Shown here: one piece after another, positions 1 to 47,563 of the stretch
Layout: every line of letters starts with the position of its first letter
How positions within the stretch are numbered: the stretch's first letter is position 1
Source of the DNA: Clostridia bacterium
GTDB taxonomy: Bacteria > Bacillota > Clostridia > Oscillospirales > Acutalibacteraceae
Length of the DNA: 47,563 nucleotides
Assembly (NCBI GenBank): GCA_017473925.1
Contig: JAFUIY010000026.1
Coordinates: 1 to 47,563, forward strand
Reading direction: 5' to 3'
Translations under genes and position numbers: made by a program
The notes under the pieces: generated by a model
Told to the model about the DNA's origin: nothing
The model's input: the letters and a program-made list of their open reading frames with translations, nothing else
Databases searched by the model: none

Positions 1-134
1 CAGTAATTTGTCGAGCTGTTTCAATGAACAATTTACAATTTACAATGTACAATGATTTGCAATAACCGCCTGTATCGCTACAACTGCACGATTGTAAATT
101 GTACATTGTACATTGTTAATTGGCTCGACAAATT
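1..134. repeat. Palindromic MITE-like repeat, copy A
   Basis: The ends are inverted: AATTTGTCGAGC at 5-16 and GCTCGACAAATT at 123-134. Inside, an iterated ACAATTTACAATGTACAATG-type stretch on the left is mirrored by an ATTGTACATTGTACATTG-type stretch on the right, so the whole element can fold into one long hairpin. Its first bases (CAGTAATTTRTCG) match the palindrome in the repeat at 17504-17690 and the start of the element at 45914. It carries no gene. The element may begin before the window. Confidence 0.75.
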
Positions 135-153
135 CTGATTTGAATAACTATAA

Positions 154-190
154 CAAAAAAAATCCGCCGTAATAGCTTACAGCGGATTAA
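154..190 (-). terminator. Intrinsic terminator of the first foldase gene
   Basis: Arms 161-167 and 182-188 (AATCCGC/GCGGATT) form a stem. On the minus strand it is followed by a T-run (A-run at 154-162). It lies just downstream of the stop codon at 203. Confidence 0.85.
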
Positions 191-202
191 TATTAAAGAT
201 TA

Positions 203-1993
203 TCAGAGACTCATTTCAATCTTTTCAAGACATTCTTTTCTGATTTTCTTTTCAATTTTTCCTTTTCTTTCGATAGCATCTTCACCGAACTGCTTATCAA
301 ATTCTGTCTGTTCTGCTTCCCAGTCTTCTGCTACAAGGTCTGAGAGAATTGTCTCATACCATTCGGGATTTTCGTCAGCACCGACATAGAACATGATGTG
401 ATAGCCGTGTTCTGTTTCAATGATACCTGTTGTACCGTTTGCTCTCTTTTCGCCTGCATAATTGCCTTCAGCGAATACCCAGTCCTCAAATTCAGGAACA
501 TATCTGCCGTCGTTGAGCATATTTTCAATGAGACCGCCTGAACTCTGTGAACCTGTATCATCTGAGAGCTTGCTTGCGAGTTCACCGAAGTACTGTTCGT
601 CATCAACACCGCTCATTGTCTCTTCGATATACTTGTTGTAATCGTCAAGAATTGAGTTTGCTTCGCTTTCATATTCAGCCTTTTCTTCAGCTGAAAGTGT
701 TACTTCTTCAGCTTCTGCTGAAACGTCTTCACCGCTTACAGCTTCAGTAGTTGTTTCGGGGAACTTAACAAGGATATGACGGACATCAGCGGGCTTTGTT
801 TCATCCTTGAAGGGAGTACCGAGTGCATAGATAACATAAACAGTTGTCTTGTCAGAGTTGACAAAGTACTTCATGTCGCCTGCCTGTCTTACATAGTTGC
901 CCTCATCATTTGTCTCATAGAGCCATGCTGAAGCATCCTTGCTGACATTTGTTTCAATTGTTTCCTTGTCAATCTTCTGGAGAAGAGTTGCACCGTCCTG
1001 CTTGTATTCGCTGTAAGCTTCGTCGTCCTTATCAGCAAAGTCAAGAACAACCTTCTTGAAGGTTTCTTCATTGTAGTTAGCTTCTGCCTTGACTGCATCA
1101 ATGAACTTCTGAGCTTCAACTTCCTCGGGAAGCTTTGCAGCTTCTGCCTCTGAAGTGTCTTCTGCACCTGATTCTGCTTCTGCTGTATCAGTCTTGCTTT
1201 CAACCTTGATTGTATACCATCTGAAGCCTACAACGTCGTACTTTGACTTGTCTTCTGCATAAATCTTATCAACATCCTCTGCAGAATAGTTTGCCTTGAG
1301 GTCATCCTGCATCTGAGTCTGATAAATAGTAACAATCTGCTGTTCTTCAAGAACCTTTCTGAAAAGCTTTTCATTTACGCCCTTACCGAACTGCATTTCA
1401 AGGAAGCTTGAAAGTGAGTAGTTGCCAAGGTATGTTTTGTAAGAATTGAGAGTTTCCTCAATCTGAGTTTCAGCATCGGGAGTAAGCTCAACACCTGCTT
1501 CAACAGCAGCGTTGTAATATCTCTTGATTGAAGCCATTGTTTCAATAGCCTGATTCATGAAATATTCATCCCATGTGATTTCGTTACCGTCTTCATCCTT
1601 AGTGTTCTGGTCAGCGGGAGAAATGCTTACATCGTAGCCTGTAAGCATCTTGCCGTAGCCTTCGCCGTAGTTTGAATCGTAGGATCTTGCAGTCTGTGTA
1701 ACATTGTTGAACATCTGCATATAGTAACAGCTGACTTCACTCATTGAATAGCCCTTGCCGTCAATAACAACAGCCTTTGTGAGCTTTTCGGGCACTGCAA
1801 AGAAGCTGAGAATGCCTGCAAGCATTGCAACAACAACTGCAACTGCAATAACTGCACCTACAACCTTACCTGTCACACTCTTTGCCTGCTGGTGTGAATT
1901 TGACTTTTTCGCATAGCTCTTTGTCTGCTTTGCAATTCTCGCCTTTCGTTCCTGACGATATGCTTCAAGAGCATCTCTTTCATTTTTATCCAT
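203..1993 (-). CDS. Membrane-anchored parvulin-type peptidyl-prolyl isomerase (PrsA/SurA-like foldase)
   Basis: A 596-residue protein. A basic cytoplasmic N-terminus is followed by one membrane segment at about residues 44-66 and a large extracytoplasmic part. Residues 80-390 are a helical, charged SurA-N-like chaperone region. Residues 403-537 (DVRHILVKF to GYHIMFYV) match a PpiC/parvulin rotamase domain interrupted by an acidic insertion. Known members fold exported proteins outside the membrane. The ATG at 1993 was chosen because GGAAGG lies 8 nt upstream; the in-frame GTG at 2002 overlaps that site. It resembles the next gene upstream (2076-3773) in architecture, so the two look like paralogues. 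It has its own promoter and terminator. Confidence 0.85.
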   Translation of the reverse strand: MDKNERDALEAYRQERKARIAKQTKSYAKKSNSHQQAKSVTGKVVGAVIAVAVVVAMLAGILSFFAVPEKLTKAVVIDGKGYSMSEVSCYYMQMFNNVTQTARSYDSNYGEGYGKMLTGYDVSISPADQNTKDEDGNEITWDEYFMNQAIETMASIKRYYNAAVEAGVELTPDAETQIEETLNSYKTYLGNYSLSSFLEMQFGKGVNEKLFRKVLEEQQIVTIYQTQMQDDLKANYSAEDVDKIYAEDKSKYDVVGFRWYTIKVESKTDTAEAESGAEDTSEAEAAKLPEEVEAQKFIDAVKAEANYNEETFKKVVLDFADKDDEAYSEYKQDGATLLQKIDKETIETNVSKDASAWLYETNDEGNYVRQAGDMKYFVNSDKTTVYVIYALGTPFKDETKPADVRHILVKFPETTTEAVSGEDVSAEAEEVTLSAEEKAEYESEANSILDDYNKYIEETMSGVDDEQYFGELASKLSDDTGSQSSGGLIENMLNDGRYVPEFEDWVFAEGNYAGEKRANGTTGIIETEHGYHIMFYVGADENPEWYETILSDLVAEDWEAEQTEFDKQFGEDAIERKGKIEKKIRKECLEKIEMSL

Positions 1994-2031
1994 GATATTC
2001 ACCTTCCGAAATTGGTTTATATTGACACTTT

Positions 2032-2060
2032 ATTTTACTATATTCAGCCTGAATATACAA
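2032..2060 (-). promoter_or_regulatory. Sigma-A-like promoter for the first foldase gene
   Basis: Read on the minus strand: TTGTAT (2055-2060), 17-bp spacer, TAAAAT (2032-2037), about 40 bp before the ATG at 1993. The match is moderate. Confidence 0.5.
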
Positions 2061-2075
2061 GTGTTTTTAACATTT

Positions 2076-3773
2076 TTACTGAGCCTGCTGAATGTTTGAC
2101 TTGATAAATGTAACTGCCTTATCAATCATTTCATCGTCAGACACAACAGCTGACTTATATTCGCCGAGGATTTCTGTTTCCCATGCGCTTCTTTCAGCCT
2201 GCATAAGAGCTGTAAGTGCTGACTGATACCATACGGGGTTTTCTGCCTTTTCACGATAGAACACAACGAAGTAACATCCGTCACCCTTGATAAGTGCATA
2301 GTCACCGACCTTACGGTCTGCTTCAAATGCCCATTTTTCAACTGCTTCGTCATGAGTACCGTCTGCAATCATGTCTTCATAAGCATCGGCATTGATAAGA
2401 GCGTCATCACTTTCAGCATAATCAAGAACAAGATGAGCAAAAGCTTCTGCAGTCTTATCTGTCTCCTCGAATTCCTTGAGAATTGAGTTTGCCTTTGACT
2501 TTGACTGAACATCAAGCTCATCAGCTGACTTCATGCTGTCATCTGTGCTGACATCAACCTGAATATAATCAAGTGTTACGGGGATTGACTCATTTCTGTG
2601 GGGTGCTTCATTGATATGAAGGACATAAAGCATTCCGCCTGACTCAACCTTTGACACAGCACCTGTACCGTTTACATATTTGCCTTCTGCATCTGTCTCA
2701 AAAATCCATTCAGCAGCTTCCTCGCTGAATTTTGAAGAAACAGTTTCCTTGTCATAGCCTGAAAGCTTGCTGACAACAGCATCAGAATCGCCTGTTACAG
2801 CCTTGACAGCATCCTCAAAGCCCATGCCGTCGTTTGAAATCTTTGTCATAAGGCTGTTTGCCTTTTTCTCAGATTCATCATCAGTTGCGTCAAAATAATA
2901 ATATGAAACATCTGACAGGTCATATGTGAGCTTGTTTGCTGCATATGCATCTTCAACCTTCTGTGCGACACCGTCACCCTTGAAACCTTCATCAATCTTA
3001 TTCATTGCATCCTCGTAGTATTTATATGCAATAGCCTGCTTTTCAAGATATGACCTGAGCATTTCTGCAGTGTAACCCTTGCCGAAGTTTTCAGCAACGT
3101 AATCATCAACTTCCATGCTTGCAGCTTCAGCAGCAATCTCATAACTCTGCATGCTTTCATCAAGCTCTGCAATTTCCTCTTCGTCAAGAGAATAGCCGGC
3201 CTTGACAGCTTCTGAATAAAGTGAGCTTGTGAATGTAATCTGATTGAGAGTGTCTGCCTTTATCTGTTCTTCTGAAATCTGTGAATAGTAGTATGAATAA
3301 TAATTGTAGTAATAAGCATCGACATATGCATACCAATACATATATTCACCCACTGTGACATCGACATCGCCGACTGTCACTGCGATTTCATCAAAGTCTA
3401 TTTTTGAAGAACTGACCTTTGATACGATTGTTGACACAAGGAAAACAGATGTAGCCACAAGAAGTGCAACAAGAATTACAAGAACTGCAATTGCACCCTT
3501 GCTCTTCTTTTTCTTTACAGGCTCTGCAACAGCTTCAGGTACGGGCTCTTCCTCATAGGAATCAGCCTCCTCTGCAGGCTCAGAAGCTTCTTCTGCGTCA
3601 GCTTCTTCAGCGTCTGTTACTTCTTCCGAAGCTTCATCAGCCTGAGCATCTTCCCCGTCAATGATTTCAGGTTCTGCAGGCTGTTCAGCCTGTCCGGGGA
3701 TAACCTCATCCGTTTCCGGAGCCTGCTCTTCAGGGTCGTTCATGGGTGTAGGATCAAGAATATTTTCATCCAT
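2076..3773 (-). CDS. Membrane-anchored foldase-like protein, degenerate parvulin domain
   Basis: A 565-residue protein. Residues 1-86 are very acidic (Glu/Ala/Pro rich), then KKKKSK and one membrane segment at about 93-118, giving a cytoplasmic acidic tail and an extracytoplasmic body. Residues 144-163 are strikingly tyrosine-rich (12 Tyr in 20). The body has the helical SurA-N-like arrangement of the neighbour at 203-1993, and its C-terminal part keeps the order of a parvulin domain (VTLDYIQV, then CYFVVFYRE). The motifs are weaker, so isomerase activity is uncertain and a chaperone role is equally likely. The ATG at 3773 has GGAAGGTG at a good distance. It is transcribed from its own strong promoter. 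Confidence 0.7.
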   Translation of the reverse strand: MDENILDPTPMNDPEEQAPETDEVIPGQAEQPAEPEIIDGEDAQADEASEEVTDAEEADAEEASEPAEEADSYEEEPVPEAVAEPVKKKKSKGAIAVLVILVALLVATSVFLVSTIVSKVSSSKIDFDEIAVTVGDVDVTVGEYMYWYAYVDAYYYNYYSYYYSQISEEQIKADTLNQITFTSSLYSEAVKAGYSLDEEEIAELDESMQSYEIAAEAASMEVDDYVAENFGKGYTAEMLRSYLEKQAIAYKYYEDAMNKIDEGFKGDGVAQKVEDAYAANKLTYDLSDVSYYYFDATDDESEKKANSLMTKISNDGMGFEDAVKAVTGDSDAVVSKLSGYDKETVSSKFSEEAAEWIFETDAEGKYVNGTGAVSKVESGGMLYVLHINEAPHRNESIPVTLDYIQVDVSTDDSMKSADELDVQSKSKANSILKEFEETDKTAEAFAHLVLDYAESDDALINADAYEDMIADGTHDEAVEKWAFEADRKVGDYALIKGDGCYFVVFYREKAENPVWYQSALTALMQAERSAWETEILGEYKSAVVSDDEMIDKAVTFIKSNIQQAQ

Positions 3774-3819
3774 TTAAAAACACCTTCCGTTTCTGTATAA
3801 AATAAACCATAATATGGTT

Positions 3820-3848
3820 ATTATACTATATTTTTCAATATGTTACAA
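3820..3848 (-). promoter_or_regulatory. Sigma-A-like promoter for the second foldase gene
   Basis: Minus strand TTGTAA (3843-3848), 17-bp spacer, perfect TATAAT (3820-3825), 47 bp before the ATG at 3773. Confidence 0.7.
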
Positions 3849-3913
3849 GACTTTTTCATAAAATAATATGATCATTTTCAATATTATATCATCCGATGTT
3901 TCACTGAACCTTG

Positions 3914-3940
3914 AAAAAAACAATCCCTTCCGAAGAAGGG
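3914..3940 (-). terminator. Terminator of the secreted hydrolase gene
   Basis: Stem CCCTTC/GAAGGG (3925-3940) with a CGAA loop, then seven T on the minus strand (A-run 3914-3920). It sits 18 bp past the stop codon at 3958. Confidence 0.88.
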
Positions 3941-3957
3941 CATGAATTATTTAAGAA

Positions 3958-5763
3958 TTACTTAAGAAGCATCTTTTCTGCAGTAGCAAATATTGAGTTG
4001 AGAGTCTTATCCATAAATGAAGGACCTTCATCAACTGATGTGAGACCTGTGCATGCAAGAGCGTCGTTGAGCTCCTTAATCATTGCTTCTGCCTCTGCAG
4101 CTGAGTTCTCGTCACAGATTGTGTCTGCAAGAAGTGCAACAGCCTTTTCATATACGGGCTTGACTGTATCAATCTGTTCCTGAGTGTACTTGCCTTCTGC
4201 ATTTGCAATAACCTCTTCAGCCTGGTCCATAAGACGGCCTGATCTTGTAAGGTTTCTTGTTACACGGCCGTAGTTGAACTGAGGGAATGCAGGGTCTGAG
4301 TTGACATCAGTAATCTGACCTGTGATAATCTTAGCAAGAAGCTTAAGGATAACGTCATTTCTGCCGACCTCATGATGCTGATTTCTGAAGAACCATGTTG
4401 TGTCGGGGAATGCACATGTAGCGATATCAAGCTCGCCGTCGGGTGAAAGTCTTACACCGTCTTCAAGCTTTTCACCTGCAACAGCATATGTTGCGCCGAG
4501 TGAAGCTGAATCGATATCAACGATAGCGTCTGAGTTTGAGGTTGCTGATGAACCTGAGATACCGAAGAAGTTGTATTCGCCTGTTGTGTACTGCATGCCG
4601 TATGCTGCAACTGAGAATACATTGATACCGTGGTTTTCATGAGCATATTTAAGGTTGGAAACAAGGTCAAGTCTTGCTTCCTGGAATCTGTCTGTCTTTG
4701 CACGGAGAACTGCATATTCGTCACCTGTAAGGTATCTGTCAGCAAGCTCTTCATATCTGTCTGAGGGAACCATTGCCCAGAACTGAGGACAGTTAACGAT
4801 CATTGTGTCAAGGATACCGTCCATGGCACCTGTGAGGATTGCGTAAAGAACTTCCTTGGGGATGATGTACTTGAGAGCAATCTTGATAAGAGTTGCCATG
4901 TAGGGCTGCATACCGTTTGCTTCACAGATAAGAGTGATGTATTCATCCATAAGGAATTCGTCTTCAAGGTTCCAGTGTCTTGCATAGAAGTCTGCAAAAA
5001 GGTCTGTACCGTTGAGACAAGCAACGATATTGATGATATTGTTGATATCTGAGAAATCGCCGCCTCTTTCCATAACGAGGTCACAGTAAGCTGAAAGGAT
5101 TGTACCGCCAAGGCTGATAGCAACAAGGTTAACCTTTGTTGCACCTGTCTGTGCCTTGACAAGATCAATGTAATCAAAGAGACCTGCAGCTGAAAGCATG
5201 GGGTCAGAAATGAGCTGGAATGTGTAAAGATATGTATAATCCTCACCGTTTACACCGTAAACGTTATTGATTTCTTCAATAACGGGCTCCATGGGGAGCA
5301 TTGTGTAGAACCAACCCTTGTTGTCTTCGTTGTACTGAGAAAGAGGGTACGGATAGTAAGCAAGCTCAAGGTCCTTTATACCGTTACCTTCTTTGTCTGA
5401 AGCCTGGATTGAGAAAAGCTCACTGACTGCTTCGCAGACAGCACCGCCGAGATTCATAACAGGCTTACGCATAAAGATAGATGAAAGAAGAGGCATAGCA
5501 AGCTTGTTGATAAGCTTTGAAACAAGGTCTGTGTCATCGATAAGGATAAGACCGCCTGTGATTTCCTTGCCGTCTTCGTTAACATAAGTTGACTCTGACT
5601 GACCGATACCGGGCATAATGATTGTGGGGATTACTTCACCGTTTGATGCTGCGGGGATGAAGTCAGTGGGGTCAGCCTCTGTATCTTCTGCTGATGCACA
5701 GACAGCGAACATGCTGAATGTCATAACAACAGCGAGAATCATGCTGATAATTTTCTTTGACAT
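3958..5763 (-). CDS. Secreted alpha/beta-hydrolase, lipase/acyltransferase (LCAT-like)
   Basis: A 601-residue protein with a signal peptide (about residues 1-25, cleavage near ASA-ED). After it, TIIMPGIGQS resembles the oxyanion strand of lecithin:cholesterol-acyltransferase-like lipases. VNLVAISLGGT gives a nucleophile elbow with Ser217 in an A-x-S-x-G setting instead of the usual G-x-S-x-G. The C-terminal 100 residues are helical and alanine/glutamate rich, resembling FIVAR-type envelope modules. A secreted or wall-associated esterase or lipase is the best guess; the substrate is not readable from sequence. The ATG at 5763 has GGAGGG 7 nt upstream; earlier in-frame starts overlap the promoter. 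It is a single-gene unit with its own promoter and terminator. Confidence 0.7.
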   Translation of the reverse strand: MSKKIISMILAVVMTFSMFAVCASAEDTEADPTDFIPAASNGEVIPTIIMPGIGQSESTYVNEDGKEITGGLILIDDTDLVSKLINKLAMPLLSSIFMRKPVMNLGGAVCEAVSELFSIQASDKEGNGIKDLELAYYPYPLSQYNEDNKGWFYTMLPMEPVIEEINNVYGVNGEDYTYLYTFQLISDPMLSAAGLFDYIDLVKAQTGATKVNLVAISLGGTILSAYCDLVMERGGDFSDINNIINIVACLNGTDLFADFYARHWNLEDEFLMDEYITLICEANGMQPYMATLIKIALKYIIPKEVLYAILTGAMDGILDTMIVNCPQFWAMVPSDRYEELADRYLTGDEYAVLRAKTDRFQEARLDLVSNLKYAHENHGINVFSVAAYGMQYTTGEYNFFGISGSSATSNSDAIVDIDSASLGATYAVAGEKLEDGVRLSPDGELDIATCAFPDTTWFFRNQHHEVGRNDVILKLLAKIITGQITDVNSDPAFPQFNYGRVTRNLTRSGRLMDQAEEVIANAEGKYTQEQIDTVKPVYEKAVALLADTICDENSAAEAEAMIKELNDALACTGLTSVDEGPSFMDKTLNSIFATAEKMLLK

Positions 5764-5797
5764 GGATTTTCCCTCCAAGTTATAATGATACGGTAAT

Positions 5798-5826
5798 AAT
5801 ATAACACATAACAATTATTATTTCAA
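5798..5826 (-). promoter_or_regulatory. Promoter for the secreted hydrolase gene
   Basis: Minus strand TTGAAA (5821-5826), 17-bp spacer, TATATT (5798-5803), 35 bp before the ATG at 5763. Confidence 0.6.
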
Positions 5827-5900
5827 GGAAATTTTTATATATTTTTTATATGTTAATTAAAAAAAACAAGAAATTCACCATATCAGACATATATGTAGAT

Positions 5901-5941
5901 TATATAATAAAGAAAGACAAGGAGTATTTCCCTGTCTTTCT
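5901..5941 (-). terminator. Terminator of the transglutaminase/dockerin gene
   Basis: AGAAAGACAAGG (5911-5922) pairs with CCTGTCTTTCT (5931-5941). On the minus strand a T-rich tail follows. It begins 5 bp past the stop codon at 5947. Confidence 0.8.
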
Positions 5942-5946
5942 GCAGA

Positions 5947-8900
5947 TTAATCAAGTTTTGCTGCCTTTCTGAGCACAAGTCTTGCATCGGATGCCGTAAT
6001 CTTACCGCTTGAGTCAAAATCGGCTGCGATAGTCTGAATTTCATCAGGAGTATCAAGACGGGCTGCAATTCTGAGCACAAGACGGGCATCCATAGCTGTC
6101 AGCTTGCCGTCACCGTTTACATCACCCATGAGAACTGACGGGTTATCGGGCTTTGTAGTTTCTTCGGGCTTTGTAGTTTCTTCGGGCTTTGTTGTTTCGT
6201 CAGGCTTTTCTGTCGTGGTGTCATTTATCTTGTGGTCAACAATTTCACCGCAGACAGTACATTTTTTATATAACTCACCTTCGACAGTAAGTCCGGGGAT
6301 TACAATAATTTCCCAGTCACCGGGGCAATGTCCGTTTGCGGGGATTTCCTGCTGAGGAACAAGAACTTCATCGCAGAAGGAGCATTTTTCACCGTCTGTA
6401 AGTCCGGCAGCCGTACATGTTGCCGCATAGCCGTTTACAACAACAGGTACATGATTGCTGTGAGGAGTAACAATAATTGTCTCCTTTGCAAGACTCAGAC
6501 CGCTGATTACAACATAGACTTCGGTTTCACCTGCACTGACGCCTTCAATCACGGCGACATATTCGTATATGGTCTTGCCCTGCTCTTCCGAGTCATAAAC
6601 ATTGACTTCTGTTGAAGCAACGACTGCATTCGCTTCATCCTTCATTTTCCAGACAACATCATTCAATGCCTGTGCAGAAGAGAATGACAATACAACGGTA
6701 AAGCCTTCTTCAACTACGAATGCAGAACATACAGTACACTTGCCGTTGTCTGCAGAATGGTCGCCTGAGGCTGCAGTATAATCAGCCTTGTAGCTGTCTC
6801 CGCATACAGAGCATGTGTAGGTCGTATAACCCTCATTTGAACAATCGGGTGCCGTCACCTGAGAAACATAGTCATGCTCAGCAAGAGGTAATTCTGTCTG
6901 AGCTGTGAGCACCTTGTCACATACCGAGCATTTCACACCGTCTGTAAGACCTGTTTCAACACATGTTGCAGGCTTTCCGTAAACAGCTTCGGGAATATGA
7001 TCAACCTTTTCGCCCGATGTGAATTCAGCTGAACCTCTTTTTCCGCAGAAGCTGCATGATTCATTGTAAACAGCAGGTGACTGACATGTTGCTTCCGAGA
7101 CAAGATACTCGTTGGCTGCATTTTCGGTATATTCATGAGGTGCAAAGGGAAGCTTTTCACCTGTGCCTTCAATCACTTCTTCACAGACATTACATACTAC
7201 ATATCTGTCATGTCCGTGGGTGATACATGTGGATTCCACCGCATTATATGTAGTGACGGAATCATGATGACAGCCTACAGTCACATGGCAATTTGCGGAA
7301 TATGAATTTCCGTTATACACAAAGCTTGCTGTGATATATGCTTCACCCTCGCTGACGCCTGTTACGACACCGTCACTGCTGACCGAAACAACACCGCCTA
7401 TGCTTGAAAATGCAACAGACTGTCCGGCAGGCTCTGTTGTGACTGTCAATGTACCTGTTCCGCCGATTTTAAGGCTCATGTTATTGACATCAAGTGTGAT
7501 TGAGGGTGTTTTTACATTAACATTGAATGCTGTATTGAAGCCCTCGTATGATACAGTTACTGTTTTCTGTCCGGCTGCCGAAGAATCAAAGCCTGAAACA
7601 GTGTAGCCGTCAGCTATGGTATCTGTTGAATTGTCACTGTATGTAAGCTTCAGTGAAAGACCTGCAGTATCAAGGCTGTCACCGATATAATACTCCGTCC
7701 TGACAGGTGTATATTCAACCTCAATTCCGACAAGGGTTGCTGCAGGAGGAGGCGGTGTAACGGGAGCCTCATAAAGCTTTCTCTGCTGATAATCTGTTTT
7801 TGTTGAAAGAGTGAATGCAGGTGTATTATAAATATCGCATATGAGATATCCGTCGGCAAGAGTGAAGCCGTAAACACTGAACACTCCGCCCGAAGGCATT
7901 ACAGGCTGCCATACGGGTGTCTGTGTGTTTGCGGAAATATCATATTTATATACACCGTCGGGCTTGCTGAAAAGCAGGTCGGTGCCGTCGGATGAAAGGC
8001 GTGTGAAGTTATCGGTCCAGTATCTTCCGCCGTCAGCATACCATATTGCTTCAACATCGAACACTACAGAATTATTACTGTACCGTTTCACATTTTCAGC
8101 CTTGTTATCAACATAATATATTTCGTTGCCGATAAGCTGGAATTCGGCTGTTGAATCTCTCCAGAATGCATTGTCGTATCTTGTGTCATCGGGGTCGCTG
8201 TCATAGTCATATGCATTGTGTCCCGAATTGTAAATACCGTCTGTGGAAAGCAGGAAATTGTTGTGATTGACTCTGCCTGTTATATCGTTTGTGACATCAT
8301 CCCATGTGACATCGACATGATATTCTTCTCCGCCGATTTCAACAATGTTCCATGCATGGTTGAGTGTGTCAGACTCACACAATTCACAGTCGATGCCGAT
8401 AAGCTCAAGAATAAATTCATAAGCTTCAGCATAGCCCTGACAAACGGCAATCTTCTTTACAAGAGCGCCGTACATGGTAAAGCTTTCGGGAGGAATTGTG
8501 CCGAGCTCAAGATTGAGCGTGTCATATTCACACAGCACGGCAAGTCTGTCGTGTACAAGCAGTGCCTTCTGCACATCGTTCAGAGCACTGTTATTCTTAA
8601 TTCCCGCAAGAATCTTATCGACACTTTCCATGCAATCATTATACATAACCGTATACTGTGAAGGAGTGCAGGTATAAGTAAAATACAGAACTCTGATTTT
8701 ACCTGAACCCACCGAATAGCTGAGAGTATTCACATGAAATGCTTCGGGGATGTTATCGTAAACAAGAGCTGAAAGTGCATATGCATCCGACTGAGGCACA
8801 TTAAAAGCTGAAATGTCGATTTCCGAGGGTGAGTTTACAAGCTTCTGACGGATATAGTTTTCAAGTGCATCATCATTCACCGATGCACTGAAATCAGCTC

Positions 8901-9045
8901 CCGAGCCGAGATGCTCCTCATCTTCAATGGTATAAATCACTTCATCAGAAGCCCCTGCAGGTATACAGAAAACCGACAGAAGCATACAGATGGCAAGAGT
9001 AAAGGCTGAAAAAGATTTCAGGTTGAGTTTTACGGGTTTCATCAT
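5947..9045 (-). CDS. Secreted transglutaminase-like protein with Ig-like domains, CxxC repeats and dockerin
   Basis: A 1032-residue protein with a signal peptide at about 1-33. Residues 150-250 form a transglutaminase-like (papain-fold) core with a Cys-His-Asp triad visible as Cys202 (VCQGYAEAY), His230 (LNHAWN) and Asp245 (HVDVTWD). Then come a putative propeller-like region, a Big_3-like domain (near VGIEVEYTPVRTEYYIG), a Big_2-like domain, and several repeats of about 60 residues with paired CxxC motifs. A Thr-Lys-Pro-Glu linker leads to two dockerin calcium loops (DVNGDGK and DFDSSGK, each followed by DARLVLR). Dockerins bind cohesins, so the protein is probably displayed on a surface scaffold. 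The start has AAAGGA upstream. It lies 17 bp behind the kinase-like gene without a terminator, so the two are probably cotranscribed. Confidence 0.85.
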   Translation of the reverse strand: MMKPVKLNLKSFSAFTLAICMLLSVFCIPAGASDEVIYTIEDEEHLGSGADFSASVNDDALENYIRQKLVNSPSEIDISAFNVPQSDAYALSALVYDNIPEAFHVNTLSYSVGSGKIRVLYFTYTCTPSQYTVMYNDCMESVDKILAGIKNNSALNDVQKALLVHDRLAVLCEYDTLNLELGTIPPESFTMYGALVKKIAVCQGYAEAYEFILELIGIDCELCESDTLNHAWNIVEIGGEEYHVDVTWDDVTNDITGRVNHNNFLLSTDGIYNSGHNAYDYDSDPDDTRYDNAFWRDSTAEFQLIGNEIYYVDNKAENVKRYSNNSVVFDVEAIWYADGGRYWTDNFTRLSSDGTDLLFSKPDGVYKYDISANTQTPVWQPVMPSGGVFSVYGFTLADGYLICDIYNTPAFTLSTKTDYQQRKLYEAPVTPPPPAATLVGIEVEYTPVRTEYYIGDSLDTAGLSLKLTYSDNSTDTIADGYTVSGFDSSAAGQKTVTVSYEGFNTAFNVNVKTPSITLDVNNMSLKIGGTGTLTVTTEPAGQSVAFSSIGGVVSVSSDGVVTGVSEGEAYITASFVYNGNSYSANCHVTVGCHHDSVTTYNAVESTCITHGHDRYVVCNVCEEVIEGTGEKLPFAPHEYTENAANEYLVSEATCQSPAVYNESCSFCGKRGSAEFTSGEKVDHIPEAVYGKPATCVETGLTDGVKCSVCDKVLTAQTELPLAEHDYVSQVTAPDCSNEGYTTYTCSVCGDSYKADYTAASGDHSADNGKCTVCSAFVVEEGFTVVLSFSSAQALNDVVWKMKDEANAVVASTEVNVYDSEEQGKTIYEYVAVIEGVSAGETEVYVVISGLSLAKETIIVTPHSNHVPVVVNGYAATCTAAGLTDGEKCSFCDEVLVPQQEIPANGHCPGDWEIIVIPGLTVEGELYKKCTVCGEIVDHKINDTTTEKPDETTKPEETTKPEETTKPDNPSVLMGDVNGDGKLTAMDARLVLRIAARLDTPDEIQTIAADFDSSGKITASDARLVLRKAAKLD

Positions 9046-9062
9046 TTTACATCCTTTTGTTG

Positions 9063-9677
9063 TTATTTTGATTCAAAATATCCTTTTGCATATTCTGCAA
9101 TAATTGAAGAAATCGCCTTGATGTCTGCACCCGATGTATTCACACACAGGTGGTATCCTTCCTTGTCGCCCCACTTCTTTTCCGAAAGGAAGCGCTGATG
9201 CTTTGCTCTGTTGGAATCAATCTGCTTTATTTTCCGTCTGAGTTCAGAATCCTTGAGATTCTCATTTTCGGGTGCTCTTTCACGACAGCGTCTGAGCTTT
9301 GATTCAATATCAGCGTGTACAAAAATATTCAGAGGGTTCATATCCTCAAGAATAATGTTTGCACTTCTGCCGACAATGACGCAATTACCCTTTGATGCAA
9401 TCTCTCTGAGCATTCTGCACTGAGTCGATAACAGCTGGATTGCCTGCTGACCGCCCACATCAGAATAGGAAAATGTTCTTCCGTAGGTAATGGGCATGCA
9501 GAATGAGAAGCCGTTTTCAAGCATGCTTTCGACATAATTTTCATTGAAATCGTGTTTTTCGGCAATTGCTGTGATAATTTCACGGTCATAGTATGCATAA
9601 CCTAAAATATCGGCAATTCTTTTGCCTACTTCCCTGCCGCCACTGCCGAATTCACGGCTTATCGTGATGATATTCAT
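9063..9677 (-). CDS. Cytidylate kinase-like family protein
   Basis: A 204-residue protein. It opens with a P-loop of the cytidylate-kinase-like type (ITISREFGSGGREVGKRIAD, residues 4-23), followed by the helix carrying YYDREIITAIA. FVHADIESKLRR and the Arg-rich KRxKHQRF region match lid and nucleotide-binding parts of the family. Members are often called cytidylate kinase, but most are uncharacterised paralogues of Cmk, and the true substrate is unknown. The ATG at 9677 has GGAGGTG upstream. A consensus promoter lies only about 50 bp away. The downstream partner is the transglutaminase/dockerin gene; no functional link is obvious. Confidence 0.8.
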   Translation of the reverse strand: MNIITISREFGSGGREVGKRIADILGYAYYDREIITAIAEKHDFNENYVESMLENGFSFCMPITYGRTFSYSDVGGQQAIQLLSTQCRMLREIASKGNCVIVGRSANIILEDMNPLNIFVHADIESKLRRCRERAPENENLKDSELRRKIKQIDSNRAKHQRFLSEKKWGDKEGYHLCVNTSGADIKAISSIIAEYAKGYFESK

Positions 9678-9727
9678 AAAAGCACCTCCGATTATTCAAT
9701 AATTTTTAATAAACTGTTTACATTATC

Positions 9728-9756
9728 ATTATAATACGACCGTCTGATTATGTCAA
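9728..9756 (-). promoter_or_regulatory. Perfect consensus sigma-A promoter of the kinase-like/dockerin operon
   Basis: Minus strand TTGACA (9751-9756), 17-bp spacer, TATAAT (9728-9733). Its -35 box lies 10 bp from the end of the hairpin-array element at 9766. Confidence 0.85.
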
Positions 9757-9765
9757 CAACAAAAA

Positions 9766-10100
9766 AACCGCCGATATTAGCCGAGTGTTCGTAAGGACAC
9801 TCGGCAGTTTTATTCGCCACATGGCGAGTTTTATTGTGCTATGCACAGTGTTATTATCCTTCGGACAGTTTTATGCGAATAAAATAACACTGAAGCCGTA
9901 AGGCTTCAATATCACTTTTGATTAATCAAAAATATCACTGCAAATTTTAAATTTGCAATATCACTTATGCATACCGAAAAAAACTTTATGACACTTTCAA
10001 GCTGAAAGTGTCAATTAAAAAAGAAAAACGGGAGAACTTCTTTACAAAGTGTCTCCCAATAGTTTTTTCTGTCCTTAGCAACCCTGCTATATCGACGGTT
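9766..10100. repeat. Hairpin-array element X (MITE-like), with bidirectional terminator
   Basis: The ends are imperfect inverted repeats: AACCGCCGATA (9766-9776) and TATCGACGGTT (10090-10100), one mismatch. Inside is a chain of short hairpins with different stems (CCGAGTGT, CGCC, GTGC, TCC, then GAAGCC, TTGAT, GCAAATTT), separated by AGTTTTATT or AGTGTTATT on the left and the mirror AATATCACT on the right. A GACACTTTCA/TGAAAGTGTC hairpin and a GGGAGA/TCTCCC hairpin with T-runs on both sides follow. The element matches 28127-28539. Its right end lies 6 bp past the stop codon of the RHH gene. No protein is encoded. Confidence 0.85.
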
Positions 10101-10106
10101 AATGTA

Positions 10107-10262
10107 TTACTTTTTATCGTTTTCAAGCTTCTCAACATGCCTTTTCATTGTTATATTGATGTATTGAGAAAGAGAACGGTCTTCTTCCTCCGCTAACTCT
10201 ATAAGCTTTTGTCTTAAATCTGAATCTATTGTAATACTTATTCTGTCTTTTAATGGTTTCAT
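10107..10262 (-). CDS. Small ribbon-helix-helix (CopG/Arc-like) protein
   Basis: A 51-residue reading frame starting MKPLKDRISITIDSDLRQ. The strand RISITIDSDL, followed by two helices (QKLIELAEEE and SLSQYINITMKRHVEKL), is the ribbon-helix-helix pattern of small DNA-binding proteins and antitoxins. The start ATG at 10262 lies 28 bp behind the XRE gene, so the two are probably one operon. The ribosome-binding site is weak (AAGAA), which fits translation coupled to the upstream gene. The stop is followed 6 bp later by the hairpin-array element, whose hairpin would end the transcript. No toxin partner is recognised. Confidence 0.75.
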   Translation of the reverse strand: MKPLKDRISITIDSDLRQKLIELAEEEDRSLSQYINITMKRHVEKLENDKK

Positions 10263-10290
10263 AATCCATCACAGTTCTTTCTCATAAAAA

Positions 10291-10506
10291 TCATTTTGCC
10301 GTATTTTTGTTATCAGTTCTATTTAGTATATAATCAACAGATACATTATGAAAATCTGCAAGTTTTAATAGTATATCAGTAGGTATATCCAAATCACCAC
10401 GCTCATAATTACTATATACACGCTGACTACAGGAAAGTATTTCACCCATCTGCTTCTGAGTAAGGTCTTTATCTTCCCGTAAGTCACGTATCCGCTGATA
10501 TTGCAT
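10291..10506 (-). CDS. XRE-family helix-turn-helix regulator
   Basis: A 71-residue protein consisting almost entirely of one Cro/CI-type HTH domain: IRDLREDKDLTQKQMGEIL, then the recognition helix CSQRVYSNYERG, then helices ending in VDYILNRTD. It should be a repressor or switch protein. The ATG at 10506 was preferred because GGATGGTGA precedes it; an ATG five codons earlier lacks a site. The intergenic region upstream holds two 15-bp palindromes, suggesting autoregulation and control of the divergent membrane-protein gene. The RHH gene follows in the same direction. Confidence 0.85.
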   Translation of the reverse strand: MQYQRIRDLREDKDLTQKQMGEILSCSQRVYSNYERGDLDIPTDILLKLADFHNVSVDYILNRTDNKNTAK

Positions 10507-10548
10507 ACATTCACCATCCATTTGTAATTATGTATACAATTATAATTT

Positions 10549-10593
10549 AGCGTAATTTACGCTATTGACTTTTAGCGGATATTCCGCTATATC
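10549..10593 (+). promoter_or_regulatory. Divergent control region: two palindromic operators and a plus-strand promoter
   Basis: Two perfect 15-bp palindromes share the outline AGCG...CGCT: AGCGTAATTTACGCT (10549-10563) and AGCGGATATTCCGCT (10574-10588), centres 25 bp apart. A plus-strand promoter TTGACT (10565-10570), 17-bp spacer, TATATC (10588-10593) contains the second palindrome in its spacer, so a bound protein would block it. The likely binder is the adjacent XRE protein. A TATAAT for the minus strand lies just beyond the first palindrome, but I cannot assign its -35 box. Confidence 0.6.
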
Positions 10594-10671
10594 ATTAATT
10601 AACAAAATGATTATTTAAAATTAGTTTACTTTTGTATTTCTAATATTTAACTTATGTCAGGAATGATTGAA

Positions 10672-10980
10672 ATGAATAATACACTTACAAATAACATAAG
10701 GTTTTTATTGTATTGCCTGATTATCATTATTAACAATGCTTCTCTTTCTCTATTAAGTTTGTCAAAATATCCCGATTATGTAATAAACAATATTGTTATT
10801 TCTTCCTTCAGACTTGCGCAGATAACCTCTGCCGTATCCATTTTCATTTTTGTACTTATCGTTATAAAATTAATAAAATGCCGTTTCAATTTTACACGGT
10901 TTGAAAAATATGTTTATCGAATTTTCATTGTATTGAATTTATTAATATATATTCATTATATTTATGCATTTTGTCATTAA
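10672..10980 (+). CDS. Small hypothetical membrane protein
   Basis: A 102-residue hydrophobic protein with about three membrane segments (near FLLYCLIIIINNASLSLLSL, AVSIFIFVLIVIKLI and IFIVLNLLIYIHYIYAF) and little else. I do not recognise the family. The ATG at 10672 has AGGA 9 nt upstream; two earlier in-frame ATGs lack a site. It is divergent from the XRE gene and its promoter spacer contains a palindromic operator. A short hydrophobic protein under XRE control could be a membrane-acting toxin or phage-type accessory protein, but that is only a guess. Codon use is A+T rich compared with the adjoining ribosomal genes. Confidence 0.55.
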   Translation: MNNTLTNNIRFLLYCLIIIINNASLSLLSLSKYPDYVINNIVISSFRLAQITSAVSIFIFVLIVIKLIKCRFNFTRFEKYVYRIFIVLNLLIYIHYIYAFCH

Positions 10981-11010
10981 AAAAATCCCGTTTGCAAATG
11001 CAAACGGGAT
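10979..11010 (-). terminator. Terminator of rplJ-rplL
   Basis: Perfect 11-bp stem ATCCCGTTTGC/GCAAACGGGAT (10985-11010) with a 4-nt loop. The minus-strand T-run is the A-run at 10979-10985. The hairpin also follows the stop codon of the convergent small membrane protein but has no T-run in that direction. Confidence 0.9.
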
Positions 11011-11033
11011 AATTATTGCTCAGATCACTTAAA

Positions 11034-11411
11034 TTACTTAAGTTCAACCTTTGCGCCAGCTTCTTCGAGCTTAGCCTTGAGTTCTTCAGCTTCTTCCTTA
11101 GAAACAGCTTCCTTGAGTGTCTTGGGAGCGCCTTCAACAGCAGCCTTTGCTTCGCCAAGGCCAAGACCTGTGATTTCACGAACAACCTTGATAACCTTGA
11201 TCTTTGCAGCAGCGTCGAAACCTGCAAGAACAACGTCAAATTCTGTCTTTTCTTCAGCAGCTTCTGCAGGGCCTGCAGCAACAGCTACAGCTACGGGAGC
11301 AGCAGCGCTAACGCCGAATCTTTCTTCTACTTCTTTAACAAGCTCTGAGAGTTCAAGAACTGAAAGCTCAGCAACTTCATCAACAATCTTAGTGATTTTC
11401 TCTGATGCCAT
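11034..11411 (-). CDS. rplL: 50S ribosomal protein L7/L12
   Basis: A 125-residue protein with the complete family layout: an N-terminal dimerisation helix pair (residues 1-32), an Ala/Val-rich hinge (about 35-52), and a C-terminal factor-binding domain beginning EKTEFDVVL and holding [20 protein letters not shown] and [21 protein letters not shown]. It forms the flexible stalk that recruits translation factors. CGGAGGT lies 8 nt before the ATG. It is the last gene of the rplJ-rplL unit. In most Firmicutes rpoB follows; here a strong terminator and an unrelated module follow. Confidence 0.98.
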
Positions 11412-11466
11412 TTTAATTTACCTCCGAATAAATTTCGATTAATTTCTTTTTTAATTTACAGCAAAA

Positions 11467-12033
11467 TTATTCTGCTGCGGGTGCTTCTTCAGCTGCGGGT
11501 GCAGCTTCTTCAGCGGGAGCTTCTTCTGCTGCGGGAGCCTCTCCGTCCTTTTCAACAATAGCATTGATTGCTCTTGCGAAAGAAGCCATGGGAGCCTGGA
11601 ATGCAGCTGCGACAGTTGCGAGAAGTACTTCTTTTGAGGGAAGCTTTGCAAGGCTGTCAATTTTTTCAAGAGAGATAACCTCACCATCGAGGAAACCGCC
11701 CTTAACTGAGAAATTCTCATGCTTTTCAGCGAATTCTGAGAGAATCTTTGCAGAAGCGACTGCATCATCCTTACTTACTGCGAGAGCTGTTGTGCCTTCG
11801 AGAACTGATGTAAGTCCTTCGAGAGCTGTGCCCTTGACAGCGAGAGTAAGAAGAGTGTTCTTTACAACAGCGTAGTCAACGCCTGCTTTTCTGAGGTTTG
11901 CACGAAGAACAGTATCATCTGCAACAGTAATACCCTTGTAATCAACAAGAACACCTGCAACAGCGCTGTTAAGCTTCTCAGAAATTTCAGCAACCTGCTG
12001 CTTCTTCTGCTCTAAAACTTTAGCACTTGGCAT
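11467..12033 (-). CDS. rplJ: 50S ribosomal protein L10
   Basis: A 188-residue protein. It begins PSAKVLEQKKQQVAEISEKL and contains the family core (GVLVDYKGITVADDTVLRANLRKAGVDY, KNTLLTLA, PSKEVLLATVAAAFQAPM). It anchors L7/L12 dimers to the ribosome. The last 25 residues are a low-complexity Ala/Glu/Pro tail after the L7/L12-binding helix. The ATG at 12033 was chosen because AGGTG lies 9 nt upstream; the in-frame GTG at 12045 overlaps that site. It is led by its own promoter and an L10-type leader RNA. Confidence 0.97.
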   Translation of the reverse strand: MPSAKVLEQKKQQVAEISEKLNSAVAGVLVDYKGITVADDTVLRANLRKAGVDYAVVKNTLLTLAVKGTALEGLTSVLEGTTALAVSKDDAVASAKILSEFAEKHENFSVKGGFLDGEVISLEKIDSLAKLPSKEVLLATVAAAFQAPMASFARAINAIVEKDGEAPAAEEAPAEEAAPAAEEAPAAE

Positions 12034-12197
12034 GCTTGGTTTCACCTGCCCATAAATATTTTAGTGCTGTTCAATATGGAAAAAAATGCCTTCCTGCACA
12101 AAGACAGAAAGGCATACAATTCTATAAATCGTATTCCATTCCTCGGCAGGCGTCAATGCTTAAACGGAAAAACCGTACCTGCTGTCTTTAGAACAGC
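12034..12197 (-). ncRNA. L10 (rplJ) leader, autoregulatory mRNA element
   Basis: Between promoter and rplJ the transcript carries the arrangement known for ribosomal L10 leaders: AAAGACAGCAGGTACGG, then GCCTGCCGAGGAATGG, then a hairpin ATGCCTTTC/GGAAGGCAT followed by T (12080-12115 on the plus map). The known mechanism is L10(L12)4 binding to a kink-turn structure. The hairpin with its T-run suggests premature termination as the output here. Recognition is by pattern and position. Confidence 0.8.
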
Positions 12198-12203
12198 TTG
12201 TAT

Positions 12204-12232
12204 ATATTAACATAAAATTTCTTTTATGTCAA
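12204..12232 (-). promoter_or_regulatory. Promoter of rplJ-rplL
   Basis: Minus strand TTGACA (12227-12232), 17-bp spacer, TAATAT (12204-12209), directly behind the rplA stop codon. Confidence 0.8.
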
Positions 12233-12244
12233 TACCTGAATAAA

Positions 12245-12958
12245 TTATTCTTCTGTACCTGCTGTAGCTACAACCTTGTTGGGGTTAACACGGACGCCGG
12301 GGCCCATTGTTGAAGCAACTACGCAAGAACGGATGTACTGACCCTTTGCAGCAGCGGGCTTAGCCTTAACGATAGCTTCAAGAAGAGTAGCGAAGTTTTC
12401 GCCGAGCTTCTCAGCACCGAAAGATGCCTTACCGATGGGACAGTGGATGATGTTTGTCTTGTCAAGACGGTACTCAATCTTACCTGCCTTAGCTTCTTCA
12501 ACAGCCTTAGCTACGTCAGGAGTAACTGTACCTGCCTTGGGGCTGGGCATAAGACCACGGGGACCGAGGACCTTACCGAGACGGCCTACAAGACCCATCA
12601 TGTTGGGAGCTGCGATACAAACGTCGAAATCCATGAAGCCTTCACCCTGGATTTTTGCAACGAGGTCTTCAGCACCTACAACTTCAGCACCTGCTGCAAC
12701 AGCAGCATCTGCTTCTGCACCCTTTGCGAAAACAGCAACTCTTACCTTCTTACCTGTACCGTTGGGAAGAACAACAGCACCACGGACCTGCTGGTCTGCG
12801 TGACGTGAGTCAACACCGAGACGAACGTGAACTTCAACAGTTTCATCGAACTTTGCCTTTGCGGTCTGGCAAGCGAGAGCAAGTGCTTCGCTGGGATCGT
12901 ATAATTTTGTGAGGTCAACTGCTTTTACGCTGTCAACATATTTCTTACCATGTTTCAT
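12245..12958 (-). CDS. rplA: 50S ribosomal protein L1
   Basis: A 237-residue protein of normal length. Signature parts are [12 protein letters not shown], the first RNA-binding domain ([20 protein letters not shown]), the central domain ([35 protein letters not shown] is partly quoted as [14 protein letters not shown]) and the C-terminal [11 protein letters not shown]. It forms the L1 stalk that helps tRNA leave the E site, and in many bacteria it represses its own operon. GGAGGT lies 9 nt before the ATG. It follows rplK by 18 bp. Confidence 0.98.
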
Positions 12959-12976
12959 TATTTACTTACCTCCGGC

Positions 12977-13402
12977 TTAGTCAGCAACGACAACGCCCAT
13001 GCTGCGAGCTGTACCTGCAACCATTGACATAGCTGCTTCTACGCTTGCTGCGTTAAGGTCGGGCATCTTCTGCTCTGCAATTTTTCTTACCTGCTCACTT
13101 GTGATTGTGGCAACCTTTGTCTTGTTGGGGACACCTGAACCACTCTCGATACCGCAAGCTTTCTTGATAAGAACTGCTGCAGGAGGAGTCTTTGTAATGA
13201 ATGAGAATGAACGGTCTGCGTAAACAGTAATAACAACGGGGATGATAAGACCCATGTCATTCTTTGTACGCTCATTGAATTCCTTTGTGAATGCCATGAT
13301 GTTGACACCGTGCTGACCGAGAGCAGGGCCAACGGGGGGAGCCGGTGTTGCTTTGCCGGCGGGGATCTGAAGCTTGATAAAGCCTGTAACTTTCTGTGCC
13401 AT
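12977..13402 (-). CDS. rplK: 50S ribosomal protein L11
   Basis: A 141-residue protein: [20 protein letters not shown], then [17 protein letters not shown] and the C-terminal rRNA-binding domain ([20 protein letters not shown]). It binds the GTPase-associated region of 23S rRNA. The ATG at 13402 was chosen because GGAGG lies 7 nt upstream; an upstream in-frame start would run through the leader. The Shine-Dalgarno site directly follows a hairpin and T-run (13415-13460), which could regulate the gene. Confidence 0.97.
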
Positions 13403-13414
13403 AACTGCACCTCC

Positions 13415-13460
13415 AAAAAAAATGTGGTAGTGGCGGAGTGAGTTTCTCTCTCCTCCCACA
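13415..13460 (-). promoter_or_regulatory. Candidate attenuator in the rplK leader
   Basis: In the 127-bp gap between nusG and rplK the minus strand has TGTGG (13456-13460) pairing with CCACA (13423-13427), with internal GGAG/CTCC pairing possible. Eight T follow (A-run 13415-13422). The T-run ends exactly where the rplK GGAGG begins (13410-13414). A terminator placed directly before a ribosome-binding site is typical of conditional leaders. I do not recognise a named leader family. Confidence 0.5.
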
Positions 13461-13529
13461 GGACAATCCGGGGGATTACCCTATAACAAGCGGGCATAGC
13501 CGCACATTACCATAATAAAATAATGTTTA

Positions 13530-14087
13530 TCAGTCGAGAGCAGGCTCAACCTGATCAAGACCGAGTTCGATGGGAGTTTCACGACCCATCATTGAAATGA
13601 TTACACGTACGACATCGTTGTCAACGTCAATCATGTCAACCGTACCCTGGAAGCTGTCAAAGGGACCGCCGATAACCGAAACAAGGTCGCCAACCTGATA
13701 GCTGACTTCAATAGTGCGTTTTTCAACACCCATTGAAATAACCTCTTTTTCTGTAAGCGGACGGGGCTTGCTTTCGGGACCTACAAATCCTGTGACACCT
13801 CTTGTATTTCTTACGACATACCATGCTTCGTCAGTCATTTTCATCTCGCCTGACTTGGTGTCATAGAAAACGCCCATTTTAACAAGGACATATCCGGGGA
13901 AAAGCTTTCTTTCAACTTCTCTCGTCTTTCCGTCTTCCCTGATTTCCGTAACGAGCTCAGTGGGAATCCTGACTTCGAGAATCTGGTCATGCATCTTACG
14001 GTTTTCTACTACTTTTACTATATTGTCGGCAACTTTGTTTTCGTAGCCGGAATAAGTATGGACGACATACCATTTTGCATCTTCCAT
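13530..14087 (-). CDS. nusG: Transcription termination/antitermination protein NusG
   Basis: A 185-residue protein. The N-terminal NGN domain opens AKWYVVHTYSGYENKVADNI and contains KLFPGYVLVKM and VRNTRGVTGFVG. The C-terminal KOW domain (about residues 130-175) starts YQVGDLVSVIGGPFDSFQG. It binds RNA polymerase and links it to Rho or the ribosome, and in Firmicutes it promotes pausing. GGAGGT precedes the ATG. It lies 33 bp behind secE. Confidence 0.97.
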   Translation of the reverse strand: MEDAKWYVVHTYSGYENKVADNIVKVVENRKMHDQILEVRIPTELVTEIREDGKTREVERKLFPGYVLVKMGVFYDTKSGEMKMTDEAWYVVRNTRGVTGFVGPESKPRPLTEKEVISMGVEKRTIEVSYQVGDLVSVIGGPFDSFQGTVDMIDVDNDVVRVIISMMGRETPIELGLDQVEPALD

Positions 14088-14120
14088 TAAATAATACCTC
14101 CGTAATCAGCAGATTAAAAA

Positions 14121-14528
14121 TTAAGCAGTTTCTTCCTCTGCTTCATGGTCATGACCTTCGTGTTCATCAACAAATTCTTCGCTTACAGTTTCGTTGTCAT
14201 TGTCCATTGCACTCTGAATGCCTCTGATGCCCTGTGTGAAGGCAAAGTCAGCAAGCCAGATGCCCGCACCAACGATAATTGTAACAACAAGAACAATGAG
14301 TGTGTTCTTAAAAACTGTCTTTCTGTCGGGCCAGATAACCTTTTTGCATGTACCCCTGAAATCCTTGAAGAATTTCTTGATAGCCTTGAACATGCGTGTG
14401 AACACATTGCCCTCTTTTTTGGGCTTGCTCTGCTTGATACGCTCTTTCTTAGCCTTGAGCGCTTCTTTTTCGGCCTGTTTCTGAGCTTTTAAAGCTTCTT
14501 TGTCGACCTGTTTGTTTTCATCAGCCAC
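14121..14528 (-). CDS. secE: Preprotein translocase subunit SecE, extended form
   Basis: A 135-residue protein. The core is KAIKKFFKDFRGTCKKVIWPDRKTVF followed by one membrane segment (TLIVLVVTIIVGAGIWLADF, about 75-94); the amphipathic helix and WP motif are typical of SecE. It holds the SecYEG channel together. The N-terminus has about 45 extra Lys/Glu/Ala residues, and the C-terminus has an unusual acidic, histidine-bearing tail (DEHEGHDHEAEEE). The start is a GTG at 14528 with AAAGGAG 9 nt upstream. It sits between rpmG and nusG as in many bacteria. Confidence 0.93.
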   Translation of the reverse strand: MADENKQVDKEALKAQKQAEKEALKAKKERIKQSKPKKEGNVFTRMFKAIKKFFKDFRGTCKKVIWPDRKTVFKNTLIVLVVTIIVGAGIWLADFAFTQGIRGIQSAMDNDNETVSEEFVDEHEGHDHEAEEETA

Positions 14529-14577
14529 TTGAAGAATCTCCTTTCATAGTCGGAATAAAGAAAACGAATCCGTCCGA

Positions 14578-14727
14578 TTACTTGGTTTCTCTGTGAAGAG
14601 TATGCTTCTTGCAGAATCTGCAGTACTTGTTCATCTCTAATCTGTCGGGTGTGTTCTTCTTATTCTTCATTGTGTTGTAATTGCGCTGCTTGCATTCTGT
14701 ACAAGCAAGAGTAACCTTAACTCTCAT
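14578..14727 (-). CDS. rpmG: 50S ribosomal protein L33, zinc-binding type
   Basis: A 49-residue frame: [17 protein letters not shown], then [20 protein letters not shown]. The two CxxC pairs mark the zinc-containing paralogue of L33. GGAGGTG lies 5 nt before the ATG. It is the first gene of the rpmG-secE-nusG-rplK-rplA series, which is a common arrangement in Firmicutes. Confidence 0.95.
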
Positions 14728-14832
14728 AACGGCACCTCCATAATTAATGTAGCCTCCCTCTTTATATTTGGGACCCTTGTGTCACTTCGGAAAAATGCAC
14801 ACAAAAAAAATAGCCCTCAAAGAGGTATAATC

Positions 14833-14861
14833 AATATATCACAATAAATGCAATATGTCAA
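14833..14861 (-). promoter_or_regulatory. Promoter of rpmG-secE-nusG(-rplK-rplA)
   Basis: Minus strand TTGACA (14856-14861), 17-bp spacer, TATATT (14833-14838). A leader of about 100 nt follows, containing CCTCTTTGAGGGC before an eight-T run and, nearer the ATG, AAAGAGGGAGG, which could pair with the first CCTCTTT. Confidence 0.8.
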
Positions 14862-14895
14862 GACTTTTTTTTATTTTGGTCAAACTGTTAAATAC

Positions 14896-14953
14896 GGCGG
14901 AAAATTCAACTTTTCACAATGCAAAATGCACAATAAAACAATGCTTTTCCGCC
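14896..14953. repeat. Short inverted-repeat element
   Basis: GGCGGAAAA (14896-14904) and TTTTCCGCC (14945-14953) flank a CACAATGCAAAATGCACAAT core that resembles the inner part of the element at 45914-46120. It lies 11 bp past the stop codon of the DHHW gene and could end that transcript. Confidence 0.6.
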
Positions 14954-14964
14954 ATATATCACAC

Positions 14965-16071
14965 TTATCTGAACGCTGTTGAGTTGTTCAGGAGCATTGT
15001 ACTGTAGATAAACAGCACATCGCAGTCACTGAAATCAACAAAAGCACCGAGCATCTGAGGATTAATATAACGTATATCCACAAGGGTGATTTTACTGTAG
15101 CCCTCAAGAAGAAGGGGTGAAAGACTTCCTGCGAAGGAATCCCTGAACATAATAAGCTCACGGTCTGTTTCCGCAAGAGGATTTTCGGCAACAACCAGTG
15201 CATCAGAGCCCGACATAAACATTTCATAGGGGTCTTTGCCGTAAGCTTCTTCCATATCATATACGCTCTTTTTCACAGGCTTGCCCGTATCATAACTTGT
15301 GACAACACAATTTTCAATCACTTCGCTTGTCAGATACTTCATCGTGTCTGCATTAAAAGGCAACGCCGACTGACCGTAATAAACTCCGTAAAAGGGATTA
15401 TCAAGTGTGTTTTCGGTATAGTCAGCCTTTACATCGGCACCCATACACTCACCGATATATCCGGCAACATCGGTTATACATTCCTGTTTCCAGTGGGTGT
15501 CCGTGGTGTAATAATCATCAGCCGAAAGCTTGTCAATTATATCAATGTATGTCATATATGACATTTTCTCTTTCATATATGATACAAGCTCATCGTAATT
15601 GAGGGAGAGATATCCGTTTTCTTCAGCAAGAAAATAATTCTTATCGGGGACTATTGAGAAGTAAACTTCGGATTCAGTCCCCTCAATATACTTTTCATAT
15701 ATATATAAGAACTTTTCCGAGGCATTGTCGAGCATGTAGGTGCTCAACGGATATTCGAGCTTTGAAAGATGACCGTCGGCAGTATAAATATCGTTGTTAT
15801 CTTTTTTCGCAAAGATATATTTTTCACTCAGAGCCTTGACAGAACGGAACAAATCACGCATGGGGAATCTGTCAACGGTGTAATCCTCAAAATCAGCCAT
15901 AAAGTCAGCAGAGAGTATGCTCTCCCATGTGATTTCGGGAAATGATGCAAGAACACGCCTTTCCGAGTCGGAATATTCGGGGCCGGGCTTTACAATGCAC
16001 CAGACGGAGAGTGTCAGAAGCATGACTGCAGACAGAACAGTCAGAACAATACTTTTAATTTTATCATTCAT
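14965..16071 (-). CDS. DHHW-family (AlgX/SGNH-like) membrane-anchored protein
   Basis: A 368-residue protein with one N-terminal membrane anchor (about residues 7-27) and an extracytoplasmic domain. The family signature appears as TTDTHWKQE (DTHW at 191-194) and, later, ELIMFRDSFAGSLSPLL, resembling the GDSx block of SGNH acyl-transfer enzymes. Such proteins work with MBOAT acyltransferases to O-acetylate exported polysaccharides. The MBOAT gene lies 12 bp upstream in the same operon. GGAGGG is 6 nt before the ATG. The polymer that is modified cannot be told, as no glycosyltransferases are nearby. Confidence 0.8.
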   Translation of the reverse strand: MNDKIKSIVLTVLSAVMLLTLSVWCIVKPGPEYSDSERRVLASFPEITWESILSADFMADFEDYTVDRFPMRDLFRSVKALSEKYIFAKKDNNDIYTADGHLSKLEYPLSTYMLDNASEKFLYIYEKYIEGTESEVYFSIVPDKNYFLAEENGYLSLNYDELVSYMKEKMSYMTYIDIIDKLSADDYYTTDTHWKQECITDVAGYIGECMGADVKADYTENTLDNPFYGVYYGQSALPFNADTMKYLTSEVIENCVVTSYDTGKPVKKSVYDMEEAYGKDPYEMFMSGSDALVVAENPLAETDRELIMFRDSFAGSLSPLLLEGYSKITLVDIRYINPQMLGAFVDFSDCDVLFIYSTMLLNNSTAFR

Positions 16072-16083
16072 GGTGCACCCTCC

Positions 16084-17484
16084 TTAAAACCTGAAATAAA
16101 GGAACGGATTGAATGAACCGTCAACGAGGTATGCAGTAATCATCACAAACAGAAGAATGCACACAACAGGTTCAATGATATTTATAATTTTATTGCCCGT
16201 TTCCTTTTCTCTTATTTTTTCAATGAGCTTCTTCGGCAGGGGTGTCGAACCGATAACAGCAATCACAATAACAAGCAGATAGCTCCTCAGGTAATAGACA
16301 ACCTCACCCGATACGGCAGGAATACCTGCAAAGCCGAACATTCCCGACAAGTCGGAAATAACACCCGACATACCGCTTGCATTGAAAATCACAAAGCTGA
16401 TTATCACAAGGAACATCACGTAAACATGTGAAATAACCTTTGATTTTTTCAGTTTTTCAAGCAGGAATGACTTTTCAATCAGCAGAAGAACTGCAAAATA
16501 CAGTCCCCATAACGGAAAATTCCATTCGGCACCGTGCCAGAAGCCTGTCAGAAGCCATACCACAAAAATATTGAAAAACTGTCTCGGCTTTGAAACTCTG
16601 TTACCGCCGAGAGGGATGTAAACATAATCCCTGAACCATGAGCCGAGAGATATGTGCCATCTTCTCCAGAATTCGGTGACACTCTTTGAAATGTACGGAT
16701 AATTGAAATTTTCCATAAAGTCAAAGCCCATGATTTTTCCCAGACCTATAGCCATATCGCTGTAGCCTGAAAAGTCAAAATAAATATGCAGGGTGAATGC
16801 AACGGCATAAAGCCAGAAAAACGCAACCGATTTATCTTCCGATGCACGGAAAATGTCACAGAGCTCACCCAAAGCGTTTGCAATGAGAATCTTTTTTGAA
16901 AGACCAAGAATGAATCTTCTTATGCCGTCAGATGCTTTTGCAAAGGTGTGGGTTCTGTTTCCAAGCTGCAGAGCGACATCCGAATAACGGACAATGGGAC
17001 CTGCAATAAGCTGAGGAAAAAGAGAAATATATGCAGCAAGTGTTACGGGATTTTTCTGTGCAGGAGTATCACCTCGGTAAACATCAATCGTATAACTGAG
17101 AAGCTGGAATGTGTAAAATGAAATACCGATAGGCAGAGCAATCCTTAAAAGAGGTACGGACAGTCCCGTCACTGCGTTGAAATTGCTTATAAAGAAGTCT
17201 GCATATTTGAAATATCCCAAGGCACCGATACTGAAGATAACTGAAAATATCAGAAAAACTTTTGATACCGTTTTTCCTCTGAATTTTTCAATCAGCAGAC
17301 CGAGAACATAGCCGATTGCGATTGAAACAACCATAAGAATGACATACTTCGGCTCACCCCAGGCGTAAAAGAAAAGGCTGGAGAGAAGAATAACCGTATT
17401 CTTAAGCTTTTTCGGTGCAATGAAATACAGTATCAGCACCGCAGGGAGAAAATAGTATAAAAACGGAATGCTTGAAAAAAGCAA
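16084..17484 (-). CDS. MBOAT-family membrane O-acyltransferase (AlgI/DltB-like)
   Basis: A 466-residue polytopic membrane protein. The MBOAT core is clear: SVTEFWRRWHISLGSWFRDYVY (shown in part; His277) and WLLTGFWHGAEWNF, where His317 is the expected catalytic residue. These proteins pass acyl groups across the membrane to a partner such as the DHHW protein encoded just downstream. The start is a TTG at 17484 with GGAGG 7 nt upstream; I see no better ATG. The region upstream is a palindromic repeat, and I find no convincing promoter. Confidence 0.9.
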   Translation of the reverse strand: MLFSSIPFLYYFLPAVLILYFIAPKKLKNTVILLSSLFFYAWGEPKYVILMVVSIAIGYVLGLLIEKFRGKTVSKVFLIFSVIFSIGALGYFKYADFFISNFNAVTGLSVPLLRIALPIGISFYTFQLLSYTIDVYRGDTPAQKNPVTLAAYISLFPQLIAGPIVRYSDVALQLGNRTHTFAKASDGIRRFILGLSKKILIANALGELCDIFRASEDKSVAFFWLYAVAFTLHIYFDFSGYSDMAIGLGKIMGFDFMENFNYPYISKSVTEFWRRWHISLGSWFRDYVYIPLGGNRVSKPRQFFNIFVVWLLTGFWHGAEWNFPLWGLYFAVLLLIEKSFLLEKLKKSKVISHVYVMFLVIISFVIFNASGMSGVISDLSGMFGFAGIPAVSGEVVYYLRSYLLVIVIAVIGSTPLPKKLIEKIREKETGNKIINIIEPVVCILLFVMITAYLVDGSFNPFLYFRF

Positions 17485-17503
17485 AGAAACACCTCCGTGA
17501 ATC

Positions 17504-17690
17504 AGAATTTGTCGAACTGAAGTTCGACAAAAGTGAACAATGAAAAGTGAAGAGTGAACAATGTCGGTGGTTTGCTACGCAAACATTATATTGGGGTTTA
17601 AGGGGCTTGCCCCTTCCACCACTGTTCACTATTCATTATTCACTATTCACTACAGTAATTTATCGCTCAGCGATAAATTACTGTTTATTC
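17504..17690. repeat. Palindromic MITE-like repeat, copy B
   Basis: Parts in order: hairpin TTTGTCGAAC/GTTCGACAAA; an AGTGAACAATG-rich stretch; hairpins GGTGGTTTGC...GCAAAC and GGGGC/GCCCC; a mirror stretch of TTCACTATTC repeats; and a perfect 31-nt palindrome with arms CAGTAATTTATCGCT at 17653-17667 and its complement at 17669-17683. Long open frames here are repeat-derived. It fills the gap between the MBOAT and GH4 genes. Confidence 0.75.
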
Positions 17691-17729
17691 AACAACAAAA
17701 CAGAGAGTTCTCTGACTCTCTGTTTTTTT
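17690..17729. terminator. Terminator of the GH4 gene (bidirectional form)
   Basis: Arms AACAGAGAGT (17699-17708) and ACTCTCTGTT (17715-17724). There is a T-run after it on the plus strand and a shorter T-rich tail on the minus strand, 5 bp past the GH4 stop. Confidence 0.75.
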
Positions 17730-17733
17730 ATGC

Positions 17734-19053
17734 TCAGTTGTACTTGGGAAGATAATCGCCGTGGGCTTCGATAAGGTCATCAACCATCTTTTTAATTGTG
17801 TCAATATCAAGCTCGCTGCCTGTATGAGGATCAAGCATAGCTGCCTGATAGATATGCTCCTTCTTTCTTGTTGCTGCTGCCTCAATTGTAAGAAGCTGAA
17901 CATTGATGTTTGTCATGTTCATTGCAGCACACTGAACGGGAAGTGCACCCACGTGGCAGGGGTGAACACCGTAGCCGTCAACAAGGCAGGGAACCTCAAC
18001 GCATGCATTTTCGGGAAGATTTGTAATAAGGTGGCCTGTGTTGAGAACATTACCGCCGATTTTATAAGGATCACCCGTAACGATTGATTCCATAATTCTT
18101 GATGCATATTCATTTGAACGGTTGTGTTCCTTTACGCCGTTCTGAAGCATTTCTTCATATTCCTTTTTCCAGCCCTCAATCTGGTTTACGCAACGGCGGG
18201 GATATTCATCAAGAGGAATATTGTATTTTTCAATAAGCTCGGGATACTTGCTCTTGATGTAGAACATGTTGTACTCAGCATTGTGTTCGCTTGACTCTGT
18301 GCAATAGTAGCCGAAATGCTTTATGTATTCAAGACGGACCTTATTGTGATAATCGGGGTCTGCAATCTTTGCATCAATCCTTGCCTTGATTTCGGGATAA
18401 AGGTCGTTGCCGTCCTTGTCCTGAATTTCAAGGAGCCATCCCATATGGTTGATACCTGCGATAAGCTCTTTTCTGCCCTCAAGCTTGTCTTCCATACCGA
18501 GCTCCTTGAGAAGGCCGCTTGAACAACATTGAACGCTGTGGCACAGACCGACAGTTTTGATGGGAGTATATCTCTGCATATAGCCTGAAAGCATAGCCAT
18601 GGGGTTTGTGTAGTTGAGGAAGAGTGCATCAGGACAGACCTCTGCCATGTCCATTGCAAAATCGTGCATAACGGGGATTGTTCTGAGTGCTCTCATGATA
18701 CCGCCTATGCCGAGAGTGTCGCCGATTGTCTGACGGAGACCGTATTTCTTGGGCACTTCAAAGTCGATTATCGTGCAGGGGTCATAAAGACCGACCTGAA
18801 TAGCATTCACGACGAAATTTGCACCTCTGAGGGCATCCTTTCTCTGCTCAACACCGAGATAACACTCGATTTTACCGTAACCGCCCTTTGTCACACGCAT
18901 TGCTTCAAGGATGACACGGCTTTCCTCAAGACGCTTTGCATCTATATCGTAAAGTGCGAAGGTGCTGTCACGGAGAGCCTCTGCACACATGCAGTCACCT
19001 ATAACGCTTCTTGCAAAAACGGTGCTTCCCGCACCCATAAATGTTATTTTCAT
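17734..19053 (-). CDS. melA: Alpha-galactosidase-type glycoside hydrolase family 4
   Basis: A 439-residue protein. It begins MKITFMGAGSTVFARSVIGD, the NAD-binding turn of GH4 enzymes, and contains the family blocks VNAIQVGLYDP, GDTLGIGGIMRALRTIP, FLNYTNPMA and GLCHSVQ (Cys and His bind the divalent metal). GH4 enzymes cleave glycosides through NAD-dependent oxidation and elimination. The blocks fit the alpha-galactosidase branch best, but alpha-glucuronidase-type relatives exist. No signal peptide, so it acts in the cytoplasm. The ATG at 19053 was chosen for GGGAGG 8 nt upstream. No transporter is adjacent. Confidence 0.85.
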   Translation of the reverse strand: MKITFMGAGSTVFARSVIGDCMCAEALRDSTFALYDIDAKRLEESRVILEAMRVTKGGYGKIECYLGVEQRKDALRGANFVVNAIQVGLYDPCTIIDFEVPKKYGLRQTIGDTLGIGGIMRALRTIPVMHDFAMDMAEVCPDALFLNYTNPMAMLSGYMQRYTPIKTVGLCHSVQCCSSGLLKELGMEDKLEGRKELIAGINHMGWLLEIQDKDGNDLYPEIKARIDAKIADPDYHNKVRLEYIKHFGYYCTESSEHNAEYNMFYIKSKYPELIEKYNIPLDEYPRRCVNQIEGWKKEYEEMLQNGVKEHNRSNEYASRIMESIVTGDPYKIGGNVLNTGHLITNLPENACVEVPCLVDGYGVHPCHVGALPVQCAAMNMTNINVQLLTIEAAATRKKEHIYQAAMLDPHTGSELDIDTIKKMVDDLIEAHGDYLPKYN

Positions 19054-19225
19054 TACAAAAAACCTCCCTGTGTTTTTCTTCATTTTACCCCAATATTTTA
19101 TATAAAGTCAATTAGACATTGTATATAAAAATGTACTCCTTTTTTTGGAGGATATGAAAAAATATTTTTATAAGAAAAGAATGTTAGAAATACGAAAAAT
19201 CACATTGACGGCAACGTTGTTACTA

Positions 19226-19254
19226 TTGACAGTCTGACATTCAGGTGTTATTAT
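19226..19254 (+). promoter_or_regulatory. Promoter of the large repeat/dockerin gene
   Basis: TTGACA (19226-19231), 17-bp spacer, TATTAT (19249-19254), 46 bp before the ATG at 19301. Confidence 0.7.
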
Positions 19255-19300
19255 TATTTTATAACTAAAATTCAGATATATTTATATAAGGAGCAAAATA

Positions 19301-22300
19301 ATGAAAACGCTTTTCAGACGGGCATTCAGAATTATTACGGCTGTCATGGTTATTATGACGGTTGTACTTTTTTTCGGTTATTCTGTTATTGAGACGCAGG
19401 CACAGGAGTACAGGGAAACAATCACTGATACACCGAAATATGCCTCATCATATACACTCAGTTACAATGCAAACGGCGGCTCAGGTGCACCTTCATCACA
19501 ATCGGGCTCAACATCCTGTACTGTAAGCTCAACCGTACCTTCAAGAATGGGTTATACATTTCTGGGTTGGACAACAAGCAGTTCATCTTCCACAGTGTAT
19601 TATGTGCCCGGTGATTCCATATCTCTGTCCTACAACAGAACGCTCTATGCTGTATGGCAGTCAGCTACAACAATGTCTTTGAATTCAAGCTATACCGCAT
19701 ATGTTAACTTTGCGAATCAGGAGCGTTTCTATTCATTCACACCATCTTCATCAGGTACTTATATTTTTGAATCAACGGGCAGTTTTGATTCAAAAGTATA
19801 TGTATACAATTCCTCGGGATCTCAGCTCGGTTATAATGATGACGGAGGTAACAACACAAACTTCAGATTATCCTTATCCCTGACATCCGGCACAAAATAT
19901 TATGTCAAGGTCAGAGCATATTCATCGTCTACAGGAAGCACATCATTTTCCGTTAAGCCCACGTCATACACACTGACATACAATAACAACGGAGGTTCGG
20001 GTTCCCCTTCTTCCCAGACGGGTGCATCAGGTTACACAATCTCCTCAACCATACCGACAAGAATGGGTTATACATTCCTCGGCTGGTCAAAGAGCAGCGG
20101 CGCTTCATCTGCATCATATATCCCGGGCAACAGCATAAGTCTGTCTTCTGATACAACCTTGTATGCAGTCTGGAAATCAGCCACAACAATGTCATCCAAT
20201 ACATCATACACACCGTCAATAAGTTTTGTGGGTCAGGAAATATTCTATTCATTCACTCCGTCTGCATCAACAACATATACATTTGAATCATCTGCGTCAT
20301 TTGACACAATGATTTATGTTTACAGTTCATCAGGAAGTCAGATTTCTTCTAATGATGACGGAGGAAGCAACCGTAATTTCAAACTGTCAGTATCCCTGAC
20401 ATCGGGAACAAAGTATTATGTCAAGGTCAAGGCTTATTCTTCAGGCACAGGCAGTCTTCCTTTTACTGTCAGCGGAAATGTATCATATACACTCACATAC
20501 AATGCCAACGGCGGTTCAGGTGCCCCTACTTCACAGACAGGCTCATCAAGCTATACAGTCAGCTCAACCACACCCGTGAAATTCGGTTATACCTTCCTCG
20601 GCTGGTCGAAGAGCAGCACAGCAACATCTGCATCATATACATCAGGAAATACTATCACACTGACAAGCAACACAACACTGTACGCTGTGTGGAGATCGAA
20701 TGTGACCGCACTTTCCGTGAACTCATCGGTAAGTGCATCCGTGACATCATCGAACAAAGTTGTTTACTACGAGTTTACTCCGTCATCAACAGGTTATTAT
20801 GTGATTTATTCTGCAGCCTCGTCTGATACAAAGGTTGCGCTGTACAACTCATCAGGCACCCTGCTCTCTTCAGATGATGACAGCGGCGGCAATTACAATT
20901 TCTATCTGAGATACAGCCTGACATCAGGCAACAGATATGTCTATGCCGTACAGTATTACAACAGCTCTGCTACGGGAACAATACCTTTTGTTTTCGGCAG
21001 GTCATATACAGTTTCATACAACGCTAACGGAGGCTCAGGTGCTCCCTCTTCCCAGATAAGGGATTACGGGAAAACAATCACACTGTCTTCAGCGGTGCCG
21101 ACGAAAAACGGAAGCACATTCAGAGGCTGGGCAAAAAGCAGTTCATCGACAACAATTGCATATCAGCCGTCAGCATCATTCTCTGAAAATGCGGATGTGA
21201 CACTTTATGCAGTATGGTCGCAGGGATACACCCTCACATACAATGCCAACGGCGGTTCGGGTGCCCCTTCTTCACAGTCAGGGTATTCAAGCTATACCAT
21301 AAGCTCAACAGTGCCGGTAAAGTTCGGTTATACCTTCCTCGGCTGGTCGAAGAGCAGCACAGCAACATCTGCAACATATTCATCGGGTGACACAATCACG
21401 CTGACGGCGGATACTACCTTGTATGCAGTCTGGGAAGCAAATACATATACGATAAGATACAATGTCAACGGCGGAATCGGTACTATGGCAGATTCATACC
21501 ATACATATGATGTGTCAGGAGCGCTGACATCGTGCACATTCACAAAAACAGGCTATACCTTCCTCGGATGGAGTATAAGCAGCAGTCAGACAGATGTCAC
21601 ATACAGTGACGGGGAATCTGTAAGAAATCTTACGGCAACAGACAATGCAACGGTTACGCTGTATGCAGTCTGGGATGCAAATACATACACTGTAAGATAC
21701 AATGCCAACGGCGGAAGCGGCAGTATGGCTGATTCAGACTTTACATGTTATGAACCGGGAGCACTGAGCCTTAACACATTTACCCGGGCTGACTGCACAT
21801 TCCTTGGTTGGGCAGAGCGCAGCGATGCAACGGTTGTTGTATACAGTGACGGCACTGTCGTGGAAAATCTGACAACAGAAAACAACGGCGTTTTTGAGCT
21901 TTATGCTGTATGGCATATGCATTCGTACATAACAACAATCACAGAGGAGCCGACATGCACACAGACCGGTACTAAAACAATCACATGTGAAGGCTGCGAT
22001 TATTCCTCCTCAGGGTCAATCCCTGCAACGGGACATGACTGGACAGGGCCAACATGCACAACAAAGGATACATGTGCAACCTGCGGAGAAACGCAGGGTG
22101 AAATTCCCGGTCACAGATACACCTCAGAGGTGACAACGGAACCGACCTGCACGGATCCGGGAACAAGGACATTTACGTGTTCGGTATGTTCGGATTTATA
22201 CAGAGAAACAATTTCCCCGACAGGTCACAGCTGGATTAATGCAACATGTACAACAAAACAGACATGTTCATCCTGCGGAATAACTACAGGCGATGCCCTC

Positions 22301-23869
22301 GGACACAGCTACAATTCAAAGGTGACAAGAGAACCGACCTGTTCTCAGACAGGTATGAAGGCTTTTGTATGCTCAAAATGTCTTGATACATATACAGAAG
22401 TTATTCCTGCGACAGGGCATGATTGGGCAGATGCTTCATGCACTCTTCCCATGACATGTACAGTCTGCGATGCAACACAGGGAAACGCCCTCGGACACGC
22501 TTATGTCAGTGAAAAAATAATTGAGGAAACATGTACGACAGACGGAACAACGGAATATACATGTTCACGCTGTACGGATTCCTATACGGAAGCAATACCT
22601 GCAACAGGCCATTCATGGACGGATGCTACATGTACATTACCTCAGACATGCGTATCCTGTGATGAAACATCGGGTGAAGCTCTCGGCCATTCATACGAAA
22701 GTGAGATAACTGTTGAGGCTGCATGCCTGACAGACGGTACTGAATCATATGAGTGTTCAAGGTGTCACGATTCCTATACTGAAGCAATACCTGCAACAGG
22801 CCACACCTGGACAGATGCCACATGTACCCTGCCGCAGACATGTTCAGTCTGCAGTGCAACCACGGGTGAAGCCCTCGGACACAATTATATCGGAGAAGTG
22901 ACTATTGCCGTAACATGTCTGACAGACGGTACTGAAACATTTGAGTGCTCAGACTGTCATGATTCCTATACGGAAACAATCCCTGCAACAGGTCACAACT
23001 GGCTTTCTGCTACATGCGAACTTCCCAGAAGATGTTCAGACTGTGAGCTGACAGAGGGAAATGCATGGGGACATGTTTTTGATTCGGAAATAATCACACG
23101 TGCCACATGTACTCAGGCAGGTGAAACAAGATACACATGCCAGTATTGCAATACAACACATTCGGAAACAGTTGCACCTTCGGGGCATAAGGAACAGATT
23201 GTCAACGGTATTCCTGCGACCTGTACTGAAGACGGAGTCACAACCTCATCTGTCTGTTCCGAATGCGGAACTGTGCTGAAAGAAGCAACTTCCGTTCCTG
23301 CAAGAGGTCATGAATACAGTTCTTCCGTCACTGCTCCTGCATGCACACAGCAGGGTTATACAACATACTCATGTTCCTGCGGATACTCATATCAGGATCA
23401 ATTCACTGATGCAACAGGTCATGATTACAGTGCAGTGGTTATTGCACCTTCTTGCACGGAAACAGGCCATACTGTATATACATGCTCTGTCTGCGGTGAC
23501 AGCTATACTTCAGACGAAACACCGGCGAACGGTCACGTTCATGGTAAATGGGTGGTTGTAACTCCTGCAGCTGTCGGAGTTCAGGGGCTCGAACAGCAGC
23601 ATTGTACCGTATGCGGAGAAAAAGTCGATGAAAGAACAGTTCCTGCACTTCCTGAGGAGCCTGTTGAACCTGAATATGTTCTCGGTGATGCAAACGGTGA
23701 CGGCAAGGTCACAGCTGCAGATGCCAGAATCGTTCTTCGTACAAGTGCAAAGATTGAGAAACTTGAAGGCATCGCAATTCTTGCTGCCGATGTAAACAAG
23801 GATGATAAAATCAACGCTTCGGATGCAAGAAAGATTCTTCGTGTCAGTGCAAAAATTGAAACTTTCTGA
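19301..23869 (+). CDS. Large secreted repeat protein with InlB-type repeats, CxxC repeats and dockerin
   Basis: A 1522-residue protein with a signal peptide or anchor (about residues 8-35). Seven Listeria/Bacteroides-type (Flg_new) repeats start YTLSYNANGGSG and end YAVW. The first three are each followed by a beta-rich segment (SLNSSYTAYVNF...FYSFTP) that resembles a PPC-type domain. From about residue 870 there are more than ten repeats with HxY/W and paired CxxC motifs ending in ATGH. The C-terminus has two dockerin loops (DANGDGK and DVNKDDK, each followed by SDAR or ADAR). It is probably a cohesin-bound surface or adhesion protein. No catalytic domain is recognised. GGAG precedes the ATG. 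DNA repeats within the gene are near identical (for example around 20585 and 21327). Confidence 0.85.
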   Translation: MKTLFRRAFRIITAVMVIMTVVLFFGYSVIETQAQEYRETITDTPKYASSYTLSYNANGGSGAPSSQSGSTSCTVSSTVPSRMGYTFLGWTTSSSSSTVYYVPGDSISLSYNRTLYAVWQSATTMSLNSSYTAYVNFANQERFYSFTPSSSGTYIFESTGSFDSKVYVYNSSGSQLGYNDDGGNNTNFRLSLSLTSGTKYYVKVRAYSSSTGSTSFSVKPTSYTLTYNNNGGSGSPSSQTGASGYTISSTIPTRMGYTFLGWSKSSGASSASYIPGNSISLSSDTTLYAVWKSATTMSSNTSYTPSISFVGQEIFYSFTPSASTTYTFESSASFDTMIYVYSSSGSQISSNDDGGSNRNFKLSVSLTSGTKYYVKVKAYSSGTGSLPFTVSGNVSYTLTYNANGGSGAPTSQTGSSSYTVSSTTPVKFGYTFLGWSKSSTATSASYTSGNTITLTSNTTLYAVWRSNVTALSVNSSVSASVTSSNKVVYYEFTPSSTGYYVIYSAASSDTKVALYNSSGTLLSSDDDSGGNYNFYLRYSLTSGNRYVYAVQYYNSSATGTIPFVFGRSYTVSYNANGGSGAPSSQIRDYGKTITLSSAVPTKNGSTFRGWAKSSSSTTIAYQPSASFSENADVTLYAVWSQGYTLTYNANGGSGAPSSQSGYSSYTISSTVPVKFGYTFLGWSKSSTATSATYSSGDTITLTADTTLYAVWEANTYTIRYNVNGGIGTMADSYHTYDVSGALTSCTFTKTGYTFLGWSISSSQTDVTYSDGESVRNLTATDNATVTLYAVWDANTYTVRYNANGGSGSMADSDFTCYEPGALSLNTFTRADCTFLGWAERSDATVVVYSDGTVVENLTTENNGVFELYAVWHMHSYITTITEEPTCTQTGTKTITCEGCDYSSSGSIPATGHDWTGPTCTTKDTCATCGETQGEIPGHRYTSEVTTEPTCTDPGTRTFTCSVCSDLYRETISPTGHSWINATCTTKQTCSSCGITTGDALGHSYNSKVTREPTCSQTGMKAFVCSKCLDTYTEVIPATGHDWADASCTLPMTCTVCDATQGNALGHAYVSEKIIEETCTTDGTTEYTCSRCTDSYTEAIPATGHSWTDATCTLPQTCVSCDETSGEALGHSYESEITVEAACLTDGTESYECSRCHDSYTEAIPATGHTWTDATCTLPQTCSVCSATTGEALGHNYIGEVTIAVTCLTDGTETFECSDCHDSYTETIPATGHNWLSATCELPRRCSDCELTEGNAWGHVFDSEIITRATCTQAGETRYTCQYCNTTHSETVAPSGHKEQIVNGIPATCTEDGVTTSSVCSECGTVLKEATSVPARGHEYSSSVTAPACTQQGYTTYSCSCGYSYQDQFTDATGHDYSAVVIAPSCTETGHTVYTCSVCGDSYTSDETPANGHVHGKWVVVTPAAVGVQGLEQQHCTVCGEKVDERTVPALPEEPVEPEYVLGDANGDGKVTAADARIVLRTSAKIEKLEGIAILAADVNKDDKINASDARKILRVSAKIETF

Positions 23870-23878
23870 AAATAAAGT

Positions 23879-23918
23879 AACGGAGAAACTCTGAGGAGCT
23901 TCTCCGTATTTTTTATTT
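23879..23918. terminator. Bidirectional terminator between convergent genes
   Basis: ACGGAGAA and TTCTCCGT arms with an 11-nt loop, T-run on the plus strand and an A/T-rich tail on the minus strand. It serves the dockerin gene and the Nudix gene. Confidence 0.85.
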
Positions 23919-24302
23919 TTGATAACATTCCTTTATCTTTTCAAGAATATCCTTATCTGCAGGGCAGAAGGTGTAATCGGGGATTTCTTCGGGGGTAATC
24001 CATTTTAAATCGCAGTGTTCAAGGAGCTTCGGTGTGCCTTCTGCAACGGTTGCATGAAAAAGAGTCAGATGTACAAGTATGTCGGGATACTGATGCACCA
24101 CATCGAAAAATTCCTCACCCACATCCACCGTGATATCAAGCTCTTCTCGGCATTCACGGATAAGTGCTTCCTGCTTTGTTTCACCGGGTTCGAGCTTTCC
24201 GCCGACAAATTCCCACAGCAGTGCATTTGATTTGTGTGCAGGTCTTCTGCATATCATAAACTTATCTTTGTCCCATATAAGGGCAGCTGCAACTTCCGTC
24301 AT
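23913..24302 (-). CDS. mutT: MutT-type Nudix hydrolase (8-oxo-dGTP diphosphatase-like)
   Basis: A 129-residue protein. The Nudix box spans residues 35-57: Gly35, Glu41 and the REUxEE core (RECREEL, 49-55), with Asp where many members have the last Gly. VAAALIWDKDKFMICRR at the start and LLWEFVGGK match the MutT branch that removes oxidised dGTP. The final residues form a helix. GAAGGTG precedes the ATG. It lies 10 bp behind the TPR-like gene and is probably cotranscribed. Confidence 0.88.
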   Translation of the reverse strand: MTEVAAALIWDKDKFMICRRPAHKSNALLWEFVGGKLEPGETKQEALIRECREELDITVDVGEEFFDVVHQYPDILVHLTLFHATVAEGTPKLLEHCDLKWITPEEIPDYTFCPADKDILEKIKECYQK

Positions 24303-24312
24303 AAAATCACCT

Positions 24313-24882
24313 TCATATATATTTTCTTAAAAATCGCAATGCTTCATCTGATGCAAAAGCTTCATCTTCATATTTATGTTTTTTCAGTATTCTGTCAGTT
24401 TCTGTTTTTTCGGTTTTATCAAGTGCCTTTAATGCATTGTTAATTGCATCTTTTATTTTATCATTATTCTTTTCATACTCTGCAATAATGATTTCCGCAA
24501 TTGAAACATAAAATAAATTCTGCCTCATGGATAAACTGAATGAATTTGCTTTCATTGCCGTGGAGTAAAGGACATAAAGACAGCTTGAAAAATGAAAATC
24601 AATATTGTGAAGATAAACACGCAAAATATTCAATGAAATATCCGCTTCATAGTTGCTTTTTAAGTTTTCGGGAACGGCATCCAATGCTTCGCAGAATGAT
24701 TTTTCTGCATTTATATAGTCTCGGATTTCTTCATATATCAGTCCAAGGTTCAGGTTTGCTCTCATAAGGTCAAGCCATGAGCAATCATAGTTTGTAATTG
24801 CATTGTTGATTATTTCAATCGCCTTTTCGGGGGATTTTTTACGCATTTTATAAGCTGAAGTGTAACAATCCTGAATATTCAT
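24313..24882 (-). CDS. TPR-like helical repeat protein, function unknown
   Basis: A 189-residue all-helical protein without membrane segment or signal peptide. The segments KSPEKAIEIINNAITNYDCS and RANLNLGLIYEEIRDYINAEKSFCEALDAVPEN have the tetratricopeptide spacing (Gly-Leu-x-Tyr, then Ala-x-x-Ser-x-x-x-Ala-Leu). A later segment (SIAEIIIAEYEKNNDKIKDAINNALKAL, quoted in part) is a third repeat-like unit. TPR proteins are binding scaffolds; no partner is evident. AAAGGAGG lies 7 nt before the ATG. It heads the unit containing the Nudix gene. Confidence 0.65.
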   Translation of the reverse strand: MNIQDCYTSAYKMRKKSPEKAIEIINNAITNYDCSWLDLMRANLNLGLIYEEIRDYINAEKSFCEALDAVPENLKSNYEADISLNILRVYLHNIDFHFSSCLYVLYSTAMKANSFSLSMRQNLFYVSIAEIIIAEYEKNNDKIKDAINNALKALDKTEKTETDRILKKHKYEDEAFASDEALRFLRKYI

Positions 24883-24933
24883 GGTATAACCTCCTTTTAT
24901 TTATTTTATCATAATAAAAGATAAAAGTAAATA

Positions 24934-24962
24934 TTGAAGTCGGTGTCTGATAGTGGTATATT
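24934..24962 (+). promoter_or_regulatory. Promoter of the PHP-hydrolase gene
   Basis: TTGAAG (24934-24939), 17-bp spacer, TATATT (24957-24962). Transcription would begin near 24969, leaving a leader of only about 10 nt and supporting the start at 24979 over upstream ATGs. Confidence 0.6.
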
Positions 24963-24978
24963 AATTATGGTGATTAAT

Positions 24979-25776
24979 ATGAGATTTGTTGCAGACCACG
25001 ATTTGCATATTCATTCAACGGTTTCGCCTTGCTGTCACGATGAAAATCAGACACCTGAAGCGATACTCAGTTATGCGAAAGATAATAATCTGAAAAAGAT
25101 TTGCCTGACAAATCATCTCTGGGATGAAACTGTAAAAAGTGAAGCAGAATGGCACGACGGACAGCGTTTCTGTTGTGTAAAATCTGTTCTGCCTCTGCCT
25201 CAGGACAAGGATGTACGGTTCCTTTTCGGTGCAGAAACAGATATGGACTATAATTTCGTGCTGGGAATCAGCAAGGAAAGATACGATGCATTTGATTTTG
25301 TTGTCATACCCACAACACATCTTCATCTTGCAGGGAATACGGTAAGAACAAAGCTTCAGACACCCGAAGAAGCAACTGAGCATTGGATTGCAAGGCTTGA
25401 AGCACTGCTGAAAATGGACCTGCCGTGGCATAAAACAGGTATTGCGCATCTTACCTGCGGACATATTTTCAAAGGCTCCGTTCCCGATGTTATAAAGCTG
25501 CTGCCCGATGAGAAGCTTTACGAAATTTTCACGGACTGTGCAAAAAAAGGCGTCGGAATTGAGCTGAATATGAAAACTCTTTCGCTGTCTGATGAAGCGA
25601 AAGGCATAATGCTCAGACCCTATCACATTGCAAAGGACTGCGGTTGTAAATTCTATCTCGGCAGTGATTCACATACCGTAAAAGCACTGGGAACTGCAAA
25701 AGAAAACTTTGAGGATATCATAACAAGCCTTGACCTTAAAGAAGCAGACAAATTCCCCTTTGCAAAAAGTGAATGA
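24979..25776 (+). CDS. PHP-domain metal-dependent hydrolase (histidinol-phosphatase-like)
   Basis: A 265-residue protein. PHP motifs in order: DLHIHSTVSP (His10 and His12), LTNHLWDE, GAETDM, VIPTTHLHLAG, GIAHLTCGHIF and the final GSDSHTV. These His and Asp residues normally bind a trinuclear metal centre for phosphoester hydrolysis. The substrate is unknown; his genes are absent nearby. Start M at 24979 was chosen by promoter position and GGTGA upstream. It is divergent from the TPR-like gene and ends in a clear terminator. Confidence 0.82.
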   Translation: MRFVADHDLHIHSTVSPCCHDENQTPEAILSYAKDNNLKKICLTNHLWDETVKSEAEWHDGQRFCCVKSVLPLPQDKDVRFLFGAETDMDYNFVLGISKERYDAFDFVVIPTTHLHLAGNTVRTKLQTPEEATEHWIARLEALLKMDLPWHKTGIAHLTCGHIFKGSVPDVIKLLPDEKLYEIFTDCAKKGVGIELNMKTLSLSDEAKGIMLRPYHIAKDCGCKFYLGSDSHTVKALGTAKENFEDIITSLDLKEADKFPFAKSE

Positions 25777-25802
25777 TTACAAAACATGACAATACGACTG
25801 TT

Positions 25803-25831
25803 ACAGCATCCGTTCAGGGTGCTGTTTTTTT
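25803..25831 (+). terminator. Terminator of the PHP-hydrolase gene
   Basis: ACAGCATCC pairs with GGGTGCTGT (one wobble pair), followed by a run of eight T. Confidence 0.88.
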
Positions 25832-25859
25832 GTTTTCAGTATATTTTTTGCAGAAAATA

Positions 25860-25889
25860 TTGACAATGATATGCTTTCTGTGTTAATAT
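25860..25889 (+). promoter_or_regulatory. Promoter of the TetR gene
   Basis: TTGACA (25860-25865), 18-bp spacer, TAATAT (25884-25889), about 60 bp before the start codon. Confidence 0.6.
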
Positions 25890-25949
25890 CTACCTGAAGT
25901 TAAACCACGGTATAATTTAGAGTATATTTTTGAAAAACGAGGTGGCGAT

Positions 25950-26630
25950 GTGGCAAACATACGAAGCGAAAAAGAAAGCAGAGAATTGCACAGGCAGATT
26001 CTCACCGCCGCAACAGTAATGTTCATGCAGAAAGGCTTTGAGAGAACAACAATAACGGACATAGCAAAGCTCTCAGGTGTGCCGAAATCAAAAATTCTTT
26101 ACGAAATGAACAGCAAGGAGGAAATTCTTGAGCATCTTGTGACAAGGTTTCTTGACGGTGTTACGGCGGCATCGGATGCAGTGTCAGAAAAGCTTACTGA
26201 TGACAAAGTGCTTATTTTTATAGCCAATGAGGTGTTACAGCTTTATATGGCTGAAATGAATGAGGATATGCGGAACCTTTACCTTGCAGGGTACTCAATG
26301 CCGAAGACAAGCGAAGAAGTGCTTAAACGAAGGGCAAAAATGATGCATGAAGCCTTCAGTCACAGCTTCCCCGGACAGGAGCTGAAGGACTTCTACGAAA
26401 CGGAAATTGCTTCAATGGGCATAATGAGGGCATATATGACCATTCCCTGCGATATGTATTTTACTATTGAGGCAAAAGCAAAAAGACTTGTAACAATGCT
26501 TCTGCGTATTTATAAGGCAGAAGATGAAAAAATTACCGAAGTATTTGAGTTTGTTGAAAAAATCGACTTTGAATCGGTTGCAAAAAAAGCCGTTGAAAGT
26601 GTTTTCGATGAACTTAACATAAAAAACTAA
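25950..26630 (+). CDS. TetR/AcrR-family transcriptional regulator
   Basis: A 226-residue protein. Residues 12-60 are a TetR-type HTH: RQILTAATVMFMQKGFERTTITDIAKLSGVPKSKILYEMNSKEEILEHL (given here as its two ends RQILTAATVMF and SKEEILEHL). The remaining helical part is the ligand-binding and dimerisation domain. The start is a GTG at 25950 with GAGGTGG 6 nt upstream. The secreted-protein gene begins 30 bp downstream in the same direction, so the regulator may control it or share its transcript. The ligand is unknown. Confidence 0.85.
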   Translation: MANIRSEKESRELHRQILTAATVMFMQKGFERTTITDIAKLSGVPKSKILYEMNSKEEILEHLVTRFLDGVTAASDAVSEKLTDDKVLIFIANEVLQLYMAEMNEDMRNLYLAGYSMPKTSEEVLKRRAKMMHEAFSHSFPGQELKDFYETEIASMGIMRAYMTIPCDMYFTIEAKAKRLVTMLLRIYKAEDEKITEVFEFVEKIDFESVAKKAVESVFDELNIKN

Positions 26631-26660
26631 CAAATAAAGCACTAAAAGGAGATGACCCTA

Positions 26661-28122
26661 ATGAACAAAACAATAAAGAAAACCTTATCAATCATTCTCA
26701 CAATCTTAATGATTGTATCAAGCGTACCTTTTGCATTTGCGACAGAAGGAACCCCCGTTGCCAAAGTAGGCGACGTGGAATATACCGACTTTGTCACCGC
26801 TGTGGCAAACTGGACGGACGGTACTACACTGACCCTGCTGGCGGATACCCCCGAATACAACGATAATATTACCATCGTCAATAAGTCCGTTACCCTTGAC
26901 CTGAACGGACACACATTGAATTTCTCCGGTACCGAAAACAAGCGTTTTATGGTTGGTGAATATGATAGCCTGACCATCCGCGACAGCGGCACCGACGGTG
27001 CGATCAATGCGTATTACTGCACAGTACAGAATTATGGTATCACGAACCTGCAGAGCGGCACACTGAATGGCCCTGTAAGCAATGTGGGTACATTCAATAT
27101 GACCGGCGGTAAGGTCATCGGCTATAGCAAATTGCATAGAACTTCAACACAAGCCATTGATAACCACGGTACTCTGAACATCTCCGGCGGTGAGGCGATC
27201 GGACGGTTTGGTATTTCGGCTAATTATGAATCTGTTACCAATATTTCCGGCAGCCCTGTCATCACAGGCGAGGATCGAGGCAGCAATAAAGGTTCTGCCA
27301 TCAGATCCGCCAATACCGATCTGATCATCACCATTTCCGGCACTCCCACGCTGACGGGCGGTTCATGGGGCGAGCTTTTTTTCAAATACCCCCATTACTC
27401 TGAACACCCAGCCTGCCGACGGTGAAACGTGGCGTGTTTTCGGAACCGCAAATAGCATCACAGCCAACAAGGGCGTATTTGCCATCCCCGGTGAGGGCGT
27501 GACCCTGAACCCGGAGAAATTTGTATCCCTTACGGAAGGCTACACAGTAAAGAAAAACATCAATGGAGAGCTGGTATTCTGCGACTGTGCGACCGGTTTG
27601 GTATTCGTTTCCAACGGCGACGGTACCCACAATACCACCTGCAGTTGTGGCAGCGCGACCTTTGACACCAATTTGGCTTGTTCGGGCGGCGTGGCAACCT
27701 GCACAGCAAAAGCAGTTTGTGAAACCTGCGGTGAAGAATACGGCGAAGTTGACTCTGATGCTCACGATATAGTTGTCGATGAAGCAGTAGCTCCCAAGTG
27801 CGGTGAAACAGGTCTTACGGCAGGTCAGCATTGTTCACGCTGTGATGCTATGACAATCATTCAGGAGGTTGTTCCTGCACTCACTCATAAGGATGATGAT
27901 GGCGATTCTCTGTGCGACCACGGCTGCGGAACTCAGATTTCAAGCGGCGGCAATGGCGGTACAGGTGAAGCTGAAACACCCGACGGATCCGGACAGCCCG
28001 AAGAAGACGGCACAATCTGCGAATATTGCAGAAGCAATCATAATAACCCCATAACAAGAATTTTCTGCAGAATTACTCAGTTCTTCATCAAACTTTTCAC
28101 ATTCCTCGGTTTCTGGGAATAA
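26661..28122 (+). pseudogene. Secreted beta-helix/CxxC-repeat surface protein gene, frameshifted and mosaic
   Basis: The start (ATG 26661, AAAGGAG upstream) encodes a signal peptide (MNKTIKKTLSIILTILMIVS..., about 1-27). A beta-helix-like body with repeated strand and turn motifs (ITIVNKSVTLDLNGHTL, LNISGGEAIGRF) follows. The frame ends at 27425. Removing one T from the seven-T run at 27376-27382 joins it to the frame that continues in good sequence (NTPITLNTQPADGETW) to 28122. The C-terminal part has CxxC repeats like those of the dockerin proteins and ends with CEYC, then a hydrophobic FCRITQFFIKLFTFLGFW tail, perhaps an envelope-sorting signal. The middle (about 26745-27740) uses G/C-rich codons unlike its ends. 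It could be a true pseudogene, a phase-variable gene or a sequencing error. Confidence 0.7.
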
Positions 28123-28126
28123 TGCA

Positions 28127-28539
28127 ATAATAACAGACCGTCGGATTCAGCCGGGTGTTCGAAAGGACACTCGGCAGTTTTATTCGCCTTACGGCGAGTG
28201 ATATTGCTTCGCAATTCTATTGTGCTTTGCACAGTGTTATTGTCCTTCGGACAGTTTTATGCGAATAAAATAACACTGAAACCGTAAGGCTTCAATATCA
28301 CTTTTGATTTATCAAAAATATAACTGCAAATTTTAATTTGCAATAACACTTATACATACCGAAAAAAATTGTTTTCAGATTGGCATAATTGCTTTCAATG
28401 TATATAACTCACTTTGACACGTTCAAACCGCAAGTGTCAATTTTTTTTAAAGAAAATCGGGAGACTCATTTACAAAGTGTCTCCCGATAGTTTTTCTGTT
28501 CTTAGTAACCCCGTACATTCTCCGACGGTCTGTTATTAT
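28127..28539. repeat. Hairpin-array element Y (MITE-like) with perfect 18-bp terminal inverted repeats
   Basis: The ends ATAATAACAGACCGTCGG (28127-28144) and CCGACGGTCTGTTATTAT (28522-28539) are exact inverted repeats. Inside are hairpins with stems CCGRGTGT, CGCC, TTGC, GTGC, GTCC, then GAAnCC, TTGAT and GCAAATT, separated by AGTTTTATT/AGTGATATT linkers that reverse orientation past the centre. A GGGAGAC/GTCTCCC hairpin with a T-run lies near the right end. It has one more hairpin unit (TTGCTTCGCAA) than element X at 9766. It begins 5 bp past the stop codon at 28122. Confidence 0.9.
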
Positions 28540-28547
28540 GCAGGAAT

Positions 28548-28638
28548 GAATTCTTATTTATTGAACTGATTATACGCTCATAATACAGATTTCAAGCTGC
28601 AAAAAACTGCCCTCAAAGAGAGCAGTTAATTTCACTCA
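28548..28638 (-). promoter_or_regulatory. Cluster cassette copy 0 (terminator plus relic promoter)
   Basis: Related to the cassettes at 32123, 34320, 35724 and 38661: same terminator hairpin, a TTTCAA/ATTATA pair (minus strand TTGAAA at 28590-28595 and TATAAT at 28569-28574) and similar flanks. The spacer is only 15 bp and no minus-strand gene follows, so as a promoter it looks dead. The terminator part is intact. Confidence 0.6.
28601..28626 (-). terminator. Terminator of the MFS/GH106-like unit
   Basis: Stem ACTGC-CTC/GAG-GCAGT at 28606-28626, with six T following on the minus strand (A-run 28601-28606), 15 bp past the stop codon. Confidence 0.88.
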
Positions 28639-28640
28639 TT

Positions 28641-30926
28641 TTATTCCGTGTAAAGCGTAACAGGGCCATATAATCCGCCTGAGAGGAAATCCTTTGCATA
28701 TTCAATTTCGCCCTCGAAATACGGGGATAATTCTTCTGTTTTCCACCTGTTGAAATAATCTGTATGAACATACCAGTTCGCTGATGTGTTTGTCACAACT
28801 ATTTTAAGTGTATTGTTTTCCCTGAGCACACCGTCAGGTATTTTAAACCTGTATGGAGGTGCTAAACTTACACCGAGGTGATGTCCGTTAAGGTATGCTG
28901 ATGCTGTAAAATGCACATCGCCTGAATCAAGCTCACCTTTTTTTCCTGTTTTCTCAGCAGGAAGTGTAAAGCTTGTTTCATAAACACAGCTGCCTGAAAA
29001 AGCATTGCCGACTGATGAAGACCAGTCACCAAGGTGTATGGAAACTGCATTTTCCGGATAATTAATACTATCAAATCCGTTTTTATCACAGACAAGCTCT
29101 GTTTCTTTTCTGAATGTAAATTCACCCGAAATATTAAATTCATCGTTGAAACGGTTCTGTTTTTCTGCTTTCAGAACATCGTCGGTTAACAAAATAACAG
29201 CAGTTTCGCCTATGGCGAGAGAAATATTAAAAATACCGTTTTCAGTTTCAATGTATTGCAGCTCACCATTGTTCAGGTCAAGCAGATAGCCTTTTGCAGA
29301 CGGTAAGTGAATACTGTAATCACCGTTTACGCCTGTTTCTCTGAAGAGAATCAATAAATCTCCGTTATTGAGCTTTCTGTGCATTGCACGCAAACCGTCA
29401 CCGTCTGCTTTTACTGCAGGTGTGAGATCAGAAAGGTCCTGTGAAACACAGCCTCCCAGTTTTATAAAATTATCCAATGCAATCCGTGTTTTTTCGGGAA
29501 TATATGCATTTTCAGGAATGATTATATGCTTATATTCTGCACTGCCGATGCACATATATCCGTTATCTGTAATTTCAGCATTCTGCAAAACATCATCATC
29601 TGCAATGTCAAAATCAACCAACATATTTTCAAGGGTTCTTCCGAGAATGTCAAACTCTTCTGCCGTTTTTTCTGCTTTTAGTCTTCCCTGAAAATCTGAG
29701 ACAGGATAATAAAGAGCCGTGTCATATACACGCTCACCGAGTGAGCTTATGTAAGACAATCTTTCCGTATAACGGTTAAAGTAACTGAGATACTTGCAGA
29801 ATGGTTGTTTTTCCGTAAACACGGGCAACTCCTGAGCAAGAAGCTGACCGTTTCTGCCGAGAGGAAAATTAAAGGGATTAAAAATATTGATTCCACGAAC
29901 AGCCCCGTAGCCTACTGTATATAGCATTATATCGTAAGTAACACTTGCCCCTGCAACACCAAAAATTTCACTTAATGCAAATTTTGTGCCGTTCTGTGCT
30001 GCCGCAGATGAAGCATATCGGGGAAAAAATCCGTTATATGCATTAAATTCATCTTTATCGGTTACTCTGTCCTCAGGATAAATCTGACGCCATATAAAAT
30101 CAACTCCGGGAATATCGAAACACCTGAGAGCTCTCATAAGATTGAAATTGTAACCGCCGTTCATACAGCCGTCAGGACTGTGGTCGACATCAAGATGCCC
30201 CGTAAAATCAATCCCTTTTTCATTTGCCCATTTTTTGCAGGGTAAAAGAAAATTTTCACAGAATGCATGACTGCATAAATCATACCATTGATGCAAGACA
30301 TGAACATTCTCTTCTGCAGGAGCAATTTCACCCTCAATTAACGGAATGTACGGCAATATTGATTCACCATAGAGTTCTTCGTATTTGTCCTTCAACTCTT
30401 TATTTGAAGAAGAAAAAAATGCCTTTGGTTCATCCGTGAACACTGCAGTAACATAATTCTTAAAATCTTCTCCTGTTGCAGAAGCATATTTTTCGTGAGT
30501 AATCTCTATAAAAAACTCTGTTGCTTTCCTGTTGAGCAAATCGGGATAACGGGAATTTTCAACTGAAAATTCAGGGTGAGCCTCTGTTACCTTACCGCAG
30601 GCACTGCCTGACGGCCAACCGCCTTCATCATAAATCCAGCAGTTCATTCCGAGTGCATTGCCTTGTTTTATTGCATATTCACAAAGCCCAAAAAATTCAT
30701 CTGTGAGATAACCGGGAGTAAGATTTGTAGGCATACTGTCGGGACGGAAATCTTTCGGCTCGGGAAGAATATAAAATGCTCTTATTCCGAGATGCTGCAT
30801 TTCATTCAGCTGAGTGTCTATAATTTCTTTTGTGCAAACATCATTCCACACCCATACATACACAGGTGCACAGGAAACATCAGGAGTAAGAAAACTGTTT
30901 ATATCGAAAATGTCATTGTTTTTCAT
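28641..30926 (-). CDS. GH106-like glycoside hydrolase (putative alpha-L-rhamnosidase)
   Basis: A 761-residue protein without signal peptide. The N-terminal barrel shows the blocks of GH106-related enzymes: VYVWVWNDVCTKEIIDTQL, MQHLGIRAFYILPEP, MNCWIYDEGGWPSGSA and VFTDEPKAFF, with acidic residues in the last two as likely catalytic residues. The C-terminal 200 residues are a beta-sandwich (SGSCVYETSFTLP, ASAYLNGHHLG, NNTLKIVVTNT), typical of sugar-binding accessory domains. Rhamnosidase is the best family-level guess; other alpha- or beta-glycosidases in this clan are possible. The ATG at 30926 was chosen since AAGGA lies 8 nt upstream, inside the end of the transporter gene, only 1 nt away. 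It is translationally coupled to the transporter. Confidence 0.7.
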   Translation of the reverse strand: MKNNDIFDINSFLTPDVSCAPVYVWVWNDVCTKEIIDTQLNEMQHLGIRAFYILPEPKDFRPDSMPTNLTPGYLTDEFFGLCEYAIKQGNALGMNCWIYDEGGWPSGSACGKVTEAHPEFSVENSRYPDLLNRKATEFFIEITHEKYASATGEDFKNYVTAVFTDEPKAFFSSSNKELKDKYEELYGESILPYIPLIEGEIAPAEENVHVLHQWYDLCSHAFCENFLLPCKKWANEKGIDFTGHLDVDHSPDGCMNGGYNFNLMRALRCFDIPGVDFIWRQIYPEDRVTDKDEFNAYNGFFPRYASSAAAQNGTKFALSEIFGVAGASVTYDIMLYTVGYGAVRGINIFNPFNFPLGRNGQLLAQELPVFTEKQPFCKYLSYFNRYTERLSYISSLGERVYDTALYYPVSDFQGRLKAEKTAEEFDILGRTLENMLVDFDIADDDVLQNAEITDNGYMCIGSAEYKHIIIPENAYIPEKTRIALDNFIKLGGCVSQDLSDLTPAVKADGDGLRAMHRKLNNGDLLILFRETGVNGDYSIHLPSAKGYLLDLNNGELQYIETENGIFNISLAIGETAVILLTDDVLKAEKQNRFNDEFNISGEFTFRKETELVCDKNGFDSINYPENAVSIHLGDWSSSVGNAFSGSCVYETSFTLPAEKTGKKGELDSGDVHFTASAYLNGHHLGVSLAPPYRFKIPDGVLRENNTLKIVVTNTSANWYVHTDYFNRWKTEELSPYFEGEIEYAKDFLSGGLYGPVTLYTE

Positions 30927-30927
30927 T

Positions 30928-32109
30928 TTAAACATCCTTAATGTATCTGCCTTGTTTTTTCAGACGGTTTATAAAACATTTAATAGCTATAACCATTACA
31001 ATATAAAGTAATGCGAGTAAAACCGGATAAACTTTTATTCCGAACACACCGCTTATAAGACTTACCATAGGCGGTGCCAGCATAACACCGATATATGCAA
31101 AGGCAATTTGTGAACCCATAATTGATTGTGACACTTCTTTACCGAAATTGTGTGGTGTCAGGTGTATCATATTCGGGTAAACAGAACCGTTACCGAGACC
31201 TATAAGGAATAAGCCCACGACTGCAAAAATACCGTTTAAAGGAAGAAGCATAATAATAATTGCCGGTGCAAGAATCACACAGCCGATAAAAATACGCATC
31301 CATGTTTTAATTTTGTTTGCAAGTAAACCTGAAACAAAACGGCCTATAGACATTCCGACATAATATACAGTAAGGGCAAGTGCTCCGTGCTCAATATCAA
31401 AGCCTTTTTCTTCTACAAGATAGGTGCTTCCCCAAACTCCGCAGGCATATTCAATTGCATTTGTCATAAGCATGATTACCCAGACTTGTCTGACTTCTGA
31501 TTTTTTTATCATTTCAGCAATTGAAAGGTTTACTCCGCTTTCTTCATTTGATTCCTGTGATGAAGAATTCTTTTTCCATAAGGGAACAGAAAATATCAGT
31601 AACAGCGCAATAGCAAACTGAACATAAAAAGCATAGCGATAACCGCCACGCCAACCGACATTACTGAAAGCCTGTGACATAATATAAGGACTCAGCGATA
31701 CCCCTACACCATAAAAACAGTGAAGAAAATTCATATGGCTTGCTTTGCAGTGAAGAGCCAAATAATTATTAAGACCTGAATCAATTGCACCTGCACCAAG
31801 CCCTAAAACAATGGCTAAAGGTATCATAAACCAGAACGACGGCACCAGAGAAAAACCGAGCAAAGAAAGTGCAGTCATGGCAGTACTGAAAGCTGTAACC
31901 TTTGCAGTGCCTAATTTATTGAGAATTCTTGTGCTGAACATACTTGAAAGCACTGTACATCCCGAAATCAGAAATGTGATAATGCTCACCATTTCAACAG
32001 GAATACCGAGTTCTGTATGAATTGCAGGCCAGGCGGAGCCGATAAGCGAATCGGGAACGCCGAGACCTATAAATGCAATATAAATAACGATTAAAAGTAA
32101 GCTTGTCAT
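30928..32109 (-). CDS. Major facilitator superfamily sugar/glycoside transporter (FucP-like)
   Basis: A 393-residue protein with about 12 membrane segments. It opens LLLIVIYIAFIGLGVPDSLIGSAWP and has the symmetrical halves of the MFS, with GLGAGAIDSGLNNYLA in helix 4-5 and SIGRFVSGLLANKI between helices 8 and 9. FucP-like carriers move sugars with protons. Given its cotranscription with a GH106-like gene, it probably imports the glycoside of the cluster. The ATG at 32109 was chosen: GGAG lies 7 nt upstream, and an earlier ATG at 32145 overlaps the -10 box. Confidence 0.85.
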   Translation of the reverse strand: MTSLLLIVIYIAFIGLGVPDSLIGSAWPAIHTELGIPVEMVSIITFLISGCTVLSSMFSTRILNKLGTAKVTAFSTAMTALSLLGFSLVPSFWFMIPLAIVLGLGAGAIDSGLNNYLALHCKASHMNFLHCFYGVGVSLSPYIMSQAFSNVGWRGGYRYAFYVQFAIALLLIFSVPLWKKNSSSQESNEESGVNLSIAEMIKKSEVRQVWVIMLMTNAIEYACGVWGSTYLVEEKGFDIEHGALALTVYYVGMSIGRFVSGLLANKIKTWMRIFIGCVILAPAIIIMLLPLNGIFAVVGLFLIGLGNGSVYPNMIHLTPHNFGKEVSQSIMGSQIAFAYIGVMLAPPMVSLISGVFGIKVYPVLLALLYIVMVIAIKCFINRLKKQGRYIKDV

Positions 32110-32122
32110 AATAAATCTCCGT

Positions 32123-32242
32123 AAATTCTTATTTGTCGGACACATTATATCACACTCACATACCTGATTTCAATCTGTCAGCACATAAAAAACTGCCCTC
32201 GGAAGAGAGCAGTAAAATATTCAGTCCGACAAAACGGAATTT
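32123..32242 (-). promoter_or_regulatory. Cluster cassette copy 1 (promoter of the MFS/GH106-like unit)
   Basis: Ends AAATTCTTATTTGTCGGAC (32123-32141) and GTCCGACAAAACGGAATTT (32224-32242) are inverted repeats. Minus-strand promoter TTGAAA (32168-32173), 18-bp spacer, TATAAT (32144-32149). A degraded palindrome CCTGATTTCAATCTGT (32163-32178) overlaps the -35 box. The terminator hairpin lies at 32192-32213. Confidence 0.8.
32184..32213 (-). terminator. Terminator of the DAPG-hydrolase/FAD-oxidoreductase unit
   Basis: ACTGCCCTC (32192-32200) and GAGAGCAGT (32205-32213) with a GGAA loop; T-run on the minus strand from the A-run at 32186-32192. Confidence 0.88.
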
Positions 32243-32248
32243 GTTGCT

Positions 32249-33505
32249 TTACAGCACAGCACCGTTTTTTATGAGCTTTTGCTGTAATGCTTTTATATCA
32301 ACCGTATGGACATTTTTGTTTGTTTTATATGCTATTGAAACCGCAGTGCCGGCGGCTTCACCCAGACAACAGCAGATCGGCATTATTCTTACAGATGCCT
32401 GAGCCTCGTGAGTAGCAGAGAGGCAACGCCCTGCAACAAGAAGATTGTCATATTCTTTCGGCAAAAGCGAACGATACGGGATTGTGTAAAATTCGCCGTC
32501 TTTGAAATATCTGTGGCTCGTACCCGTACCGGTAGGGCTGTGGATATCAATATCGTAATTGCCGAGTGCAATTGAATCCTCAAAGCGTGTGCAGTTAATG
32601 AGTTCATCACCATCCAGAATATGAACACCCTTAAGCTTTCTGCTTTCTCTGACACCGATATCAACCGCAACGGAAATCAGAGCACTTTCATGAAATGCAT
32701 CTGAATTTTCTCTCAGAAAACTGATAAGCTCGTGAATTTGCTTTCGTGCTATAACCTCGGCTTTACTCACATCAAAGGGGTTTGTAGGGTCAAGTTTCAC
32801 TACACGGGTTGAATTAAAGTGTAAAACATCTTCGCCAACGCCAAAGAAAACAAGAATATTCTCACGGGGATTTGTAATTTCACCTTTTGCCTGCTTTTCT
32901 TTGTAAAGCTCTTGCAGGTGAGGTCTTTCCTCTGTGAAAAGGTCAAGGTCAACACCGCTCATTCTGAAACAGGTTGTCATCGGTTGACAAAGACTGTCGC
33001 TTTCACGGCCTAACTGATAATCACAGCCTGCAAGATAAAATAACTCACCGTCACCTGTTGCATCAATAAAAAAATCTGCCTGAACTGTGAATTTTTGTGC
33101 TTTCGCAGTTACTTCAACCTCAGTCAGGTTACGTCCATCGGTTTTTACTCCGTAAACAATACCGTGAAAAAGAACATCCACACCTGCTTCAGCAGTCATA
33201 TCATCCAGAACTATTTTAAAATATTCGGAATTGAATTCATGGTCCTTGCAATCATCAACATATTTATCGTGACGCTCTTTCATTTCTTTGAAAACACCTT
33301 GTGAAAGATACTTTTTTGCGGCATTTTTATCCTTGCTGTTCTTTGTCCAGTATGGCATAAAGGGATAAACAAGATTATTGGCAATTGCACCGCCGAGGCA
33401 ACCCGATTTTTCCACAAGCAGAACCCTGAGCCCCTCCCGTGCAGCACTGACCGCAGCTGCAACACCGCTGAGCCCTCCGCCTGCAACAACAAGATTATAT
33501 TTCAT
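32249..33505 (-). CDS. FAD-dependent oxidoreductase (FAD_oxidored family), copy 1
   Basis: A 418-residue cytoplasmic protein. The dinucleotide-binding turn is VAGGGLSGVAAAVSAAREGLRVLLVEK (its core GGGLSG at about 8-13), with GGAIAN as the flavin-contact loop. FFIDATGDGELFYLAGC and GRESDS..QPMT are marks of the PF12831-type family, and the C-terminal block is LLVAGRCLSATHEAQASVR. Substrates of this family are poorly known, and it often occurs beside carbohydrate genes. The ATG at 33505 was chosen for AGGAG 9 nt upstream. It follows the DAPG-hydrolase-like gene by 73 bp and shares its unit. It is clearly related to the enzyme at 34449. Confidence 0.8.
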   Translation of the reverse strand: MKYNLVVAGGGLSGVAAAVSAAREGLRVLLVEKSGCLGGAIANNLVYPFMPYWTKNSKDKNAAKKYLSQGVFKEMKERHDKYVDDCKDHEFNSEYFKIVLDDMTAEAGVDVLFHGIVYGVKTDGRNLTEVEVTAKAQKFTVQADFFIDATGDGELFYLAGCDYQLGRESDSLCQPMTTCFRMSGVDLDLFTEERPHLQELYKEKQAKGEITNPRENILVFFGVGEDVLHFNSTRVVKLDPTNPFDVSKAEVIARKQIHELISFLRENSDAFHESALISVAVDIGVRESRKLKGVHILDGDELINCTRFEDSIALGNYDIDIHSPTGTGTSHRYFKDGEFYTIPYRSLLPKEYDNLLVAGRCLSATHEAQASVRIMPICCCLGEAAGTAVSIAYKTNKNVHTVDIKALQQKLIKNGAVL

Positions 33506-33578
33506 AAAATCACTCCTATATATAAAATCATCACGGTGTTTATAAATATCGTTTTTACTCAAAGAAAACGGAATTTGT

Positions 33579-34304
33579 TTATTTGTATTTTTCATACAAT
33601 ATCGGAAGAATTTCGCACAGATTGCGGTATTCTACACAGCAATGTTCAGCCATACCTTTTGCCATATCTTCGGTTATAATCAATTTTCGCAACAACTGAT
33701 TTTTCATGGTTTTTCCGAGCCAGAACCTGTTGATCATAAACAATCCGTTTTCGGTTTGTTTAAAAATATGTGCCATTTCAGTGTGCTTAACCAGATTGTT
33801 AAAAGCGCTGACATGTCCGCATACAATCCTTTGAATATTGTTTGCTTCCATAAGTTGTTTTGAAAAACCGAATTCTTCAGGCGTAACAAAATCAATTCTT
33901 AAAGGTAATTTTGCAGCGCCGATTTTTTCTGACGGATATTGAGTATTGTTCTGAAAAGGCGGACATGATTTCTGATTAAAATATTCCTTCTGTTTCTTAG
34001 AATATCCTATTCCGTAATGTTCACCGGGGAACCACACCTGATAACGTTCATTTGCCTGCGGATGCCACCAGAACCACCAATCAATCATTTCAGGCGTAAT
34101 TTCAGGCATCGGACATATCATTGATACCAGGTATGTGTCATCATCCATTTTTGCATATCCGATTTCCGTTTGCAAATCAGCATCAGATAAAATATCGTTC
34201 TTTTTGTCGAACGGTGTTTTTGTTATTTCATTTTTAATCAGAGAAGTTGCAATTTCAGGTGGTATTTGTGGTAATGGTTTTTTCAATAAAGCTTTTATTT
34301 CCAT
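33579..34304 (-). CDS. DAPG hydrolase PhlG / phloretin hydrolase family protein
   Basis: A 241-residue cytoplasmic protein. CPMPEITPEMIDWWFWWH followed by ERYQVWFPGEHYG is the signature of the family containing 2,4-diacetylphloroglucinol hydrolase (PhlG) and phloretin hydrolase, which cleave a C-C bond next to an aryl ketone using a metal held by two His and two Glu. Candidate ligands are His96 (GEHYG), His221 and Glu225 (HCCVE); Glu126 is a tentative fourth. FGF...HVSAF and NRFWLGK also fit the family. The closest biochemical use in gut clostridia is dihydrochalcone breakdown in flavonoid degradation, but the actual substrate cannot be read. GGAG lies 9 nt before the ATG. It is first in a unit with a flavin oxidoreductase. 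Confidence 0.75.
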   Translation of the reverse strand: MEIKALLKKPLPQIPPEIATSLIKNEITKTPFDKKNDILSDADLQTEIGYAKMDDDTYLVSMICPMPEITPEMIDWWFWWHPQANERYQVWFPGEHYGIGYSKKQKEYFNQKSCPPFQNNTQYPSEKIGAAKLPLRIDFVTPEEFGFSKQLMEANNIQRIVCGHVSAFNNLVKHTEMAHIFKQTENGLFMINRFWLGKTMKNQLLRKLIITEDMAKGMAEHCCVEYRNLCEILPILYEKYK

Positions 34305-34319
34305 TTAACTAATCTCCGC

Positions 34320-34440
34320 AAATTCTTGTTTGTCAGGATAATTATACCACACTCACAGAACAGATTTCAATCTGTCGGCAGACAAAAAACTGCCCTCGGA
34401 AGAGGACAGTAAAAAGTTCAGTCCGTTGAATCGGGATTTA
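34320..34440 (-). promoter_or_regulatory. Cluster cassette copy 2 (promoter of the DAPG-hydrolase unit)
   Basis: Minus-strand TTGAAA (34365-34370), 18-bp spacer, TATAAT (34341-34346). A perfect palindrome ACAGATTTCAATCTGT-type site (34360-34375) overlaps the -35 box. The terminal repeats AAATTCTTGTTTGTCAGGA and GTCCGTTGAATCGGGATTT are more degraded than in copy 1. Confidence 0.8.
34383..34410 (-). terminator. Terminator of the second FAD-oxidoreductase gene
   Basis: ACTGCCCTC (34389-34397) and GAGGACAGT (34402-34410), one wobble pair, followed by T on the minus strand. Confidence 0.85.
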
Positions 34441-34448
34441 ATCAATAC

Positions 34449-35708
34449 TTATATTCCTATAATTTCTCTGATTTCTTTTGCATCAATATCATTCAGATTG
34501 CAATTACGGGAAACTGCGATGCACGCCGCAACACCTGCAGCCTCGCCGATGCCTACGCAGATAGGCATTACCCTGAAATTTGAATGTGCCATATGTGTAC
34601 CCGAAATGTTTCTTCCGCAAAGCAGAAGGTTTTCTTTTGCTTCGGGAAGAAGGCAACGGTAAGGAATCGTGTATCCTTTTTCCTGAGAAAAATGCTTCTG
34701 CACTCCCGTTCTGTCAAGACCTGCACCCGTAATATTATGAACATCAAAATTGAAGTAAGCATCTTTTACAACATAATCGTCAAAGACCTTTGCTGTGAGA
34801 ATATCCTGCTCATTCAGGATATATTTACCTTTGAAATGTCTTGTTTCACGGATTCCTATAAGGGATGCAGAGCTGATAACATAACAGTTTTCGTAACCGG
34901 GAACAAATTTACGCAGATATCTGACTATATCATCCATCTGTCTTCGGCATGTAAGAGTGGCACTTGTCAGGTCATCTGCATTTGTGCCGTCAATATCGAT
35001 TGCATTTGTCATATTGCATGTCACAACACCGGGAAGAGTTGATTCATAAGTGAGAATATGACCCGCAGGATAAGGTATGTGTTCTTTTGCAAGAGCCTGA
35101 AGCTCGCCATTCGGTGTTTCATAGGTCGATTCAAACGAACCTAAAAATACTGCCCGGTCATAGTCAACACCGCCGACTTTGAACATAAGTGTTGCAGGCT
35201 GCATTTTATTATCACTTTCTCTGCCGAGAACAAATTCTGCTCCTGCTCTTGCGGCAATATCACCGTCACCCGTAGCATCAACAGTAATTTTTGCATAAAT
35301 ATCTGTTTTGCCCGATTTGTTGATAACAGTTGCACCGAGGATTTTGTCTCCGTCGCAGATTGCATCCTCAGCAAAAGTATAAAGCATAACCTTGCAGCCA
35401 ACTTCACAAAGCATTTCAAGATAGAGTGTTTTCAGTTTTTCGGGGTCTATAAGGTTGGTGATTTTATTTTGAAATTCACCTTCATTGTTTTCGGCTGTTC
35501 TTTTCAGAATTTCATAATACAAAGGACTCCCGCAACTGCCTGTCCAATGGCTCATAAGACCTGAAGTTGAAATTCCGCCGACATCTCCGCTTTGCTCAAC
35601 AAGAATTACCTTTGCACCGTTTTTTGCAGCACTGTATGCCGCCGCAAATCCTGCAGGACCGCTTCCGAGAACAAGAACATCAGTATGTATTGTAAACTTT
35701 TCAATCAT
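34449..35708 (-). CDS. FAD-dependent oxidoreductase (FAD_oxidored family), copy 2
   Basis: A 419-residue cytoplasmic protein with the same plan as the enzyme at 32249: VLVLGSGPAGFAAAYSAAKNG (shown in part; the GSGPAG turn), GGISTSG loop, ITVDATGDGDIAARAGAEFVLGRESDN, KMQPATLMFKVGGVDYD and LLLCGRNISGTHMAHSNFRV. The flavin frame is intact, but the two differ through the substrate-facing middle, so they likely act on different intermediates. The ATG at 35708 was chosen because GGGGTG precedes it; the GTG three codons earlier has no site. It forms its own unit between two cassettes. Confidence 0.8.
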   Translation of the reverse strand: MIEKFTIHTDVLVLGSGPAGFAAAYSAAKNGAKVILVEQSGDVGGISTSGLMSHWTGSCGSPLYYEILKRTAENNEGEFQNKITNLIDPEKLKTLYLEMLCEVGCKVMLYTFAEDAICDGDKILGATVINKSGKTDIYAKITVDATGDGDIAARAGAEFVLGRESDNKMQPATLMFKVGGVDYDRAVFLGSFESTYETPNGELQALAKEHIPYPAGHILTYESTLPGVVTCNMTNAIDIDGTNADDLTSATLTCRRQMDDIVRYLRKFVPGYENCYVISSASLIGIRETRHFKGKYILNEQDILTAKVFDDYVVKDAYFNFDVHNITGAGLDRTGVQKHFSQEKGYTIPYRCLLPEAKENLLLCGRNISGTHMAHSNFRVMPICVGIGEAAGVAACIAVSRNCNLNDIDAKEIREIIGI

Positions 35709-35723
35709 ATTCAACACCCCAAC

Positions 35724-35840
35724 AAATTCTGTTTGTCAATCTGATTATATCATAACTGCAGTACAGATTCAATCTGCAGACAAAAAACTGCCCTCAGAAG
35801 AGAGCAGTAAAAAATTCTGTTCAGGAAATTTTAAATCAAA
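35724..35840 (-). promoter_or_regulatory. Cluster cassette copy 3 (promoter of the second FAD gene)
   Basis: Minus-strand TTGAAT (35767-35772), 17-bp spacer, TATAAT (35744-35749). Perfect palindrome CAGATTCAATCTG (35764-35776) over the -35 box. The end repeats are the most diverged of the set. Confidence 0.8.
35781..35808 (-). terminator. Terminator of the GH5 gene
   Basis: ACTGCCCTC (35787-35795) and GAGAGCAGT (35800-35808), then T on the minus strand. Confidence 0.87.
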
Positions 35841-35851
35841 TCCACAAAAAT

Positions 35852-36997
35852 TTATGCTTTCGCATATTCAGAGAGCAATTTATGGTCATTCATAGGTTTG
35901 CAACAATCCTGAGTTCTGACAGATGACCATTTACGTTCAATTTCAGCGGCAGAGTCGTTATTTATATCAACAACATTGTCCTCGTCATCTGAACCCATCA
36001 TGAACCAATGACTGGTTGTCCCTTTTGCGCAATGTCCTTTGTAGGTCCATGTCTGCCAGTTATATGAACATTCATTGAAAAGCTTCAGTATGTATTCCCA
36101 GGTTGCAGTACCTCGGCAGGGAGAAAATTCTCCTGCAAGAACAGGCACATTGAAGCTTTTGCTTGCGTGATGCTCGGTAACCTCCCTGAAGCTGTCGTTG
36201 GAATCGTCATAAAGGTGATACTGATATATCACATTTTCCCAACCTCTTTCTGCAGGGTACGGTATGTCATCGGGTGTCCAGATAGCCTCAAGAGTTATGA
36301 TATGGTCTCTGTCAACTGCTCTGACAGCATCGTAAAGCAGAGAGTAAACATCATGATACTTGCTGTTGACTTTATCGTCGCCTTCGTAATCACACATCGG
36401 CTCATTCATCAGGTCATAGGCAGCAACCGCTCCGTTACCTGCAAAATGACGGGCAATTTCACTCCATAAATCACAGGCAAGTGCACGGAAATGAGTGCCC
36501 TCTTCGGTTTCGTCATAAAGTCTGCAATGGTCAACACGGCAGCTGTGATGGGCTATGCTCTGATGACCCGGCACACCGTGCATATCAAGAATGACATACA
36601 TTCCTCTTTTTCCGCATTCCTCAACAACCCAATCAAGGCGTGAAAAATCTATTTCACCGTTTTCTTTTCGTTTCCATGTGCCTGAATCATCCGTCTGGAA
36701 ATTACGGTACCAGAACGGAACACGAACACAGGTAAATCCGAGATGCTGAAGATAGTCAAGGTCGTATTCCGTAATATAGTTGTCTTCACGCAATCTTATA
36801 AGCCGTTCGGCTTCCTGCTTTCCGAAACGGTTTTCGAGTGTTGTTACGATATCCCATTGAGCTTCTCCGCCTTTGAAAAAGCCCATCCATAATTCATCGA
36901 GCAACCATCCGCCGAGATTTGTTCCCCGCAAAAACACCTGTTTTCCTTCAGCATTGATGATTTTTTCACCCTCACAATGCAGCATACTCAGACTCAT
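35852..36997 (-). CDS. GH5-family beta-glycosidase (exo-glucanase/rutinosidase-like)
   Basis: A 381-residue cytoplasmic protein. VFLRGTNLGGWLL at the start, VRVPFWY, ILDMHGVPG, AAYDLMNEP (Glu199, acid/base) and VPVLAGEFSP (Glu290, nucleophile) are the standard GH5 sites. It belongs near the exo-1,3-beta-glucanase-like branch. That branch also contains rutinosidases that cut rhamnosyl-glucose from flavonoids, but the assignment within GH5 is open. No signal peptide, carbohydrate-binding or dockerin domain, so it is not a secreted cellulase. GGAGG lies 7 nt before the ATG. It follows the GH78-like gene by 163 bp without a terminator between. Confidence 0.8.
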   Translation of the reverse strand: MSLSMLHCEGEKIINAEGKQVFLRGTNLGGWLLDELWMGFFKGGEAQWDIVTTLENRFGKQEAERLIRLREDNYITEYDLDYLQHLGFTCVRVPFWYRNFQTDDSGTWKRKENGEIDFSRLDWVVEECGKRGMYVILDMHGVPGHQSIAHHSCRVDHCRLYDETEEGTHFRALACDLWSEIARHFAGNGAVAAYDLMNEPMCDYEGDDKVNSKYHDVYSLLYDAVRAVDRDHIITLEAIWTPDDIPYPAERGWENVIYQYHLYDDSNDSFREVTEHHASKSFNVPVLAGEFSPCRGTATWEYILKLFNECSYNWQTWTYKGHCAKGTTSHWFMMGSDDEDNVVDINNDSAAEIERKWSSVRTQDCCKPMNDHKLLSEYAKA

Positions 36998-37160
36998 ACT
37001 GTATCCTCCTGTTACAATAAATTTCAGATTGAGATTAATATATCAGATTTGATTTAAAAATTTTCGGCAAATTGGAATTTATCGGTTCGTTGATTATTAG
37101 CAAATGACTCTGTTGTGAATGTATCTGTTTCTGTGTGACCTTTTATCTGTATTTATAATA
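36998..37160. other. Intergenic region between GH78-like and GH5 genes
   Basis: No terminator hairpin and no full cassette. CAGATT occurs twice (37025 and 37044), resembling half-sites of the cluster operator, but no convincing promoter is seen. The two genes may share one transcript. Confidence 0.4.
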
Positions 37161-38621
37161 TTACAACCCGTATTTTCGGATGAAATATGACGGTGTGCAG
37201 CTCCACGCGTGGCAGAGACTGTTTATCATTCTGTCCTCGTACGGTGAAAAATCAAGGTCATCGGGAATATATGCTTCCCAGAATGTATCGGCACCGAGTT
37301 CAAGCATACCGCCCCAGAATCTTTTCAGATATAATACCGCTTCATTCGCCAGACCAAGTTTTATCATAGCCTCTGTGACATAATGGCGCATATAAGGAGT
37401 AACGGGCTGTTTTGCATTATCGTTATCAATGCAGTGTATCAGAAGATTTCTGGCTTCTTCTCCGTTTATTACACCGCCCAATATCATCCATACCTGCGAA
37501 TGTACACTGAACTGCCTGTTATCCGACTCATTTATAAAAGCGTTTGCATTTTCATCATAAAGATGTTTTTTACAAGCAGAACGAACAATTGAAAGAAGCG
37601 ATGAATATTTATTGAAATCTTCGTCACCGATAGCTTTCAATAATCCGGAAAAACGTTCAAGAGTATAAAGATATACCCCCTGCAAAGCCGTCAGTTTTTC
37701 GAGTCCCGGACACCAATCAATAAAAGCAAACCAACCGTCCTGATTTGTAACAATCATATTTTCATCAAGTATTGCTTCAAAGCTGTCAAGTTGTGATTTG
37801 CAGACCTGCAAAAGGTCGTTTATAACACCGATGTCTGCAGTATGTTCATAATAATCGCATACTGAAACAACATAAAGAAGTGCGTAGTCTGCGATATGTG
37901 CTTCACCCGAATGATAATAAGGTGTTTCATAAACAAATGACGGCAGAAATCCGAGGTTATTGCATTCACCTGCAGCAAACAGATATAAACATCTTTTTAC
38001 GATTTCAGGATTGTTGAATGTGTAATAATTTGTAAGCGCTTCAAGACGAAGGTCACCAATCCAAAGACGGCGGTCACGCTTCGGACCGTCTTCAAAGAAG
38101 GTCTGCATACATTCTTTGAGAGTATTTGTTGCAACAATGTCAATTTTATTCAGAAGAGGGTCTTTTGTATCTGCAGATTTCAGAACAGATACATCAGCAC
38201 TTGTAGAAGCACGGAAAGAAAAATCAAACAGCCTTATGGGTCTGTTGGCTTTTTCTACCGTTATTTTTATGTATCTGCAAGCATATCTTCGGGGCATAGT
38301 TATATTCTGAGGAAAATCGAGATTGATTATTTCCTCCTGCAACCACGTTTTTGAAAGTACACCCTTGTATTGAGAAAAATCATCATTGATTTCTCTCATA
38401 TCTTCGCCGAACCTGATAATCAATCGAACGGGAGCATCGACAAAGACATCAACCTTATCGAAAGCAAATGAAAAATGTCCCACCGCGTGCTCACCAAGGT
38501 CGAGAAGAATGCTGTCACCGCTTGTTGCATTGAATTCGGTTATGTCAGGAGTGAGAACGGTAAATTTAAGTTCAGGAAAATTCTCCTGAGCTTTGCACAG
38601 AAAGTAATTTTTGTCTTTCAT
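37161..38621 (-). CDS. GH78-like alpha-L-rhamnosidase, compact form
   Basis: A 486-residue cytoplasmic protein, much shorter than many GH78 enzymes (often over 800). Residues 1-140 are a beta-sandwich (LLDLGEHAVGHFSF, RYIKITVEKANRP). Then comes the (alpha/alpha)6 barrel with EDGPKRDRRLWIGDLRLEAL (178-195, the acidic motif of the active site), FAFIDWCPG, WMILGGVI, and DTFWEAYIP followed by SLCHAWSCTPSYFI. These blocks are those of rhamnosidase barrels; extra N-terminal domains of larger members are missing. The Shine-Dalgarno site (GTGAG) is weak. It is transcribed from cassette copy 4. Confidence 0.75.
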   Translation of the reverse strand: MKDKNYFLCKAQENFPELKFTVLTPDITEFNATSGDSILLDLGEHAVGHFSFAFDKVDVFVDAPVRLIIRFGEDMREINDDFSQYKGVLSKTWLQEEIINLDFPQNITMPRRYACRYIKITVEKANRPIRLFDFSFRASTSADVSVLKSADTKDPLLNKIDIVATNTLKECMQTFFEDGPKRDRRLWIGDLRLEALTNYYTFNNPEIVKRCLYLFAAGECNNLGFLPSFVYETPYYHSGEAHIADYALLYVVSVCDYYEHTADIGVINDLLQVCKSQLDSFEAILDENMIVTNQDGWFAFIDWCPGLEKLTALQGVYLYTLERFSGLLKAIGDEDFNKYSSLLSIVRSACKKHLYDENANAFINESDNRQFSVHSQVWMILGGVINGEEARNLLIHCIDNDNAKQPVTPYMRHYVTEAMIKLGLANEAVLYLKRFWGGMLELGADTFWEAYIPDDLDFSPYEDRMINSLCHAWSCTPSYFIRKYGL

Positions 38622-38660
38622 AATAAAAATCTCACTTTAAAAATTATCGTTTTGATTGAC

Positions 38661-38780
38661 AAATTCTTATTTGTCGGACACATTATACCATACTCACAGA
38701 ACAGATTCAATCCGTCGGCATACAAAAAACTGCCCTCACAAGAGAGCAGTTAAATATTCAGTCCGCAGAACCGGAATTTA
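38661..38780 (-). promoter_or_regulatory. Cluster cassette copy 4 (promoter of the GH78/GH5 unit)
   Basis: Minus-strand TTGAAT (38705-38710), 17-bp spacer, TATAAT (38682-38687). Palindrome ACAGATTCAATCCGT (38701-38715, one mismatch) over the -35 box. End repeats AAATTCTTATTTGTCGGAC (38661-38679) and GTCCGCAGAACCGGAATTT (38761-38779). Confidence 0.8.
38723..38750 (-). terminator. Terminator of the GH31 gene
   Basis: ACTGCCCTC (38729-38737) and GAGAGCAGT (38742-38750), T-run on the minus strand. Confidence 0.87.
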
Positions 38781-38795
38781 CATTACTGTTTTGGT

Positions 38796-41042
38796 TTAAT
38801 ATTCCTCTGTCCGTACAATCTCACCCATACCATTGCAGAGACTTTCGTCTACCTTGCAGTATTTTAGCACTGTCCCCTCTTTTACGAAAATAGGCATTGT
38901 TTTAAGGTCAACCTTTTTAGAAATCCACATTCCTGTTGACTCGATTTTTTCTTTGGTGAAATAGTCTGTCCAGGTGCCTTTCGGAAGATAAATTTCACGG
39001 ACATCTGTTTTACTTAATGGTTTGAGTACAGGTGCAACAAGAAGACTGTCGCCGAAAAGGTACTCGTCATCAATGTGTCTCACATTTCTGTCTTCGGGAT
39101 ATTCAAGATACAATGCCATTGTCATCGGAAGACCTGTCTTAGTGCATTTCTCTGCCTGCTCATAAATATACGGCATAAGAGAATAACGGAGCTTATCGTA
39201 GTAACGGAAAATATCACAAGCCTCTTGTGAGAATCTCCAGGGCTCACGGTAGTTGTTATCACCGACACCGTGGCAACGGGAATGAGATGAGAATAATCCA
39301 AGCTGTGCCCAACGGACATAAAGCTCATCAGTAGGTGTTCCCAAAAATCCGCCGATATCGTGTGAAAAATACGGAATACCGCTTAAACCCAATGAAAGAG
39401 CCGCTCTGAGTGTACCTGCCAGAGCCTCAAATGTACACTGACTGTCACCACCCCAATGAAGAGGATAACGCTGACTTCCTGCAGTACCGCTGCGAGCCCA
39501 TACGATATTTTCGCCTGATGCTTCTTTTGTTGCATTGAAAATGACACTGTTATATACAAGTGAATAAAGGTTGTGGAAATGCTTACCGTCAATATTCTGA
39601 TAAATCGCATCTTCTGCGATTCCTTCACCGAAGTCGGTTTTTATTGCAGCTGCACCGAGTTTAATCAGCTCTTTGATTTTATCACCGTACCACTTGCAGG
39701 CATCGGGATTTGAAAAGTCAATTGTAACATCCTTTACCCAACTGCCCTGACAGGAATCAGGCAACTGATAAGGCTTACCGTCTTTATCCTTTGAAAGATA
39801 GCCGTGTTTTACAGCTTCGTGGTAATTTTCATTATCGTCATTGGGAGGAATAAAATTATACTGCCAGAGACTGATTTTAAAACCGTCTTTTTTATATCGT
39901 TCAATATTTTCTTTGGGATTCGGGAATCGTTCTTCTGAGAATTTAAGGTCACAGTTCCAGTCACGGTTAAACCACGCCGTATCAAGATGAAGAACATCAC
40001 AGGGAATATCGTTTTCACGGACTTTCTTTGCTATATCGTCAACAACATCCCAGGAAACATAGCTGTTACGGCTCATCCAAAGACCGAAGCTCCACAGCGG
40101 AGGCAGTTTTGCAAAGCCTGTAAGTGTGCAATAGCCCTTGATAATATCTTTAGGTGTTTTACCGCCGATTACAAAATAATCAATCTGACTGTCAAGAACA
40201 GCAAACTGTAATGCACTTAAATCTGTTGTGCCGATTTGCCAATCTGTCTTTGCACCTGAATTAAGGAAAAGTCCGTAGCCCTTGGTTGAAAGGCAGAACG
40301 GAATGTTAATATATGTGCGACGGCTTGTTGTACCGACAGCATCCTTATTGTGAAAATCAACCGTTCTGCCGTTACGGGTAAGGGAGTCAAAGCGTTCACC
40401 CAAGCCGTAAACCACTTCATCTGTTTCAAGCTCAAGTGACTCAAAACAAGCGTAATCACCCTCCAACTCGGCAAGAGCAAGGTCGTGAATATCACCTGTG
40501 CGGAAATCCTGCTTTTTCTGTGAGTAAAACTCATTACCGTCAATGAATTTCGCAGAGATTTTTGTTGTCTGCTTATCAACCGAAACAATAATCTTACTTG
40601 TTGTGAGAGTGATTTCGTTGTCGGCTTCACCCAAGGTGAAATCAACCTTTTCAGGCTTTGCGATGAGCATCTGTGCATCTTCGGGAAGACCTGCAAAACG
40701 ATTTATGATTTCATTGTCCTTTGAGAAAACAACCCTGAAAATCTCATCAGTCCAAAAGTGAATATGTAAATAAACTTTTGGAACTGTAATATCGGCAGGC
40801 TTATATAAATGCAAGGATGTTTCGTGAGTATATGAAAGCAAAGCACGGCGTGCCATTGTGCTGAGAGTGAGCACAATTCCGTTTTCTTCTTTTTGGGTAT
40901 TTAATATTTCTATAGGTCTGTTCTGAATTGCAGGATTAAACCGAAAATCTGCAATTTCAGTTTTTGAAACGGGTTTTGTTTCACATACAGCTTCGCCCTG
41001 CATAAACTGAGGAAAATTCTGACTGTCAGGTTTTGTAGCCAT
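38796..41042 (-). CDS. GH31 alpha-xylosidase-type glycoside hydrolase
   Basis: A 748-residue cytoplasmic protein. The N-terminal beta-sandwich (to about 310) leads to the barrel with PPLWSFGLWMSRNSYVSW, DVLHLDTAWF, AAIKTDFGEG (Asp470, nucleophile) and WARSGTAGSQRYPLHWGGDSQ (quoted in part; Asp533, acid/base). The KTDFGE form and the WMSRNSYVSW block favour alpha-xylosidase over alpha-glucosidase. The C-terminal part is beta-rich (LLVAPVLKPLS, REIYLPKGTWTDYF). GGAGG lies 7 nt before the ATG. It is the first-transcribed gene of the cluster, driven by cassette copy 5. Confidence 0.88.
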   Translation of the reverse strand: MATKPDSQNFPQFMQGEAVCETKPVSKTEIADFRFNPAIQNRPIEILNTQKEENGIVLTLSTMARRALLSYTHETSLHLYKPADITVPKVYLHIHFWTDEIFRVVFSKDNEIINRFAGLPEDAQMLIAKPEKVDFTLGEADNEITLTTSKIIVSVDKQTTKISAKFIDGNEFYSQKKQDFRTGDIHDLALAELEGDYACFESLELETDEVVYGLGERFDSLTRNGRTVDFHNKDAVGTTSRRTYINIPFCLSTKGYGLFLNSGAKTDWQIGTTDLSALQFAVLDSQIDYFVIGGKTPKDIIKGYCTLTGFAKLPPLWSFGLWMSRNSYVSWDVVDDIAKKVRENDIPCDVLHLDTAWFNRDWNCDLKFSEERFPNPKENIERYKKDGFKISLWQYNFIPPNDDNENYHEAVKHGYLSKDKDGKPYQLPDSCQGSWVKDVTIDFSNPDACKWYGDKIKELIKLGAAAIKTDFGEGIAEDAIYQNIDGKHFHNLYSLVYNSVIFNATKEASGENIVWARSGTAGSQRYPLHWGGDSQCTFEALAGTLRAALSLGLSGIPYFSHDIGGFLGTPTDELYVRWAQLGLFSSHSRCHGVGDNNYREPWRFSQEACDIFRYYDKLRYSLMPYIYEQAEKCTKTGLPMTMALYLEYPEDRNVRHIDDEYLFGDSLLVAPVLKPLSKTDVREIYLPKGTWTDYFTKEKIESTGMWISKKVDLKTMPIFVKEGTVLKYCKVDESLCNGMGEIVRTEEY

Positions 41043-41070
41043 CGTCAGACCTCCTTTTTACAATTTTTTA

Positions 41071-41115
41071 TTTATTATATCATAGCCAAAGTGCAATTTT
41101 CAATCTGTCGGCAGA
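41071..41115 (-). promoter_or_regulatory. Cluster cassette copy 5 (promoter of the GH31 gene)
   Basis: Minus-strand TTGAAA (41098-41103), 18-bp spacer, TATAAT (41074-41079). The flank TCAATCTGTCGGCAGAC is shared with the other cassettes. One arm of the palindrome (AATCTGT) is kept; the other is changed. A different hairpin replaces the usual terminator. Confidence 0.7.
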
Positions 41116-41155
41116 CAAAAACGAGCAGAAAGATTTTTCGTCTTTCTGCTTTTTA
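41116..41155. terminator. Bidirectional terminator upstream of the GH31 promoter
   Basis: AGCAGAAAGA (41124-41133) and TCTTTCTGCT (41141-41150), with T-runs on both strands. It insulates the cluster from the ATPase gene. Confidence 0.8.
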
Positions 41156-41180
41156 ACTTTACAGTTCGGCATAAAAGCAA

Positions 41181-41210
41181 AACAGCCCTCGTTTTTCAGA
41201 AAGGGCTGTT
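41181..41210 (-). terminator. Second hairpin downstream of the ATPase gene
   Basis: AACAGCCCT (41181-41189) and AGGGCTGTT (41202-41210); a short T-run on the minus strand. Confidence 0.5.
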
Positions 41211-41357
41211 TCGCATAACAAACATAGGAACGGAGAGTTAAAAAATTCCAACATATCAAGAAGAATTAATATAATTATGATTTCTGAATAACACAATAAA
41301 AGAAAATTTCAGTTTTTTATATATAAAAATTTTAATCAAATTTTCTCTCATTTATGA
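41211..41357. other. Intergenic region, nothing recognised
   Basis: A/T-rich sequence between the ATPase stop codon and the hairpin at 41181. No open frame with a ribosome-binding site, no promoter and no repeat was recognised. Confidence 0.5.
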
Positions 41358-42719
41358 TTAAAGGGACATTTTTCCGTCGGCAAGGTCTTTTGCAACAAAC
41401 GGAATAAAGTAAAACGGCACAGTAAGAAGTTTCTGCTCTGCATTATACCCGTAGTTATTTTTAGATACCTTAATCGCAAACTCGAATTTATTATGGTTTG
41501 AGAACTTCTCAAGTGAATTAAGAGTACCTCTGCCTTTCTTGACATCAATCGGATAAAGCTTATTATCAGATTCAATAATAAATTCAAGCTCTGCTGTTGC
41601 CTTCCCTCTCCAATAGAACAATTTGAGTTCTTTTGCAATCAGCTCATTCGCTACGAAGTTTTCAAAGAAAATGCCTGATAATGTATTTTCTCTTTCTGCC
41701 GATACAAATGATGCAGCATTGATACCGCTCTGATACGAGAACATACCGATATCTCCGAGGAACAGACGGAAATTACTGTCACTGTCAGGCATCAGAGGCA
41801 TAGTAACATGTTCTTTGAGCTGAAAAGACTGATTGACAACATGAGCAAGCGTGAGCCATTGAATTGATGTAGCATAATCCCTTGTTCTGCCTTTTTCTTC
41901 GAGTAATCCGGGAGAAAAGTTCTTTGACTCCTTGTTCAACTCTCGGTATATATTCTGAAACAAAGTTCTTGAACGAAGCACCGCTTCCTGACTTGCCTGA
42001 TAAAGCTCCATATCAGCAAGGTAGTTGTCATACAATACTTTGAGAATTTCTCTCGACTCAAAAATATCGTTATCGTCGATATAAGCATCAACAGCTTCAG
42101 GCATACCACCTATAAGAAGATATTTATACACCTGTTCCATAGCCAGCTCATGAATTTTTGCATCAAGAGCAGTTCCGGTTTCATAAGCTTTTTTTATTGT
42201 ATTATACAGGACTTCATTACTGTTCATCAGGAATTCATCAAATGTCATAGGATATACGGTCATCTGATTTATTTTGCCGACAGGGAAAAGAAACTTATCA
42301 TTCTCCTTTGAGCCACGCTTGTTCGTTTCTCGCTGAATCTTAATACGAACCATAGAACCTGTTGCTATAACAGGAATGTCTCGGAAATCCTGACAGAAAT
42401 ACTTCAGTGAAGATATGATGTTCGGGCACTCCTGGACTTCATCGAAAATCAGAAGAGTATTCTCATTTATCTGTTTACCTGTCAACCAGGAGATATATTC
42501 AATAATTTTCTGTGCATTGGCAGTTTCAGAACAAAAGGCTCTGATTTCATCTTCTATCTTACAATCTATATAGAGATAGTTATTCTTATAATATTTTTTA
42601 GCAAAGAGTTCCACTATAAGATAGGTCTTACCGACCTGTCTGGCACCCCATACAATCAGAGGCTTTTTCCGTTTATTCTCATTCCAATCAATCAGCTTTT
42701 GCAAGGCTATTCGTTCCAT
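41358..42719 (-). CDS. AAA_14/DUF4143 ATPase
   Basis: A 453-residue protein. Walker A is GARQVGKT (25-32) and Walker B is LLIFDEVQE (89-97). The C-terminal DUF4143 region ends in a nuclease-like segment (LEFIIESDNKLYPIDVKKG) with the D/E and K spacing of restriction-endonuclease-like folds. Such proteins are common and often present in many copies in anaerobe genomes; their function is not established. GGGAGG lies 7 nt before the ATG. Upstream are four exact 33-bp-spaced repeats, the first overlapping the promoter. It is not obviously part of the glycosidase cluster. Confidence 0.85.
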   Translation of the reverse strand: MERIALQKLIDWNENKRKKPLIVWGARQVGKTYLIVELFAKKYYKNNYLYIDCKIEDEIRAFCSETANAQKIIEYISWLTGKQINENTLLIFDEVQECPNIISSLKYFCQDFRDIPVIATGSMVRIKIQRETNKRGSKENDKFLFPVGKINQMTVYPMTFDEFLMNSNEVLYNTIKKAYETGTALDAKIHELAMEQVYKYLLIGGMPEAVDAYIDDNDIFESREILKVLYDNYLADMELYQASQEAVLRSRTLFQNIYRELNKESKNFSPGLLEEKGRTRDYATSIQWLTLAHVVNQSFQLKEHVTMPLMPDSDSNFRLFLGDIGMFSYQSGINAASFVSAERENTLSGIFFENFVANELIAKELKLFYWRGKATAELEFIIESDNKLYPIDVKKGRGTLNSLEKFSNHNKFEFAIKVSKNNYGYNAEQKLLTVPFYFIPFVAKDLADGKMSL

Positions 42720-42750
42720 AACCGTACCTCCCTGTATCTATTATATGTGT

Positions 42751-42779
42751 ATAATATCATAACTTGCACTAATTTGCAA
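42751..42779 (-). promoter_or_regulatory. Promoter of the ATPase gene
   Basis: Minus-strand TTGCAA (42774-42779), 17-bp spacer, TATTAT (42751-42756). The first iteron overlaps spacer and -35 box. Confidence 0.6.
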
Positions 42780-42872
42780 GTTTTTCAGAGAGTTATTTGC
42801 ACAAATTTAGATATTTCTAAAGGAGATACTTGCACAAATTTCAATGTTTTTCATATAGTTGTTTGCACATTT
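42764..42872. repeat. Four 33-bp iterons upstream of the ATPase gene
   Basis: TTGCACTAATTT (42764), TTGCACAAATTT (42797), TTGCACAAATTT (42830) and TTGCACATTT (42863) start exactly 33 bp apart, about three helical turns. The spacers are also partly alike (TTTTTC and AGTT blocks). The spacing would place a bound protein on one face of the DNA. It is not a CRISPR: the repeats are 12 bp and the spacers are related. Confidence 0.8.
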
Positions 42873-42932
42873 CAACACTTTTCTGCAATTCACCCCATTA
42901 AAACCCTAAAAACATCCTTTTTCGACAGCAAA

Positions 42933-42964
42933 TAAAAAATGAGGTCCTGAAACACAAGACCTCA
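42933..42964 (-). terminator. Terminator downstream of the integrase remnant
   Basis: GAGGTC (42941-42946) and GACCTC (42958-42963), followed by T on the minus strand (A-run 42934-42939). Confidence 0.7.
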
Positions 42965-43183
42965 GATTAATACTACACTATGATGTTTATTTTTATTTTA
43001 TAATTAAGACCGTCCTCATAAAGCGCACCGAATAAAGCCAGGAGAACAAGAATTCGTATGTACTATATTTGACTCTGGAGTCTGATTAACTGATGCCCGA
43101 TGCGCCTTACGAAGATTCATTCCCTTCATCCTGACATAATAATTATGACAGATTACAACAGAAAATATATAACATTCAGATTT
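42965..43183. other. Intergenic region, nothing recognised
   Basis: No open frame with a ribosome-binding site, no clear promoter and no repeat was recognised. It may be what remains of a mobile element, given the integrase fragment beside it. Confidence 0.4.
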
Positions 43184-43753
43184 TTACATCCATAAGTAAT
43201 GGTCCGCAACGACTGAAGCGCGATTATGTCCTAAAGCTTGTGATGCTTTTAAGAGTGCAAATCTGTCGTAACATATATTTTTCTTGTCATCACGGCAATG
43301 ATAGGCGCTTCTTACATCGGTAAATCCCTTTTTCAGAGTGCCGTCCGGGTTGTAATATTGCTGCACTTCGGATTTATCGGTATATGTTATTACAAGACGG
43401 TTGTGATAAAGTATCATCTTTTCATTTTTGTATTCATTTCGATTCCTTGCGTATTTCTGATAAACTTTTTTCGCATATGCTGCCCTCAACGAGTGAATGT
43501 CGATATCGGTTTTTTTATCAAACACTTTGTTTTGTTGTGCTTCTTGCATTTTTTCAATGACAAAGGCTATATCATCTTCACTGCCGACAATTTCAATTAT
43601 TCTTTTTCGACCGCCTTTACCATTCTTGACAAAAATATAGTATTTGCCGTCTTTTATTTGCAGGCAATCGCCTCGTAATGCGGTTATTTCTCTTCGGCGT
43701 AAACCGGTACATCGGGAAACCGTATACGGTTTCAGAGTTAGCCGTTTATACGG
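43184..43753 (-). pseudogene. Tyrosine recombinase (integrase) catalytic-domain remnant
   Basis: An open frame of 189 codons without a plausible start at its beginning. The encoded text runs SRCTGLRRREITALRGDCLQ (first catalytic Arg), KYYIFVKNGKGGRKR (Lys), DIHSLRAAYA (His-x-x-Arg), LGHNRASVVADHYLW (His and Tyr). All expected catalytic residues of the tyrosine-recombinase domain are present. The N-terminal arm and core-binding domains are missing; a TAA lies directly upstream at 43754-43756. An internal ATG at 43549 could give only a 121-residue piece lacking the first Arg. It marks an old integration event near the small genes to the right. Confidence 0.7.
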
Positions 43754-43790
43754 TTATTTTCAATCCCGTATAACCGTCTATAATCTCATT

Positions 43791-43820
43791 CCATCGTTTT
43801 TAACGATGGGGTGATTTTTT
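43791..43820 (+). terminator. Plus-strand terminator-like hairpin
   Basis: CCATCG (43791-43796) and CGATGG (43804-43809), followed by six T (43815-43820). No plus-strand gene is recognised before it, so it may be a leftover. Confidence 0.55.
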
Positions 43821-43985
43821 GCTTATCTTTATCGATTACACCTTGTTTTGTGACCTGTGTATAAGAAATTATTAAAAACTTTGTGTAATATTTTTTGTGA
43901 TTCTCTCAAAAATTTTATTATAGAGTTTTTGCATGCTTTTCAAAAATCATAATTTGTTAAATTCAAGAAGATTGGAGAGCAGATT

Positions 43986-44066
43986 ATGATTAAAAACTGC
44001 ATAACAAATCACACAAAAGCAAATATTAACAACAACTACTGTTTCGGAAATGAGGTGAGAAGATGA
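43986..44066 (+). CDS. 26-residue leader-like peptide
   Basis: ATG with GGAG 8 nt upstream (TTGGAGAGCAGATT). The short peptide MIKNCITNHTKANINNNYCF... ends with TGA overlapping the ATG of the next gene (ATGA at 44063-44066). The overlap and good ribosome-binding site suggest translational coupling. It is asparagine-rich with no known motif. It may be a real small gene or a coupling leader. Confidence 0.5.
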   Translation: MIKNCITNHTKANINNNYCFGNEVRR

Positions 44067-44311
44067 GAATTGATGTTCAGGAAAAGCCAATGAAGATAGC
44101 AGCATTCCGGGTAAGCAAAGCTGAAGCCGCAGATACTGATTTTATGAATTCACTGAAGCCCGAATTCAAGGCATGGAAGAGAAAGAACTATCTTCCCGTT
44201 GTTTATGAAGCAGGCGAAGAAAATATGGAAGATAATATATATATGATTATGAAACACAACTATGACCTCAAGGTCAAAAGAGAAAGTTTTCCTGAACTCC
44301 TCAATGCGTAA
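44063..44311 (+). CDS. Hypothetical small protein
   Basis: An 82-residue soluble protein: MRIDVQEKPMKIAAFRVSKAEA, then FKAWKRKNYLPVVYEAGEENME and a charged end. I do not recognise a family. No membrane segment or metal motif. GAGGTGAGA precedes the ATG, and the preceding 26-codon frame overlaps it by four bases. The integrase remnant to the left suggests a mobile-element origin. Confidence 0.6.
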   Translation: MRIDVQEKPMKIAAFRVSKAEAADTDFMNSLKPEFKAWKRKNYLPVVYEAGEENMEDNIYMIMKHNYDLKVKRESFPELLNA

Positions 44312-44356
44312 TGCATTGATACATATTCTCATCTTTAAAACTGAAATAATAACAAG

Positions 44357-44387
44357 CAGCTGTCAGAGGATCTTTCTCTGACAGCTG
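44357..44387. terminator. Perfect 12-bp hairpin between convergent genes
   Basis: CAGCTGTCAGAG (44357-44368) and CTCTGACAGCTG (44376-44387) with a 7-nt loop. There is only a weak T-rich tail on the minus strand and none on the plus strand. It may end either gene. Confidence 0.55.
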
Positions 44388-44430
44388 AAGATACAAAAAG
44401 AGTAACTACGGAGTTCAGCATACTCCGCTG

Positions 44431-44616
44431 TTACTGTTCTATTTCCAGGTTTTCGATACCATATTTTAAAATCAGATTAATTAACTCATTTCTTGAATAA
44501 TTACTTTCTTTAGCGATTATATCCAATTCACATAAAATATCTTCTCTTATTCGTACTGATATAATTTTAGTGCCGTCTTCTCCTCGTTTTTTTATTTTCA
44601 ACGATTTATCATTCAC
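44431..44616 (-). CDS. Ribbon-helix-helix regulator (CopG/Arc-like)
   Basis: A 61-residue protein. The strand KIISVRIREDILCELDII, followed by helices NYSRNELINLILKYGIENL, is a ribbon-helix-helix domain. GAGGTGAT lies 9 nt before the ATG. It diverges from a lipoprotein gene; the intergenic region contains a palindrome TGTAAGTGTATTACA (44681-44695) and a related TTACAAT...TGTAA pair, likely its binding sites. No toxin gene is adjacent. Confidence 0.75.
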   Translation of the reverse strand: MNDKSLKIKKRGEDGTKIISVRIREDILCELDIIAKESNYSRNELINLILKYGIENLEIEQ

Positions 44617-44645
44617 TTTATATCACCTCGAATTACATTTTACTA

Positions 44646-44695
44646 TTGACATGAAATAAAAAATATATTACAATACAATATGTAAGTGTATTACA
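44646..44695 (+). promoter_or_regulatory. Lipoprotein promoter with downstream palindromic operator
   Basis: TTGACA (44646-44651), 17-bp spacer, TACAAT (44669-44674). The palindrome TGTAA-N5-TTACA at 44681-44695 sits where transcription would begin, fitting repression by the divergent RHH protein. Confidence 0.6.
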
Positions 44696-44723
44696 TTTGT
44701 ATATAAGAAAGGAATGAATTAAT

Positions 44724-45302
44724 ATGAAAAAAATCGTATCTTTATTATTGTGTCTGATGATTCTTTTTAGTTTTTCCGGCTGTATAAGTCTCGGCAAAAA
44801 AACGGGACAAATCGGGGAAACATTTAAATCTGATTACGGTATAGAATTCACCGTAAATGAAATTGCGTTTACGGATGTCATTGATGGTTGGGGCGGTGCA
44901 AATGACGATTTCTGGAAGCCTCTTGATGAAACAAATTGTAATGTAGGTGTCCGTTATACATTAGAGCAATACAGACTTCAGTATGGTCTTACTCCGAAAA
45001 GTGAAAATGACAGAATTGTATATATATCATATACAGCAGAAAATACTTCAAAATATGACCGAACAATTGAAGACACAGGTCTTATTAATTATGATGACGG
45101 TTATACATATTCCGATGGCAACCTTGCTTACAGAGTCAGTGAAGAAGGTGTGTGGAAAGAATTGCCGAATGGACTCAGTCTGCCGAAACTCGATGGCGGC
45201 AAATATGAATTCCGTGCATATACAATCGTTCCAAAGGAAGTTGTCGAATCAGACAAATCTTTAACCATCACAATTCATGGTTACGAATTTAAAATAAGAT
45301 AA
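44724..45302 (+). CDS. Lipoprotein of unknown function
   Basis: A 192-residue protein with a lipoprotein signal: MKKIVSLLLCLMILFSFSGC, where Cys20 is the lipidation site. The remainder is beta-rich (IEFTVNEIAF, RIVYISYTAENTSKYDRTI, KSLTITIHGYEFKI), with the look of the DUF4352-type immunoglobulin-like fold, but I am not sure of the family. It would be anchored on the outer face of the membrane. AAGGA lies 10 nt before the ATG. Its promoter contains a palindrome next to the RHH regulator gene. Confidence 0.7.
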   Translation: MKKIVSLLLCLMILFSFSGCISLGKKTGQIGETFKSDYGIEFTVNEIAFTDVIDGWGGANDDFWKPLDETNCNVGVRYTLEQYRLQYGLTPKSENDRIVYISYTAENTSKYDRTIEDTGLINYDDGYTYSDGNLAYRVSEEGVWKELPNGLSLPKLDGGKYEFRAYTIVPKEVVESDKSLTITIHGYEFKIR

Positions 45303-45373
45303 TAAAACAGTATAATTCTCCTTGTTTAACAAATACTAACGAAGCAAACGAAAGAACAAGGAGATAAATATAT

Positions 45374-45913
45374 ATGAAAGCAACAGGAATTGTCCGTCGT
45401 ATCGACGACCTCGGACGAGTAGTAATCCCCAAAGAAATCAGAAGAACAATGAGAATCCGTGAGGGTGACCCGTTGGAAATTTATACGGACGCTGACGGGG
45501 AAGTGATTTTTAAGAAGTATTCACCCATGGGTGAGCTTTCGGAGTTTACTTCACAGTATGCGGAGGTACTTCACAGGGCGACAGGTATGCCCGTAATCAT
45601 AACAGACCGTGACCATGTGATTTCATGCTCAGGTCTTTCAAAAAAGGACACAATGGACCGTCACATTGCGAAGGAGCTTGAGGAAATTATGGAAAACCGT
45701 TCAAGCTTTGTTGCCGGAAATGACAAGGGTGTGCTCATGCCCGTAGAGGGTCTTGACCGTAACGCCGCAATTGCGTATCCCATTGTGGGCGGTGGTGATG
45801 TTTCGGGTGCCGTAATTCTTCTTTTCAACGAAAACGGAACAGCTCCCACTCAGTCGGAAATCAAGCTTGCTCAGGTTGCAGCATCATTCTTAGGTAAGCA
45901 GACGGAAGAATAA
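45374..45913 (+). CDS. spoVT: Stage V sporulation protein T, AbrB-type regulator
   Basis: A 179-residue protein of normal length. Residues 1-50 are an AbrB swapped-hairpin DNA-binding domain (MKATGIVRRIDDLGRVVIPK, then RRTMRIREGDPLEIY). Residues 55-175 are a GAF-like domain (VLHRATGMPVIITDRDHVIS, IAYPIVGGGDVSGAVILLF). In Bacillus it is a forespore regulator downstream of sigma G. GGAG lies 10 nt before the ATG. It supports a spore-forming host. A hairpin-array element begins directly after the stop codon. Confidence 0.92.
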   Translation: MKATGIVRRIDDLGRVVIPKEIRRTMRIREGDPLEIYTDADGEVIFKKYSPMGELSEFTSQYAEVLHRATGMPVIITDRDHVISCSGLSKKDTMDRHIAKELEEIMENRSSFVAGNDKGVLMPVEGLDRNAAIAYPIVGGGDVSGAVILLFNENGTAPTQSEIKLAQVAASFLGKQTEE

Positions 45914-46120
45914 GCAGTAATTTATCGCTGAACGATAAATTGCTGCAGTGATATATTTTCCTGCGGAAAATGTGATATATCCGTCTTCGACGAATGTGAT
46001 ATATTTGCTTCGCAAATGTGATATAATTTGCCTCCGGCAAATTGTTTCGGAAGCCCTGCGGGCTTGGATTATAAAATTATGCATTATGCATTTTGCATTG
46101 TGCATTAAATTATTGTTTTG
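45914..46120. repeat. Hairpin-array element Z (MITE-like)
   Basis: Starts with the hairpin GCAGTAATTTATCG/CGATAAATTGCTGC. Then come hairpins with different stems (TTCC, CGTC, TTGC, TTTGCC, AAGCCC), each with a 3- or 4-nt loop, joined by ATGTGATATAT linkers (near 45950-46025). A GCATTATGCATTTTGCATTG-type A/T-rich stretch follows, resembling 14905-14945 in reverse. It begins immediately after the spoVT stop codon and ends at the -35 box of the threonine-aldolase promoter. Confidence 0.85.
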
Positions 46121-46122
46121 TG

Positions 46123-46167
46123 TTGACATTTCCCCTCCGTGAATGCATAATGTTATACACGGAGGGG
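46123..46167 (+). promoter_or_regulatory. Threonine-aldolase promoter within a 10-bp inverted repeat
   Basis: TTGACA (46123-46128), 17-bp spacer, CATAAT (46146-46151). CCCCTCCGTG (46132-46141) and CACGGAGGGG (46158-46167) are exact inverted repeats around the -10 box. The right arm contains the Shine-Dalgarno sequence. Confidence 0.65.
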
Positions 46168-46173
46168 AGTTTT

Positions 46174-47205
46174 ATGCAGAAAATATCTTTTGAATCCGAT
46201 TACCGTACAGGTGCACATCCTGATATTCTCAGGAGACTGACTGAGACGAATTCCGAGTCTCTTGATGCATACGGTAGTGATATTTATTCGGAAAGTGCGA
46301 AGCAGAAAATAAGAAAAGCATGTGACTGCGATGACGCTGAGGTGTATTTCCTTTCGGGAGGCACTCAGACAAATCTTATTGTTATTTCATCGCTTCTGAA
46401 AAGCTATGAGGGAGTCATAGCTGCCGATACAGGGCACATAAGTATTCATGAAGCAGGTGCAATTGAGCACCACGGACACAAGGTTCTTCCCCTTGAGCAT
46501 CATGACGGAAAAATTGAGGCAGAAAGCCTTGACAGCTACATAAAGGACTTTTATGCTGATGAAAATCATGAGCATATGGTCTTTCCCGGAATGGCCTATA
46601 TATCTCATCCTACCGAAAACGGCACGCTTTATTCAAAAAAGGAGCTTGAAGATATTTCCGCAATCTGCAGAAAGCACAATATATATCTTTATATGGACGG
46701 TGCAAGGCTCGGTTACGGACTTATGAGCCGTCAGACAGATGTGACATTGCCTGATATTGCCCGTCTTTGTGATGCATTTTATATCGGCGGAACAAAGGTC
46801 GGTGCACTGTGCGGAGAGGCACTTGTGTTCAGAAAATCCGTAATGCCGAAGCACTTTATGACAATCATAAAACAGCACGGAGCACTTCTTGCAAAGGGCA
46901 GACTCAACGGCATTCAGTTCGACACACTTTTTACGGATAATCTGTATTTCAGAATCAGCAAAAATGCAATTGATACCGCTGAAATGCTCAAAGAAGTTCT
47001 CAGGGAAAAAGGCTTCCGTTTTGCATGGGAGTCACCCACTAATCAGCAGTTTGTCATTCTTGAAAATGAGTACATGAAGTCAATCAGCGATAAGGTCGGC
47101 TTCTCTTTCTGGGAGAAATATGACGATAACCATACCGTTGTACGGTTTGCAACAAGCTGGTCAACAAAAGCGGAAGATGTGGAAAAGCTGAAAAGTATCT
47201 TATAA
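46174..47205 (+). CDS. ltaE: Low-specificity L-threonine aldolase
   Basis: A 343-residue pyridoxal-phosphate enzyme of fold type I. SFESDYRTGAHPDIL at the start, the phosphate-binding SGGTQTNLIV (61-70), YMDGARLG (Asp175) and FYIGGTKVGALCGEA (Lys208, cofactor Schiff base) match the threonine/beta-hydroxy amino-acid aldolases. It splits L-threonine or L-allo-threonine to glycine and acetaldehyde. The ATG at 46174 was chosen for GGAGGGG 6 nt upstream; earlier in-frame ATGs overlap the promoter. It forms a single-gene unit. Confidence 0.92.
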   Translation: MQKISFESDYRTGAHPDILRRLTETNSESLDAYGSDIYSESAKQKIRKACDCDDAEVYFLSGGTQTNLIVISSLLKSYEGVIAADTGHISIHEAGAIEHHGHKVLPLEHHDGKIEAESLDSYIKDFYADENHEHMVFPGMAYISHPTENGTLYSKKELEDISAICRKHNIYLYMDGARLGYGLMSRQTDVTLPDIARLCDAFYIGGTKVGALCGEALVFRKSVMPKHFMTIIKQHGALLAKGRLNGIQFDTLFTDNLYFRISKNAIDTAEMLKEVLREKGFRFAWESPTNQQFVILENEYMKSISDKVGFSFWEKYDDNHTVVRFATSWSTKAEDVEKLKSIL

Positions 47206-47346
47206 TATCAAACCTTCTATCCAGAAGCTTTTGCAGAGAGTAATATTCCCTATGTAAGGGACTTCTTCAATGCGCTTACATGGTGTCTTGTTTACTTTAT
47301 CGCGTCATCGATGGTATTCGCCGTTGCGTTTCACTTTTTTGTCTGA
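47206..47346 (+). other. In-frame coding-like sequence behind the threonine-aldolase stop
   Basis: After the TAA at 47203-47205 the same frame stays open for 46 codons (YQTFYPEAFAESNIPYVRDF, then a hydrophobic segment ending FHFFV) up to TGA at 47344. It has no start codon of its own except one internal ATG without a ribosome-binding site. It may be the end of another gene joined here by a deletion, or chance. I do not recognise it. Confidence 0.3.
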
Positions 47347-47529
47347 AATCAACAAATCATAATATAAAAATTTTACACGGTAGCCCTTAAGGTAGCCTTC
47401 TTTTTAAGAAAGTAACCCTGTGGGCCAATATCATTAAGTTAAGAGACAAACCGAGCTCAAAAATGAGCCCGGTTTTGTTTTTTTGAAAAAATATTTGCAA
47501 AAAGACTTGACAAACAAGCGAAAATGTGC
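47347..47529 (+). terminator. Noncoding region with a strong terminator
   Basis: AAACCGAGCTCA (47448-47459) pairs with TGAGCCCGGTTT (one bulge), then T-rich sequence to 47483. The part before it (47365-47440) has short pairable blocks (GGTAGCC, GGGCTACC-like, CTTCTT/AAGAAAG) and could be a structured RNA, but I cannot assign a family. Confidence 0.6.
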
Positions 47530-47563
47530 GGTCGATTTATTAACCTCGGTTAATAAATCGACC
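47530..47563. repeat. Perfect 16-bp-arm palindrome at the window end
   Basis: GGTCGATTTATTAACC and GGTTAATAAATCGACC with a 2-nt centre. It is the same style as the palindromes in the other repeats (17653 and 45914), so another element probably begins here. TTGACA at 47507 may be a -35 box. Confidence 0.7.

Follow-up and report, generated by a model that had tools for sequence, protein, structure and literature searches.

The segment 28641..41042 of the window (the whole analysed stretch, 47,563 nucleotides long) contains eight enzyme and transporter genes, all on the minus strand and all where the first-pass annotation had placed them; the gene set it named is borne out by profile matches. 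The GH31 gene (38796..41042; PF01055, 307 bits) belongs to the alpha-glucosidase/alpha-xylosidase group. It is followed by the GH78 gene (37161..38621; PF17389 and PF21104), encoding an alpha-L-rhamnosidase of the short, KoRha-like form, and by the exo-glucanase-like GH5 gene (35852..36997; PF00150, 90.7 bits). Two genes, FAD2 (34449..35717; PF12831, 347 bits) and FAD1 (32249..33505; PF12831, 382 bits), encode FAD_oxidored flavoenzymes, and between them lies the gene of a 241-residue protein of the PhlG/DAPG-hydrolase family (33579..34304; PF18089, 199.5 bits, E 6.9e-59). The last two genes encode an MFS transporter (30928..32109; PF07690, 122 bits) and, overlapping it, a member of the GH106-like alpha-L-rhamnosidase family (28641..30935; PF17132, 40.6 bits at a cut-off of 29). 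The listed reading frames of MFS (30928–32145) and FAD1 (32249–33595) are longer, and the listed starts of MFS, FAD1 and FAD2 are probably too far upstream, the translations beginning at M13, M31 and M4, respectively. The Pfam scan covered 29 window proteins, out of 61 open reading frames of at least 100 codons. The earlier statement that signal peptides are absent holds in so far as the seven soluble proteins have no strong N-terminal hydrophobic stretch, as judged by Kyte–Doolittle values only.

Among the sugar enzymes, the GH31 protein is a clear family member, but its proposed alpha-xylosidase type is less well founded: it scores 581.5 bits against the NCBIfam alpha-xylosidase equivalog, below the cut-off of 606, and its best solved match (5f7c, 479.5 bits) is named an alpha-glucosidase. 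In the alignment, Thr-Ala follows HFD where YicI has Cys-Phe, a position which we take to have a role in YicI-type alpha-xylosidases. The GH5 protein is exo-glucanase-like, and there is no sign of a rutinosidase: the closest solved enzyme is a glycoside hydrolase described as a putative beta-xylosidase, with exo-1,3-beta-glucanases next. The GH78 protein resembles KoRha (4xhc, presumably the GH78 enzyme of Klebsiella oxytoca), with 361 bits over its residues 32–486, and its 6-hairpin domain, PF17389, scores 77 bits. The GH106-like protein covers PF17132 at profile positions 269–648 of 743 only, and matches the solved GH106-like chains mainly at the jelly-roll domain.

The 241-residue protein had been described as a relative of PhlG and phloretin hydrolase, and the PF18089 search confirms this. 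The match spans residues 32–238, scoring 199.5 bits at a cut-off of 22.7, and the presumed zinc ligands H96, E126, H221 and E225 are invariant in 6 of 6 and in 27 of 27 aligned sequences. They follow the pattern His, Glu, His-x3-Glu, which we take to be that of PhlG, with the ligands there presumably numbered H129, E160, H270 and E274. The scores against solved chains are 83 bits for phloretin hydrolase 5xey and 75 bits for PhlG 3hwp. The NCBIfam PhlG equivalog is not reached (91.7 bits at a cut-off of 600), which argues only against DAPG hydrolase proper. The protein is 54–77% identical to four close relatives (L010–L013) and 25–34% identical to the other 22 of the 26 aligned, and together with these four it forms one clade with support 100/100. 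The clade lies outside a set of 23 rows (97/97) that holds Flavonifractor plautii, in a midpoint-rooted tree of 34 of the 80 loci where F. plautii stands in for the gut Phy, that of Eubacterium ramulus itself being absent. The placement does not agree with a grouping beside the Phy stand-in. Compared with the PhlG/phloretin hydrolase family (3hwp, 5xe5/5xey, E. ramulus Phy), the window protein shares the whole-domain profile match and the four presumed ligands, but it forms a deep separate clade, is shorter than most and has other gene neighbours. The neighbours of the four close relatives are also different throughout the flanks, two of which extend only about 0.3 kb upstream. No PhlG gene was found in 10 congeners or in 49 further relatives searched, and FAD1, placed in one transcription unit with the PhlG-like gene, has no match among the 10 congeners (E<=1e-60).

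These genes had initially been read as one flavonoid (aryl) glycoside pathway, with import by the MFS protein, removal of sugars by GH106, GH78, GH5 and GH31, redox change by the flavoenzymes and cleavage of a dihydrochalcone by the PhlG relative. The PF18089 member with its presumed ligands, the rhamnosidase-type enzymes without evident signal peptides and the importer survive from this reading and speak for it, as does the fact that all units are headed by promoters of one kind (see below). A link to rhamnosidases in gut degraders points the same way: according to PMC11170127, Catenibacillus decagia has many GH78 genes and converts hesperidin, whereas C. scindens, lacking rhamnosidases, does not. 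Still, a single pathway is unsupported and in our judgement quite unlikely. The PhlG relative is situated outside the Flavonifractor clade, and the low equivalog score also counts, within the limit given above. When nine window proteins were compared by tblastn (E<=1e-8) with 80 of the 179 relatives' loci, with flanks of about 0.1 to 10 kb, FAD, GH106, GH78, GH5 or MFS genes occurred within the flanks of none of the 80; besides PhlG, the search yielded one distant GH31 (25%, L060) and one distant AAA match (20%, L061). Most of the other genes are scattered in three congeners without PhlG. Finally, flavone reductase (Flr), Fcr and chalcone isomerase (CHI) were not recognised among the 29 window proteins. 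The gut flavonoid degraders (F. plautii, E. ramulus, Catenibacillus) are similar to the window in having a PF18089-type gene and, in the case of C. decagia, rhamnosidases in the same genome (PMC8398226, PMC11170127). According to these papers, Flr, Fcr and CHI are present as well in the majority of MAGs of F. plautii and E. ramulus.

The spaces between the genes are occupied by a repeated element, absent from the first-pass description. It is about 125 nt long and consists of the terminator of the preceding gene and an extended -10 promoter of the next gene between near-palindromic 14-nt ends, CAAAT-NNN-AATTTG. The ends are imperfectly inverted over 14–17 nt, and the lowest-energy single-strand fold pairs them in three of the six copies tried. 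Repeat families D1–D4 and a promoter/terminator scan bring it out. Six copies surround five transcription units, all on the minus strand. W6 (41058..41141) precedes GH31; it is a promoter half (promoter 41103–41074) without the common hairpin, scoring 50.3 bits with the element model R1, which was built from the window copies. W5 (38660..38779, promoter 38710–38682) separates GH31 from GH78, and W4 (35724..35837, promoter 35772–35744) separates GH5 from FAD2. W3 (34319..34438), between FAD2 and the PhlG-like gene, has its hairpin at 34389–34410, with one mismatch to the pattern, and its promoter at 34370–34341. W2 (32122..32243), between FAD1 and MFS, consists of the left end, the terminator hairpin (32192–32213), the promoter (32173–32144) and the right end. 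W1 (28549..28630), which follows the final gene of the array, has the exact hairpin pattern and an R1 score of 42.5 bits. Hence four of the six module joins are whole elements, and two further copies lie at the array edges. The other two joins have one end alone, also on the minus strand: the left-end-like site CAAATTCCGTTTT (33565..33577, family D6) lies between the PhlG-like gene and FAD1, directly after the stop codon, with letters identical to the left end of W2, and the left-end-type site TAAATTCCAATTTG (37068..37081) lies between the GH78 and GH5 genes. GH5 has no copy of the promoter element of its own. The hairpin pattern with at most three mismatches gives eight strand-matches at four places, all inside the cluster, the chance mean being 0.03. 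Misassembly of this draft by repeat collapse seems less likely, the longest exact word common to two window copies, 27 nt, being short for assembler confusion. An explanation of the repeats by an RNA family was dropped, since Rfam yielded no family at the gathering score over 28000–45500; a match to ncr952 overlaps W4 (26.7 bits at a gathering score of 100, E 0.019).

The element stands before five units of the cluster and is absent from the other parts of the genome that were sampled. R1 has no match at E<=1 in 160 kb of control DNA from the same genome and one match (E 0.27) elsewhere in the window, off the array. In the whole genome off the cluster, the best score among the 150 of 884 first-look candidates that were scored reaches 19.9 bits (E 0.0013). 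When no more than one mismatch is allowed, the 12.9 kb cluster has four end sites, versus one in 160 kb. Exact copies of the hairpin pattern were counted in 12 genomes: four in the own genome (G000), six in G006, ten in G007, seven in G009, two in G004 and none in the seven others; the reversed pattern is absent from all 12. R1 matches were obtained in the congeners G006, G007 and G009, and the two hairpins of G004 are accompanied by R1 matches up to 25.6 bits. We aligned 24 chosen copies, 23 of them scoring at least 36 bits and one 29.2; the R1 search gave 36 distinct hits at E<=0.001. The hairpin and TATAAT are each kept in 23 of 24 and TTGAAW in all 24, while the right end is found in 17 and the left end in 12, both within two mismatches. 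The window copies have degenerate left ends (2–5 mismatches).

The hairpin alone occurs in 17 of 398 genomes of the family, including the own genome and G007; the other 15 hold one to three copies, and the reversed control gave none in the genomes listed. At ten hairpin loci beyond the group, R1 scores do not exceed 24.7 bits, but L224 and L226 reach E about 1e-6 in a small search, which leaves room for diverged forms of the element beyond the genus. We take multi-copy arrays to be known from G000, G006, G007 and G009 only. In the genome (G327) of L010, the closest relative by PhlG, R1 matches are of at most 23.9 bits and the hairpin pattern is missing. A viral contig with a hairpin match scored 13.2 bits with R1, which we took as chance. 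Copies are 93–98% alike on two G009 contigs, and 99% alike between G006 and G007. The nearest neighbour of a copy is in the same genome in 12 cases out of 24 (shuffled mean 5.8, with 83 of 5000 shuffles as high), which suggests some within-genome homogenisation, not total.

Orthologues of four modules are found elsewhere in three congeners, some with the element on both sides. All these genomes are drafts, with completeness of 87% for G006 and 83% for G009. GH106-MFS, FAD2, GH5 and GH78 lie apart from each other in G006, G007 and G009, while the GH106-like and MFS genes are kept as a pair in these three and in the own genome. The FAD2 orthologues are 85–95% identical in different contexts, and those of GH5 are 88–94% identical. 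Of the 12 orthologue loci, that is, four modules in three congeners, five are flanked left and right by a copy or an end site (FAD2 and GH5 in G009, GH78 in G006 and G007, MFS-GH106 in G007), three have partial or weak copies (FAD2 in G006, GH78 and MFS-GH106 in G009), and for four no copy was recognised in the vicinity (FAD2 and GH5 in G007, GH5 and MFS-GH106 in G006). For FAD2, GH5, a 427-aa gene and a 261-aa gene, the match between genomes runs through the element or site and then stops. Two modules are near-identical across genomes that otherwise differ. In particular, GH78 shows 99% nucleotide identity between G006 and G007, versus 69–84% for six other compared genes; as the contigs bearing it are short (12.2 kb in G006 and 3.3 kb in G007), their misbinning could explain this instead of transfer. 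Block ends fall near the element in 52 cases of 123, against a mean of 38.5 for random intergenic points (4 of 2000 draws as high). In all four genomes spoVT lies 0.6–6 kb from an array.

Hence we lean towards describing the cluster as an array of separately evolving and travelling glycan-catabolic modules by spoVT, under a common kind of promoter, to which a PhlG-FAD1 module was added. Seven modules (GH31, GH78, GH5, FAD2, PhlG-like, FAD1, MFS-GH106) would occupy one site of the chromosome, variable and situated on the side of spoVT. The common promoter would express them together, recombination at or between element copies would re-sort them, and the near-identical ones would have moved recently between species. 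Most would take part in degrading imported plant glycosides inside the cell. The PhlG-like zinc enzyme, which shares a unit with FAD1, would act as a hydrolase on the C-C bond adjacent to a carbonyl group of an aromatic or comparable ring. Four of the 12 orthologue loci without a copy, three more with partial or weak copies, and the modest preference of block ends for elements count against the module array, as do the degenerate left ends of the window copies, the origin of R1 in these same copies, the draft state of all the sequences, the possible misbinning of the GH78 contigs and the failure to identify a recombinase next to the array.

The same two observations, on copy-free loci and on block ends, favour plain co-regulation, a serious competitor although we rate its chances as less than even. 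Here selection would keep a promoter with an upstream terminator, the palindromic ends would be operators, and the genes would have been moved by ordinary recombination independent of the element. The near-invariance of TATAAT and TTGAAW in the aligned copies and the operator-like look of the 14-nt near-palindromes fit this well. Less easily accommodated are genes with copies on both sides yet other neighbours in another genome, the likeness of copies within G009 and between G006 and G007, and the promoterless joins with a single end (GH78/GH5, PhlG/FAD1 and methyltransferase/GH78) where others have the whole element. These joins also bear on insertion of a MITE, a non-autonomous transposon with inverted ends, between already clustered genes, to which it would have brought promoters: some element-free joins retain one end rather than none. 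The inverted ends are of the expected kind, half of the folds pair them, near-identical copies exist in G009, and copy-free orthologues are known. However, no target-site duplication was seen by eye in the alignment of 24 copies, and the element is nearly confined to the array in its own genome, as the control DNA, the rest of the window and the whole-genome scores indicate. We regard a MITE as very unlikely. Correia elements and other promoter-bearing MITEs, 100–150 nt long with imperfect inverted ends and an outward promoter, are similar in all these respects; the element here differs in its confinement to the joins of one array, in the lack of a visible target duplication and in carrying the terminator of the preceding gene.

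A stronger version of the module array, which we hold to be rather unlikely, is an integron-like system with a recombinase of unidentified type, in which modules would be exchanged at the element itself, with its CAAAT-NNN-AATTTG ends. Where the two ends of a single element recombine, the promoter and the terminator would be deleted and the neighbours fused into operons; the GH78/GH5 and PhlG/FAD1 joins would be such fusions. If the element is the joint, a captured module would bring its own promoter and stop signal, and one chromosomal site would be stocked with glycan-catabolic modules, including a PhlG-type aryl-ketone hydrolase. Integron gene-cassette arrays are similar in having short co-oriented modules, imperfect palindromes of about 100 nt, one chromosomal site and signs of interspecies exchange, but differ in that the full joins here carry a promoter and a terminator. 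No integrase was found among the 29 scanned window proteins. The attC core is RYYYAAC...GTTRRRY; no such core sequences were seen by eye in the 24 aligned copies. A keyword search of the literature, thin in subscription coverage and blind to sequence, returned no title or abstract opening describing such an element.

Adjacency often leads to gene clusters of gut Clostridia being interpreted as pathways. In this one, the togetherness seems due to a common joint by which modules of separate histories are lined up, so that adjacency says little in favour of a single substrate; the common promoter, on the other hand, is a direct clue to co-expression that can be tested. Should the element prove to be a true exchange joint, gut bacteria of the Oscillospirales type would possess a promoter-supplying module system. 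This would account for the way in which individual catabolic genes, for instance that of a PhlG-type C-C hydrolase, enter a new host and work there at once.

Genes beside element copies in the congeners include those of GH16, GH29, GH42 and GH95 enzymes and of a rhamnosidase-type protein, some of them adjoining weak copies only. The cargo of element arrays elsewhere also includes methyltransferase and HipA-like genes.

The window is the entire contig C16 (47,563 bases) of a draft genome of 2.33 Mb in 133 contigs, and all other sequences used here are also draft assemblies. A repeat search of the minus-strand cluster at 28641–41042 yielded families of three and four copies sited between genes. 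On the coding strand, the full element (about 125 nt) starts with the left end (T/C)AAATTCCAATTTG, a spacer and a terminator hairpin ACTGCTCTC-loop-GAGGGCAGTTTTTT; these are followed by the promoter TTGAA(A/T)...TGnTATAAT and the right end GACAAATAAGAATTTG, and then by the ribosome-binding site and start codon. Copies lie at 28549–28630, 32122–32243, 34319–34438, 35724–35837, 38660–38779 and 41058–41141; their left ends are degenerate (2–5 mismatches in 13). The element sets off the units GH31, GH78-GH5, FAD2, PhlG-FAD1 and MFS-GH106, FAD1 and FAD2 being the two FAD_oxidored genes. The GH78/GH5 and PhlG/FAD1 joins each have a lone left-type end, and the GH106 and MFS genes overlap with no site between them. 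The hairpin pattern has eight strand-matches in the window, at four places all inside the cluster (0.03 expected by chance). Near the downstream edge there is an Rfam Gut-1 RNA match (28175–28245, plus strand; 46.1 bits, gathering score 50), and downstream of the last element a perfect 19-nt inverted repeat (28127–28145 and 28521–28539, 375 nt apart).

A sequence model of the element (R1), built on five window copies, found no copies at E ≤ 1 in control sequence from the same genome (eight stretches of 20 kb). Among the candidates scored in each of 12 genomes (at most 150 per genome), strong matches occurred in the window genome and in the congeners G006, G007 and G009. In the window genome these were confined to this cluster, the next best candidate scoring 19.9 bits (E 0.0013). 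The exact hairpin pattern has four copies in the window genome, six in G006, ten in G007, seven in G009, two in G004 and none in the seven other genomes, while the reversed pattern, used as a control, was absent from the searched genomes. From 36 distinct matches at E ≤ 0.001, with overlapping loci and one opposite-strand match removed, we aligned 24 copies, 23 scoring at least 36 bits and one 29.2. The hairpin and TATAAT are each kept in 23 of them and TTGAAW in all 24; the right end is within two mismatches in 17 and the left end in 12. When a single mismatch is allowed, end sites number four in the cluster (12.9 kb), one in the rest of the window (34.9 kb) and one in 160 kb of control sequence; when two are allowed, they number six, two and four, respectively. 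A run of near-equal weak 60-nt matches on about ten contigs of the window genome (model positions 43–98, 11.6–12.3 bits) is perhaps another repeat family.

Several genes match between genomes as far as these sites. The FAD2 match between the window and G009 runs from element to element (34314–35829, 91%) with none beyond, and that of GH5 (35723–37083, 90%) shows the same bounded pattern. For a 427-aa gene, and for a 261-aa gene that by eye resembles a methyltransferase gene, the matches between G009 and G007 are likewise bounded. The GH5 match starts at a left-type end and that of the 427-aa gene at a right-type end; upstream of GH78 there is a right-type end in the window and a left-type end in G006 and G007. 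Taken across every block, the tendency is modest: 52 of 123 block ends have an element or site no more than 40 nt away, compared with 38.5 when intergenic points are drawn at random (as high in 4 of 2000 draws) and 5.9 for random points. Between G006 and G007 the GH78 genes are 99% identical in DNA, and FAD2, GH5, spoVT, MFS, GH106 and the beta-eliminating-lyase gene 69–84%; a metallophosphoesterase module is 95% identical between G009 and G007. Recent transfer of the near-identical modules would be the simple reading of these sequences, although the GH78 contigs could be wrongly binned, since they are just 12.2 and 3.3 kb long. Two G007 contigs, C10 (L145) and C16 (L216), both end within a match to the G006 C15 methyltransferase module. 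After this match comes GH78 on one contig, and an element with metallophosphoesterase on the other; G007 probably has two copies of this module with differing neighbours.

All four genomes have element copies to the same side of spoVT; the distance is 4.2 kb in the window, 1.2 kb in G006, about 6 kb in G007 and 0.6 kb in G009. The window and G006 also have a common flank that holds a NUDIX gene and the ORF 24934–25776. The G006 site has one strong copy and genes in both orientations. Elsewhere, genes adjacent to elements, some at weak copies only, include GH16, GH29, GH42, GH95, rhamnosidase-type, GDSL, rhodanese, radical SAM and methyltransferase genes; GH31 and GH127 genes occur in the vicinity of copies, and one array contig has a HipA-like gene between hairpins. 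Relaxase, ParB and serine recombinase genes occur on G007 C6, and a relaxase gene on G009 C76; both contigs have weaker R1 matches. Between AAA_14/DUF4143 (41358–42719) and spoVT, the region 42969–43711 matches at 72% DNA identity the region of a 320-aa gene beside a weak element in G007 C20 and may be one more module, now decayed.

PF18089 was found in one of the 60 relatives searched, the window genome itself, hence in none of ten congeners, and in seven of 295 genomes of the order, including this one. FAD1 has no match in the ten congeners at E ≤ 1e-60. Close GH31 matches occur in the congener G001 (68%, one internal stop) and in G031 (69%); there are none at E ≤ 1e-100 in G006, G007 and G009, where absences are soft because these genomes are 87, 97 and 83% complete. 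The latter three carry FAD2 (85–95%), GH5 (88–94%), GH78 (78–83%) and the GH106-MFS pair on separate contigs, except for FAD2 and GH106 of G007, which are 66 kb apart. A FAD2 relative (61–62%) in G051 (C114, L146) lies directly upstream of genes that by eye are GH95-like and sugar-acid dehydratase-like; from these neighbours, FAD_oxidored substrates may be sugars rather than aromatics.

The enzyme families named by the first-pass annotation are borne out by Pfam, with 199.5 bits to PF18089 for the 241-aa protein (33579–34304); the GH106-like protein passes its cut-off with 40.6 bits, yet is divergent. GH78 matches the solved structure 4xhc (361 bits), and the closest solved matches of GH5 are a putative beta-xylosidase and exo-1,3-glucanases. 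GH31 had been called an alpha-xylosidase type, but it scores 581.5 bits against that NCBIfam model (cut-off 606) and is closer to 5f7c, a named alpha-glucosidase (479.5 bits), than to YicI. None of the soluble proteins has a strongly hydrophobic N-terminus, in line with the claimed lack of signal peptides.

In the PhlG relative, H96, E126, H221 and E225 are invariant across 27 aligned sequences and align with the zinc ligands of PhlG; thus all four presumed metal ligands, whose absence would have counted against the aryl-glycoside idea, are present. Against the NCBIfam DAPG hydrolase equivalog the protein scores 91.7 bits, far below the cut-off of 600. A scan of 84,980 species, one genome each, found 179 relatives, of which 80 loci were kept. 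Four are close (L010 77%, L011 63%, L012 61%, L013 57%; next 35%), and in a tree built from the window protein and 34 of the 80 loci they group with it in one clade (support 100/100, long stem). This clade lies outside a 23-row set (97/97) with Flavonifractor plautii and Eubacterium oxidoreducens, so that the protein is, by sequence, a PhlG family member with no particular substrate assigned. F. plautii is reported to hydrolyse phloretin, its Phy homologue being 46% identical to E. ramulus Phy (PMC8398226). In L010 the PhlG-type gene is followed by an ATPase gene, a pair of HGD-D genes (2-hydroxyacyl-CoA dehydratase type) and a gene for an MFS_2 transporter; its place before the ATPase and HGD-D genes (region 335–6574) may point to chemistry on CoA-bound aromatic compounds or hydroxy acids. 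L011 has a GH3 gene near the PhlG-type gene.

The best reading of the cluster is an array whose modules have separate histories and have come under a single type of promoter at one variable site. The modules might move by site-specific recombination at the 14-nt ends or by ordinary homologous recombination, with similar copies as partners; slippage from one end of an element to its other end is a further candidate, by which promoter and terminator would be lost and operons fused. Only five of 12 orthologue loci (four modules in three congeners) are flanked on each side by a copy or end site; three are partial or weak, and four have none nearby (FAD2 and GH5 in G007, GH5 and MFS-GH106 in G006). 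Since some orthologues are without the element, plain co-regulation, with rearrangement that has nothing to do with the element, is a further possible reading. An array of separate modules weakens the co-location argument on which the single flavonoid path was based. FAD, GH106, GH78, GH5 and MFS genes were found in none of the 80 PhlG loci (tblastn, E ≤ 1e-8, within the flanks searched, the upstream flank being just about 0.3 kb in L010 and L012), and FAD2, GH5, GH78 and the GH106-MFS pair are scattered in the three congeners. The remaining pointer to aromatic substrates is mainly the PhlG-family member itself; the path, though less likely, may still exist, as common promoters would permit the enzymes to work together.

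The array resembles an integron-type cassette array. Membership among integrons is not supported by the features examined, as no attC core was seen by eye and none of the 29 window proteins scanned is an integrase; a MITE is unlikely too, the element being without visible target duplications and dispersed copies. Elsewhere in the window, Pfam identifies a GH4 glycosidase gene (17734–19083, minus strand) and an MBOAT acyltransferase gene (16084–17484, minus strand). Two large proteins (5947–9045, minus strand; 19301–23869, plus strand) have dockerin type I domains, one of them with seven List_Bact repeats, and the organism may build cellulosome-like complexes.
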